From the NCBI RefSeq assembly GCF_032118995.1, contig NC_092656.1, forward strand, positions 13,444,261 through 13,508,260: 64,000 nt of DNA, in the 5' to 3' direction. This document shows positions 1-64,000 of this stretch, one piece after another. The notes under the pieces were generated by a model that saw only the letters and a program-made list of their open reading frames with translations, was not told the origin of the DNA and searched no databases. This DNA comes from Asterias amurensis (taxonomy: Eukaryota; Echinodermata; Asteroidea; Forcipulatida; Asteriidae). The stretch's first letter is position 1. Each line of letters begins with the position of its first letter. The translations under genes were made by a program, and so were the position numbers.

Positions 1-830
1 GCAGTAGAACTTTTTGAGTTGATAGCCTCTTCAAGTGCGAGTCTTTGAACCAAGTGTTAGGGGGGAGGGAATACTGTCAAAGAGTGAGCACGTAAGTGTG
101 AAACCTTACGGCATGGGTCCGGGCCCGCTTAAGGGCCCGTGAAAATTTTGCATTTTTAGATGCTCTGTGGTGCAATCTTTAGGCCATTAAGCGGCCAAAT
201 GGCAAACGAAACAGAACAATTGGAATATTGTGTTCCAGTGCTCCACAGTTCCACAGTGCAAAACATGAGTTTCATGATAAAGGTGGTCAAAAGACACGGG
301 GAACAGTTGATACTGTGTCCCCCACCCTTCGAAAATGGGGTGGGGTTCACGTTCCTTCCACTCTTTCAGGGGGGAGGTGCAAATCTGTCAACGATGGACC
401 ATGCGTGTGGGAAGCCTTTACGTCGTGAGGTGCGGGCCCGATTGAGGGCCCGGGGAAATTTTGCATTTTAGATGCTCTGTGATGCAATCTAGGGCCAATT
501 TTGAGGGGGGACATTTGATATAGTGTCCCCCACCCTTCAAAAAATTGTGTCATCCTTTGCCAACAGGATTAATGCCCATATAGGGACACCGGGTTTCGTC
601 TTACACAGGGCAAAACTTGGGCTTCATGATAAAGGTGGTCAAAAAGGTGGGGGGACATTTGATATTGTGTCCCCCACCCTCAAAAAGGTGGGGGGGGGGG
701 ACATGTCCCCCTGTCCCACCCCTGATTGACGCCCATGAGTGTCCAGTGTCTTTAAAGTAAAAACAACTTCTAAAACACCGCGCTACAATACGCAGTGTGC
801 GCGTGCCATTGGCAGGCGAGTTCGCCAACT
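1..830. repeat. Degenerate tandem repeat, unit about 310-350 bp
   Basis: A G/C-run-rich segment (GGGCCCG, then TTTTGCATTTTTAGATGCTC, then a GTGTCCCCCACCC block) recurs. Positions about 112-186 resemble 427-498, and 240-345 resembles 600-700, with a shorter version at 500-545. No convincing protein is present; the short open frames are accidental. It looks like a decayed tandem or dispersed non-coding repeat. Confidence 0.6.
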
Positions 831-933
831 AAACACATCTAAAGTGTTCGGCGATTTTGTTCTCATCACTTTAAATCAACATTTTGTACCAAGCTCAGCC
901 TATTATTAAAAACTTAAATAATTAATCTGTCTA

Positions 934-1433
934 NNNNNNNNNNNNNNNNNNNNNNNNNNNNNNNNNNNNNNNNNNNNNNNNNNNNNNNNNNNNNNNNNNN
1001 NNNNNNNNNNNNNNNNNNNNNNNNNNNNNNNNNNNNNNNNNNNNNNNNNNNNNNNNNNNNNNNNNNNNNNNNNNNNNNNNNNNNNNNNNNNNNNNNNNNN
1101 NNNNNNNNNNNNNNNNNNNNNNNNNNNNNNNNNNNNNNNNNNNNNNNNNNNNNNNNNNNNNNNNNNNNNNNNNNNNNNNNNNNNNNNNNNNNNNNNNNNN
1201 NNNNNNNNNNNNNNNNNNNNNNNNNNNNNNNNNNNNNNNNNNNNNNNNNNNNNNNNNNNNNNNNNNNNNNNNNNNNNNNNNNNNNNNNNNNNNNNNNNNN
1301 NNNNNNNNNNNNNNNNNNNNNNNNNNNNNNNNNNNNNNNNNNNNNNNNNNNNNNNNNNNNNNNNNNNNNNNNNNNNNNNNNNNNNNNNNNNNNNNNNNNN
1401 NNNNNNNNNNNNNNNNNNNNNNNNNNNNNNNNN
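934..1433. other. Assembly gap (500 N)
   Basis: Exactly 500 N bases, a typical fixed-size scaffold gap. True length is unknown. FXN exon 1 (mitochondrial targeting region) may lie here or before the window. Confidence 0.99.
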
Positions 1434-1798
1434 GCTTTCCATCCCAACTCATATGTGTGGAATATTCCGAATAGTATTTGGCATGGCTCCAATGTTACAC
1501 TGGACCACTAGCCTATTGATAAAAGTGAATTAGGTTTTGTCTTTGACCCAATTCAAGTTTTTTCATGTCTACACAGCCAACAAGTTGTTTACCAATCAAT
1601 CAATCAATGAAGTTGACAGATCAAACGGATAAAACTCCCATAATGTCATTCAATAACATTTGGTGTATAATTTGCCTGTACTATATTGTCAACATTTCAC
1701 TGTGTGACGCCGAGTCGTGAGTTATCTATGTATAGACCATAACATGTAAGTTTAGTGGTCAACAATAAACTTGATTTTAACAATTACTTTTATTGTAG
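1434..1798. other. FXN intron 1 sequence, no other feature seen
   Basis: AT-rich sequence between the gap and the acceptor of the first visible FXN exon. It ends in a pyrimidine-rich tract and TAG at 1796-1798. No repeat or RNA gene was recognised. Confidence 0.5.
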
Positions 1799-4613
1799 CA
1801 TGGCACCACTCGGCTCTCGTTGATGGAAGAACATCAAGGTGTTGAAGTCAAACAAGTTTGGAAAAGTTCTCGCATGTTTTCAAGCTCAACAGAAGGGTGA
1901 GAACTGGGACCAATTTCATGGCTCTGCTTATCATAAGCACAGAATCGGCACTTACAGTAAGGGAATTCTGTGCTTACGGCAAGCGTATTTCACGGGTGTT
2001 AGCGGCGAATTCTGGCTTCTGCTCGTGCGTACTCCGCGTTACTAGGCATTCTATGCTTACAAGTCCCTAATTATGTGGACTTCTTTGTTCTCAAGTACAC
2101 CACACTTTGTATTTTGTATGTAATGCTTGCCCACAGATGACTGGCGGCACAATAAGAAAATCAACTTCTCCCTTCAGCATTCTGAAGATGTCTTAGGTCC
2201 TAGACTTGGCTAGTTTGTTAACCCAGTGAGTGATTTCCCATGTACAGCAGAGAAAAATGTGTCAATTCCTACTCAAAATTACAATTTGCTACTCATTTAT
2301 TACCATTCACTGTGAACAAAATCTGTTCAGCCAAAATATTTTGCTATACAACATTTACAGTTCCCTGTAACCGATCCGATACAAGCTTGGTTCCTATGAT
2401 AAGCACCCAGTACAAGAATGATTGACACCAAATCTTTTAATTCCTCTTTCCAGATCCCTTGACCAGTTAACCTTTGAGAACCTGGCGGAGGAAACTCTAG
2501 AGAAACTACTAGAATTCCTGGAGGAGCTTGGAGATGAAGAAGACTCTCTGACAGATTTTGATGTCACATACTCGGTGAGAAAATAAATTTTGACCTATCC
2601 CTACTGGGGTATTTATGAAATAACAGTCTTTCCTTTCAAATATTAGGGACTTTTCGTTTTCGACGACGGATGGTTCTGAGACGGTAAAGATGACATTTGG
2701 CGTCATCTGCGCATGCGTCGGCTTTGAGGGCGGTCGTCCCTCAATTTCTACGACAGTACTTGGGATGAATCTTCGTTGTGCTGAAAACGACAACGTTTAG
2801 CTGAACAACCGTCGCAGAACCATCCGTCGTCGAAAACAAAAAGTCCCTTATAGTGGGGTGGGGGAGACACAAAGAGAGTAAGTTCTGGTCCCAGCGCTGT
2901 CTTTCTTTAAAGGCATACATAAGTATACCTTAGGTTTTTTAACCATTCAATTGTTTTAACCCAATAAAAAATACATAAATATTATAATATTATAGATGTC
3001 TTGCATTGTATGTAACGTGCGTACATGTATCTTCTAAACAAGGTACTCAAGGTGCTGAGTATAATTTACAAACTTTCAGAAAGAGAGGTTATTGCAGTGA
3101 TGAATTCTGAGACCCAATTATGTAGCACCTTAAGGAGAGGTTATTGCAGTGATGAATTCTGAGACCCAATTATGTAGCACCTTAAGGAGAGGTTATTGCA
3201 GTGATGAATTCTGAGACCCAATTATGTAGCACCTTAAGGGTTTACAAGGTGTAGATGATCATACGGTTTAATTAACTTTTTTTTTTTTTTTTTTAATAAA
3301 ATGTTTAAAGGGGTTGCGTTTAGAGATAACACATAAAATCTGGAGCGATTTATATAGATCCATGCAGAAAGAGTAATCCATAATCAGAATACACAATCTG
3401 AAAAACATTACTGTCAGTAACACTTCTCAAATTGAAGTTGTGGGAGGATATAAAAACTGATTTATGTGTCCATAACAACATAAATTCAAAGTGAATTGAT
3501 TCTAAAAATGCTTTATTTTATCAAAAGCTTTGGTTCTTTGCACCAAGTAAGTTTTTATAGCTATTAGTTTTAAGAGTGATAATTACCAAATGTATACCTT
3601 CTTAAACACCAGAGTTGCTTCATCCCTCAGATGGGATGTGAAAGCTATTCATGTCAGTCTTGTAGGTCAATACTCGGGCCTGAGGTTACACGGAGGCCAT
3701 TGCCAATGATGCCCCTAGTCTTGGCCTTGGTGCCCCTTCAAAGGTGTCCCCTTTGCAAAAAGAAAATGGCCTTGCCCTTTTCAAAGATGAAATAACAGAC
3801 CCGCCTGCATGGTAGAAAAATGTTTTTGGTACATTTCTTATATGTTCTGTTTCCTCTTTTCTACAGTCGGGCGTGTTAACAGTAAGCTTTGGGGCCGACC
3901 ACGGCACGTACGTCATTAACAAGCAGTCACCTAACAAACAGATATGGCTGTCTTCACCAACAAGGTTTGTTCAGTGCTCGGGATACTTTTTTTAATATCC
4001 ACAATTTCGATCCCCCCCCCCAACCCACACAGTTGAGGGACCAGGGCCTTATTTCATAGGGCTGCTAAGCACAAAAATTTGCTTAGCATGAAATTTATTC
4101 CTAGATAAAAACAGGATTACCAACCAAATTTCCATTTGCTGCATATTGCTTGTTATTGATATTCAGTTGTTGTTTGCTTATTCTGCAAATCACGTGGAAA
4201 TTTGGTTGGTATTCTTGTTTTTGTCAAGGAAGAAATTTCATATAAGCAATTTTGTGCTTAGAGTTCTATAAAATTCGGCCCAGGGCTGGAACGAACTCTC
4301 CGAGTCCAGTGTGCTTGACAACAGCTACATGTACTTTTAAGTTAACACCATAGTCAAGTTGCCTACGCACTGTTAGAAAAATGAAAAACCTTGCTCTTCC
4401 CATTATTACAATCTTTGTTAAAGAGTTGATAATTCTAATGTTAGTTTTATCTCATCTTTCTACAGCGGCCCCAAACGGTATGACTATGTGAATAATGATT
4501 GGGTTTATTCCCATGATGGCATTCCTATGCACAATTTACTCTCAGAGGAAATCTCCAAGATCGTCGGCCGGACTCTTGACTTTTGTGAGGTGATGAGGAC
4601 AAGTGATACGTGA
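1799..4613 (+). CDS. FXN: Frataxin, exons 2-5 (5'-partial)
   Basis: Frataxin is the mitochondrial matrix protein that assists Fe-S cluster assembly on the NFS1-ISCU complex. Four exons join in one frame: 1799-1896, 2454-2574, 3867-3964 and 4466-4613. All have AG acceptors and GT donors; the stop is TGA at 4611-4613. Lengths of 98, 121 and 98 bp equal those I recall for human FXN exons 2-4, with the same phases. The joined product is 154 residues. It has the acidic first helix ([20 protein letters not shown]), the beta-sheet core with [19 protein letters not shown], and GPKRYDY followed by WVYSHDG. The first visible exon (HGTTRLSL...SSSTEG) is poorly conserved, as usual for the region after the targeting peptide; it is placed by its length, donor and phase. 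Exon 1 is not visible. The gene stands alone, with fold-back elements in its introns. Confidence 0.95.
2646..2847. mobile_element. MITE with about 40-bp terminal inverted repeats in FXN intron
   Basis: The ends are inverted copies: GGGACTTTTCGTTTTCGACG at the left and its near-complement CGAAAACAAAAAGTCCC at the right. They extend over about 40 bp, including GACGGATGGTTCTG. The flanks are TTA at 2643-2645 and 2848-2850, a possible 3-bp target duplication. It is non-coding and about 200 bp long. It contains an NRF1-like TGCGCATGCGTC at about 2708-2719. Confidence 0.8.
3083..3238. repeat. Three tandem copies of a 52-bp unit
   Basis: The unit starting GAGAGGTTATTGCAGTGATG begins at 3083, 3135 and 3187. 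The copies are nearly identical, so the expansion is recent. It lies in the FXN intron between exons at 2454-2574 and 3867-3964. Confidence 0.9.
3309..3601. mobile_element. TTAA-flanked fold-back element, degraded
   Basis: TTAA occurs at 3305-3308 and 3602-3605. The right end (AATTACCAAATGTATACCTT) matches ends seen near 57490 and, inverted, near 63823. The left end is diverged. Non-coding. Confidence 0.5.
4044..4281. mobile_element. Fold-back element, family with GGGCCTTATTTCATAG end
   Basis: The left end (GGGCCTTATTTCATAGGGCT, then AGCACAAAAATTTGCTTA) pairs with the right end (TAAGCAATTTTGTGCTTAGA, then TTCTATAAAATTCGGCCC). The arms span most of the element. Half copies lie at about 5450-5600 and near 35390 and 59280. 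Confidence 0.75.
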
Positions 4614-5447
4614 CATGAAGTAGGTGCTGCAGACTCGCAGAGACATTGATTAAACCATAAATACTTCCAAGAAAAGGGCAGATGTGTGTAACAACTTCAG
4701 AGATTATACCTCATCGTTTCGAGTGGCAGATATTTGCAATCACAGAAAGTGGTGCAGCTTTCATCAATCGGTGATTTAAACTGGACACATGCGGCCTGTT
4801 TTACTGATGATAATAATAGTAGCTTCTTATATAGCGCACACATCCGTCACTCAGTGACGCTGAAGGCGCTTTCAACATACAGTATTTTCCTGCAAGGTAT
4901 GTGGGATTACGTTTGAATTGTGAGACCTACTCCTATACCATAGCACCATGTAATGGTTTACAAGGTGCTGTGGCGCAACATGCTTCCAAGCATGTATGTA
5001 TGATAGGATTCATGTAAAACTTTATTGAAGAAAATGTTGGCAGTCATTTTCATTTTATATCATTTTAAATCCTAAATGTTTTCATAAATTTGTTTCAATT
5101 CGCAACTTCTGTTATTTATAACCATGCTCATCTGCTAGAACAATTTGAATTAATATCCTAGATGTTAAACCAATGTATTTATGACAGGCCTGTGAGCGGG
5201 TCATGAAAAAAAAAGCAGAAAATTCTTGTCCGGATTTTGGGCCAGCACTACGAACGTAATAATAGGCTTTAATTAAAAACTGAAGCATAGACAACACATT
5301 CACATAAACATAGGCCACAATTCTTACACGTAAAAATGTGTTGTGCATCATCATTTTCAAGATATTTTTGTAGCATTCCTTTAGGAATAAATCCACAAGC
5401 GCGATGAGTCCTCGTCGTCGACTGTCATATATCATCTAATCAAACAA
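4614..5447 (+). other. FXN 3' flank, probable 3' UTR
   Basis: The 3' UTR should begin at 4614. No canonical AATAAA was found nearby, so its end is uncertain. Positions about 4815-4885 (TATAGCGCACACATCC, then CTGAAGGCGCTTTCAAC) resemble a dispersed repeat also seen near 41793. No further gene was recognised. Confidence 0.4.
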
Positions 5448-5881
5448 ACCTGGGCCCATTTTCATAGAGCTTTGTGCTTAAGCAAAGAAATCCTTGCTAA
5501 GCAAATTCAGGTTACCGACTCCACTCAGTTGTATGCTTCGTAAACAGCAGCTAAATACTAGTCACAAGCAATGAATATGGCAGGGAACTTATGCCAGTAA
5601 TCTGTCTAAGAATTTTACTCGCACAGGTGCTGTAGTTTTTGAAAAATGGGTAAAACAATATCTCAAAAATAAGTTTGTTATACTAAAAACATTGTCTCAC
5701 TGGGCGAAATTTTGTTGTGTGACTTGTTTTACTCGTTTCTCAAAAACTACAGCACCTCAGCAAGTAATTACTAAGGGATGCTTTCCCCCATCATTATCTT
5801 CCATCTGTGTGAGCTTTACAGTACGTGCATCTGTGGACATTGTGTATTTTTTGTCATAGAAAAGTACCCAGACCCTTTTTA
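5448..5881. mobile_element. Partial fold-back elements (two families)
   Basis: About 5448-5600 is a half copy of the GGGCCTTATTTCATAG family. About 5606-5881 is a fold-back element centred on GGTGCTGTAGTTTTTGA and its inverse TCAAAAACTACAGCACC. It shares its right end (CTGTGGACATT) with copies at 33961-34385 and 59600-59902. Confidence 0.6.
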
Positions 5882-5900
5882 AAACATTTCAACAGACTCG

Positions 5901-6118
5901 GGGCCCCTTGTCACACGAGGCAATTTTTGCAGGCAACTTGTAGGCAACCAACTGCAGTGCATGCTACAGGAACACTTTGGTAGCACACTGGTCAATTTTC
6001 AAACATTGTCTCAGGATCCACAAGAGAAAAAGGTGAACATTCAAGTGTGAATGCCTTTTCTTCATGGAGATTGCCTGGAACTGGTTGCCCGTAAATTGCC
6101 TCATGTGACATGGCCCTA
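5901..6118. mobile_element. Fold-back element
   Basis: The left end GGCCCCTTGTCACACGAGGC (then AATTTTTGCAGGCAAC) is inverted at the right as GTTGCCCGTAAATTGCCTCA (then TGTGACATGGCCC). The arms are about 40 bp. No coding content. Confidence 0.65.
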
Positions 6119-6379
6119 AGACTGAAAGGCAATAGGTTCTTCTGTACCAAGAAGAGACCTTGAAAAATAAACTTAAGATTTGTACAATACATACGGAGTA
6201 TTCAAACAAAGTAAACACACGTCTGAATGTTACAAAACATCTTGCATGCCTCTATATTATTTATTGAGTTTCAGTTTCATATCAAAATAAGGTTTAATAC
6301 AAAAATATATATCAAAATAACACAACAGAAGTAAAAAAGACTTACATTGACCCGATTACACTCATTATTGTATTGGTTA

Positions 6380-6585
6380 GAAAGATGATTTAAAAATTTG
6401 ACTCCCATAACTGGCCGACCGTGTTAGTCGACAAGGTAAAAAGAAAACTATGCAGTTTGAGTGATACTTGTGTGGATAATTATATTCTACTTTTAATATA
6501 CCTTTCTACTCATATGCATTTTATAACAAACAGTTACAAACGCTTTTCAAAGACCAACTCGACCGATCCAAGGCAACGTGTTCCT
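6380..6585. mobile_element. Half copy of TTAA fold-back family C
   Basis: It matches the right half of the element at 46389-46771: GGCCGACCGTGTTAGTCGAC through CCAAGGCAACGTGTTCCT, then TTAA at 6586-6589. The left half is missing. Confidence 0.7.
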
Positions 6586-6614
6586 TTAAGGCCTGAAGTC
6601 TTCTAATATTTGAG

Positions 6615-6757
6615 CAAGAAATTACTTTTCTCGAAAACTACATCACTTCAGAGGAAGCTGTTTACAATATAATATCACCAGCTCTCCTTTGCTTGTTACC
6701 GAGTAAGTTTTTATGCTAACAATTATTTTCAGTAATTACCAATAGTGCCCAGTGCCT
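6615..6757. mobile_element. 3' part of TTAA fold-back family A
   Basis: It holds the right-hand part of family A: TTACTTTTCTCGAAAACTAC, then a terminus close to AATTACCAATAGTGCCCAGT. The left half and central hairpin are absent. Confidence 0.65.
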
Positions 6758-7117
6758 TTATGGTTTATAAATAAATCTCTGGTCATTAGTTTTGAGTTGC
6801 CAGGGCAAGCCCTGACACTTTATTTTCTCTTCAACTTAGTTTGTACCTTTTAGAAAAATACATATCTATAACACACATTCGTATCCCAGCACATAGAATA
6901 TTCTACACATTTTTTATGATAGCCTTGATTCAAGGCTGTACAAACCCCTTCCATTAATGACACCTGGCAACAGTGTCTGCATGTACCATCATGCACGTAA
7001 CACCTACACCTTATAAAATAATACAATACACAGTAACACATAGGAACATGCAAACAAGATTAATCTTGTGATGACATCGGGTGAATTTGGTAATAAATAC
7101 AAATTTGGTTAACATAG

Positions 7118-7610
7118 GTAAACTTAGTCTTTCTGGAAATCTGTGAACAAAAATCCACAGGCTTACCAGTTGACCACTGAGGTAGCCCTGTTGCTTGAGG
7201 TAGTAAGTATAATGGGAATAAAGAATACATTTTGCTTTAACCCTTCACCGCTGTGCATAAAGCACTGTAAACTTGGTCTTTCTGGAAATCTGTGAACAAA
7301 AATCCACAGGCTTACCAGTTGACCACTGAGGTAGCCCTGTTGCTTGAGATAGTAAGTATAATGAGAATAAAGAATACATTTTGCTTTAACCCTTACATCG
7401 CTGTGCATAAAGCACTGTAAACTTAGTCTTTCTGGAAATCTGTGAACAAAAATCCACAGGCTTACCAGTTGACCACTGAGGTAGCCCTGTTGCTTGAGAT
7501 AGTAAGTATAATGAGAATAAAGAATACATTTTGCTTTAACCCTTACATCGCTGTGCATAAAGCACTGTAAACTTAGTCTTTCTGGAAATCTATGATAACA
7601 AAATTCACAG
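7118..7610 (-). repeat. 150-bp tandem array, about 3 units, SINE-derived
   Basis: CTGTGCATAA recurs at 7251, 7401 and 7551, a period of 150. Since 150 is a multiple of three, unbroken frames arise by chance; the 131-codon minus frame is not taken as a gene. Read on the minus strand, the unit resembles part of the SINE at 34518-34825. It has a truncated tRNA-like start (GGGCTACCTCAGTGG), then GCCTGTGGATTTTTGTTCAC, TTTACAGTGCT and TATTCTTTATT. It lies just 3' of NUDT15 copy 1; a second array at 20685-21130 lies 3' of copy 2. Confidence 0.85.
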
Positions 7611-7633
7611 GCTTTCCAGTAGTAATCCTATGT

Positions 7634-7712
7634 GTTGGCAGCGGGTACTGCAACGATAAACGTTAGTTTTGCATCGGGACAAAAACATCATTTTGTTTTT
7701 ACCCATGCTGGT
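7634..7712 (-). mobile_element. SINE fragment at the 3' end of NUDT15 copy 1
   Basis: On the minus strand it reads GGGTAAAAAC, CCCGATGCAAAACT, then TCGTTGCAGTACCCGCTGCC. This matches the tail and head junction of the SINE at 34518-34825. It starts about 23 bases after the NUDT15 stop, so it probably lies in the 3' UTR. Confidence 0.7.
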
Positions 7713-8110
7713 GACCAATGCTAGTAAAAGCCATTCAAACAGCATTGTCACTACTTTTGCAGAAAGGGTTGTAGCCAGTTTCTCTGAAAACTCTCAGCGG
7801 ACAAAAAAGCTTTTGAGCTGATGGAAACTTGTCCCAGTCCCACCATTCCCACCCTATGAAAAAAGAAAAAATTATATAATAAGATTAATAAACTACAAAT
7901 ATATTTACCCAATCAGGTTCCCTTGTGGTTTATATTGATATCTGAAACAAAAAGTCGCATCCCCTTAAGGTGATCCCCTAGCTGCCGCTTCCCAGGTTTT
8001 ATGGTAATTTGGGTGTGATCCTTGGCTACACGGCAGTTAACAGTTGTATGGCTTCTGACTGGCACCCCCCGAACAAAGGTATTGACAAAATAGGGACACC
8101 GCCAATATAG

Positions 8111-8181
8111 GGCTAGATAGCTCAGTTGGTAGAGCGCCGGCCTGTTAATCCAGATTTATTGGTTTGAATCCCACTCCAGTC
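8111..8181 (+). tRNA. Degenerate tRNA-Asn(GTT)-like sequence
   Basis: It folds as a cloverleaf. The acceptor stem GGCTAGA/TCCAGTC has 6 of 7 pairs. The D arm is TAGCTCAGTTGGTAGAGC (A box). The anticodon loop is CTGTTAA, giving GTT. A B-box-like GGTTTGAATCC follows. The T stem and anticodon stem carry mismatches, so it is probably a tRNA pseudogene or a short tRNA-derived element. It lies in NUDT15 copy 1 intron 2, antisense to the gene, with an identical twin at 23704-23774. Confidence 0.55.
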
Positions 8182-9377
8182 AATTCTTTGTTCAACCCCC
8201 AAAACACAAACATATTATGTTTCTGGGTTTTTTTTTTTAAATGGGAAATCGCCTAGCATCAAAAGTTTGGACGGCCACTCCAAAGTGAGGGCTACACATA
8301 ACTGATTTCGGCTGTTGACCCAAATCATCTGTCCCCAGGAGTACATTGCCACCTACTACTCCTGGGGCTGAAAGCTGAAACAGTCCATAAGGATGTAGGC
8401 ATGTGCATCATCCACTAGGAACATGGCTGGTAGAGCAGAATGCACTACCTTCCCAACTTTTTACTAGTTGTGAAGGGTTAAGCGACCAGGCGGATGGGGA
8501 CACAGGCAAGATGTTTAATACCATTTAAGACATAATGTCGTTGAGAAATTGTATACAAACCAGGATCTTGAAGATAGCCTCTCCCTAACAGGCAGCCAGG
8601 GGAGCTCTTTGAAATAATTTGTGGCATGATTTAGTTGCAATAACGTAACCCTCCTCCAGACGGGACTTTGGTCCAACACGTACAACTTTGACAGATAAGT
8701 TAACAGATTTGCTCCACTTTTTTACCACTTTTGAAAATCATGAGACAAATTCTAAGAATGTGCCTATGGCTTCGCCGTTGGGATGAGGGTTACGTTATCG
8801 CAACTAGGCGTGGTCATGCTACGAGACAACAAAGACAAGTTTAGCAGCCTAGTTTAGAAGCCTAGTTAGTAGTTGCAACTGTTGTATATGAAGTGGTAGG
8901 CCTAGTAGTAGATTTGGGAAAATACATCAGGCAAATCTGAGGGAAACCGCTCTACACTTAAAACACTAACCTTCACATTTGTGTGGCTCCATATTCACTG
9001 GTTCTTCTTGATACGTCATATCAATCTCTGCTTCCATAAATATGACAACATAATGGTAGTTGTCTTCAACGCTGACTGCATTGATCACTGTACAAAACTT
9101 GACCTTCTTTATCCTCAGGCCAGTTTCTTCTTCAGTCTCCCTGATGGCACATTCCTCCCAATTCTCCCTGTGTAAGAAGAGGGAATCATATTTTGTATTA
9201 TTACAAAAAATGCAAATGTCCAAATTTTAAACAATTAGCAAAGAGCCCCTGCATGTTGGCCCCAGGCTGGCTGGCCCCAGGTATGTTGGGTCTAGTTTGT
9301 TGGTTTTCTGATTTTGTTTTATTTTGTATGTTGTGACTTTGTGTGGTTACTAAAAAAAATAAGACATACAATTTTAG

Positions 9378-9764
9378 AGGCAGTGGACATGGACACTATT
9401 GGTAATTGTCAAAGACTAGCCTTCACAGTTGGTGCATCTCAACATAGGCATAAAATAACAAACCTGTGGAAATTTGAGCTCAATCGGTCATCGAACTTGC
9501 GAGATAATAATGAAAGAAAAAAACACCCTTGACACGCGAAGTTGTGTGCGTTTAGATGGTTGATTTCGAGACCTCAAGTTTTAAAACTGAGGTCTCGAAA
9601 TCAAATTTGTGGAAAATTACTTCTTTCTCGAAAACTATGGCACTTCAGAGGGAGCCGTTTCTCACACTGTTTTATACTATTAACCCCGCCTCATTACTCG
9701 TCACCAAGAAATGTTATATATAGCAATAATTATTTTGAGTAATTACCAATAGTGTCCACTGCCT
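9378..9764. mobile_element. TTAA fold-back family A, copy in NUDT15 intron 1
   Basis: The left end AGGCAGTGGAC, ACACTATTGGTAATTGTC pairs with the right end GTAATTACCAATAGTGTCCA, CTGCCT, then TTAA at 9765-9768. The centre is a hairpin made of GATTTCGAGACCTCAAGTTT and ACTGAGGTCTCGAAATC. Non-coding, about 387 bp. Confidence 0.9.
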
Positions 9765-10265
9765 TTAAGTAGTTTTTATATATATATATAATATATATAT
9801 TTTTTTCTTTTTTTGGGGTGGGGGGGCGGGGGAATTTAGTCAAGAAATTAATCTTAAACTTTAAAATAAAATGCATTTGAAAACGCAGTTTCGATAAGGA
9901 ACCCTCCTTCCAACGGTTGCAACTATATAAAATGGTGAACAAATCTTGCCTAGCCTAGATAAATTCTGATTTATTTTATTATTACTAATAAAATTTAGAA
10001 GCCCCATTAATCATAGTGCCAATCTCAATACACTGGACTCCCTCCTTTCAGGTGTTCTTGGGCCTACTCCCATTAATTTATATTTACCTCCAGGTTGTTA
10101 CTGTTAAATTTTCAAGAAGCGGAGGGAGCCGGAAGGGAGCCGAACTTGGGCACCAGATTCCTATTATTTTTCGAAATTTTGACATTATCGGTCTTGTCGA
10201 CATTTCCAAAAAACTAAAAAGGAATCTAGCGTCCCAGTCACTGGTGACTGGGTCGTACTCCTAAG
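9765..10265. other. NUDT15 copy 1 intron 1, low-complexity sequence
   Basis: Contains a (TA)n run near 9778-9800, a T/G-rich run near 9800-9835, and otherwise unremarkable AT-rich DNA. No exon or element was recognised. Confidence 0.5.
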
Positions 10266-10327
10266 TCCTAGAACTATTTCGGTTTTGTCCGGCTATATAG
10301 CCGGACAAAACCGAAATAGTTCTAGGA
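10266..10327. repeat. 62-bp perfect palindrome
   Basis: Two 31-bp arms meet without a spacer between 10296 and 10297. Each arm contains CTAGAACTATTTCGGTTTTG and CCGGCTAT or the complement. It lies in NUDT15 copy 1 intron 1 and could form a long cruciform or hairpin. Confidence 0.95.
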
Positions 10328-10658
10328 GTAACTGGGTCGGGTCTAGGAGGGGAATCCAGCGTTTTATTTATTTGTTCAATTGATGGCAGTGTCTGGTCCG
10401 ACTCTGATCCCCCTGATGCCATGATGATGGGGCTAAAAATTAAGTAATGACAACTTTAGAAAGTTTAGTTGCGATAACGAAACGTAACCCTCCTACGACT
10501 TCTGGCGGCCGTCGGGGAGGAGGGTTCCGTTAGCGCAACTATACTATGAAAACTTACGCAAATTCTAAATGACCACCAGGAAAAGCAAAATTACCATCGC
10601 CGTCGACATTTTTTCTTTTGCCAATTATAACACAGTTTGGATGCTTTGAGCTTTTGAT

Positions 10659-10665
10659 AAGAACA
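10659..10665. repeat. Left target-site duplication of the LINE
   Basis: AAGAACA here and at 14553-14559 flank the LINE. The uninterrupted NUDT15 copy 2 has one AAGAACA at the matching place (27723-27729), which confirms the duplication. Confidence 0.85.
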
Positions 10666-13600
10666 TGCGCATGCGTCCGACTCGAATGGTTCAGTCAGTG
10701 TTTTCAGTGCGGAAATTTATTCTTCTTTTCGATCCAATCTCCGGTTGTAATTCTTCTTCTGCTGTAATCTCTTCGTACTCCAGTAAAGTAACGCCTCCGG
10801 TTCAACTGGTGTTGTTATCAATAGGATTGGTTCATCCAGTGTTGGATATTTCTCTTTTATCGATCATGGAGTCATGTAAGTCGACGATCTGTATGATTAA
10901 TTAGTGTTGCCAACAGAGGGCGTCCTAGCATTCCTTCTACACACTACAGTCAGAGTTGCAGGATTGCTGTATGTGATTTCTTAAGGATAATTATCGAACA
11001 GATAATTGTACTCTTGGTTAAAAACGGCCCCTCTCACATTTCTACTAGTACTACCCATAACAGATGTGATCAACTCAAGCGATTATGTCAACTTCAACTA
11101 GAAGTTCATGCCATCTTCATCATCCTTGTCTCCCCGGGTCTTCCTTATGGATTGTTCTTGCTATCATCTCATTGTTGTATATTGGCAGCGTCATTTCATT
11201 TACCTGCAAGTCAATCCTTCAAGCAGGTGATGTGGAGTCCAACCCTGGCCCCCGCCCTCCTAAATATCCATGTGGGGAATGCAACCGAGCATGTACGTCC
11301 TACAAGGGTGCCAAAGCTAGCATACTTTGTGAATCATGTAATGTCTGGTTTCACGCAGCCTGTGTCAGTCTATCCGACACTGCCCTACAAGACCTTGGGC
11401 GTTGCGATCTACCATGGGAATGTTACAGATGTGGTCTGCCAATCTTCTCAACTAGTCTTTTTGAGACCACCATCTTGGATGGAACTGTCAGCTCCCCCAA
11501 CAGCCATGGCCACTCAACATCTACATGTAGCTCTACCAGCTCACCCTCACCTGGCTCCCCCATTGCCATGTCATCTCCAAACAAGGCCAAACAACATTCC
11601 TTCCAAAACCTTCGCCTTCTTGAAATTAATTTTCAGAGCATCCTCTCAAAGCGTGAAGAGTTTTGGAGTCTAGTTGAAGCTGTGAAGCCTGATGTGATCT
11701 ATGGATGCGAGACCTGGCTCAAACCATCAATCTCTCAAGGCGAAGTCTTTCCAACGGGGTATGACCTTTACCGTTGCGATAGGAAGGATGGCTACGGTGG
11801 CGTCTTATTAGGCATCCATTCTAGCCTTAACAACCATCAGATGGTCATCAAAACAGAATCTGAGTTCATAGCTGCCAAAATCATCAACGGCAATCAATCA
11901 ATAATTGTAGCTTCTTTTTACCGCCCACCTAACTGCAGCATCGATCACATGAATGATCTTACCAGTGCCATTTCTGATATCTGCCTGAACAATCCTGATG
12001 CTGCAATTTGGATAGCTGGGGATATCAATCTCCCTGATATCGACTGGGCTACTAACAGCATCAAGTCCCATCAGTACAGGACTACAATCAATGAGTCATT
12101 CTTGCAAGCCCTCAATAGAACTGGTCTCGAGCAGATGATTGATTTCCCGACACGAGGCAACAACATCTTAGATGTCATCATTACTAACCGCCCCTCACTT
12201 GTCAACAAATGTTCTGGCCTACCCGGGCTGAGTGACCATGATGTGGTATTCATGGACGTCAATGTCCGTGCACTTCGCAAAAAACCTGTGAGAAGGAAAA
12301 TCCTCTTGTGGAAAAGAGCTGACCTCAATGCTATTCGTCAGAGAATAAAGGAATGGTCAACCCAATTCACCTCTGAGTTTTCTACCACCACTCCAGTTGA
12401 AGATCTTGCTGAGGCCATCCACCATGAGCTGCTCCATGTCATAGATGCTTATGTACCCTCTAAACAAAGCTCAAACCGACTCAGCAAACCCTGGTTTAAT
12501 TCCGACACCAAGCATGCCTCTAGATGCAAAGCAAGGGCCTACAGGAAAGCTCGTCGAACTAACAGAGATAAGGACTGGGCCCGCTTCCGACGCCTTAAGA
12601 GAGACACACAGAAGACCTGTCGCAATGCATACAACAAGTACATCTATGACATTGTGCAAAGTGCACCAGCTGGCAGTAGGAACAAGAGGCTTGGTGCCCT
12701 AATAAAGTCCCTACGACGTGACCAGATGGGAGTGGCCCCACTTAAAGAAGACGGACTCCTGCATGTGGACCCAAAGTCCAAAGCCAATGCCTTAAACCGT
12801 CAGTTCACCTCCGTGTTCTCCAAGGACGATGGCTCAGCGCCTCCTGATTTGGGTCCCTCCAACTATCCTGCTATGGAATCCATCTCTGTAAGCCAAAATG
12901 GAGTCATCAAACTTCTCAGGAACCTCAAGCCATTTACTGCATCTGGCCCCGATGGCATACCTGCTAAGCTCCTGAAGGAAATAGCGGAAGAAGTCTCTCC
13001 TGCAATTACACTCTTACTTCAGTCTTCCATCAACCAAGGTAGAGTGCCACTGCAGTGGAAGAAAGCCCACGTTGTCCCTATATTCAAGAAGGGTAGCAGG
13101 TCTGATGCAGCTAACTATCGGCCCATCTCTCTCACCTCAATCCTATGCAAGCTCTGTGAGCACATCATTTACTGTGCAATAATCCGCCATCTCGATGACA
13201 ACAACATCTTGTCAGACTCACAGCACGGTTTTCGCCAGCGTAGGTCATGTGACTCCCAGCTCATCCTCACGGTCCAAGATCTAGCGGGAGGATTGGATGA
13301 CAAGTCACAAATTGATATGATCCTTCTTGACTTTGAGAAAGCCTTCGACAAAGTCTCACACCGTCACCTCCTATTAAAGGCTGATCACTACGGCATTCGC
13401 AACAGCACCCTGGACTGGATCCGTGATTTCCTCCACAAACGGTCCCAGGTCGTTGTAGTTGATGGTCAGAAGAGCGCCGAATCCCAAGTAACATCAGGAG
13501 TACCACAGGGTAGTGTATTAGGTCCATTGCTGTTCCTTATCTTCATCAACGACCTTCCCGATTGCGTCCATCACTCAACAACTAGGCTGTTTGCTGATGA

Positions 13601-14552
13601 CAGTGTAGTATACAAGCACATCTCATCCCACAATGACACGACCAGCCTCCAAAAAGATCTTGATGCCCTACAAGACTGGGAGTCAAAGTGGCTGATGAGG
13701 TTCAACGCTAAGAAATGCAATGTGCTCCAAATCACCAACAAGCGCAGGCCCATCCATGCATCCTACACCGTTCATGGCCACACATTAGAAGTTCAACATT
13801 CAGCCAAATATCTTGGAGTACACATCGACTCCCATCTCAGCTTCAATACCCATGTCGACACTATCACTAAAAAAGCCAACTCCACTCGAGCTTTCCTGTC
13901 CCGTAATCTCAGGCACTGCAGTCATAAGATCAAGGAGTCTGCATACAACACATTCGTAAGACCAACAGTCGAGTACGCTAGTGTTGTATGGGACACCCAC
14001 ACACAGCGCAACTCCAAGAAAGTGGAACAAGTCCAACGCAATGCAGCCCGCTTTGTCACAGGGATCTACGACAGGACAAGAAGTGTCTCTGCTATCCTAC
14101 AAGAGCTAAACTGGCAATCCCTACAGGACCGACGCACTAGCAGTCGCCTGGCTATGATGTACAAAATCCGTTATGGTCTCGTTGACATTGAGTGGAACCA
14201 GTACCTCGTCCATCTATCTACATCAACAAGAGGTCACAAATCCCGCTTTGTCATCCCTCACACCAAATCAACTGTGTTTACTAACTCCTTCTTCCCACGT
14301 ACCATCCGGGACTGGAATAGCCTAGCAGTAGATCCAGCGGAGTACAAATCGCTTGAAGCCTTTAAGCTTGCACTTAAGGCTCATCCATCTAAGTAGCTCT
14401 CCATATCCAACAGTTTTTACTTGCACTTGTTTACACTAAAAATTTCCGCACTCGACAGCATGTCCTGCTTATTTTTCTTGGACGCATGCGCAAACACGCA
14501 GTGCATTTATCCTCACATATGCGAGGCTGCACTTCACAGGAAGGAAGGAAGG
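10666..14552 (+). mobile_element. Full-length non-LTR retrotransposon (CR1/L2-like) inside NUDT15 exon 1
   Basis: The element runs from TGCGCATGCGTCC to a (GGAA)n tail at about 14538-14552, with 7-bp target duplications on both sides. The 5' UTR is 10666-11084, one long ORF is 11085-14396, and the 3' UTR is about 140 bp. No separate ORF1 was found; the PHD finger sits at the N-terminus of the single ORF. A microsatellite-like tail is typical of CR1/L2-type LINEs of the Jockey superfamily. The matched empty site in NUDT15 copy 2 fixes both ends to within a few bases. The open ORF and clean duplications suggest a young, possibly active copy. Confidence 0.92.
11085..14396 (+). CDS. LINE polyprotein: 2A peptide, PHD finger, endonuclease, reverse transcriptase
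   Basis: 1103 residues. Residues 20-40 are a hydrophobic leader (LWIVLAIISLLYIGSVISF). It is followed at 46-56 by QAGDVESNPGP, a canonical 2A ribosome-skipping motif with the break between G55 and P56. Residues 63-116 form a C4HC3 PHD finger (CGEC, CESC, WFHAAC, CYRC). Then comes an APE-type endonuclease with INFQS, ETWL, FYRPPN, GDINLPDIDW and GLSDHD. The reverse transcriptase has NYRPISLTSILCK, HGFRQRRSC, DFEKAFDKVSH, SGVPQGSVLGPLLF and the catalytic FADD box, and the C-terminus ends in the usual WNSL block. I chose the ATG at 11085 because it places the leader directly before the 2A. 2A motifs in APE-type LINEs, including sea urchin ones, are known. The frame is complete, so the protein may be functional. 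Confidence 0.93.
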   Translation: MSTSTRSSCHLHHPCLPGSSLWIVLAIISLLYIGSVISFTCKSILQAGDVESNPGPRPPKYPCGECNRACTSYKGAKASILCESCNVWFHAACVSLSDTALQDLGRCDLPWECYRCGLPIFSTSLFETTILDGTVSSPNSHGHSTSTCSSTSSPSPGSPIAMSSPNKAKQHSFQNLRLLEINFQSILSKREEFWSLVEAVKPDVIYGCETWLKPSISQGEVFPTGYDLYRCDRKDGYGGVLLGIHSSLNNHQMVIKTESEFIAAKIINGNQSIIVASFYRPPNCSIDHMNDLTSAISDICLNNPDAAIWIAGDINLPDIDWATNSIKSHQYRTTINESFLQALNRTGLEQMIDFPTRGNNILDVIITNRPSLVNKCSGLPGLSDHDVVFMDVNVRALRKKPVRRKILLWKRADLNAIRQRIKEWSTQFTSEFSTTTPVEDLAEAIHHELLHVIDAYVPSKQSSNRLSKPWFNSDTKHASRCKARAYRKARRTNRDKDWARFRRLKRDTQKTCRNAYNKYIYDIVQSAPAGSRNKRLGALIKSLRRDQMGVAPLKEDGLLHVDPKSKANALNRQFTSVFSKDDGSAPPDLGPSNYPAMESISVSQNGVIKLLRNLKPFTASGPDGIPAKLLKEIAEEVSPAITLLLQSSINQGRVPLQWKKAHVVPIFKKGSRSDAANYRPISLTSILCKLCEHIIYCAIIRHLDDNNILSDSQHGFRQRRSCDSQLILTVQDLAGGLDDKSQIDMILLDFEKAFDKVSHRHLLLKADHYGIRNSTLDWIRDFLHKRSQVVVVDGQKSAESQVTSGVPQGSVLGPLLFLIFINDLPDCVHHSTTRLFADDSVVYKHISSHNDTTSLQKDLDALQDWESKWLMRFNAKKCNVLQITNKRRPIHASYTVHGHTLEVQHSAKYLGVHIDSHLSFNTHVDTITKKANSTRAFLSRNLRHCSHKIKESAYNTFVRPTVEYASVVWDTHTQRNSKKVEQVQRNAARFVTGIYDRTRSVSAILQELNWQSLQDRRTSSRLAMMYKIRYGLVDIEWNQYLVHLSTSTRGHKSRFVIPHTKSTVFTNSFFPRTIRDWNSLAVDPAEYKSLEAFKLALKAHPSK

Positions 14553-14559
14553 AAGAACA
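14553..14559. repeat. Right target-site duplication of the LINE
   Basis: AAGAACA, matching 10659-10665. It overlaps the end of the GGAA tail, so the true length could differ by one or two bases. Confidence 0.85.
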
Positions 14560-14612
14560 CCAACACCAACTTTTGGACGGGACACATGATTTTGTTCAAA
14601 GGGTGCGGCCAT

Positions 14613-14985
14613 CTTGGTTGGTTGGTTAAAATATGACGTATGAGGTCGCCCTTGCCATCTTGGTTGGTTAAAATCACAGACATAAAGAATCTATGCGGCA
14701 TGATAAGTGGTCGCCCTTTGCCTTGAAACTGGGACTTTGCGTGTGTTTTGTTTTAAGTGGCAATTACAAGGCGAAACCGTATTATACAGAAAAATAAATA
14801 AAGTTGGTCCCTACAAGTTACCTGCATGGGGCTAACAGAGCGGCTACAGAATTATTATTGTTTGTGGCAAAAGCGTGCCGTGATTACGTAAGGTTTTCTT
14901 TACATTCTTCTATAAAACCGGGGCGTTCTCAGCCTAACATTCACTCTCGGTTGCGCCACTTACCTCGCTACAACCATAGAGTAAG
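14613..14985 (-). promoter_or_regulatory. 5' flank of NUDT15 copy 1
   Basis: Upstream of the ATG at 14612-14610. It is similar to the copy 2 flank (27783-27915) up to about 14775, including GAGGTCGCCCTTGCCATCTT and GGACTTTGCGTG blocks. This is the likely promoter and 5' UTR; no TATA box stands out. Beyond 14775 the similarity stops. Confidence 0.5.
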
Positions 14986-14989
14986 GACA

Positions 14990-16335
14990 GCAACAAACTG
15001 ACGATACCTATCAAAAATCTGAAAATGAATCCTGAGGCATCGAACGAAGACATCCTTTTGGCAATCGGAACCTTGTCAAGCAGTGTATAGATACCAGGGT
15101 CGAATCAGCGATCAAGAAGCAACGTACATCAGCCGAAATATAGTACGACTTCAAGAGCATTGGCAATAAGGACCAGTTTCGACATAGCGAAAAGCTCAAC
15201 GCTCTGACCGAATCGGCCATTGCATCACTGAAAGTCGGAGACATCGACTCCGAATTGGCCCAACTTAACGCAGTTCTAGAACAGAACAAACAACGCCAGA
15301 AACTCATCAAGGATGCAGATAGATCCACACAAGGCTGGGCAACCGTTAAGGAGTACATCACGGATGAGTTGGCGGACGACTCCGAAGACGAATGGAGACT
15401 TAAAAAGGCAGAAAAGTCTGCAACATCCAAAAAAGCCGAGCTCAATAAATCCGAGGCGAAGCCTAGTCCTGCCTTCAGCCATAGAGCCCTCGTATTCCTT
15501 ATTCCTTTCGTCCCTTCGCGAGCAGTCAGTTCAGCAGCCAGTTCAGCAGCCCATACCGACCGGACAGTCGCACCTGTTTCCATTGCGGCGCCCGTCCTTA
15601 CGTGTACCACGACAGCCACGAAGACAAATTCCAGCCACCGGACACATCCGGTCATTAGGAATTATGAACTGGGACCTACCCGACCACCCACCCACCGGCG
15701 TTAAAGGTAAACTTAAACCTTGTATTTCATTCTTGAGAAGTGTTCTCAAAGCTTCCTCTATGCTCAAAGGAATAGACGTTATAGAAACCGGTTATAAAAT
15801 TCCGTTTTATTTAGATCCACCACCTATCTATCGAAAAACAATAAGTCTAGCCTGAACCACGCCTAGTTATTCTTGAGACTTCCATATCTGAACTGATCAC
15901 AAAAGATGCATTGTAGAATTATACGCCCCGCCTTATTGTTGTAACCCTCCAACCGTTGCAGAAGGGAAAAAGCTGCCCTTGGTCTTAGACTTGCGGCACC
16001 CGAACCATTTTTATTTGGAAATCAAAGTTCAAGTACGTAGATCTTGCCCATATTATTGCCCCGTCACTTAGCAATAACCAGGTTTATTTCTCATTTCTTT
16101 GACCTTGAATCTGGGTATCACCATGTGGAAATATTCCCGCCACATTAAAAATACCTGGGTTTCGGCTGGCATCATTGCGACAACCAAGTGAGATGTTACA
16201 TGTTGACTGCCCTTCCATCTGGATTAAGCAGCGCATGCAACCTGCGAACAAGGCCGCTAGTGTATTCTTGGCACGCTCAGGGTATAATTTCATTCATGTA
16301 ACATTGACGATGGTCTTATCATATCACTAGACCAT
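14990..16335 (+). mobile_element. DIRS-like (tyrosine recombinase) retrotransposon fossil, broken
   Basis: The parts in order are a gag-like region (about 15180-15500, with QKLIKDADRSTQGW and DSEDEWRLKKAEK), a short Cys/His-containing stretch, and then the start of a reverse transcriptase. Recognisable RT blocks include GYKIPF, LVLDLRHPNHFY and DLESGYHHVEIFP. The right part of RT, RNase H, methyltransferase and recombinase regions are not seen. It is clearly broken at several places and truncated, so it is old. It lies just upstream of NUDT15 copy 1. The DIRS assignment rests on remembered motif patterns. Confidence 0.7.
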
Positions 16336-16345
16336 GCTTCAGCAC

Positions 16346-16380
16346 AAAAAAAAAAAAATATATATATATATATATATATC
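16346..16380. repeat. Poly-A plus (TA)n microsatellite
   Basis: A run of A followed by alternating TA, at the right edge of the DIRS-like fossil. Confidence 0.9.
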
Positions 16381-16492
16381 GTGCAAACTACCATTAACAA
16401 TAGCGGCTTTGTTCCTACTAGTAAAACAAAATGCATACGGGAACCTACTAAAGAATTACAATACAATAGGTCTCATCATTGATCAGTATCGT

Positions 16493-16990
16493 AGCGTCAT
16501 CGTCCCTCATATGTTTTCGGTCCCCAACTTTGATTCCCGTTTACCGCGAAATTGTGCAAGCTGCACCGGTGACAGAAGCTATGCAGTTTACTCACGGTCT
16601 GTATTTACATCAGGCTTAATCATGCTGAGAAAAAAGTTTCCTGTCGTTGGTTATGCTCAAACCATTTATAAAATGATTGATTTTTGGTACTAATCACTAG
16701 TGCATTATTATGCCAACATTCAAGTGAGTCAAAGAAACATCATCCAACCTCGAAAGTTCAAAACAAAATTACTTTCTGCTAGATTGAGTTTCATTCTGCA
16801 TTAATCACTAGATGGATCACGTGAGGTGGTTACTATTTGGGATTCTATGGTGTGCCAATATGGGGAAAATATTAAAATATTTTAAGTGAAATGACATCAA
16901 TTGTTTTTATTTATTTATTGCATAACTGTTATAAATTCCGATAAGCGTAATAAATATTAAGTCTACATTTAAAAGAAAATATCATAGATT
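16493..16990 (+). repeat. Dispersed repeat, twin of 26571-27090
   Basis: About 500 bp with strong similarity to 26571-27090 in the same orientation (ATATGTTTTCGGTCCCCAAC, AAGCTGCACCGGTGACAGA, GGATCACGTGAGGTGGTTAC). The twin lies in NUDT15 copy 2 intron 1. This copy lies upstream of copy 1, so the two are not in matching places. It is either a mobile repeat or a rearranged piece of the duplication. No coding content. Confidence 0.8.
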
Positions 16991-17220
16991 GGTTTCCTAT
17001 TAAAACCAAACATTACCCTTTCTTTGGCGTTCTCTAATATGCGAGGCGAGCAGATCCGCCATTCCATTGTTCACCAAAACATCACGTTTGTGTTGTTTTT
17101 TCTTGTTTTTTTTCCCCTTCAACATCCTTACACCAAACCAAGCTTTGATTTCTGGTACTGTGGTTTTGGGGTCGAGTTTGGGGTTTTTATTGCAGACGGT
17201 TTGAACTTGACAAAATAAAT

Positions 17221-17625
17221 TTACTGGAAAAGTAATGAAAGAAAATACTGTACAGGGTCATCATTAATGGGACGGTCAAATGTGGGTCCTAGTGGTCCTT
17301 GTGATTTAAACTTGCGGGTTTTTATTTTTGTTAAGTCCCTATTCCATCCATGGCGATCAGTTGTATGGCCTGAACCAGTTGTAGGGTCGAAGGGAAATAG
17401 ATCGGCGTCTGATCCGGGGTCTTGAACCATGACGCGCCTTCCTCTCCTGACCGGCTGAGGCACCTCTACCCTACTCTCATCTGAAGATGAAGCAGCAGAG
17501 AACACTGGTTCTGAGGAGGATGACCCTGTTTCATCTGCTAAATAATACAGGGCATCCTCTTCGCTGTCGTCTTCAAATGAGAGCTGAGCAGATGATGCCT
17601 CAGGGATGTCACTCTCTTCTTCCAC
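17221..17625 (-). pseudogene. piggyBac-like transposase N-terminal fragment
   Basis: A 134-codon minus-strand frame opens with an acidic, Ser-rich region (EEESDIPEAS, SFEDDSEEDALYYLADETGS). A basic patch (PVRRGRRV) follows, and it ends with GPTFDRPINDDPVQYFLSLL. An acidic head followed by a short Gly-Pro and D-P-x-x-[YF]-F block is the usual start of piggyBac transposases, before the catalytic domain. A stop follows immediately, and no DDD catalytic core was found nearby, so this is a truncated remnant. The assignment is by pattern only. It matters because most fold-back elements in the window are flanked by TTAA, the piggyBac target. Confidence 0.55.
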
Positions 17626-17639
17626 CAGGACCCAAGATG

Positions 17640-18335
17640 GCCCTGCAGTTTAAGTCCCTCCACCTCCCTCCGGTTCACTTTCTCCCTCGGCCTCCTTTTG
17701 GTTCTTCTCCATTCTCTTCTTCTCCATTCTCTTCTGTTTCTTCTTCTTCAGTCTTTCTTCTCGCTCTCTATCTTCTCTCCTCTGTTCATCCCCCCTGCTC
17801 CGTCCTTCTTTGCTCCTCATGATTTTTTCAATGAATAATATCAAACTTTTGAACCCCTTTAAAAAATGGAACATGCTCAAATCAATTTCAGTTGTGTAGC
17901 CTACTTTATTGTTTTCCATTGAGCCTACCTATGTGGGTTTTTGTTCTTGTCACCCTCAAGCTACACAACAATCCCTGTCTTGAAACAAAATATTTGGAAA
18001 CAAACAGTAATTCTATTAGATAAGCTTATTAGCAAGGAGGGGAAAGTGGACTATCCATCACCCTAAGCACCCCCAGGCGACCCCCACCACCATCATACAG
18101 CAGCTGTGCCATTTAAAACCAGTCACTGAAAGTCATACCACAATGGAGTTCAAAACCAAAGTAATATGACTCTGTACTAGCTGTACTACCATTCAAAACC
18201 ATTTGGGGCATCAACACTGTTGCAAAACTATCAGACCATTCATAACCACATCAGTGAATGGTTTTGAATGGTGAGTCAACTTGTTCAAAAGAGACACCAC
18301 AAGCTGATCGTACAACAGAATTCAGCTTTCGGAGA
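17640..18335. other. CT-rich tract and unassigned sequence
   Basis: 17640-17820 is strongly CT-rich on the plus strand and gives biased open frames that I do not take as genes. 17820-18335 shows no recognisable feature apart from short repeats of CCATTCAAAACCA. Confidence 0.5.
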
Positions 18336-18572
18336 TCACTGGCAGAAACACCACCAAACCAAACAAAGGATGCTTTCAATTATAGCCCGGTAAAAAATTA
18401 CTAAAATACACTTACGGACACCAAATGAGTTTAGTTTACGTAAAAAAAATAAACGTTGACAGGCCTTTTTCAAAATTTCATGGCAATTAATGTTCCAAGT
18501 AAGGTCATTGGAAATGTACGTCCCGAGTAGTTTAAAACTACCTACTTGTTCTACAACATTGTCATGGAACAT
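18336..18572 (-). pseudogene. LINE reverse transcriptase, C-terminal fragment
   Basis: The minus frame reads VEQVGSFKLLGTYISNDLTW, then ILKKACQRLFFLRKL, FGVRK and FYRAIIESIL. This is the thumb region of Rex1/CR1-like LINE reverse transcriptases. It fits downstream of the fragment at 19922-20428 on the same strand, so the two are probably parts of one old LINE separated by insertions. Confidence 0.75.
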
Positions 18573-18958
18573 TGGAGATATGCCTTAAACATAGAGTTAT
18601 ATAAAAGACCAAGTATTGTTCTTATATATAACTATATGGCCTTAAACCACTATGGACGCACCAAAAGTCATGTGCTGGTAGAAGATGAACGTTGGAGAAC
18701 CTTCCAGAACCCGCGTATACGCGCGGCCGATCTAGGTATCTATGATCACGAAAAAGATTGACGATACACTAAATTGAACAGAGTACTTGAAGGCACCTGG
18801 AAATATGATTGTTTTTCTTCTTTTAAACATAAGAGTATATGTTTATTAACAATAAACAATTTTTGTGAGTAATTGTTTGTCACGATTTTGTGTTGGTACC
18901 GCATGCGATTCACTGTGCGTGCAGGTCCTGTGTGACCGTCCGCACATTATACAGCAGC

Positions 18959-19458
18959 CCGGTGTGGCGGTTTCAACTTTCCGCTGTGTTCAGTTTTCCG
19001 AATGACCAAATACGGTAGCATTACGTCATGCGATGCCTGCGCACAGCAAGCGAAAATAGTCTATTTTTAGTGCCGTATTGAGTTATCCGTTACCCTCCGG
19101 TAGCTGTCATGGCGGCGTCCACAAGTTGAGTGCAATTAGCGGCAAACGCGTGGATCGTATGAGTTGTTTTTTATTTATGCAAGCAGAGTGTGACCTGCCT
19201 GAAGTTGTTCCCATGAATACATGTAAAGATAGGACAAGAGATGTAGTGACTACACAGAAAAGAATCGTAATATAAACAATGTGGGGTCACTGCTGAGAGA
19301 ACTACATTGCTCGCCAGGGTACTCGCGGCGGTATCTGAGAGGTCACCCGGAAAACTGAACACGCCGGAAAGCTAAAACCGTTCGAACAACGTGCAGATAT
19401 GACCGACTACGTCACCCGGAAAACTGAACACGGCGGAAGACTGAAACCGCCACACCGG
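18959..19458. mobile_element. 500-bp element with about 42-bp terminal inverted repeats
   Basis: The left end CCGGTGTGGCGGTTTCAACT, TTCCGCTGTGTTCAGTTTTC is inverted at the right (GAAAACTGAACACGGCGGAA, GACTGAAACCGCCACACCGG). A third partial copy of the end lies inside at about 19344-19380. No transposase is encoded and no clear target duplication was seen. It sits between two parts of a decayed LINE. The family was not recognised. Confidence 0.8.
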
Positions 19459-19921
19459 CATAGTGCGTACGTGCAGTCTGCTCCGTGGCCGTATTTCTAT
19501 AATAATACGTAGGCAGACCCACATTTACAACCCATTTGGTCACTAAAAAGTCGCATAGTTAAATAAAAATAGCAGAAATAGCTTTTGTAAAAACCACTAG
19601 GCGTTCAACATGCTCAAGTTTCAATGTACGTATGTGTGTAAAATCGTGTCTAAATTTGTTTTGATGCGCCATGTTCCCAGACGTAATGTACGGGGGTCTG
19701 ACTACAAATTTCCTCTTCAAATATCGCGCCTTGAATTACGTCACGAACAGCGCCCTCTCGGGTCGGGGCCTATTCGTAAATTTGTAAATACAATCAAAGC
19801 TATAATTTTAAACCTTAGTTAACTTTCTATTCACATTCCTCTCATAAAAACACATATTTTGGTGACAAAAGCTTTATTAAAAAAAAAAATGCCACTTCCA
19901 GGTGACTTTAAGGAATCTAAC

Positions 19922-20428
19922 TCAAAACGAAATTGAATGACCGAGTTCTGAATTTGAAACGCAGTAACATCTGGAGAGGTAAAACAGCTTAGATTTGAAC
20001 ACATGAAAATAAAACTGACTGCTCATTTGCCAAATTTTACCGAGAAAACCTAGATCATCTGCAAACTTAACAACAAGCGAATTGGCGTTGGTTGCTTTAC
20101 AATCATGAATATACAATGAATATAAAAGTGGTGACAGGACACAACCTTGCTGAGTACCAGTATTTAATACAAGATAATGTGAAGTGCAACTACCAATTAT
20201 TACAACCTGACGACGTTCCAATAAAAAGTCTAGAATCCAATTAAAAATTGAAACAGGGAGCTCGAGGTCATTGATAAAGTCGAAATGCAATTTAGATGGT
20301 ACAATTGTGTTAAAAGCAGAACTATAATCAAGAAAAATAATTCTAGCATAAGACATAGATTGCTCAAGATGGCGCAAAACTTCATGGAGACTGAGACAAA
20401 TTACACAAGTTGAATTGACAATGTGCAT
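19922..20428 (-). pseudogene. LINE reverse transcriptase, palm fragment
   Basis: The minus frame contains IIFLDYSSAFNTIVPSKL, NWILDFLLERRQVV, TGTQQGCVLSPLLYSLYIHD and VVKFADD, the core of a Rex1/CR1-like reverse transcriptase. The catalytic FADD is present, but the frame leaves LINE sequence soon after (about 20035), and the rest of the palm and thumb is missing up to 18572. Neither an endonuclease nor a 5' end was found. Confidence 0.85.
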
Positions 20429-20684
20429 TCTGTCCAGCTATTTTGAGACACGTAGACGCCAAATGTATGTCCCTTGCATGTATTAACACTGCTGCGTTAC
20501 CAAAGACACGCGCACGTAGCTCAGCGTGCATTAGTACTTTTCGGATGGAGCGAAAAATGCACGATGAGCGACTCAGCGTGCAATAGTACTTTTATTTGCT
20601 ATTATTTGCTAGGACAATCCTCCAATCAAATGGCAAGGATCTGCTTGGGTGTTGTATAAATAATAATAACCAAATGTAGACATA

Positions 20685-21130
20685 TGGGAATAAAGAATAC
20701 ATTTTGCTTTTACCCTTACACCGCTGTGCATAAAGCACTGTAAACTTAGTCTTTCTAGAAATCTGTGAACAAAAATCCACAGGCTTACCAGTTGACCACT
20801 GAGGTAGCCCTGTTGCTTGAGATAGTTAGTATAATGGGAATAAAGAATACATTTTGCTTTAACCCTTACATCGCTGTGCATAAAGCACTGTAAACTTAGT
20901 CTTTCTGGAAATCTGTGAACAAAAATCCACAGGCTTACCAGTTGACCACTGAGGTAGCCCTGTTGCTTGAGATAGTTAGTATAATGGGAATAAAGAATAC
21001 ATTTTGCTTTAACCCTTACATCGCTGTGCATAAAACACTGTAAACTTAGTCTTTCTGGAAATCTGTGAACAAAAATCCACAGGCTTACCAGTTGACCACT
21101 GAGGTAGCCCTGTTGCTTGAGGTAGTTTGA
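20685..21130 (-). repeat. 150-bp tandem array, about 3 units, SINE-derived
   Basis: CTGTGCATAA recurs at 20723, 20873 and 21023. The units are almost identical to those at 7118-7610 and likewise resemble SINE monomers. The 188-codon minus frame exists because the period is divisible by three. It lies downstream of NUDT15 copy 2, as the first array does for copy 1. Confidence 0.85.
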
Positions 21131-21427
21131 ATCATAAAAATGGGCAATTCCAAGCAAACAAAGAAATAGACCCAAAAATCAAATTCACCCCTGAACTTCC
21201 TTTATATTTTTAAGTTATTGCTATCGTTTGTAAGGACCAGGAAAATAACTTTTTTAGTCAAATGGTTTTTGTTTTCTATGACATATGTCACGTTTCTTTC
21301 TTGCTATGCTTGGCTTACAAAATAAAATATTAAATTGACACTTTTTTCATTTGTTTGCATTTTTCCCATAAAAAAGCGGTTTTACAAAATTTTCATGAAA
21401 TTTAGTAGTATGACCTTGTACCTTTAA

Positions 21428-21731
21428 AGCCCATTTACACTTTCGGTACAGAAACAAAAAGGTCACAGATGTGTTCCATTAAATGCTTTACTTTTTGAGA
21501 AAACATTAAAACAATATCAATTCTCGATAGCGAGAATCACGGATTGATTTTTAACACATGTCATGATACGGCGAAACGTGCGGAAACAAGAGTGGGTTTT
21601 CCCGTTATTTTCTCCCGACTCTGATGACCGATTGAGCCTAAATTTTCACAGGTTTGTTATTTTATACGTAAGTTGTGATACACGAAGTGTGGGACTTGCA
21701 AAATACTGTTTACCGAAAGTGTATAATGGCT
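21428..21731. mobile_element. TTAA fold-back family B
   Basis: The ends AGCCCATTTACACTTTCGGT and ACCGAAAGTGTATAATGGCT are inverted copies. TTAA lies at 21424-21427 and 21732-21735. Another copy is at 39697-40062. Non-coding. Confidence 0.85.
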
Positions 21732-21757
21732 TTAAACAAAACAAAACAAAAAATTTC

Positions 21758-22510
21758 CCATGACTTTTCTTTAAGATATGTAGGTGCACAATTGTTGGGT
21801 GCAGAGAGGTATGACATGCGATTGACGAAAAGCTCCCTTTTTTATTTATTTTTACAACTGGTGGTGATTGTTTTGTTGGCAATTGAAAATTTGCTTCTCC
21901 CACCAATACCAAGTATAAAAGCACCAAGTATTAAACCAAAATACCAACCACATTATCATAGGAGGCCCTTGAAATTGAAACGCGAGTGACGTGAAATGCG
22001 AGTGACGACTTGTAATGCGACTGACGGTACTATTTTCTATTATAAGAATGTGTACAAAGATAGTTTTAAGGGAAGTAATGTGTATAAAAGTATACTACAT
22101 GTACATGTGCATTACTTAAGAACAAAAATAATAATCTGCCCATGACTTTTCTTTAAGATTTGTAGGTGCACAGTTGTTGGATGCAGAGAGGTATGAAATG
22201 CGAGTGAAAGAAAGCTCCCTTTTTAATTTATTTTTTTCACAACTGGTTGTGATTGTATTGTTGGCAATTGAAAATTTGCTTCTCCCACTAATACCAAGTA
22301 TAAAAGCACCAAGTATTAAACCAAAATACCAACCACATTATAATAGGAGGCCCTTGAAATTTGAAAGGCGAGTGGCGTGAAATGCGAGTGACGAAATTCA
22401 AAGCGACTGACGGTACCGATTGCTATTATAAGAATGTGTACAAAGATAGTTTTGAGGAAAGTAATGTGTATAAAAGTATACTACATGTACCGGCATTACT
22501 TAAGCCTATT
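21758..22510. repeat. Direct duplication, about 383-bp unit
   Basis: CATGACTTTTCTTTAAGAT (then GTAGGTGCACA) starts one unit at about 21758 and the next at about 22141. The two are highly similar through TGTACAAAGATAGTTTT and TATAAAAGTATACTACATGT. No protein was recognised. Confidence 0.85.
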
Positions 22511-23282
22511 GTTTTAGGCCTACAGAGGGCAGGCATAATTTGTGGTACCCAGGATGCATTGCATCTCCATAGGAACGTCATCGCAAAGCCGCATCATGCG
22601 CTTCTGCAGTTTACTGATCCTTACGCTTTCTACAATTCTCTGCTATCCAGTCTGGTTGTATTGAAACAAAAGGTAATTTAATTTGATCATTAATATGTGT
22701 AGTATGTAGTAGCTTACTACCCAAGTAAATAAAAATAAATTATTTGTTGTAATTAAAAGATATTATTTGTGGTGCTGAGGGTTGTACAAATTTAAAACGA
22801 TAGGCCTTAGAAAATGGATACGTGCAAATATTCTCGTTGTTCAGATTGCCCTCGCATACTATTTTAGGCGTTAAAAACTATAGAAAGTAAAACAGTTTCT
22901 CTGATTTATTACAACTATAATTTGATAATTTGGTATTTATGGGATGATTTACACAATTTAACTTTTTTTTCTGCATTTATTGTATTAGGCCTATATAAAT
23001 TCTTGTATTTAATATAATCTTATAACGTTTATCCCATTCATTCAGAAATGGCGTTGACTGGCAAAATGAGGCAGAAGCTTTAAATTAAAAAAAAAAAGCA
23101 GCAGGAAAGTTTGATGATCACAAGAACACAGGGAAACTTTCAGTAAAAGCAAACAAATAAAATAAAAGCTTCCTTTCGATGCATGGGCAGATACACTAGA
23201 TGGATTCGCATGATTCTTGGAGAATCTTTGGTCGTCCTCCTGTGGACGAGTGAGTGACGCTGGAATAGCCCATATGTAATAG
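22511..23282. other. Unassigned AT-rich sequence downstream of NUDT15 copy 2
   Basis: No exon, repeat family or RNA gene was recognised. Together with the duplication before it, this is about 2.1 kb of DNA absent from the corresponding place near copy 1. Confidence 0.45.
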
Positions 23283-23350
23283 CAACGGGTACTGCAACGA
23301 TAAACGTTAGTTTTGCATCGGGACAAAACATGTATTTTGTTTTTACCTGT
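23283..23350 (-). mobile_element. SINE fragment at the 3' end of NUDT15 copy 2
   Basis: On the minus strand it holds CCCGATGCAAAACTAACG and TCGTTGCAGTACCCGTTGC, matching the fragment at 7634-7712. It was therefore present before the NUDT15 duplication. Confidence 0.7.
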
Positions 23351-23703
23351 GCTTTGTCACTACTTTTGAAGATATCACTGAAAGGGTTGTAGTCAGTTTC
23401 CCTGAAAATTCTCAGCGGATGAAAAAGTTTCTCAGCAGATGGGAACTTGTCCCAATCCTACGAAAAAAAAATATATATGTATAATAAGAACAATAAAACA
23501 CAAATATATTTACCCAATCAGGTTCCCTTGTGGTTTATACTGATATCTGAAACAAAAAGTCCCAAACAGAGGTGCCGCTTCCCAGGTTTTATTGTAATTG
23601 GGGTGTGATCCCTGGCTACACGGCAGTTAACAGTTGTATCGCTTCTGATGACTGGCACCCCCCGAACAAAGATATTGACAAAATAGGGACACCGCCAATA
23701 TAG

Positions 23704-23774
23704 GGCTAGATAGCTCAGTTGGTAGAGCGCCGGCCTGTTAATCCAGATTTATTGGTTTGAATCCCACTCCAGTC
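23704..23774 (+). tRNA. Degenerate tRNA-Asn(GTT)-like sequence, second copy
   Basis: Identical over its length to 8111-8181 and likewise in intron 2 of NUDT15, antisense. The identity may reflect a recent duplication, gene conversion or some constraint. The mismatched T stem makes a working tRNA unlikely. Confidence 0.55.
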
Positions 23775-25079
23775 AATTCTTTGTTCAACCCCCAAAACAC
23801 AAACATATTATGTTTCTGGGTTTTTTTTTTTTAAATGGGAGATCGCCTAGCATCAAAAGTTTGGACGGCCACTCCAAAGTGAGGGCTACACATAACTGAT
23901 TCCGGCTGTTGACCCAAATCATCTGTCCCCAGGAGTACATTGCCACCTACTACTCCTGGGGCTGAAAGCTGAAACAGTCCATAAGGATGAAGGCATGTGC
24001 ATCATTCACTAGGAACATGGCTGGTAGAACAGAATGCACAACCTTCCCAACTTTTTACTAGTTGTGAAGAGCCCAGACAGATGGGGACACAGGCAAGATA
24101 TTTAATACCATTTTAGACATAATGTCGTTGAGAAATTTTAATATACAAACCAGGATCTTAAAGATAGCCTCTCCTTAACTGGCAGCCAGTTAAATAAGGT
24201 GTGGCATGGTCTACATGCAGGTGCAATATTGTAACCCTCCTCCAGACGGGAATTTGGTCCAACACGTACAATTTCGACAGCTAATTAATGGATTTGCTCC
24301 TTTTTTACCACTTTTGAAAATCATTACACAAATTCTAAGAACACAAACTCAAGCAGGAGAAGGGTAACGTGTCTATGGCTTCGCCATTCGGATGAGGGTT
24401 ACGTTATCGCAACTAGGCGCGGTAATGCTACGAGACACGAAAGACAAGTTTAGCAGCCCAGTTCGGAAGCCTAGTTGCAGTGGTTGTATATGAAGTGGTA
24501 GTGGTAGATTTGTGAAAATACATCAGGCCAATCTGAGGGAAACCGTTCTACGTTTAAAACATTAACCTTCACATTTATGGGGCTCCATATTCACTGGTTC
24601 TTCTTGATACGTCATATCAATCTCTGCTTCCATAACTATGGCAACATAATGGTAGTTGTCTTCAACGCTGAATGAATTGATCACTGTACAAAACTTGACC
24701 TTCTTTATCCTCAGGCCAGTTTCTTCTTCAGTCTCTCGGATGGCACACTCCTCCCAATTCTCTCTGTGTAAGAGGAGGGAACCAAAATATTTTATATTAA
24801 TGCAAATGTCAAAATTTTAAGCAACGATTGAAGAGCCCCGGATTGGCCACAGGTTTTTTGGTCAGTTTATTGGTTTGCTGATTTTGTTTACTATTTTCTA
24901 AGAATAAGTCATAAAATGTTTTTTTTTTTGTGTTTTTTTTTTGGGGGGGGGGGGCAAATTCAGTCAAGAAACAAATCTAAAGTTTAAAATGCATTTGAAA
25001 CTGTAGTTGCGATAAGGAACCCTCCTCCCTATATGGATGCAACTATTGAAAATGGTGAACAAATTTTGCCTAAATAAAT

Positions 25080-26570
25080 TCACAATATTTTTATATTTTT
25101 CTCTTGACACTCTCTGGCTATGTTCTTTCAATCCATATTGATGTATACGATTGAATGATTTAGCTTATCAATTACTTACTGAAGAAAATCGCGAGCTGGC
25201 TTTTCTTTACTTTTTATTTATGCGTGCATATTTTACTGCAAAGGTATGTGCAATCCAGTACAAAATGCAAATGGGTCATTCCATGTCAAATCAACCAGTG
25301 GTCCCCAGGTGACCCCCTCAGATTCTGATGAAACTTCATCAGACTGATTGGATTTGGCTCAAATGAACACATACAAAAAAGCTAAGTCATACTGTATGTC
25401 GTTTTCGAGATAAGATCCATTGAAATTTGATCAAGGCGGCCATTTTGTGCGCGCACGAGATGCGAAATGTGATTTTGGTGATAATTTTCGACTTTGAAAA
25501 CTCATATTTTAGATTTTGTACCAGGTAGAGAGCTCAAACCTGGTGTTCCATCTTACTTTTGGCCAAATTTCATGAATCTGCACTCAATTTAAATGTATTT
25601 CCTCAAATTTTCTAGTTATGGTCAGTGGTCACCCAAAGTAGGCACTTTAATCGACCGGAATTTTTTTGTGATAATTGGGGTCACCCTGTGCCCACATGAG
25701 GGGTCAAATGAATCCTATTCCCTAGTTATGCATGTATATTATATCTACTTATACACCAATTCTCAGCTTTGGCACTCAACTCCTTCATGGTGTGGTAGCA
25801 ATTTGAATATAGTATGTTTGTGGCACATGTTAATGTAATATCATACAGTATACATGTACATGTATGTACAAGTATGGTAATATATGTTTGAAGCCTGCGT
25901 AAGTTATTTATTTCTGTCTAGCAAAAAAAGTATACGTTTTATTGTTTTTAGAAATGGGTTGATGATGCATGTTTTCAACTGCAATAAATAATTAAAGGCA
26001 GGTACCTGCAAAAATCTCCCATAACACACACACAACATTGGAACCATACCCCATGGAACCATACATCCTAGCCCTATACATTGTATAGGACTCTTTCTAT
26101 GTACACAAAACGAAAGTGTAAGGCCGCCAGGGCTACATACACCTCAGTATACTGTGTGTAGGGTGGTTTGTATTCAATTGTGTTTTCGTTTCGGTGGGCG
26201 AAACCGTCCGAAAATTGTTTCAGAATTCAGGTCTCAAAAAAGTTGGGTTTCTTTCTTTATTATATTCAAACATACTACTTCTACACCGGGGAGCCTTAGA
26301 GTTTCTAGAACTAGAAGTAACGACATACGATGCCATAGAAATAGTTGCGTGTAGAACCAAGTGCGCACGCGAAAACTCACAGACGCCAGGTTGCCAATTG
26401 TTTTAAGGTTTGTGGGTGACCGCGGGTTCAGCTTTGGATAGCTTTCCGTATGGCGCCTCCACTTTTTTCAATCATTTTTAATAAAAAGGGATCCGGATAT
26501 CCCATTGAGGTAAAATTAGGAAAGTATTTTTTTCATATCGAATGAAGAAAAGGTGGTGGGCGCCATATGC
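25080..26570. other. NUDT15 copy 2 intron 1, mostly unassigned
   Basis: About 25270-25600 begins GGGTCATTCCATGTCAAATC and may be a dispersed repeat. About 26066-26140 (CTAGCCCTATACATTG to CAGGGCTAC) is related to the fold-back element at 47155-47298. No exon was recognised. Confidence 0.4.
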
Positions 26571-27090
26571 ATATCGTAGCGTCATACGTCATCGACCCTC
26601 ATATGTTTTAGGTCCCCAACTTTGATTACCATTTACCGCGAGACTGTGCAAGCTGCACCGGTGACAGAAACTATGCAGTTTACTCACAGTCTGTATTTTC
26701 ATCAGGCTTAACCATGCTGAAAAAAATTCCTGTCGTTGGTTATGCTCAAACATTTATAAAATGATTGATTATTTGTACTAATCACTATAAGTGCATTATT
26801 ATGCCAATATTCAAATGAGTCAAAGAAACATCAACCAACCTCAAAAGTTCAAAACAAAATACTATCTGCTAGACTGAGTTTCATTCTGCATTAATCACTA
26901 GATGGATCACGTGAGGTGGTTACTATTTGGGATTCTATGGTGTGCCAATATAGGGAAAATATTAAAATATTTTAAGTGAAAATGACCCCCCCCCCCAATT
27001 TTTTTGTTGTTGATTTACTGAATACTGTAATAAATTCCGATAAAGCGTAATAAATATTAGGTCTACATTAAAGAGGAAATATCAGAATCC
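26571..27090 (+). repeat. Dispersed repeat, twin of 16493-16990
   Basis: Same 500-bp unit and orientation as 16493-16990, with a run of C near 26987 that the other copy lacks. It lies within NUDT15 copy 2 intron 1. Confidence 0.8.
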
Positions 27091-27722
27091 TTATATCGTA
27101 GGAGGTCATGTTATCGAGGTGTCCCTAAAATCGTGGCAAATCTATTACCTCTCTCTGTGCGCGATGTAAACAGTCCCAAGATAAAAATTGTGTGGTTTTA
27201 TTTGCCAAGCAAAGAGTCTCCTCTCCCTTGACCAAAGCTTAGAAACACGTAAGGCTCCACTGGATATTTGCACTTAAATGCAAAAGGTTTAGTATTTTAG
27301 GCATTTCTACAAGGTACAAACATATGTCATAATGTTGAGGCAATATAAACATATTTGCCCACCGAAAACATTTCATTAAACACTATTAAAATTCACAATT
27401 CATGATGATCAAATCATGTGACTGAATATTTTGCTGAGCATTCTGGGTTATGGTGTTAAACAAATGGGATAGATGATTAGAAGAAAAAAATACGGGACAT
27501 TTTTCTGTTACAGTGTTATCCTACTGAAACACGGAAACCTTTTCGATAGCGATGGGGCTAATTTAAATTAATCATTTTTAATAAATAACACTAAGTTATT
27601 CTTAATGTAATGACAACTTACGCAAATGCTAAATGACCACCAGGAAAAGAAAAACTACCATCGCCGTTGATATTTTTTCTTTTGCCAATTATAGCACAGT
27701 CTGGATGCTTTGAGCTTTTGAC

Positions 27723-27729
27723 AAGAACA
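27723..27729. other. Empty LINE insertion site in NUDT15 copy 2
   Basis: A single AAGAACA inside an uninterrupted exon 1. It corresponds to the two AAGAACA copies that flank the LINE in copy 1. Confidence 0.85.
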
Positions 27730-27926
27730 CCAACACAAACTTTCGGACGGGACACAAGCTGCTGTTCATAGGGCGCGGCCATCGTGGTTGGTTAGTTGGG
27801 TGACGTATGAGGTCGCCCTTGCCATCTTGGTTGGTTAAAATATGGCATAAGAGGTCGCCCTTTGCCTTGAAACTCGGACTTTGCGTGCGTGTTTTTTTTT
27901 TATAAGTAGGCCAACTATGCAGTGGC

Positions 27927-27927
<1 letters not shown>

Positions 27928-27991
<64 letters not shown>

Positions 27992-28050
27992 AAACAACAA
28001 CAACAACAACAACCACATCAACAACAACAACAGCAACAACAACAACAACG
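27928..28050. repeat. (CAA)n microsatellite
   Basis: About 120 bp of CAA/AAC triplets with a few interruptions. It gives poly-Gln or poly-Leu frames, which are not genes. Confidence 0.97.
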
Positions 28051-28159
28051 AAATTTATCTGTAGATTCGTGTGTTTTTCGTAGCTTTATATGGATAACGT
28101 GCAATCCACATTAAAGGGAGCACTTTTTGTGTATTTGTTTAATCGGTCATTGTTTTAAT

Positions 28160-28590
28160 CCCATAAGTCGTTTTATTTTCAGCGGATTGTCCCCATGTGG
28201 AACCAGCTTCCGCTGTCAGTCAGATCTATTGTGTCCTTGTCAGCATTTAAAACTCTCCTGCTCCACCTTTACAAGGACAAGTTGGTATCTGACTTTTCAG
28301 CGGATGATGTTTGCACTTGGGTGTCGCATTGCCATATTGCTCTTGTTGTCGTCTGTAATTGCCAATCCCGACTTCATGCCCCTCCCCTTTTTTTACAGTG
28401 GGCGGATGGGTGGTTTTTAACTGTAGGGTGGGTTTCAATGGATATTCTTTGTGGCAGGACGGCTTTGTAGAGGTGCTGGTCACCTGTTCCTCCTCGCCAC
28501 CACCTGTTAAGCTATTTTGGTTCATTGTATGTATCGTCTTGTTATTTACATGTTTATGCCAGTGTAAAGTCTAAGAAAACTAAACTAAAC
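28160..28590 (+). mobile_element. LINE 3' end with (AAACT)n tail
   Basis: The plus frame from 28195 has WNQLPLSVRSIVSLSAFKTL, the closing block of many LINE reverse transcriptases. It is followed by about 250 bp of 3' sequence and an AAACTAAACTAAACTAA tail near 28575-28592. The 5' part is absent, so this is a truncated insertion. Confidence 0.7.
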
Positions 28591-28599
28591 TAATCCAAA

Positions 28600-29527
28600 T
28601 GTAGTATTCATAATAAAACCACTTGCGCAAATTTTATTTTTAGAAGAAGCTAGCTTTTTGTGATATCGCCAAAAATCCGGAGTTGGTATGTCTGGGGAGG
28701 TAGATTGTTGGACTACACAATAATTATTAGAAATGTTAACCTGCAAGAAAACTTTATAAATTTCAAATTTGGAGGATAATAGACTGATTTTGTTTTCCGT
28801 ACTTCAAGTTGAAATGATTATCAAAATGCCTCGCACTATCGAAAGCTGCAATATGAAGAAAAAAAAGTTTTTACTGCCATTAAGTGATAACCAAACACGG
28901 TCTATCAATCCCTTTAAAACAACGGTTTCAGAGCGAGAGGACCTTCTCTTTCGTCTCTCAACACCCTCTAAACATAGCTACCGTATCGGAGGCAGCAATG
29001 TGACTGCATGCAATTAATTGGTTCTGAAATGATTATAACATCGATGCGATTTTTTGGAGGAGGTCTCGATCTGTGTTATGAACAACACGGGACCCAGGTA
29101 ATTTCGTAACATACATAGCATTCACACGACGTGGATTTGCGATTTCATAACATCGATGTTATGAAATCGCACGGGACCCTCGTTTGCAGCGCTCGTGTGA
29201 ATGGGCCTTTAGTGAACGAAGAGATCCCCAAGTTCACCGTGTCTCGGTGCGGAAAGATCAGGCCTATCTGCAATACTCCTTTTTATAACACACCTCCGGC
29301 TCGTTCTGTTTTCTGGTTGGCTGAAACACGGTCACGTGGGATGAACTAATATAAATAGGCTAGTGATCGCGCGCGCGTGTTTTGCGGGAATAGTACCAGA
29401 GCGGGCAGTAGTCTTTAAATTATAGTGCCCCGGTAACATTGCCCTCTCTTGACTTGAACCGTGAACAACAACTACAAAACTCCTTTTTCTGTTCTTATTT
29501 GACATTTAAGACCGAGCTGTGTTATAA
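28600..29527. other. Unassigned sequence with a short palindrome
   Basis: No gene was recognised. 29139-29170 is a perfect 32-bp palindrome (GCGATTTCATAACATC and its complement), possibly the core of a degraded inverted-repeat element spanning about 29030-29210. Confidence 0.5.
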
Positions 29528-29720
29528 AACACATATTGACTGGCATAATTCGGTAACTAGTGTCCGTCTATTCCCTCTCGGGCCTGTGAGTGACCAGAAG
29601 AGGGGCCTATTTCCCGAGTCGGCCTTCGGCCTCGGGAAACAGGTCGCTCTTCTGGTCGCTCAAAGTCCCTCGTGGGAATAGACGTATACTAGTTACCTCG
29701 TTGCCAGTCAATATGTGTAT
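29528..29720. mobile_element. Fold-back element
   Basis: The left arm (ACATATTGACTGGCATAATT, CGGTAACTAGTGTCCGTCTA) is inverted at the right (TAGACGTATACTAGTTACC, TTGCCAGTCAATATGTGT). The centre is GAGTCGGCCTTCGGCCTCGG. About 190 bp, non-coding. Confidence 0.8.
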
Positions 29721-29999
29721 AATAACAATAATAATATCTATGTGACGAGACAAACATTGTCGTAAAAAAGAGAAGTGACAAACATTGTTCCACCTGGATA
29801 CTTTTTTACTCATTGACTAATCGAGTCAACTACACTGTTTGACAAAATCTTTCATGGAGCTGCAACGAAGTAGTAAGCATAAAAAATGCTTACCAGAGTA
29901 ATGTTACCAGCGGAAATACCATGTCACATGTTCAATTTGTGACTGGTATCCTGCTCATTTCAGCTTAGCATAACATTGTTAAGCAATATTTTCTGCTAA

Positions 30000-31074
30000 A
30001 GCAACTCTATTAATTTGGGCCCTGAGCGGCATCGGTATATTATCTCCTGCTGCCGCCAACCGTTGGGGGCGGGTGTCCCGTACGATGATCACGACAAGAC
30101 ATCATTCTCAACAGCCGTTCCCGTGTGTCCATAAAAAAAGATCCTCGCAGTCTATGGATTTATGACCGCGATGAGATGGAGCAATTTACAGATGCTTTCA
30201 GCGAGTGCGTTTATTACGAAGACTCGGCTTGTATTTCTTAATTATAACCACTGAGCTTTGCTGAAAGAACGGAGGACATAGAAGGTCATTTTCAGCATGC
30301 CACCCTACTACTGCGTCTAACTGATGAAAGGGGAGCAAGAGATATTATTATGAACAACGCAGCTGGTACCGTATAAGGCTAAGCCAGCACGATTCGACTA
30401 CCCTCCGCTGTTAGGCAAGTGTAAACGTTCCAGTTGGACATTGGTGAAAACGGATTGGATCCGGGATTGTACTGTGGATATAAACCGTGTTTAAACACGC
30501 AATGGATAATATGCTCGGCGGTGTAGCGAATTCACATTATCGCGGTAGTAACACGGGGCGAGCGGAGATATGAAATTGTACTGATGCACAGATGAAGATG
30601 ATGGTGGGACCACACGCCCAATGAGCTCAACCTCATCGTTTATGTCCGTTACTCATCCCAACGACGAGGATCTCCTTGGGCCGAATGCATTAAACATGAT
30701 TCACTGCGTCAGTGTAGGGGCTGTGCAGGTCTCGTTCCCATCTAACCCTTGATTGTCTATAATAATAATTAGACAGTGAAAGTGCCTGTGGTGATTCTTC
30801 AAATAAGACGCGTTTTCTCAAACCGTTTTTTTTTTTATGCAGCGAGGAAAACAAATGAAGCACATTTCGTTTTGGGCGGTAATGCCATGACCTCGACCTC
30901 ATCAACCGCTGGTGAACATTATGAACGTATGTTTTATACATCTGCTCATAATATAAATAGACACTGTAAAAACTTAGGTGTGCATGGTTAAGGCAGTAGG
31001 CTGTATAGGACTTTTGCCACCGGTGTGGGTTAGCGTGCCCTGACCGATGAGTAGCTGCGACTGAGGGGTTTTGA
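30000..31074 (+). promoter_or_regulatory. CpG-richer 5' region of the RGS7BP-like gene
   Basis: This stretch has more CpG and G/C than its surroundings and precedes the first coding exon. It probably contains the promoter and 5' UTR, perhaps with an upstream non-coding exon. Several short upstream ATG frames occur, including one at 30776-30991. No TATA box was pinned down. Confidence 0.4.
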
Positions 31075-31275
31075 ATGAACCGTACCCCGTCCGGACGGTG
31101 CAGTAGACCCCGGAGCGGTGGTCATTCTGCTTTGGCGGTGCCGCACGGAGGGGCCAAGGTCCACCACCAACAGCGCTGCGGGAGCTCGACTGGCTACGCC
31201 GGAGAATTCGTCTCAACACCCGAGGACAGTTACGACGAGGCTACGCTAAGAGCATGTGTGGATGAGTGTGAAAAG
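31075..31275 (+). CDS. RGS7BP: RGS7BP/R7BP-like, first coding exon
   Basis: R7BP-family proteins anchor the R7 RGS-Gbeta5 complexes at membranes and so tune G-protein signalling, chiefly in neurons. The ATG at 31075 follows an in-frame stop (TTTTGAATG). The exon runs 67 codons to a GTAGGC donor at 31276 and ends in phase 0. The N-terminus is basic and low in complexity. The end, SYDEATLRACVDECEK, joins exactly in phase to LVRDFNTRVAQYREKL at 58778. This gives a continuous helix matching the R7BP pattern (human, from memory: [20 protein letters not shown]). The join across 27.5 kb is inferred from phase and sequence fit. Confidence 0.65.
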
Positions 31276-31482
31276 GTAGGCTTACGGATAGGATGTAAAC
31301 ATTTATACAGTATATAATTATATCATCATTATTATTCAAACCTTTTACGAGGCCACTATAGTTTGTACAAACAATATGTATCAATCTTGGGATGGAGTAA
31401 CTGATGGGGGAGAAACTGCAAAAAGATGCATTTTTTCCACGGAGGAAATTATTTATTCAAACTAAGTCCCAATCGTGGCATC

Positions 31483-31745
31483 GTGGGGTGTCGTGGCCGA
31501 GCAGTCTAGAGTTGTGGATTCAACTTCTGTAATTAATGTTGGTTTGAATCAAGGTCTGGGTCCTCGAGCAAGACACATAATCATAATTGCTTCTCTCCAC
31601 CCAGGAGCACCGTCAAATGGGTACCGGCGAGATCTAGGCGTATTTTGCGATGGACTCTGGTATCCTGTCCAGAGGGAAAACAAATATTCTCGGTCGTATA
31701 ATGCAAATGAAACCAAACATCGGCCTGATGAGCGGTATTAGCTTG
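31483..31745 (+). mobile_element. tRNA-derived SINE (Leu/Ser-like head)
   Basis: It begins with an A box (GTGGCCGAGCAGTCTAGAG) and, 45 bases later, a B-box-like GGTTTGAATC. A non-tRNA body follows (GGGTACCGGCGAGATCTAGG). The tail is not well defined. It lies in the RGS7BP-like intron. Confidence 0.6.
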
Positions 31746-32094
31746 GGACAGACTTTACTATTAGCCTAAGGTATAGGCATGTCTGTGGAAAAGGTCGTCT
31801 GACTACGAATGAGTGGTCACAATACAGTACGTCATCATATTGCCCTTGTTTGAGGTGATCTTACCTTTATAATTTTTAGCTGATCAGAGGTATTCATATG
31901 ACATTGTCAGGGTCATTCTGAGGTTATTATACCCAGGTCATATCAAACTCAAGTTCTAACTGTAATCTGTCTGTAACCTTATGGCGATAGTCGCACTGTT
32001 ACAAGTAATTACTTATGTATAATTATAAGAGATCTACTAACAATCTGTGTACAATGTCCTCCATTGGTTCAAAAATGACGCTGAAGTAAACCTG

Positions 32095-32580
32095 ATGTAA
32101 ATCGTAAGGTAAACCTCTGGTCTGGTCATTTATGGTCAACCTGTGGTCATTTGGTGGTCAACCTGGTCATTTTGTGGTGACCCTGTCATTATGTGGTAAA
32201 GCTGTGGTCATTCTGTGGTAAACATGTGGTCATTCCGTGGTAAACCTATGGTCATTCTGTGGTAAACCTATGGTCATTTTGTGGTAACCCTGTGGTCATT
32301 CTGTGATAAACCTGTGGTCATTCTGTGATAAACCTGTGATCATTATGTGATAAACCTGCGGCCATTGTGTGGTAAACCTGTAATTATGTGGTAAACCTGT
32401 GCATTCTATGGTAAATCTGTGGTCATTCTGCGGTAAATATGTGGTCATTCCGTGGTAAACCTATGGTCATTCTGTGGTAAAACTTTGGTCACTCTGTAAA
32501 CATGTGGTCATTATGTGATTAACCTGCGGCAATTCTGTGGTAAACCTGTGCATACTATGGTAAATCTGTGGTTACCCTAA
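32095..32580. repeat. Minisatellite, about 22-bp unit
   Basis: About 20 degenerate repeats of TGTGGTCATTCTGTGGTAAA with CCTG spacers. Copies vary by substitutions and small indels, so the array is old. Non-coding. Confidence 0.9.
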
Positions 32581-33475
32581 GTTAATTTGAATACCAGCAG
32601 ATCCTACCATATTGTTTATATTACAGGGTCAGCTTCACCGTTCATTTTGTGACCATAATCTTACAGTCGTAGGGGCAAAGCGTACGTTCACTATGGCATC
32701 AATCAATGTGGTTTTTATGGTCATCCTTTGGTAACGCAATGTCATGCAATGGATACTACACTGTTCGTATCCAAGGAAATATTTCTCACCAACAGTACTG
32801 TTATTGACCGTAAATGCAAATCAACATTTGTACAAAGCAAATCAATAATATTATTGTAGATGAACAACACAATCGTAATTCAATTACTTCTCAAACAACA
32901 ATGGTGAGCACAGCGATCTAACAACATTAAACTCGCAAATTGAAGCAATTCCAGTGCTAGCGGAACAATTTATTACATTCACAGTCACGCACATCCCCAG
33001 TCAACCCTGAGTTTAATATAATGAGGCTTTCAAATTAATTTCTGTCGATGACAATAGTCGTTTGTCTTGGATGCTTCTGTTTGTTGCAAACGGGATACAG
33101 CATTGTATACATCTTTCCTGTTCGGGGACCAAAAATGACCCACATCCTGGAAGTAAAGATGTTATAAAGGTCGAGAAATTCAAAATAATCTTATGATGTG
33201 TAAGTTTTATCTTGATGGGCGTTTGGACATTATAAAATCGGCAGAAAATGCAAAGTAGGAAGGTTGAAGTTAAAATCAGGTCCAAATTACTCTTTTCGTC
33301 GTGCTTGTCGAAAATATTACATCTTGTCTACCATCTAATTTATGAAATTGCTTTATCCTTAAAAGCAGTGATAAGTTTTAAAACTATTCCTTTCTCTCTC
33401 TCTTCAATTTGACATAATAAAATCACTGCATACACTTTTGCGTGTTTTTCTGAGAAAGGCTTCATGCCTATTTAA
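32581..33475. other. Intron sequence, nothing recognised
   Basis: AT-rich intronic DNA of the RGS7BP-like gene. No repeat family, RNA gene or exon was identified. Confidence 0.4.
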
Positions 33476-33831
33476 AGGCAGTGGACCCTATTGGTAATTA
33501 CTCAAAATAAGAATTTGCATAAAACCTTTCTTGATTACGAGTAATGGGGAGAGGTTGATAGTATAAAACATTGTGAGAAACAGCTCCCTCTGAAGTGACG
33601 TAGTTTTCGAGAAAGAAGTAATTTTCCGCGAATTTGATTTTGAGACCTCAGATTTAGAATTTGAGGTCTCGAAATCAAGCATCTGAAAGCACACAACTTC
33701 GTGTGATATGGGTGTTGCTTCTTTCATTAATATCTCGCAACTTTGACGACCGATTGAGCTCAAATTTTCACAGGTTTGTTATTTTATGCATATGTTGAGA
33801 TACACCAACTGTGAAGACTAGTCCAATGTCT
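33476..33831. mobile_element. TTAA fold-back family A
   Basis: TTAA lies at 33472-33475 and 33832-33835. The left end is AGGCAGTGGACCCTATTGGT; the right end is diverged (CCAATGTCT). The central hairpin is GAGACCTCAGATTTAGAA and TTTGAGGTCTCG. Confidence 0.85.
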
Positions 33832-33960
33832 TTAAGCCATTTTCTTTTACTGTAAAAACAAACAAAAAAACAAAAACAGTAAAAAAAAATAAATCTGCAC
33901 TTATCTATAAATCTGTAAATATTTTATTTCATTCATTATTAATGTTGTTGCGCACTCCCT

Positions 33961-34385
33961 TGAAGTATATGTACTTTTTCCTAACAAAAAACACAATGTC
34001 CACAGATTTACATTTAACTTACACAGTTTGAAGATTATGATGGTAGAAAGCTTCCCTTGAAATTTTACTTACTGAGGTGCTGTAGTTTTTGAGAAAATGA
34101 GTAAAAGTAATAATTTTCGTCTCAGGTTTAGCATGTATACAAACGTATTAACCAGTTATGCTATGGTTTTGGTATAATATCATAACTGGTTAAGGGGATT
34201 TTACATGCTAAAATTATATTGGTCTCATGAGACGAAAATAATTTTGTGACTTGTTTTACTCATTTCTCAAAAACTACACAACCTTAGTTAGTCATTTTTG
34301 AAGGGAAGCTTTCCACTATCATTTTCTTCAAACCCTGTAAGTTTAATGTAAATCTGTGGACATTTTGAAAAAATACCCGAATCCC
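33961..34385. mobile_element. TTAA fold-back family D
   Basis: The arms contain AATGTCCACAGATTTACAT and the inverse ATGTAAATCTGTGGACATT, plus GAGGTGCTGTAGTTTTTGAG and its inverse. An inner hairpin (TTAACCAGTTATG and CATAACTGGTTAA) marks the centre. TTAA is at 34386-34389; the left boundary is approximate. Confidence 0.75.
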
Positions 34386-34517
34386 TTAAGTGGCGGTTAT
34401 AATGAATCCCTTCATGACTTATCAGACAGTGACTTGAAAGATATGGCAAGGAATGGACGGTGTCCCGAGCCAAGACACAAACATGAAAATTGATGACAGT
34501 TCAACTAGTGAGGAACA

Positions 34518-34825
34518 TTAATATTATTAATATTCTTTATCCCCGATGCAAATTTAACATCTATTATATCGTTGCGGTACCCGCTGCCAAAACATAGGAT
34601 TCGAACTGCCTCTAGCTGCCGGGCAACCTCGGTAGTCTATGTTGGTAAGACACTGCTCTAGAATTGCAAGGGTCGTGGGTTCGAATCCCACCCGAGTAAC
34701 ATGCCTGTGATATTTTTTCACAGGACTCGGGAAAGTACTGAGTATACAGTGCTAACACACATCGGTGTATGGGTAAAAACCAATATTAATATTCTTTATC
34801 CCCGATGCAAATTTAACATCTATTA
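34518..34825 (+). mobile_element. tRNA-derived SINE with a 43-bp repeat at both ends
   Basis: Flanked by a 12-bp direct repeat, TAGTGAGGAACA, at 34506-34517 and 34826-34837. The tRNA-like head is at about 34630-34697 (GGTAGTCTATGTTGGTAAGA and GGGTTCGAATCCCACCC). The body has GCCTGTGATATTTTTTCACA, TACAGTGCTAACACAC and GGGTAAAAACC. The tail ATTAATATTCTTTATCCCCG plus GATGCAAATTTAACATC occurs at 34526-34568 and again at 34785-34827, so the unit looks like a tail-head-body-tail partial dimer. Relatives are at 38335-38545, 7634-7712 and 23283-23350. Confidence 0.85.
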
Positions 34826-34837
34826 TAGTGAGGAACA

Positions 34838-36008
34838 GTAAAAAAAAAAAAAAATAAGAAGAGGATGTAAAACACAGACGTGATTAGTCGCTGCGTCCAC
34901 GTGGAATTGTACATATCTCAAAGGGCTCGAGGAGAAACTCTTTTTCCTCTTAAAAAGGGCCTGGGAAACATTTAAAATGGTCCCTTGGTATGGAATAAGA
35001 AACCATATAGATCATGCTGGCTTGTTAGTGTGATTTCTAAAGTGCATACTACTGGAGCCTAGCGGACGCCTTAAGGATTTACAATGCCATGTATGTGTCT
35101 TCTGTTTTGGCGCGAAAGGGAACTTCAGTACCTCATATTAGAGTAACGGACTTTAAAGGGATGTATTCTTGGATCGGTCGAATTGGACCATGAAAAGCAA
35201 TGGCAACCCTTTGTTATGAAATTGATATTGTTAGAAAGATGTTTTAAAAATATTGTATTTTGCGCGGTCACCGTGTATTTTCAACGTGACGTCACTTTTT
35301 CGTGCAGTAAAGAAGGTTGCCTTTTCGTGTGCTTAATACGATAAGAAGCGCTATGAAATGGAAATCGCATAGAAATAAACAAATCGGCTGGTAAGCAGCT
35401 CTATGAAATTGGGCCTTGGTGTTTCTGATCAGCATATTCTAGTTGCAGTCTTGACTCTTTTGTCCTTTTAGCAGGATATATAACCATGATTGCTTCGTCC
35501 TTCTGATTTGGACGTGAAGCCCACATAAAAGAACCAAGTACACTTATCGTTAAGAGAAGGTGTTCGCCCCACTGCTTTCTGGTGTGGTTGAGTGCAGATT
35601 GCGCCACAACACCTTGTAAACCGTATACACCCAGGTCTTATAATTTCGATGATATAGCTTCGCACGCAGTGTATTAAAACAAATGAGCGGCTTTGGATTA
35701 ACTTGAAAGGCTATTAATTAGGGGACCCCGGTATTATTCATGCGTATAATCAACCTTATTAGTTTCTTTAGGTTTAATGGTGGTCCACATTTTTGTGGAA
35801 TTACTATATTTAGATTTTTTACATCGCTGGGGCCTTCGAGGGCGCACTTGACGGCAAACTGCTTTATATTATGTTATGTTGAGCACATCTGAGATATTAG
35901 TTAATAAGTCAAAATAAATTATTAAAGGGGGCCTACGAAACAAACGCATGTGTGTTGGGCATGGAGATGTGTAAGAAACCATCGCCGATGAAAATAGTTT
36001 GTACTTTA
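34838..36008. other. Intron sequence with degraded fold-back pieces
   Basis: About 35155-35300 resembles half of family C (CTTGGATCGGTCGAATTGG). About 35385-35412 carries an end of the GGGCCTTATTTCATAG family. The rest is unassigned. Confidence 0.45.
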
Positions 36009-36205
36009 ACGACAGTGGACACTATTGGTAATTACTCAAAATAATTATTTGCATAAAACCTTACTTGGTGACGAGTAATGGGGAGAGGTTAATGGTAAAA
36101 AAACATTGTGAGAAACGGCTCCCTCTGAAGTGACATAGTTTTCGAGAAAGAAGTAATTTTCCACGAATATTCTAAATCTGAGTTCTCGAGGTCTCGAAAG
36201 TGTCT
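36009..36205. mobile_element. TTAA fold-back family A, half copy
   Basis: The left half (GACAGTGGACACTATTGGTA, GGGAGAGGTTAATGG) is joined to a short, diverged end (AAGTGTCT then TTAA). Most of the right arm is missing. Confidence 0.75.
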
Positions 36206-36350
36206 TTAAATGAGCACATGGACCGATATAGGCTTAGATTGTTAAAACTATAAATAAACCCCAGTGATATCTATAAAATAGGTCCGTTTTCACATGATGG
36301 AAAACCTGTATCACCAAATGATGGACTGTATACCACCAAAAGGTATTTAA

Positions 36351-36737
36351 GAGACAATGGACACTTTTGGGATTTGTCAAAGACCAGTCTTCTCACTCGG
36401 TGTATCTCAACATATGCATAAAATAACAAGCCAGTGAAAATTTGAGCAATTAATTGGTCTTCAAAGTTGCAAGATAATAATGAAAGAAAAAACATCCTTG
36501 TCATCGCGATGTTGTGTTCTTTCATATGCTTGATTTCGAGACCTCAACTTCTTAATCTGAGGTCTCGAAATCAAATTGGCGGAAAATTACTTTATTCTCG
36601 AAAACTACGTTACTTCAGAGGGAGCCGTTTCTCACAATGTTTTATACTTTACCAAAAGCTGTCCATTAGTCAATACCAAGTAATAAGGTTTTATGCTTAT
36701 AAATATTTTGAGTAATTACCAATAGTGTCCACTACCT
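36351..36737. mobile_element. TTAA fold-back family A
   Basis: TTAA lies at 36347-36350 and 36738-36741. The central hairpin is GATTTCGAGACCTCAACTTC and TTAATCTGAGGTCTCGAAATC. It lies opposite in orientation to most 33-kb copies. Confidence 0.85.
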
Positions 36738-37039
36738 TTAAGTAATTAAAGGGTAAAAACTCGTTGACAACGGTGTTTCCATTTACTGCCCGTATAAGCA
36801 AGGTTTAATCAATTTTTCAGGGCCGTATTACGTTGTGCAATTGCTGTCTTATGATAATAACTGATAACTTGAGTTTTGATAAAAGTCACGTCAGTTCACT
36901 TAGACTGCTACATCATTCATAATAATGCTAATCATGTAGGGGTTTAACAACCTTTCCACGGACGTTCACTTCACGTCATCGTCTCCTTTTTGTCTTTTGA
37001 TGTACATAATATGTCTTTCTTCTGTACGATTAAACTCTT

Positions 37040-37380
37040 GAAATGCACTGTACCCTATTGGGAATTACTCAAATTATTATATGTTTGCATAAAAATCTTA
37101 CTTCGTAACGAGCATTGGAGAGCTGTTGAGAGTAAAAAATATTGTGAGAACGGCTCCCTCTGAAGTAACGTAGTTTTTGAGAAAGAAGTAATTTCTCACT
37201 CCAAAAATACTTCAGGCCTGAAGCATTTTGTTATGTATCCGAAAGCATGCATCACATAAATTTGTGCAACCAAGGGTGTTTTTCTTTATTATTCTCATGC
37301 AACTTTGATTACCTGTTGTGTCAAAATTACCGCAGATTTGTTATTTTATCCAATTGAGGAAACCGGTCTTTGACATTAAC
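37040..37380. mobile_element. TTAA fold-back family A, diverged
   Basis: It keeps GCACTGTACCCTATTGGGAA, GAACGGCTCCCTCTGAAGTA and the TTACCGCAGATTTGTTATTT block, but the right terminus is degraded. Its centre (CTTCAGGCCTGAAG) differs from the usual hairpin and matches the copy at 59907-60260. Confidence 0.7.
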
Positions 37381-37509
37381 GACAGGTTTCCTGTGCTCGT
37401 AGTAGGGACTGTGCCATCATGATCAAATATTATGAGAAATATTAAATCTAATTTGGGTACTCATTGTGTCCTCGTGTGAGAGGGAAACATTACAAGGCTC
37501 TTACCTTAA

Positions 37510-37857
37510 AACACTGGACACGATTGGTAATTGTCAAAGATCAGTCTTCGCATTTGGTGTATCTCAGCATATGCATAAAATTACTCAATTGGTCGTCGAA
37601 GTTGCGAAATAATAATGAAAGAAAAAACACCCTTGTCACACGAAGTAAGTTGTGTGCTTGTAGATGCTAAATCTAATTCTGGGGTCTCGAAATCAAATTC
37701 GTGGAAAGTAACTTCTTTCTCGAAAACTACGTTACTTCAGAGGGAGCCGTTTCTCACAATGTTTTATACTATCAACCTCTCCCATGCAATTACTCGTTAC
37801 CGAGTGAGGCTGTATGCTACTAGTTATCTGAGTAATTACCAATAGTGTCCACTGCCT
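37510..37857. mobile_element. TTAA fold-back family A
   Basis: TTAA lies at 37506-37509 and 37858-37861. The ends are ACACTGGACACGATTGGTAA and TTACCAATAGTGTCCACTGC. The left arm of the central hairpin is largely deleted. Confidence 0.85.
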
Positions 37858-38334
37858 TTAAAATTCGAAACCCTCCCAATGCAAAATATGTATCATCACC
37901 AAAAATATCAAATTGCATCATTCTGAGAAAAAATGGGTCTAACATTTCTTGTACGGGGATGCTTTTGTTCATACCTTACCTTTTCAGAGCAAAATTTGAT
38001 ATTATGACGTCATGGATCTTTTAAATTTCACTGATGAGTATTTTGTTAGAAAAAAATGCAAAATTCAAGGCTTTTCGGTTGAGCTATTAACATTGGGAGT
38101 TGATAGGAATAGGCTACACCAAAACATACCCATAAAAAAAAGGAAAGACAAATTTGTCAGGATGTCATCAGATATTTTTGATGTTGACAGACTTTGCCCG
38201 GTAAGGTATCGTGCGATAGCTTTTTACACCATTAACATGAGGTTAGCTTTATTATTTGTTATTACATTAGGACAACCCTTACAGGATCAAACACTTTGAT
38301 TGGTTAGGAGCGCGTCACATGATATGTCTTATAA

Positions 38335-38545
38335 TAACTGTTAAATTTGCATCGGGAATAACGATTATTAACTTTGGTTTTTACCCATACACCAAAGTGT
38401 GTTAGCACTGTACACTCAGTACTTTCCCGAGTCCTGTGAACAAAGTATCACAGGCATTTTTTACTTTAGTGGAATTCGAACCCAAGACCCTTGCAAATCT
38501 ACAGCAGTGTCTTACTATCTAGACTACAAAGATTGCCCGGTAGTG
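38335..38545 (-). mobile_element. tRNA-derived SINE, minus-strand copy
   Basis: On the minus strand it reads the same order as 34518-34825: GTAGTCTAGATAGTAAGACA, GGGTCTTGGGTTCGAATTCC, GCCTGTGATACTTTGTTCAC, TACAGTGCTAACACAC and GGGTAAAAACC. It ends in CCCGATGCAAATTTAACAG. It lacks the extra tail repeat at its start. Confidence 0.8.
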
Positions 38546-39116
38546 CTACTACAACATGTAGCTCGAATGACATAAGTACTATTGGCCTCCGATGTGAAAT
38601 CCCATGGCAACCAATGAACTTTACCCATAGCAACAGCATCTTCTTGGTGTTACCGTCTGGGCACAACATGTGTTGTTATAAAACAAATATTGGCTGCTTT
38701 AACTCAATGGTCCCTTGAGCGGTCTATTTTTCCCGAGGCGAATTATAGAACGTGCCAAGGATCACCTTTGGTCGTCGTAGTTTTAACCATAACACTCGAA
38801 GCAGTCAGTACATAGCCACAAGTCTCGGCCCAATTGACGGTTTGCACATGACGTCATTGACCACCATCTTTGACATGTGTCCTCTTTGACGTGTGCACGT
38901 TTTATCAAAGATGGCCGCCGATGCGAGGGGACTTTTGCTAGAGCTGTTGATCGGGAAAAGGTTATTACCAGCTGAAACAATTCAATGTACATGTACAGTG
39001 TTTGACTTGAGTGTTAATGCTAGTTTCGCTTTGCATACAATTTTAAGCATGATTTCTGTTTTGGCAGCTCTATAAAAAGGGGCCCTGATTTGATCATTAC
39101 AACACTACCCTTTTAA
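38546..39116. other. Intron sequence, nothing recognised
   Basis: Unassigned DNA. A short inverted pair lies near 38865-38915 (CATCTTTGACATGTG and CACGTTTTATCAAAGATGG). Confidence 0.4.
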
Positions 39117-39476
39117 GGGCACTGGTAACTTTGTTTGTAAATACTCGAACATAATTATAAGAGCATAAAACCTTGGTAACGACTAATGGTCTAGAAGGCT
39201 GTTGATATAGTAGTATGAAGTAACGTAGTTTTTGAGAAAGTAGTATTTTTTACTAAAATATTTGAATCTGATTTCGAGACCTAAGAATTATATTTTGAGG
39301 TCCCGAAATCAATCATCTGAAAGCACACAACTTGCGCAACAAAAGGGCGTTTTTCCATTATTCCCTCGCAACTTTGACGACCAATTGAGCTCAAATTTTC
39401 ACAGGTTTGTTATTTTTGCATAAAATTATGTTAAGATACACCAAGTGAGACAAAATTACCAATAGTGTCCAGTGTC
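39117..39476. mobile_element. TTAA fold-back family A
   Basis: TTAA lies at 39113-39116 and 39477-39480. The right end is AATTACCAATAGTGTCCAGT. The central hairpin is GATTTCGAGACCTAAGAATT with a matching TTTGAGGTCCCGAAATC. Confidence 0.85.
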
Positions 39477-39696
39477 TTAAATCGCTATAGGCCTACGTAG
39501 TTACACTTGCGTATTTGTAACATAATCGCTATAGGACTCCGTAATTACGCATGCGTATTCGTAACATACTCGTTTAAATGTATTTGGGAAAATAATCACA
39601 GCTTGATGCAACAGCTGAACCGTAACATAAGGACAGCTCATACTGGGAGAACATACGTCGGGAAAATAGGATGGTGAGAGGATTAAGGATACTTAA

Positions 39697-40062
39697 AGCC
39701 ATTAGACACTTTCGGTACAGAAACAAAATACAAAATTGACAGATTTACAAATAATTTACAGGGATTACAGAGGTAACGGAGAAAGACTTCTCTTGAAATA
39801 TTATTCCATGAAATGCTTTACTTTTTGAGAAAACATTAAAACAATATTAGTTCTCGATATCGAGAATTACAGATTTATTTTAAACACATGTCATGACACG
39901 GCGAAATGTGCGGAAACAAGGGTGGGTTTTCCCGTTATGTACTCCCGACTCCGCTAACCGATTGAGCCTAAATTTTCACAGGTTTGTTATTTTATATATA
40001 AGTTTTGATACACGAAGTGTGGGACTTGGGAAAATACTGTGTACCGAAAGTGTCTATTGGCT
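39697..40062. mobile_element. TTAA fold-back family B
   Basis: TTAA lies at 39693-39696 and 40063-40066. The ends are AGCCATTAGACACTTTCGGT and ACCGAAAGTGTCTATTGGCT. Same family as 21428-21731, with the hairpin core TTCTCGATATCGAGAA. Confidence 0.9.
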
Positions 40063-41180
40063 TTAAATAGCAAAGAAAAGATCATTTAGCACATTTAGCA
40101 CAAATATACATCGTGTTAACAAACAAATGTCCATGTGGCACTCCTTTAAGGTATTCAGAGCATCATAATAATTCAAATCGATTACATTTGACAGAAAATG
40201 AGGGTAATATCAACAAACATGATTTTGTTCCAATGGGTTTATATAGTTTGTAGTCATCACACAAATATATTGCCATAAAAACGGTCGGTGTTGAGATAAA
40301 TTGGTCCGCCATTATTCCCATGCTGTAGTTGTATTTATAGTGCTGGATCCAAAGTCGTTAAAATGAACGTACAGTATATACAGCTTCGATTTACGTTAAC
40401 AATTGTTTCGGTGCAGTTAAAAATGTAACACCATTCATAAAGATTGAGGTATATGAGGGAATTAAAGGAACATTACAGAATTAGTTTTTGCTAAACAAAA
40501 CAGTTGCTGGCAGTGTAAACACTTTATGTAATCCGCCATACACATAAACTGGCAAACCTGAAGAAGTTTGAGATCGATAGGCCATCTGGTTCACGAGAGG
40601 AGATTACAAATTTTGCATTAAAATGTATAAAACGCTCACTGAGCGAAAAACTCCAAACGCGAAGTTAGATTAATTGATTCTCATCAATTATGGCATTTCA
40701 GACAGAATATTTCAAGGGATGTTTTCTACTATCATCATCATCAATAGACAGTGTAAGTGTTAAGTAAGTTTGTGATCTTCACGATTTTTTTTCTCTTACC
40801 AATTCTGTATAGCATTCATTTAAAATGGAACAATCAAAACTTCTCTCTTCATAAACCCAGTCTTGGGACTCAAGTTCTGCAATACCTTTGGTCATCTGAC
40901 TGTGTTATGCCATTCATGGCACTTGATGGGTCCTTAAGCAAAACACTCAACCATAAATCGCTCCCCTTAAACCGGATGTAAAAGGCCACTGCAAAGGCTG
41001 AGGTTTTTGATTGCGCTAAACCCAAAAGAGCTTTTACACACAGCTTGAGGCTGTATGCTTCCCGGAGAGTTGAGACAATTTGTAGATTGGTTAAAATGGC
41101 CCCAATAGAACAGAAAATCCGCACAACACAAAGAGCAATGGCAAATGCTACATAATTATCGTCATTAGAGACATGATTAA
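40063..41180. other. Intron sequence with a degraded repeat
   Basis: About 40455-40620 (CACTTTATGTAATCCGCCAT, TTTGAGATCGATAGGCCATC) matches about 59000-59095 and is probably part of another fold-back family. Nothing coding was recognised. Confidence 0.45.
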
Positions 41181-41545
41181 AGGCAGTAGACACTATTGGT
41201 AATTACTCAAAATAATTATTGGCATAAAACCTTTCTTGGTGACGAGGAATGGGGAGAGGTTGATGGTATTAAACACTGTGAGAAGGGGCTCCCTCTTAAG
41301 TGCCATAGTTTTCGAGAAAGAAGTAATTTTCCACGAGTTTGATTTCGAGACCTCAGATTTAGAACTTGTGGTCTCGAAATCAACCATCTATAAACGCCCA
41401 CAACTTCGTGTGACAAGGGTTATTTTTCTTTCATTATTATCTCGCAACTTCGATGACCGATTGAGCTCAAATTTTCACAGTTTGTTATTTTATGCATATG
41501 TTGAGATACACCAACTTTGACAATTACCAATAGTGTCCACTGCCT
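41181..41545. mobile_element. TTAA fold-back family A, best-preserved copy
   Basis: TTAA lies at 41177-41180 and 41546-41549. The ends are AGGCAGTAGACACTATTGGT and ACCAATAGTGTCCACTGCCT. The central hairpin TTGATTTCGAGACCTCAGAT pairs with CTTGTGGTCTCGAAATCAA. Confidence 0.95.
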
Positions 41546-41789
41546 TTAAATGCACAGAAATACGTAAGAAAACTGGAGTAGACATAATGAGGACAATAAA
41601 ATAAGCTAAATTGAGATGTGCTATAGACACACTGCCCGAAGAAATGACACTATGTAGACATCCAGGAACAATGGATTGGCAACCAAGGACATGTAGAAGA
41701 TGTAGATAGAAAAGAAGATGGAGACATGACATCAGGGTTTACGCAGGAACAACATGGACCAGAACTGCAAGAAATATTAATAATAATAG

Positions 41790-42260
41790 TAGACTTATAA
41801 AGCGCATTTTACAAAAATACATTGCGCTGGTATGAAGAGAGCTATGAAAAAGTAAGTTTAGGGGCGAGAAGAGAAGAGATGTGCTTTTAATTTACTCTCG
41901 AATGTCTCGAGTGTGTTGGTGTTTTGAATATGACTTGTTATGACGTTACAGCAAATAGAAATGAATAACGTATACATGAGGAGGGCTACATCTTACACGG
42001 GCTAAATGAAGAGTGCCCGATGAACAAGGGTAACAAATGAATGTTGTTATGTTTGTCTGTCGGTTTAGGGAAGTGATTTTCCCCCTTGCCTTCCACCTCT
42101 GCGACCCCGGTTCGAATCCCGCCGGAGCACTATGTGGATTGGGTTTAACTAACCGGCGTGTTTTCCCCCGAATCATTCTCTTGGGTTTCCCTCCTATAAA
42201 ACGCCCTTCTTGTCTTCTCTTCAATGGGGTCTTGGGTCGGATGTAGTGATTACATTCGCA
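41790..42260 (+). mobile_element. Dispersed repeat plus tRNA-derived SINE
   Basis: About 41790-41935 (GACTTATAAAGCGCATTTTA) is a repeat related to 4815-4885. About 42050-42260 has a B box (GGTTCGAATCCCGCCGG) and a downstream GGATTGGGTTT that looks like a SINE body. Boundaries are approximate. Confidence 0.5.
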
Positions 42261-42470
42261 TTTCTGAGGATCCTTGGCTTCATACAACCAGAAATGATAA
42301 ATTAGGTTAGATAGCTGCTGCACAATATATGCGCGGCTGCGATTATGTGCACTGAATAAAAACCAAGTTTTCACTAACAGAGACACTCACTGTGTGATGT
42401 AGCGCGTCATTTTATTATCGACAACCTGTGTTTCAAAACTGGGGCGGGGAAGGTCGGTTGTTGGCTTTAA

Positions 42471-42850
42471 AGGCATTGTATACTATTTTGTGTACTCGGG
42501 GAAAATAATTGTTAGCATAAACAACGCATTTGTAACGAACAATAGAGAGCTGTTGATGGTATAAAGCGTTGTGAGAAACGTCTCCCTCTGAAGTAACATA
42601 GTTTTTTTAGAAAGAAGGAATTTCCCACTGAAATGTTTAAATCCGAGACCTCAGCTGAGGTCTCGAATTTAAGGCATACAACTTGCATACAAGCATGAAA
42701 GCACACAACTTGTGCGACACAGTTTTTTCTTCTTCCATTATTCTCTCGCGACATCGAAGACAAATTTAGTTCAAAATTTCACAGGTCTGTTATTTTATGC
42801 CTAACTATTTTGAGATACACCAAGTGAGAATACTGGTCTTTGACTACCAA
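42471..42850. mobile_element. TTAA fold-back family A, diverged
   Basis: TTAA lies at 42467-42470. It keeps CGTCTCCCTCTGAAGTAACA, the hairpin GAGACCTCAGCTGAGGTCTC and CACAGGTCTGTTATTTTATG. The right terminus is degraded. Confidence 0.8.
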
Positions 42851-43089
42851 AACCTTGGTTTAGGGACGACATTTTGGTCACAATTGATCACTTTTGAGAT
42901 ACATGTTTGAAATCAAAAACCTTGAAATTACAATAGAGCAGGTGGTTGTATATGCGAGTAACATGAATCAGAATTTAATGTTTTCATCTCATTTCCTTTT
43001 ACTAAATAATTTCTAGCGTTCTATACTGTTTTTTGCATTTTGCCTTGCAAGCATGATATACTTAGCAATACCGTAAAGATTTTAATATT

Positions 43090-43467
43090 ATGCTAAATTT
43101 GCACCAAGGATAAAGACAATTATTTGCGTTTGACTCCTACACTAATGTGTGATGTATATGGTTAGAAAGATGTTTGTAAAAGTAAAATACAACGAACATG
43201 CCTCGGAATTGCGTGGTTTTCCTTTTAGTTTGCGAACTTACACGGTCGGCCATTTTATGGAGTCAATTGACTTGACTCCACAAAATGGCGTGCCTTGTTT
43301 CACGCCGTATATGAAAACCATGCAATTTCGAGGCATATTTGTGTGGATCGTTACATGTATATTCTACTTTTAAAACATCTTTCTAACCGTATGCATTTTA
43401 TTACAAACGGTTTCAAACGCTTTTCATTGAACACCTCGCCCGTTCCAATGTAACGTGTCAATTTAAA
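43090..43467. mobile_element. SINE tail fragment joined to a family C fold-back element
   Basis: 43090-43150 resembles the SINE 3' part on the minus strand. 43150-43467 is family C lacking its outer left end. Inverted arms meet at GGAGTCAATTGACTTGACTCC and carry GGTTTTCC and GGAAAACC-like blocks. Probably an element inserted beside or into an older SINE. Confidence 0.6.
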
Positions 43468-44018
43468 CGGCGAAGAAAAACAAATAAAACACATAGGCTA
43501 CTGCATTCGGTGCATCGGACTGCACCACATCGAATCGGGTGCGGTCGTTAAACAGTTAATCATTTAGAAGTAATTATGGTGTTGGAGAGAACACTTGATT
43601 AAAAGGCCTTTGCATTATGTTCATTTTAGTATTAGTAGGATTCGCCTAATGGTCCTTAATCTGAGATATAGCGTTGACTGTGAAGATACACCACTCTTTC
43701 ATCGCATAATGACTAACTACTACTTAAAGATTCCCTACGTGCTTGTCATGCGTCTTCATATGACCTCTGAATTTCGCAACATTAGAATTTGCAGAAGGAA
43801 TATAATTTTAAAATACCATGTAAGTAATGACAAAGCACATCACGCCCCACCAGTTTACAAAACCTTATGATCCGAAACGAACAACAGTGTTGTGTATGAA
43901 ATGCATTATTGATCTATTATAAGACAAAATTCCGTATCCGATTGCCATAATACTGTAAAAAATCTGATTGGATGTTTGATATGTTCTTCTTTTACAAATT
44001 TTTACCTGTCCTGATTAA

Positions 44019-44362
44019 AGATGCTATGTCAGATTTTTGGCCGATTTGACCCAACAATTTTGATGGGGGTCGAGAAAGTTACCAGCTTTCATCTGAGTCA
44101 TTGCTCGAAACAGTCCGCCAATTATTAGCAGTGAAATAAAGTGCTCAAAATTAGTTTTTTGTCGGAATACCGACAATATATTACGTGACCAATTCTTTTG
44201 TGTTTTATAAGAAACGTTTTAAAATTTTGTCATGGTTCCTGACCATTAAAAGTAAAAGTTAAACTTTTTTTTTCGTTAGAGCGGGTGATACTCTTTGAAA
44301 TACCATTCACTCAAAAAAATCTATTTTTAAGGTTTGTGGCCAAAAAATCTGACATAGCATCT
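44019..44362. mobile_element. TTAA fold-back family E
   Basis: The ends AGATGCTATGTCAGATTTTT (then GGCC) and GGCCAAAAAATCTGACATAG (then CATCT) are inverted copies. TTAA lies at 44015-44018 and 44363-44366. The right TTAA is shared with the next element. Confidence 0.9.
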
Positions 44363-44366
44363 TTAA

Positions 44367-44742
44367 AGCGATGGACACTATTGGTAATTGTCAAAATCCA
44401 GTCTTCTCACTTGGTGTATATCAACATATGCATTAAATAACTAACCATGTGAACATTTGAGCTCGATTGGTCATCAGAGTTGCGAGATAACTATGCAAGA
44501 AAAAACACCCTTGTCACACGAGGTTGTGTGCTTTCAGATGCTTGATTTCGAGACCTCAAATTCTAAACTTGAGGTCTCGAAATCAAATTCGTGGAAAATT
44601 ACTTCTTTCTCGAAAACTACGTCACTTCTGAGGGAGCCGTTTCTCACAATGTTTTATACCATCAACCTCTCCCCATTACTCGTTACCAAGTGAGGTTTTA
44701 TACCGATAATTATTTGAGTAATTACCAATAGTGTCCACTGCC
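44367..44742. mobile_element. TTAA fold-back family A
   Basis: TTAA lies at 44363-44366 and 44743-44746. The ends are GCGATGGACACTATTGGTAA and TTACCAATAGTGTCCACTGC. The central hairpin is GATTTCGAGACCTCAAATTC and CTTGAGGTCTCGAAATC. Confidence 0.92.
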
Positions 44743-44746
44743 TTAA

Positions 44747-46388
44747 AGATAGTGACAATCTGATGCGGAATTTTAGCCAACTATTAGCCATATCAGATGA
44801 TTTGGTAATAACTAATTACTTTGTGTGTGTTTTCGTGAATAGGAATGACCAAAATTATTCCCCACCAATTCCGATCTCGAACACAAGCTCTTATGGGTAT
44901 GAAAAATACAATGGCGCACGAACCTACCCTACCATAGAGCACAGTGTCTCTGCAGCATGCATATCATTATTTCTTGATATAACCTTGGTGGCAACGAAGA
45001 GAAAAGGTTGGCTAAAAAACAGCCTGTCAAATAGATTAGACACGCACGATTGAGCATGACCGAACCCATCACCATGGGTTGATGGATCCTAAATTAAAGA
45101 TGAGTAGAGAGAGGATCGACACACATGGTAATTACAGTGGTTGGATACTGATATTTAAGTCTGCTCAACTACGGGGGTGTCAGTAAACTAAAATCACTGA
45201 CATGGCGTAGGTAAGTGCATCACGTGCAAGTGTTTTTTTGTTTTTTTGTTTTTTTGTTTTTTTTTGGGGGGGGGGTGGGGGGTTTGGATGGTAGGGGATA
45301 TCACTTAATATGCCTATCAGTAACGACAAATGTCGCTACATTATTCTTATCATTGAGCAAATTCTTTTCCGTCGTCCAGCTTTCAATAATCATATACCTT
45401 TCAACCAATCTGAGAAGACTTGCTCAGATTAATTTGATTTTGGTTTCGATTTTTCCTGCCGTTGTATATCCACTGTATAGATGAAGGCTTTAGGATGAAG
45501 GCAACAACATGGTATCTCCAGTGTCTCTATTTTGTGCAAATTGATAGGAAAAATAACTACCCCATACTATGCAGCTCGCCTCCTACGCCTTCTCCTTCTC
45601 CAGCAACCTTTATTTCATTATTTCCCACTGTTTCCAGTGGTTGATTGTTCAAATTGGGTAATGGTTTTTATTTTTTCGGGGATTTTGTGAACACGTGTAT
45701 TAGGGCTTATTGTGATTTCTCTAAGAGTCTTTACCAAAAGTTTTTTATACAGGCCATTTAAAAATTAATTTTGATAGTTGTTATGTCTTCATTCAGACAT
45801 TAGTAACAGTATATTCAGATTGATGCGAATGTGTTTTATCCTGTCATCGAATCTGAACATGGGCAAGTACTTGGCTGTCCGTCACTGTATACAAGTCAAA
45901 TTTAATAAAATTGATTTGATTAACTGCCGTGATGGACACTATCCCTTGACCCCTTTTTTTAATTCTCTATGTACACACTGGAAGTAAAATGAAAACAAGA
46001 ATGACGCCATAATGTAAAACGTGTCAACTTGGCAATAATTTTTCATTTTATTTATATAGGTTTTGTTCAGGTGCAGCACGACCTCGCGTCCTCGAAATAA
46101 TTTGTAACAAAAACAAATACCATCTACAATAATATTGGACAACGAAGAATATCATTAAAGGAAGGGTCATGATCCCCCTAAATATTTGGTAGGCAGGTAA
46201 TGACTCCAAATGCTGCTGTTGATTATAACATTTCCCTTCAAAGGGATGGGGTTTTAGGGAGAGGGTTTCGAAATTATTTCAATCTTAATCTCAAAAACGC
46301 TACCAACTTTTGAAGTGAACTGTTTACGGGTTAGTTTATTTTGTGTATACCTGACATGTATGTAATTAGAGCTATACTTTGACTTTAA
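44747..46388. other. Intron sequence with a T-rich microsatellite
   Basis: 45232-45290 holds (TTTTTTTG)n followed by G runs. The remainder is unassigned AT-rich DNA with no recognised exon. Confidence 0.5.
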
Positions 46389-46771
46389 AGGAACACGTTG
46401 CCTTGGATCGGTCGAGTTGGTCTTTGAAAAGCGTTTGTATTCATTTGTTATAAAATGCATATGATTAGAAAGATATTTTAAAAGTAAAATATAATGATCC
46501 ACACAAGTATCACTCGAAATTGCGTGGTTTTCCTCTACCTCGTCGACTAACACGGTCGGCCATTTATGGGAGTCAAATTTTTGACTCCCACAAATGGCCG
46601 ACCGTGTTAGTTCACAAAGTAAAAGGATAACCACGCAATTTAGAGGCATATTTGTGTGGATCATTGTATTCTACTTTTAAAATATCTTTCTTATCATATG
46701 CATTTTATAACAAACGGTTACAAATGCTTTTCAAAGACCAACTCGACCGATCCAAGGCAACGTGTTCCTTT
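46389..46771. mobile_element. TTAA fold-back family C, full-length
   Basis: Almost the whole element is two inverted arms. The ends are AGGAACACGTTGCCTTGGAT and ATCCAAGGCAACGTGTTCCT. The centre is GGCCATTTATGGGAGTCAAA then TTTGACTCCCACAAATGGCC. TTAA lies at 46385-46388 and, one base further out than expected, at 46772-46775. As RNA it would form a hairpin of about 180 bp. Confidence 0.95.
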
Positions 46772-46775
46772 TTAA

Positions 46776-47601
46776 CACATATACGTTTACTTCAAGCTAG
46801 ACCGCCATTTTAATTTTAAAACAAAGGATCAGCAATATGTTAAACGTCGCCCTTTTTATCGTGTTTTAAAGTTTGGCAGAATCACGGCTTGGATTCTTTT
46901 ATAAATTTCTACCTGGCGCGTGCAAAATTATAACACCCAAGCGCAATTCTTCACGAGAGGAATGAAACACAAACAAACGCACACACTTTTTACGGGAGGA
47001 ATTAAATCCAAACAAACGATACATCGATAAAGAAAAATACACACAATTTACACCTCAGAACACCACACAATAAGAGGGAGGTTGTGTTGGGGTGGGGGGG
47101 GGGGGGGTCACAATGACGTCAGACGTATTGAGCACCGAATACAAGTACTTGAATAGCCCTACATAGGACTCTTCCTCTGTACCTATTAAGGCCCTTTTCT
47201 GGGGCGGACATTTTTCAAAGCTTCATAACTCAATCTTACGTGCAACAAGCCACTGATTTCAACTGTCTGTGCACAGAGGAAGAGTCCTTTATAGGGCTAG
47301 TCAAGTCAAGTCACTGTAGTACAATACGAAAGTGTAAGACCACCAGGGCTAGTACTTGACCATCAATCCAACTACTGAATCTTTTGTAATGTTAAATTGC
47401 AACTTAAAACATGGACATTTGTGGTTAGCACAAGCGTTTCCAAAATAGCCAATATGTATTATACGGTTAATTGCAGCTTGAGGTGATTTGCAGTTTGTCT
47501 TTAGAGAGACTAAAGCACCATATACATCTATGACGCGCCGTGATGAGCCAAATTGAGCCAGTTTTATTATCCGTGGACGCCGACTCTCCGTGACCACTTA
47601 A
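46776..47601. mobile_element. Poly-G run and a short fold-back element
   Basis: 47092-47107 is a G run. 47155-47298 has inverted ends AGCCCTACATAGGACTCTTC and GAAGAGTCCTTTATAGGGCT. The other parts of this interval are unassigned. Confidence 0.6.
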
Positions 47602-47967
47602 AGGCACTGAACACATTTGGTAATTGTCATAGACAAGTTTTCTCACTTGGTGTATCTCAACATATGCACAAAATAACAAACCTGTGAAAATGTGAGCTAA
47701 CTTGGTCGTCGAAGTTTGCGAAAGAATAACGGAAGAAGAAAAATCCTTGTTGCACAAGTTGTGTGCTTTCAGACCCAGGTTAGGTTTTGAATTCAAGTCA
47801 AATAGTTTAGTGAGAAATAACTTTTTTCTCAAAAACTGCGTTCCTTCAGAGGGAGCCGTTTCTCACACTGCTTCATACTATTATTAAACAAATATCCACT
47901 GCTCGTAATCAAGAAACATTTTATGCTAGCAATTAATTTGAGTAATTACCAATAGTGTCCAGTGCCT
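47602..47967. mobile_element. TTAA fold-back family A
   Basis: TTAA lies at 47598-47601 and 47968-47971. The ends are AGGCACTGAACACATTTGGT and TTACCAATAGTGTCCAGTGC. The centre is diverged and lacks the usual GAGACCTC hairpin. Confidence 0.85.
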
Positions 47968-48310
47968 TTAAGCTGACACAGCATCAGAGTAGAATCCACA
48001 GCTTGCTTCGAATCATTGAGGTAAATGCTTTGATCCAGAAACCATAACGTGACATTTCCAAATGGGTTCTTACGGTCTTTATTCAAGGAAAACATTCATT
48101 AACTTGGATGTAATTCGACCGCATGCCTTGTATCCTTTGCTCCATCATATTACTAAACAAAAACCGAGTATCAAACTGTAGACTAAAAAAACTTCATCCC
48201 GACTTCCTCTCAAATCTTCGTCCAAGCTGTCTCTAGAGAGGAAGTAGATAATGCAAATGCAAACACAATACCAAGTTGTATGTTTCAGTCGTTCAAAACA
48301 GAGACATTAA

Positions 48311-48687
48311 AAAGGCAGTGGACACGATTGGCAATTACTAAAAAAAATTATTAGCATAAAACCTGACTTGGTGACGAATAATGGGGAGAGGTTGATGGTA
48401 TAAAACATTGTGAGAAACGGCTCCCTCTGAAGTGACATCGTTTATGAGAAAAAAAGTGATTTTCAGCGAATTTGATTTCGACACCTCAGATTTAGAATTT
48501 GAGGTGTCGAAATCAAACACCTGAAAGCACACAACTTTGTGTGACAATGGTGTTTTTTCTTTCATTATTATCTTGCAACTTCGACGACCAGTTGAGCTCA
48601 AATTCTCGCAGGTTTGTTATTTTATGCATAATTATACACCAAGTGAGCAGACTGGTCTTTGACAATTACCAATAGCGTCCACTGTCT
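48311..48687. mobile_element. TTAA fold-back family A
   Basis: TTAA lies at 48307-48310 and 48688-48691. The central hairpin carries paired changes (GATTTCGACACCTCAGATTT and TTTGAGGTGTCGAAATC): both arms read CACC/GGTG instead of GACC/GGTC, so pairing is kept. Confidence 0.9.
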
Positions 48688-48691
48688 TTAA

Positions 48692-51015
48692 AATAGAGAC
48701 GTTAATTGCTAGGGAGGAGACTGTCGCTCGTGCCCCAGCAGCGCCACTACACAAATTTGATTTCGGAGGAGACATTGATGATAAAAACAGCTGCTGTTAT
48801 ATTTTGACCGTTGATTTGACTTGCTACAATGGCTGCTCTACATGGTCGTGTCACGACCATAAACAGTCAATATCAGGCGTAAATGTCAGCGAAAAAATAC
48901 CCTAGCAACTTGATCAATATACATATCGTTATGGGTTAACGTTGCGCCCCATAGGTTTTGACACCGTGAAGTAAAAGCTGCACACACACAGTACAGTAAT
49001 GACACTAAGTCAACGTTTGTTTTATCTGATTCGAGAGATGTAGACGTAACTGTAACAACTTAGGAATGTTTTAGCTGCTTCATAGACGGAAGTAAGTTGT
49101 CTGCCTCCTCTGAACTGAGACTAACAAGTTAACATTAAAAGTTTGACTAATATTGTTGATATCAAAGACTGATTGCAGGCCAATAGTTTTATTTATTAAC
49201 GTCTAGGGCTTCAATATGAACAAACTATTGGTGAAACATCGTTCCCAGTAAAATTAATGGACGTGGCTTGACAATAAATCGATACATTGTGTGTTTTCTG
49301 ATACGGTGTTATCGATTATAATTATACCATAGTGGAAAATTAATGTAAAAGTTGCTTTTAATATTTCACAATATTGTCCACTATCCACTGTACTATCCCA
49401 GTTTTATTTTATTTATCAATAACTGTTGGAAATATTTATGTACACTCTGGTCTTTGCAAGTAGAAATGAACAAGGTTTTAGCACGTCGTTGTATTGTGCG
49501 TATCCGGTTGTCACATTCCTTTATTCCGGTATTTTATTTTCTTGTTTTTAATGGTTTTATTTCATTCACATTGATATTTGAAAATTTCAAAGAAAAATCA
49601 AAGTTAGCTGAGAATTATATAAAATTTACTTTGGTAGCCAATAAATTGTACCGTGAAGCCAATGGACTGGTCTATAAATCAGGGTGTAAACAGGCTCAAT
49701 GATAGGTGTAAAGAAATGTGGAAATGCAATATTTGTGGAATTGTGTTGGCAGCTGTATATAAAGACCTTTTCATTTGATACAATTTTTACTGGCATATTA
49801 TTCGGGAGGCAATCTTAGTAGAATGTGTGAAAAAGGAAAAGAAAAGGGCATGTCATTCAAAAGGGACATTTTTCATCGGTGGCTCACACTCCATTAGTTG
49901 TTAAACATGGTTCGTTATACTGAGTGTGTTCGCTGGAATGGCTGCCTCCTTAAAGTGTGATGTATGACCGAAAAAGAAACAATGTCCATTCGCTGTGATT
50001 CTCAGATTTGTAGTTTCACAATTATTCAGACCATGACAACTGAAAGCAGTTGTTCGTCTCCTCCTTCATCCCTTTTTTTTGAGGCCGAACCTTTTGTTTT
50101 CTTTGTTTTACATTTGGTTTTTAAAACCAAAACAAATTCTCTGTGAATTTATCACTATTCTGACTATTTTTTTGTAATAACTTAGAACAGTATAACGTAA
50201 GGTGACTTGAAACTAAAGAATTTATGTCCAGTTTGAAATGCTTGGCGGCCACCTTTGATAGAAAGAAAAATTAAAAGGCCCTCATCCTCCTCTTTTGGGG
50301 TATTTGTTTTTACTTGGCACAATATCACTTTGTATTTAAAATCTTGAGGGTGTTTTGAGTACATGTCACTAAGCTATGCAATAGCTATTGCTCCATATGG
50401 GTAGACGCAGTACATCTTGAAGTTACAAAACACTCTTGTGGAAATGAGTCAATTAAATTAAGAGAGGTAGTTCATGAGATTAAGATTACCAATTATAATG
50501 CCGAGCTTAGTGTAATTAGGCCACGAGGGAAACTTAATTGGGCAACACATAAATCCCCCACACTAAAAATACATGTTTGTTTTGTTGATTGGTTATTAGC
50601 TTTCGAGGAAGGATTTTGCAACAGCTAATTTTGATTCCTCAAAATAGAATTTTATGACCATGTGGAAAATAACAAATGTGGAAAAATACTCCAAAATGTA
50701 ATGTCAAAATTGTGTTTTGAAATTTCATCACAAATAGGCTGAAATTACAAAGGAACCCTTGCATTTTCGCCAAAAATGGGCTGAAATGTGATTATACTAC
50801 ATGGGGTATAGGCCTAAACCTTGCAAAGGCTCTTCATCAAGGATGGCGGCCGATCAAAATTAATAAACCATCGATGAAAACAATTTAAAAATAGTGGAAG
50901 ATGCACGTCCCTGAAGATTTTACTCATCAAAGCCATTCGAGCGTGTCGTCTCGTCAGACAGGATACATCCGATGCTTTTACTTATATTATTATTATTAAA
51001 CTCACTTCAAAATGT
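48692..51015. other. Intron sequence, nothing firmly recognised
   Basis: About 2.3 kb of AT-rich DNA. Some short stretches near 50690-50810 (CCCTTGCATTTTCGCCAAAA, TGGGCTGAAATG) vaguely resemble inverted, decayed units of the nearby 54-bp minisatellite. Confidence 0.4.
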
Positions 51016-51019
51016 ACAT

Positions 51020-51920
51020 GGATCGGCAGCCCATGTGGTAAGGGTTGGCTTAGAGACGTACGAGCCCCGGTTCGAATCCCGCTACTGTACAAATTATTTT
51101 CTTTTTATTTTATTAAGCCGTTGCTGTTACGCACTGAGTTGTTTAAGTAGTGTTTAAAATCACCTCCTAACACCAACGGGCACTGTGGCGACACAGTGCA
51201 CTGGATCGTTCGCTTGCGTGCGTTCCAGAGCTGGGAGACCCGGTTCGAATCCCGCCCCGTACCAAAGGGACATGACTTTTACTGCTAGCACCAGTAAGTG
51301 ATTGGGGTCCGTCATGTCTCTCCCCAAATTAGGGTAGGATGATTTTTCCGGGTCGGAAAGTAAAGGAGGGGCCGGGACTAGCCATCCCTTAAGGGTTCTA
51401 ATGGGTGATCACCACGCTGGTTTCGATCAGACTTTGAGTCCCCTGAATGCCTGGTCTTCACTCTAACTAACTTTCTGCACAAATTTGTTTTAATTTAAAA
51501 CTATTTTTAAGATATTTACTATCTATTGTGTTAATATTTCAATTCCGCCTATTTTTAGGTAAAGCGAATATAAACATTTCACAGCTGAAAACTTATGGAC
51601 AGATTTTTTTTGAATGTCGGCGAATTGTTTCTTTACCAATTCACGTGGTATTTGAGGGGAGGCTTAATGGAGTGCGAGGAGTTGAACATTATTTCTCTGA
51701 GTAAATTGAGTTTCCAAACAAGCCCAACCCAAGCACCTGTAACTCAGCAACTTTCTTCTAATAATCAATGGTTTTTATGCCACTGAAGGTTAGGCAAATC
51801 GGAGAGAGAAAAAATGATGCTGAAAACTTGCAAGACTTATCCGCTATTCCCCTTTATTTACAAAATCTTAGCCATTTTATTAATTTTTTGTTACAAAAAG
51901 TTGCAAGGGGATTTTATCAA
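51020..51920 (+). repeat. Left arm of a 5.6-kb inverted structure, with two tRNA-like segments
   Basis: The first tRNA-like segment is at about 51026-51095 (CATGTGGTAAGG, then GGTTCGAATCCCGC). The second is at about 51181-51262 (GTGGCGACACAGTGCACTGG, then GGTTCGAATCCCGCC). A 650-bp body follows, running into the minisatellite at GTTACAAAAAGTTGCAAGGG. The inverted partner is 55765-56670. The second tRNA-like part and the body differ from the partner at only a few visible positions; the first tRNA-like part is more diverged. Confidence 0.9.
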
Positions 51921-54900
51921 ATTTGCCCAATTTCGACAAAGATGCAAGGTTTAACTCTTGGGATTTTATCAAACTTTAGCCCAATTTCGACAAAGATGCA
52001 AGGTTTACCCCTTGGGATTTTATCAAATTTTAGCCCAATTTTGACAAAGATGCAAGGTTTACCCCTTGGGATTTTATCAAATGTTAGCCCAATTTCGAAA
52101 AAAATGCAAGGCTTACCACTGGTTATTTTATCAAATTTTAGCCCAATTTCGACAAAGATGCAAGGTTTACCCCTTGGGATTTTATCAAATTTTAGCCCAA
52201 TTTCGACAAAAATGCAAGGCTTACCACTGGTTATTTTATCAAATTTTAGCAAAATTTCGACAAAGATGCAAGGTTTACCCCTTGGGATTTTATCAAATTT
52301 TAGCCCAATTTCGACAAAGATGCAAAGTTTACCCCTTGGGATTTTATCAAATTTTAGCCCAATTTCGATAAAGATGCAGGGTTTACCCCTTGGGATTTTA
52401 TCAAATTTTAGCCCAATTTCGACAAAGATGCAAGGTTTACCCCTTGGGACTTTATCAAATTTTAGCCCTATTTCGACAAATATGCAAGGTTTACTCCTTG
52501 GGATTTTATCACATTTTAGCCCAATTTCGACAAAGATGCAAGGTTTACCTTTTGTGATTTAATTAAATTTTAGCCCAATTTCGACAAAAATGCAAGGATT
52601 ATCCCTTGGGATTTTATCAAATTTTAGCCCAATTTCGACAAAGATGCAAGGTTTACTCCTTGGGATTTTATCACATTTTAGCCCAATTTCGACAAAGATG
52701 CAAGGTTTACCTTTTGTGATTTAATTAAATTTTAGCCCAATTTCGACAAAAATGCAAGGATTATCCCTTGGGATTTTATCAAATTTTAGCCCAATTTCGA
52801 TAAAGATGCAGGGTTTACCCCTTGGGATTTTATCAAATTTTAGCCCAATTTCGACAAAGATGCAAGGTTTACCCCTTGGGATTTTATCAATATTTAGCCC
52901 TATTTCGACAAATATGCAAGGTTTACCCCTTGGGACTTTATCAAATTTTAGCCCAATTTCGACAAAGATGCAAGGTTTACTCCTTGGGATTTTATCACAT
53001 TTTAGCCCAATTTCGACAAAGATGCAAGGTTTACCTTTTGTGATTTAATTAAATTTTAGTCCAATTTCGACAAAAATGCAAGGATTATCCCTTGGGATTT
53101 TATCAAATTTTAGCCCAATTTCGACAAAGATGCAAGGTTTACCCCTTGGGATTTTATCAAATTTTAGCCCAATTTCGACAAAGATGCAAGGTTTACCCCT
53201 TGGAATTTCATCAAATTTTAGCCCTATTTCGACAAATATGCAAGGTTTACCCCTTGGGATTTTATCACATTTTAGCCCAATTTCGACAAAGATGCAAGGT
53301 TTACCTTTTGTGATTTAATTAAATTTTAGCCCAATTTCGACAAAAATGCAAGGATTATCCCTTGGGATTTTATCAAATTTTAGCCCAATTTCGACAAAGA
53401 TGCAAGGTTAACCTTTTGTGATTTAATTAAATTTTAGCCCAATTTCGACAAAAATGCAAGGATTATCCCTTGGGATTTTATCAAATTTTAGCCCAATTTC
53501 GATAAAGATGCAGGGTTTACCACTTGGGATTTTATCAAATTTTAGCCCAATTTCGACAAAGATGCAAGGTTTACCCCTTGGGATTTTATCAATATTTAGC
53601 CCTATTTCGACAAATATGCAAGGTTTACCCCTTGGGACTTTATCAAATTTTAGCCCAATTTCGACAAAGATGCAAGGTTTACTCCTTGGGATTTTATCAC
53701 ATTTTAGCCCAATTTCGACAAAGATGCAAGGTTTACCTTTTGTGATTTAATTAAATTTTAGCCCAATTTCGACAAAAATGCAAAGATTATCCCTTGGGAT
53801 TTTATCAAATTTTAGCCCAATTTCGACAAAGATGCAAGGTTTACCCCTTGGGATTTTATCAAATTTTAGCCCAATTTCGACAAAGATGCAAGGTTTACCC
53901 CTTGGAATTTCATCAAATTTTTGCCCTATTTCGACAAATATGCAAGGTTTACCCCTTGGGATTTTATCACATTTAAGCCCAATTTCGACAAAGATGCAAG
54001 GTTTACCTTTTGTGATTTAATTAAATTTTAGCCCAATTTCGACAAAAATGCAAGGATTATCCCTTGGGATTTTATCAAATTTTAGCCCAATTTCGACAAA
54101 GATGCAAGGATTATCCCTTGGGATTTTATTAAATTTTAGCCCAATTTCGACAAAAATGCAAGGATTATCCCTTGGGATTTTATCAAATTTTAGCCCAATT
54201 TCGATAAAGATGCAGGGTTTACCCCTTGGGATTTTATCAAATTTTAGCCCAATTTCGACAAAGATGCAAGGTTTACCCCTTGGGACTTTATCAAATTTTA
54301 GCCCAATTTCGACAAAGATGCAAGGTTTACTCCTTGGGATTTTATCACATTTTAGCCCAATTTCGACAAAGATGCAAGGTTTACCTTTTGTGATTTAATT
54401 AAATTTTAGCCCAATTTCGACAAAAATGCAAAGATTATCCCTTGGGATTTTATCAAATTTTAGCCCAATTTCGACAAAGATGCAAGGTTTACCCCTTGGG
54501 ATTTTATCAAATTTTAGCCCAATTTCGACAAAGATGCAAGGTTTACCCCTTGGAATTTCATCAAATTTTTGCCCTATTTCGACAAATATGCAAGGTTTAC
54601 CCCTTGGGATTTTATCACATTTAAGCCCAATTTCGACAAAGATGCAAGGTTTACCTTTTGTGATTTAATTAAATTTTAGCCCAATTTCGACAAAAATGCA
54701 AGGATTATCCCTTGGGATTTTATCAAATTTTAGCCCAATTTCGACAAAGATGCAAGGATTATCCCTTGGGATTTTATTAAATTTTAGCCCAATTTCGACA
54801 AAAATGCAAGGATTATCCCTTGGGATTTTATCAAATTTTAGCCCAATTTCGATAAAGATGCAGGGTTTACCCCTTGGGATTTTATCAAATTTTAGCCCAA

Positions 54901-55642
54901 TTTCGACAAAGATGCAAGGTTTACCCCTTGGGATTTTATCAATATTTAGCCCTATTTCGACAAATATGCAAGGTTTACCCCTTGGGACTTTACCAAATTT
55001 TAGCCCAATTTCGACAAAGATGCAAGGTTTACTCCTTGGGATTTTATCACATTTTAGCCCAATTTCGACAAAGATGCAAGGTTTACCTTTTGTGATTTAA
55101 TTAAATTTTAGCCCAATTTCGACAAAAATGCAAGGATTATCCCTTGGGATTTTATCAAATTTTAGCCCAATTTCGACAAAGATGCAAGGTTTACTCCTTG
55201 GGATTTTATCACATTTTAGCCCAATTTCGACAAAGATGCAAGGTTTACCTTTTGTGATTTAATTAAATTTTAGCCCAATTTCGACAAAAATGCAAGGATT
55301 ATCCCTTGGGATTTTATCAAATTTTAGCCCAATTTCGATAAAGATGCAGGGTTTACCCCTTGGGATTTTATCAAATTTTAGCCCAATTTCGACAAAGATG
55401 CAAGGTTTACCCCTTGGGATTTTATCAATATTTAGCCCTATTTCGACAAAGATGCAATGTTTACCCCTTGGTTTTTATCAAATTTCCCTTGGGATTTTAT
55501 TAAATTTTAGCCCAATTTCCACAAAGATGCAAGGTTTACGCCATGGCATTTTATCAAATTTTAGCAAAATTTCAACAAAGATGCAAAGTTAGCTTCTTGG
55601 GATTTTATCAAATTTTAGCAAAATTTCGACAAAGATGCAAGG
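51921..55642 (+). repeat. 54-bp minisatellite, about 69 units, with higher-order repeats
   Basis: The unit reads TTTAGCCCAATTTCGACAAA, GATGCAAGGTTTACCCCTTG, GGATTTTATCAAAT. The 54-bp period is 18 codons, so several frames stay open for long runs. A variant unit with CTTTTGTGATTTAATTAAAT recurs. Larger blocks are duplicated exactly or nearly so, such as 52752-53048 with 53454-53750 (702 bp apart) and 53778-54020 with 54426-54668 (648 bp apart). No protein is inferred. Confidence 0.97.
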
Positions 55643-55785
55643 TTGGGCTAAAATTTGATAAAATCCCAAGGGGTAAACCTTGCATCTTTGTCGAAATTGG
55701 ACAAATTTAATAAAATCACAAGGGGTAAACCCTGCATCTTTGTCGAAATTGGGCTAAAATTTAATTAATCGGATAAAATCCCCTG
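55643..55785 (-). repeat. Minisatellite units in reverse orientation
   Basis: After 55642 the array flips. About two to two and a half units read on the minus strand (CCCAAGGGGTAAACCTTGCA, TCTTTGTCGAAATTGG) before the right arm begins. Confidence 0.9.
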
Positions 55786-56670
55786 CAACTTTTTGTAACA
55801 AAAAAATAATAAAATGGATAAGATTTTATAAATAAAGGGGAATAGGGGGTAAGTCTTGCAAGTTTTCAGCATCATTTTTTTTCTCTCTCCGATTTGCCTA
55901 ACTTTCAGTGGCATAAAAACCATTGATATTTAGAAGACAGTTGCTGAGTTACAGGTGCTTGGGTTGGGCTTGTTTGGAAACTCAATTTACTCAGAGAAAT
56001 AATGTTCAACTCCTCGCACTCCATTAAGCCTCCCCTCAAATACCACGTGAATTGGTAAAGAAACAATTCGCCGACATTTAAAAAAAAATCTGTCCATTAG
56101 TTTTCAGCTGTGAAATGTTTATATTCGCTTTGCCTAAAAATAGGCGGAAATGAAATATTAACACAATAAATAGTCAATATCTTAAAAATAGTTTTAAATT
56201 AAAACAAATTTGTGCAGAAAGTTAGTTAGAGTGAAGACCAGGCATTCAGGGGACTCAAAGTCTGATCGAAACCAGCGTGGTGATCACCCATTAGAACCCT
56301 TAAGGGATGGCTAGTCCCGGCCCCTCCTTTACTTTCCGACCCGGGATAATCATCCTACCCTAATTTGGGGAGAGACATGACGGACCCCAATCACTTACTG
56401 GTGCTAGCAGTAAAAGTCATGTCCCTATGGTACGGGGCGGGATTCGAACCGGGTCTCCCAGCTCTGGAACGCACGCAAGCGAACGATCCAGTGCACCGTG
56501 TCGCCACAGTGCCCGTTGGTGTTAGGAGGTGATTTTAAACACTACTTAAATAATCCATTGCTATGACTGCTTAGTAAAAGAAAAATATCGGTAGTAGTGG
56601 GATTCGAACCCGGGTCAGTAGCATTGAAAGCCCACCTCTTTCAGCATAAGCTACGGGTTCTCTTAGCACA
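55765..56670 (-). repeat. Right arm of the 5.6-kb inverted structure
   Basis: Reverse complement of 51020-51920. It ends with the two tRNA-like segments in reverse order: GGCGGGATTCGAACCGGG at about 56435-56520 and GGGATTCGAACCCGGG at about 56600-56670. Inner parts differ from the left arm by about 1 in 100 by eye, for example ACACGGTG against ACACAGTG; the outermost part is clearly more diverged. No clear target duplication was found outside. Confidence 0.9.
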
Positions 56671-57818
56671 AGTGAGATATAATGGGTTGTTATGCATAAG
56701 AGTGGTTCTGACTTTATTCGTCAGAATTAAAGACGAGTGAACAGCGTTCTTCCCGAAATCTTAATGTTCTTTTAAGGTTTTCCTTTTTCATGGTTTCATC
56801 AAGTGCTTATCCGGAAAACTGGGGAGAAAATCCCAGGTTTTGTGTTTTTTGTCAAAATTCGGTTGACTAAAAAAAAAAACTTGGGGATGGGCCTAAGTAT
56901 TGCACATTTCGAAAATGAGTTGAAATGAAATGAAATCCCAGGGAAAATTTGTTAAAATTTTGAAAGTCAAGCCTTGCAATGTTGTCGAAAAAAAATAAAG
57001 CGTTTCATTTGACGAAAACTCCCAAGGCCTAAGCCTTGAAATTTGACAAAAATTGTGATGATCTTAGTGTAAACTTACATTTTCCTGCATGCTAAAGTAA
57101 GACTTTTTCGTGGATGCTTTTTTGTCTTATTTAGACCGGAAAGAACAGCAAGTTGGGATACTCAGAGTGCTCATCAAAGCGAGTTTAACTGGATTTTTGT
57201 ACACGTTTGAGCTGTCAAAGGGACAAAATACAAAGTAGCCGCGGTCAAATCACCCTAACAATATAGTCCTCGATTTGTACAAGTTTTATACCATTGGAAA
57301 GCCATTGCAAGGGCTCTCTCAGTGTTGGTTCCGTTTCTGGTGTTTTATAGCCTTGTTGCCAGGAACACATGACACATACACTTGCATCTGAAAATGCTGA
57401 ATGCAATTATAAAGCTGGTGTACTTTCTACCTTAACAAAATTTCTTACCAATAATTTTAAGAGTGGTTACCAAACGTAAACCTTCCCTTTAAGGTGTTTT
57501 ACAAAGAAGACCATGTAATTATGTTAAAAACAAAATTGCCAGATTTGGCTTTTTGTTTGTCTTCTCATTGTGCCATGGATTTCACTTCTCACTTGACCCA
57601 TTTTCTTCTTGTGAATTCGTCTTTGAAATTTAGCAATTATATTAAAGTCTTTTGTTCTTCCTGTGGTTGCCACGCTTCCCATTAAAGCAAGGTCTTTCTT
57701 TTATGATGCCCTAAGCCGGGTAAAAACTCATTCCAGTGTCTCAGATCTTCGTCAGTTACTTTTCAATATTTCGTTTACCTCAATGTATTGTCTGATAATA
57801 GCATGTAGGCCCATTTAA
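56671..57818. other. Intron sequence with possible decayed minisatellite relatives
   Basis: 56820-57060 contains pieces such as CAAGCCTTGCAATGTTGTCG and CCCAAGGCCTAAGCCTTG that resemble reversed, heavily mutated 54-bp units. 57430-57490 is the end of a TTAA element (CCAAACGTAAACCTTCCCT then TTAA). The rest is unassigned. Confidence 0.4.
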
Positions 57819-58101
57819 AGGAACACGTTGCCTTGGATCGGTCGAGTTGGTATTAGAAAAGCGTTTGTAATCGTTTGTTATAAAATGCATATGGGTAGAA
57901 ACTGCGTGGTTTTCCTTTTACTTTGCGCACTAACAAGGTCAGCCATTTATGGGAGTAAAAAAAAAAAAGTGACTCCCATAAATGGCCGACCGTGTTTGTC
58001 GACGAGGTTAAAGGAAAACCACGCAATTTCGAGTGATACTTGTGTGGATCAATATATTATAATTCAAAGACCAACTCGTCCGATTTAAGGCAACGTGTTC
58101 C
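57819..58101. mobile_element. TTAA fold-back family C, internally shortened
   Basis: TTAA lies at 57815-57818 and 58102-58105. The ends are AGGAACACGTTGCCTTGGAT and AAGGCAACGTGTTCCT. The centre GGCCATTTATGGGAG and CTCCCATAAATGGCC is kept. Confidence 0.9.
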
Positions 58102-58263
58102 TTAAACAAGTATGTTTCTTGACGATACCAAGCTAGTCGAAACGTTGAGACCAATTTATAAGAACTCACTCCGCGGTAGCGAGATTTATAACGAGAATTC
58201 CCTCGATCCACTCAGCGAAAGTAGTATTCCCAGCCGATTTCCTTCTTCCCGCCCAGATAGTTA

Positions 58264-58500
58264 AAGAAACACGTTGCCTTGGATCGGTCGTGTTGGTCTT
58301 TGAAAAGCGTTTGAAACTGTTTTGTTTTGATATGCTTACAGGCCTATGGTTAGAAAAATATTCAAAAAGTACTAATATAATGATCCACACAAGTATCACT
58401 TGAAACTGCACGGTTTTCCATTTATGTGGCGAATTAACACGGTCGGTCATTTTATGGAGTCAAAATGTTGACCCCACAAAATGGCCGACCTTGTTTCTTC
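58264..58500. mobile_element. TTAA fold-back family C, half copy
   Basis: The left arm and centre are present (AACACGTTGCCTTGGATCGG, CATTTTATGGAGTCAAAATG, CACAAAATGGCCGACC). The right arm is mostly missing. Confidence 0.8.
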
Positions 58501-58777
58501 TGAAGATGAGCAGAAGAGATATTATACATGGTTGCACCCGAAAGTTTATTATCTAGTATTTTTAGTTACTTCTTACTGCCAAGTTTGTCATCTAGGGTTG
58601 AATTTTTGAACAAACTAATTCAGGAAACATGTTGTGCTTAGATGGAGCGATCCGAGCCCAGAATCCTGACACAGAATTTGACTGCTCACTCACTCAAGAA
58701 AGCCAGAAACAGCAACTATATCAATGAACCCAAATCCCTAATGAAATCACGCATTGTTTTTCTTTCCAAATCTCCAG

Positions 58778-58948
58778 CTTGTACGTGACTTCAACACGAG
58801 AGTTGCTCAATACCGTGAGAAATTGATTGGCATCGCAGATGTATGTGACTGCGTTCATTTCCGGGAGGACATACGGCGCAAGCGCAGAAAGGGCCTGGAT
58901 GCCGCCAAGATCGCCAAGTTTAAACTCTTTCCACACATGCGAGGGTTG
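58778..58948 (+). CDS. RGS7BP: RGS7BP/R7BP-like, second coding exon
   Basis: The acceptor is TTTCCAAATCTCCAG. The frame from 58778 gives LVRDFNTRVAQYREKLIGIA, then DVCDCVHFREDIRRKRRKGL, then DAAKIAKFKLFPHMRG. It aligns by eye with the R7BP helical core I recall ([20 protein letters not shown], then [20 protein letters not shown]). The donor is either GTATGA at 58949, which leaves phase 0 and 171 bp, or GTTGGT at 58945; I prefer the first. The exon is phase-compatible with 31075-31275. The later exons, with the rest of the helical bundle and the C-terminal Cys/basic membrane anchor, were not found before the window end. R9AP is the other family member it could represent. Confidence 0.75.
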
Positions 58949-59600
58949 GTATGACGTCAGTATGATCTATATGAAGATTTTTAGCTTTGTATTGTATTTC
59001 AGAATTGCTGGCAGAAGCACTTTATGTAATCCACCATGAACATGAACTGACAAAAATGTAGAAGTTTGAGATCGATCGGCCATCTGGGTCACGAGAAGTG
59101 AAAAAACAAATTCTCCTTGTGTGTCCCCATGTCAGTCATAGAACAACACCTTAAATTAGGACCCTACAAAGCATCCGATATGTTAAAAATTCTGTCAAAA
59201 CACAGCTCGTGTTAAAACTGTATATTTCACGTTCCCTTTGTTGTGGTATACTGGCGGTGTTATAAGCACATGCGCACCTGGGCCCAATTTCATAGAGCTG
59301 CTTCTTTGTTCAACCCTGAATTATTTAAGATTTACCCGTTCATAAAAACAGCTGTGAAATGGCTAAAAACCTGTTATTTTGATGAAAGTTGTATGCCTCA
59401 TACAGTATATAGATGCGTCATTGAACACATCGAGTATGGGCACCTGCAGTGCCCAAGTCAAGGGCAAGCATAATGCCTCTAAGTGGCCAGTTGCTAATGC
59501 ATGGCAACTCTCCCATTTTCATTATTTATCACCAAGCGGCTACTTAAGCACGGAGCAGTCACCGTGCCGTCGATATACCAGTGCCAGCTTCTTATACACA
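58949..59600. other. Intron sequence with degraded repeat
   Basis: About 59000-59095 matches 40500-40600 (CACTTTATGTAATCCACCAT, TTTGAGATCGATCGGCCATC). About 59280-59305 is an end of the GGGCCTTATTTCATAG family. No exon was recognised. Confidence 0.45.
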
Positions 59601-59902
59601 GTCACTTTTTATAACACAAAACATAATGTCCACAGATTTACATAAACTAACCCCGTTTGAAAGAAATGATAGTAGAAAGCTTACCTTCAAAAATATTAGC
59701 TGCTGAGGTGCTTTAGTTTTTGAGAAGTGAGTAAAACAATGTAACGAAAATACGTTTCACATGCTAAAATGAATGTCGTCTCACTCATTTCTCAAAAACT
59801 ACAGCACCTCAGCAAGTGATATTTTAAGGGGAGCTTTCTACCATTATTAAGTGTCTCCGTTTTATGTTAATATATGGAAACTGCGTTTTGTACCTAGACC
59901 CT
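59600..59902. mobile_element. TTAA fold-back family D
   Basis: The arms carry AATGTCCACAGATTTACAT, GAGGTGCTTTAGTTTTTGAG and the inverse TCAAAAACTACAGCACCTC. TTAA at 59903-59906 is shared with the following family A copy. The left boundary is approximate. Confidence 0.75.
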
Positions 59903-59906
59903 TTAA

Positions 59907-60260
59907 AGGCACTGGACATTATATAGGTAATAGGAGCCTACTCAAAATAATTGTTAATAATATCAAAACTTACTTGGTAATGAGAAATGGAGAGCTGTTG
60001 AAAGTATAAAAAGTTGTGCGAAACGGCACCATCTGAAGTAGTTTTTGAGAAAGAGGTAATATTTGTCACTACACTTAATATTATTAAAAGACTTCAGGCC
60101 TGAAGCCTTTTAGTATGCATCTGAAACCACTCACAACTCACATTATTCTCTTCAACTTCGATGACCAATGAGTCAACATTTTCACGGATTTATTATTCTA
60201 TGCATAATGTTCGGATAAACCAACTGAGGTCTCTGACATTTTACCAAACGTGTCCTCGCT
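59907..60260. mobile_element. TTAA fold-back family A, diverged
   Basis: TTAA lies at 59903-59906 and 60261-60264. It has AGGCACTGGACATTATATAG, GCACCATCTGAAGTAG and a centre with ACTTCAGGCCTGAAG. The right end is diverged (ACCAAACGTGTCCTCGCT). Confidence 0.8.
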
Positions 60261-60485
60261 TTAAAGCCATGGATAACCGTCATTCCACAGTATGATACAA
60301 ACAAACATGTTTTCGGTAGACAATTTCAGGAATATAAACATCTTTTTAAATACATTTATCTCAACGCTCAAGGTCATTGAATATTTATAACGCATCAATT
60401 GCCAAGGAATATTGGTACTTGCCTTTCGAGATAATTGATTGCAGTTGCTATACATGTCGTTTTTCTTTGCATAATGCATCCTGGA

Positions 60486-60631
60486 GGGCCGATTTCACAA
60501 AGAGCTAAGATTGATCGTAACTGCAAATCAATCGTTGTCGCTAAGTAAAGTTTGATGTCACAAAACAAATCTCTATGGTGATACTGAAAATGTGTCTTCC
60601 GATGAATTTTATTGCTTTGTGAAATCGGCCC
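60486..60631. mobile_element. Short fold-back element
   Basis: The ends are GGGCCGATTTCACAAAG and CTTTGTGAAATCGGCCC. About 146 bp, no coding. Confidence 0.85.
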
Positions 60632-61268
60632 CTGGTTCAAACACATGTATGATTGTATTTCAAATGCAAATAATGTCAGGACACGGGCTTTGTACAAAAG
60701 CCGTGCTGGTTTTCCCGCTACTTTTGATTGCAATATTTACCTGAGATAAGGCGCCTCAAGATCATTCAATTCAAAGGTCTGAACATCCAAGAAGGAATTT
60801 GCAAAAGAACTTGCCGTCTTTTCCTCCTCATTTCCACGGGTGTACTCTGCCTCTCTCATTCACTATCATGTAATTGTCTCCGTCTTCTAGCTTTGATTTT
60901 GTTCCTTATGTTTGCAACGTCCTTGATTAATCAAAACCCCTCTCCACAATGTCTCCCTTTCCGTTGCTAATCACTTGCTTCAACTGACTGCATTTTCCCC
61001 ACAGACATAAAGAATCTTTATAACGGTTCCTTATGGCTGTGACCCCCCCCCCCCCCCTCCCTCTTTCTCTCTTAAAACATTTATAGATGTGGCCGAAATA
61101 TAGCGTCACACCCCGTTAACATTAGACACATATAGGTGCACGTTGTTTTTAGAAGCGTATTAAGGGCACGGTGATGGCAATATAAACGCCTTAGATGCAA
61201 GTACAGCTTGATTAACGTAATAATGGCGCAATTTGTAACAACGTAATGCGTTGTACATTAAAAGTGCC
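60632..61268. other. Intron sequence, nothing recognised
   Basis: Includes a C run near 61044-61058 and CT-rich sequence. No exon or element was identified. Confidence 0.45.
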
Positions 61269-61441
61269 CAGCCGTCGATTTCATAAAACTCTTCCTAATT
61301 TAAGACTAGTCTTAGGACTTGAGACGAGTCTCAACCCTGCACTGTAGCATGCAGACCTTAAGATTAATCCTAAGTTAAGACGAGTTACTCGTCCTAACTC
61401 GAGATAAGACGAGTCCTAACTCTTTGTGAAATCGACGGCTG
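61269..61441. mobile_element. Short fold-back element
   Basis: The ends are CAGCCGTCGATTTCATAAA and TTTGTGAAATCGACGGCTG. The inside is rich in GACTAGTCTTAGGACT and GACGAGTCCTAACTC stem blocks. Confidence 0.9.
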
Positions 61442-61445
61442 GTCA

Positions 61446-61670
61446 TTAACATTCATGTAAAACTGTCTCGGTTCCATAAGGAGTATACAGCCCGGGATGC
61501 CTTGGCGCTCCGAGGGCTTTTTCAATCACAATATCCAGTTCTACCCTCGCACGTACCCCAGAGTAAAGAGTGAGTTTACGGTGATCTGTCCTGCCCAATG
61601 ACACAATGTCAGGACCTGGATTCGAACCCACACCCCACAATAGCGGTACCAACATTATCCCTTCATAAAA
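61446..61670 (-). mobile_element. Probable tRNA-derived SINE, minus strand
   Basis: On the minus strand it reads GATAATGTTGGTACCGCTAT (weak A box), then GTGGGTTCGAATCCAGG (B box), then a non-tRNA body. Ends not defined. Confidence 0.45.
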
Positions 61671-62120
61671 TTACGTCTCATCTTTCAAATCTGCAATGTA
61701 TTTTGTGTTTTTCTAATAATGGCCAATTATTTAGTGCCCTTTAACATCGCGGTATGGCTGTCAGAGGTATAATATTTAGCATTACAGTGTACACGGGCAG
61801 CTATTGACTATAATGCTTAGCAACAGACGATGGCGACGGTATCTAGCGTGTCATTTTTGAGACCAAGTGTATACAGAGCGTCATTTGAACATAATGAGGG
61901 GCATAACAATAACCAAGGTTATCAAGGTATATTCTGCCTTTAAAGTGTTATTGATATCAAGAGGGTCGTAATATTTGACATCCATGCTGTCAAATATCAC
62001 CGTAAAAAACTTTAAACTTGTTACAGAATACTCTTGCAACACCGTTTGTTTGAACCGATACCGATCCAATGCAAATCTTGTCTCATATTTGTCACACACA
62101 AATATGAGACAACATTTTGA
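61671..62120. other. Intron sequence, nothing recognised
   Basis: AT-rich. A short inverted pair, TTGTCTCATATTTG and CAAATATGAGACAA, lies at about 62076-62112. Confidence 0.45.
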
Positions 62121-62454
62121 AGGCAGCGGACAGTATTGGTAATTACTCAAAATAACTATTTACTTAAAACCTTACTCGAGTAATGTGAGAAACGTCTCCC
62201 TCTCTGAAGTAACGTAGTTTTCGAGAAAGAAGTAATTTTCCACAAATTTGATTTCGAGACTTCAGAATTAAATTTTGAGGTCTCGAAATCAAGCATATGA
62301 AAGCACACAACTTCGTGTGACAAGGGTGTTTTTGCTCTCATTATTATCTCGCAATTGAGTCCAAACTTTCACAGGTTTGTTATTGTATGCTTCTGTTGAG
62401 ATACACCAAGTGTGAAGACTGGTCTTTGACAATTACCAATAGTGACCAGTGTCT
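62121..62454. mobile_element. TTAA fold-back family A
   Basis: The right flank is TTAA (62455-62458); the left flank is TTGA. The ends are AGGCAGCGGACAGTATTGGT and ATTACCAATAGTGACCAGTG. The central hairpin is GATTTCGAGACTTCAGAATT and TTTTGAGGTCTCGAAATC. Confidence 0.85.
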
Positions 62455-62895
62455 TTAAATTATATGGGTTTGTGTATAGTCTAAAGCGAAACTGAACCCC
62501 CAGTGAATTGCACTTATCAAAACCCGAACGAAGCTAAAGATTCACGTAATGATAATATGACATGATATCAACATCCCGAATCAAATATGAACGTGACACG
62601 AGACGGTACCCCCAATTATGCAAGCTCAATCCAGTTACCAGTAATTCGCTGATGTAGCCCCAATTTAGGCCACATCCAAAAAAAATTGTTGATCGTCCCC
62701 GCCCGACCGTTCAAAACCCCCCGACCCCATTTTTTTTTCCATCATAAAAAGCAACCTTTTCAGCAGAATTTTTTTCAAAATGTACAGGTTTTTATTCATG
62801 TTGGCAAAGCAAAAACAATTCTTCAAATATTTACTTGGGCTACACTGTGCTTAGTTGTTTGAAAAAGTTTACAGAAAATGTCATCTAGGAGTTAA

Positions 62896-63274
62896 AGACA
62901 GTGGACACTATTGGTAATTGTCAAATACCAGTCTTCTCACTTGGTGGATCTCAACACATGCATAAAAAAGTAAAGCCTGTGAAAATTTGAGCTCGATTGG
63001 TCGCCGGAGTTGCGAGATAACTATGAAAAAAAAAACACCCTTGTCACACGAAGTTGTGTGCTTTCAAATGCTTGATTTCGAGACCTCAAATTCTGAACTT
63101 GAGGTCTCGAAATCAAATTCGTGGAAAATTACTTCTGTCTCGAAAACTACGTCACTTCAGAGGGAGCCGTTTCTCACAATGTTTTATACTATCAACCTCT
63201 TCCCATTACTCGTTACCAAGTGAGGTTTTATGCTAGTAATTATTTTGAGTAATTACCAATAGTGTCCACTGCCT
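62896..63274. mobile_element. TTAA fold-back family A
   Basis: TTAA lies at 62892-62895 and 63275-63278. The ends are AGACAGTGGACACTATTGGT and ACCAATAGTGTCCACTGCCT. The central hairpin is GATTTCGAGACCTCAAATTC and CTTGAGGTCTCGAAATC. Confidence 0.92.
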
Positions 63275-63278
63275 TTAA

Positions 63279-63926
63279 ATTTGTTGGCAAAACATCAAAA
63301 ATACACAAACCCTCTATTTTATAGTGATTGTGATGATTTCTTTGTTCTTGATTTCATATTTGGCATGTCAACAAAACTTAATAAAAAATAATATAAAAAA
63401 ATAATAAAAATCCCTCCCTCCCCATCCGCAAAAAAAAAAAAAATGGACGATCAACAATTTTTTGTTATGTTGCCTTGTACGCAAGCTCAATCTATTATTC
63501 GCTAATGTACTGATGTACCCCCAATTTATATGCAAACTCAGTCTAGTTCCCAATATTCGCTGATGCCTCGTAGAGATTATCACGAGTCATAACGACTATT
63601 TAGGCGTCGTGTCCCTGAGGCCGGTGCACGTAGGATGCTGAGGCAGGTTACTGAATGTAAAATGCTGGCCACGATTCACTTTGACTAATGATCTTTGTAT
63701 GCGAAATGCAGTAATATCAGTTCGATCATACGCCTATCATCCGTATACATTTATTTCCATAATGCAATGTACAGAAGGTCAATTCACCAAGGACTTCTAT
63801 GTAGAAATCTCATACTAAATTTAAAGGGAAGGTATACGTTTGGTTTTAGTTTTAATGTGGAATCACTGAAGAAAAAAACGCATTCATAGGATCAAACTCA
63901 AAGGGAATGTATACGTTTATCACTCT
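63279..63926. other. Intron sequence with a TTAA element remnant
   Basis: 63823-63925 has AAAGGGAAGGTATACGTTTG and AAAGGGAATGTATACGTTTA, two direct copies of one element end, related to the ends near 3601 and 57490. An A run lies at 63430-63442. The rest is unassigned. Confidence 0.45.
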
Positions 63927-63930
63927 TTAA

Positions 63931-64000
63931 AGGCAGTGGACACTATTGGTATTTACTCAAAATAATTATTAGCATAAAACCTTTCTTTGTGACGAGAAAT
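63931..64000. mobile_element. TTAA fold-back family A, cut by window end
   Basis: TTAA at 63927-63930, then AGGCAGTGGACACTATTGGT and AAAATAATTATTAGCATAAA. It continues past the window. Confidence 0.9.

Follow-up and report, generated by a model that had tools for sequence, protein, structure and literature searches.

Positions 51067-56612 of the window (the whole 64-kb stretch of DNA that we analyzed) are occupied by a real inverted structure, in which two arms of ~850 bases stand around an array of 54-bp units. Within the window, BLAST matches 51065-51915 to the inverted segment 56614-55775 (94% identity overall), and together with the alignment it places the two arms, on the + and - strands respectively, at about 51067-51909 and 55786-56612. 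From its outer side inward, the left arm (+ strand) contains an outer segment (51025-51086) found by motif search, with an exact box B at 51069-51079 followed by T runs; a linker (51087-51141); and a core (51142-51909) made up of an inner box-B segment (51242-51252), a GC-rich body and an AT-rich body. The right arm repeats this order on the - strand, with an outer segment at 56595-56664 (motif search; exact box B at 56600-56610), a linker at 56551-56594 homologous to the left one, and a core at 55786-56550 delimited by alignment to the left core. An initial annotation of this DNA, made from the sequence by eye, had proposed two arms facing in opposite orientation, each with two tRNA-like segments on the outer side, then a body and then the minisatellite, and both arms do have this mirrored order, the segments being the outer and inner box-B segments just listed. 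Its extent of 51020 to 56670 was too generous: the structure is symmetric from about 51067 to 56612, and the outer heads beyond these points are weakly alike.

Similarity between the arms is not uniform along their length. Over 51128-51903, the two arms match in 752 of the 775 aligned columns and mismatch in the other 23, gaps taking up 6 further positions; they are thus not a perfect read fold-back, as had been noted. Four of the 23 mismatches are clustered at 51134-51141, and inward of 51142 only 19 are left in about 760 columns, which gives the cores an identity of ~97% and an abrupt fall in the linker outside. There, 33 of the 44 ungapped columns are alike between 51087-51141 and 56551-56594, plus 11 gap columns; the homology score of the linkers was reached by 1 of 2000 shuffles and by none of 4218 control stretches. 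The outer parts are thus more diverged than the inner arms, in agreement with the initial annotation, and the step, from 19 mismatches in about 760 columns of the core to 11 in the 44 columns of the linker (p ~1e-7), sits at TTTAA on both sides. Farther out, the heads before the outer box B are weakly alike when taken alone (127 of 2000 shuffles and 51 of 4218 controls score as high), and head plus linker with box B left out reach a score matched by 0 of 2000 shuffles and 2 of 2622 controls. The alignment of 50941-51066 with 56613-56740, which only 2 of 300 shuffles equaled, also favors some homology between the outer heads. The 120 bases outside the heads show no relation between the two sides (z -0.2; 611 of 1000 shuffles as good). 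Local alignment of the wider flanks was matched by 12 of 200 shuffles in inverted and 11 of 200 in direct orientation, and we draw on neither. The outer flanks have no more k-mers in common than chance would give, with one shared 8-mer, TCGTCAGA (1 found versus 0.99 expected). Across the 64-kb window the arm has no match except its partner. Folding of the arm body was no better than that of shuffled sequence (11 of 100 as good).

Between the arms, TRF reports 66.3 copies of a 54-bp unit at 51908-55485, and additional rows with periods of 54 and 52 extend as far as 55765. Combining TRF with unit comparison and reading the units from the sequence, we find direct units (+ strand) at 51910-55644 (3735 bp, 69.2 periods), followed by reversed units (- strand) at 55645-55785 (141 bp, 2.6 periods). 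The counts first given, about 69 direct and about 2 reversed units, are thereby confirmed, as is the expansion of the array on one side. The two arrays abut at 55644/55645, and no host sequence lies between them. When 66 direct units are cut in one phase, 27 are distinct, and comparison of units at lags of 1 to 25 gives the lowest mean differences at lags 13 (4.25) and 25 (4.29), compared with 5.07 for lag 12 and 6.17 for lag 1. The array has higher-order repeats of 12 and 13 units; between the neighboring 12-unit blocks at 53690-54337 and at 54338-54985 there are 6 differences in 648 positions. Irregular units are the last ones before 55644. At the other end, the first direct unit (51910-51961, + strand, 52 bp) carries a TA deletion at 51919-51933, and in a pattern search of the whole window the deleted form occurred once per strand, in this unit and in a reversed unit (55694-55708). 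Because this 2-bp deletion is common to the first direct and one reversed unit, we read it as a sign that the arm and a unit were duplicated together. With the deletion excluded, the mutual score of the two units is 44.0, and each scores 45.5 against the commonest unit of the array.

Two other readings of the array were tried and rejected. The 54-bp period leaves a frame open for up to 265 codons from stop to stop (51765-52562), and a reading of the array as a protein repeat fails at units of type GATTTAATTAAATTTTAG, which break the frame. Matches to RNA families (tsr1, microRNA) in the array and the central fold-back, the best at 43.8 versus a gathering score of 235, were taken as chance.

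The segments at the outer side of each arm had been described as tRNA-like. The sequence GGTTCGAATCC is present exactly twice per arm, at 51069-51079 and 51242-51252 (+) and at 56440-56450 and 56600-56610 (-); with one mismatch allowed it has 11 matches in the window versus 0.76 expected, a number reached by 0 of 100 shuffles. A T run begins 14-24 bases downstream of each of the four box-B motifs, which resembles the arrangement after tRNA genes. Upstream, box A is matched at 9, 10, 10 and 10 of 11 positions, and as 894 of 3000 random 53-bp stretches reach a box-A score of at least 10, box A in these segments is no better than random. ARAGORN lists none of the four segments as a tRNA. The Rfam tRNA model leaves them unmatched at E up to 10 in searches of 6.8 kb and of two 291-bp stretches, and the same model matches three other places in the window. 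It would be fair to say that "tRNA-like" is apt for the box B and for nothing else in these segments.

Beyond each of the two arms there are decayed units of the 54-bp family that the initial annotation had missed, on the left at 50601-50850 and on the right at 56771-57170, in both cases assigned to the - strand by local score and nhmmer. Compared with the repeated consensus, the left flank scores 89 on the - strand (44 being the highest of 60 shuffles) and 50 on the + strand (shuffles at most 54), and two overlapping 250-bp stretches of the right flank score 89 and 86 on the - strand and 59 and 41 on the + strand. Among 440 control strand-windows elsewhere in the window, one scored 75 and the next 51. 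A profile of the array gave 32.1 bits at 50753-50838 and 26.5 at 50730-50794 on the left, and 18.2 bits at 56895-56990 and 11.0 at 57016-57055 on the right, all on the - strand; the next match, at 39364-39398, had 8.5 bits, and five single-base shuffles gave 6.8 at best. Both flanks also exceed their own shuffles (87 and 94 versus at most 54 and 52). The same tandem family thus continues beyond the arms in decayed form, with a strand assignment that is not clean on every stretch: the + strand also rises above its 60 shuffles at 56771-57020 (59; at most 46), 50751-51000 (44; at most 36) and 57071-57320 (54; at most 43). Comparing one flank with the other gave 56, within the range of 300 shuffles (at most 63), and the array profile found no fresh 54-bp units beyond either arm. 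That the old units on both sides point the same way (-) would be the better-scoring reading, which is not certain, and we are unsure of their phase and number. Units on the same strand are not mirrored, and a mirror-symmetric element would give opposite strands or none. With their best scores on one common strand, the old units on the two sides suggest that the minisatellite was at the locus before the palindrome.

The control stretch scoring 75 is the - strand of a 22-bp minisatellite at 32123-32572, which bears GGTAAACC on one strand of each unit, perhaps by chance. Several dispersed repeat families are also present in the window. A repeat of ~386 bp at 62892-63278 recurs, whole or in part, at 17 other places at E up to 1e-8, including 9386-9768, 44363-44747 and 48311-48691. 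In the one copy whose ends were inspected, the queried one, it has inverted ends CAGTGGACACTATTGGTAAT and ATTACCAATAGTGTCCACTG, with TTAA three bases beyond either end, and a hairpin in its interior; by its appearance it would be a TTAA-type MITE. Another repeat, about 385 bp long, is palindromic, with 90% self-complementarity; it lies at 46387-46771 and has partial copies at 6392-6587, 35168-35252, 43152-43458, 57817-58103 and 58263-58495. About three copies of a 150-bp tandem unit are found in each of 7118-9328 and 20684-24900; the two places have a segment in common at 83.5% (7629-9328 and 23273-24900), and each has a tRNA match, at 8111 and 23704. An ORF at 8966-9226 (-) resembles, by eye, a NUDIX hydrolase. 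A tRNA-Ser-like head recognized by ARAGORN and Rfam at 34626-34700 belongs to a repeat also present at 38330-38543, possibly a SINE. Finally, a frame of 1108 codons at 11070-14396 has endonuclease and reverse transcriptase domains, a PHD finger match below the cut-off, and the sequence GDVESNPGP, which we take to be a 2A-like motif; a second, partial reverse-transcriptase ORF is present elsewhere in the window. Its dispersed repeats and reverse-transcriptase ORFs mark the window as eukaryotic, and the repeats tentatively hint at an echinoderm.

We favor, at roughly even odds (about 0.5), the interpretation that the structure is a local palindrome, that is, an inverted duplication inside an older minisatellite, and not a new kind of mobile element. 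The locus would have started as a - oriented 54-bp array containing a single composite arm, which had a body and a pair of box-B segments. This arm and its adjoining units would then have been copied in inverted orientation, either through template switching at a fold-back or through a tandem duplication of which the left copy was then inverted; the latter is possible because flipping the left half would align all units and both arms. The outcome would be an arm with its units, followed by inverted units and an inverted arm. Arm-to-arm gene conversion, which we assume, would later have homogenized the part inward of 51142 while the outer linker and heads diverged. The direct array may have grown on one side by blocks of 12 or 13 units through unequal exchange or slippage, and the outermost old units would have decayed. 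We infer this order of events and the copying mechanism from the arms, the flanking units and the array, and we expect the structure to have no selected function.

Several observations point to a local palindrome: the decayed units on both sides (best score 89 each), the TA deletion common to the first direct and one reversed unit only, the identity step, the unrelated 120 bases outside the heads, the abutting arrays, and an arm that matches only its partner in 64 kb. Against it, a TTAA-specific insertion would also give a step at TTTAA, the two units with the TA deletion are otherwise slightly less alike (44.0) than each is to the commonest unit (45.5), the flanking units cannot be cleanly assigned to one strand, and the comparison of flank with flank stays within its shuffles. 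Two of the supports, the flanking units and the shared deletion, are weakened by the + strand scores and by the unit comparison.

A foldback-type DNA transposon, with long inverted repeats, a unique outer part, inner tandem repeats and one expanded arm, is the main rival account of the same features, possible though rather unlikely. Long inverted repeats are present, and so are tandem repeats within them, with about 69 units in one arm and 2.6 in the other. Such an architecture is like that of Tetris, with its TIR-220 repeats in inverted repeats, and of Galileo F, with repeat numbers unequal between arms. High identity begins at TTTAA on both sides, so that the element could possibly be TTAA-specific, with ends at 51147 and 56545, and the window holds the dispersed ~386-bp family, one inspected copy of which has TTAA outside its inverted ends. 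However, TTAA is self-palindromic, and inverted arms automatically show it on both sides. An end scan of 50960-51159 versus 56530-56719, with matching termini required, did yield eight target-duplication candidates (TTTAAA, TTCGAA, CCCGG, TTAA three times, TCGA and CCG), but those of at least 4 bp are either self-palindromic motifs or, in the case of CCCGG, TTCGAA and TCGA, located at box B. Moreover, the linker and box B beyond the proposed ends are homologous in inverted orientation, unlike random flanks, and this reading leaves unexplained why units of the 54-bp family occur beyond either arm. Still less probable is a new TTAA-specific foldback family that would combine paired Pol III-type box-B segments with a self-expanding 54-bp array and prefer its own minisatellite tracts as targets.

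The initial annotation had suggested a meeting of two mobile-element copies. As two independent SINE-like composite elements with a minisatellite tail, joined tail to tail, the structure would account for the T run downstream of each box B, as after tRNA genes, and for outer heads that are more diverged than the cores. We nevertheless consider this quite improbable: there is no host sequence between the tails, the segments have no match to a tRNA model, no other copy of the arm is present in the 64-kb window, and the target-duplication candidates are those just described. Insertion of one copy into the array of the other would also leave fresh units outside, and their absence beyond the arms, including the right one, counts against it. 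Inverted arms and a long array are difficult to assemble, but an assembly or read fold-back artifact can be given very little credence: the compared core has 23 mismatches and 6 gap positions, the outer flanks differ, the arrays are asymmetric, and the window's single gap (500 N, 934-1433) lies far from the structure.

Exact patterns taken from the 54-bp unit, from the inner box-B segment and from the arm body had 0 matches in viral contigs, those of the unit and body 0 in prokaryote contigs, and that of the 386-bp repeat 0 in viral contigs, host DNA not being expected in any of these collections. Understood as a local palindrome, the structure shows clearly, at a single locus, an inverted duplication with a sharp homogenization edge and one-sided growth of a minisatellite, in which the old flanking units suggest a time order of events; dispersed copies, if found, would raise its significance.

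Palindromic duplications that are kept alike by arm-to-arm gene conversion have high inner identity and a sharp edge; the locus differs from them in its short arms around a minisatellite. Sea urchin TU elements have long inverted repeats with tandem repeats, as here, and a shorter tandem unit. A literature search, covering titles and the beginnings of abstracts, found no publication naming such a structure. The Drosophila virilis foldback transposon Tetris has inverted repeats that reach 1,735 bp, unique in their outer domain and holding tandem repeats farther in, and its TIR-220 repeats also make arrays of up to 66 copies (PMC4079207), in all of which it is like the present locus. It differs in its 220-bp unit and in having three structurally complete copies with identifiable target duplications (PMC4079207), whereas here there is one locus, the candidates are self-palindromic or at box B, and decayed units lie outside both arms. 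The Galileo F subfamily of Drosophila mojavensis has inverted repeats to about 1.2 kb with internal tandem repeats, whose numbers can differ between the two inverted repeats as they do here; it is distinguished by 7-bp target duplications, a known P-superfamily transposase, and a repeat region of about 210 bp with two or three copies (PMC3573991). Internal tandem repeats had been put forward as what sets the locus apart from foldback elements, a contrast that does not hold, as Tetris and Galileo F likewise carry theirs internally (PMC4079207, PMC3573991). With tandem repeats inside the inverted repeats of both, the architecture of an arm with internal repeats is not new but already known.
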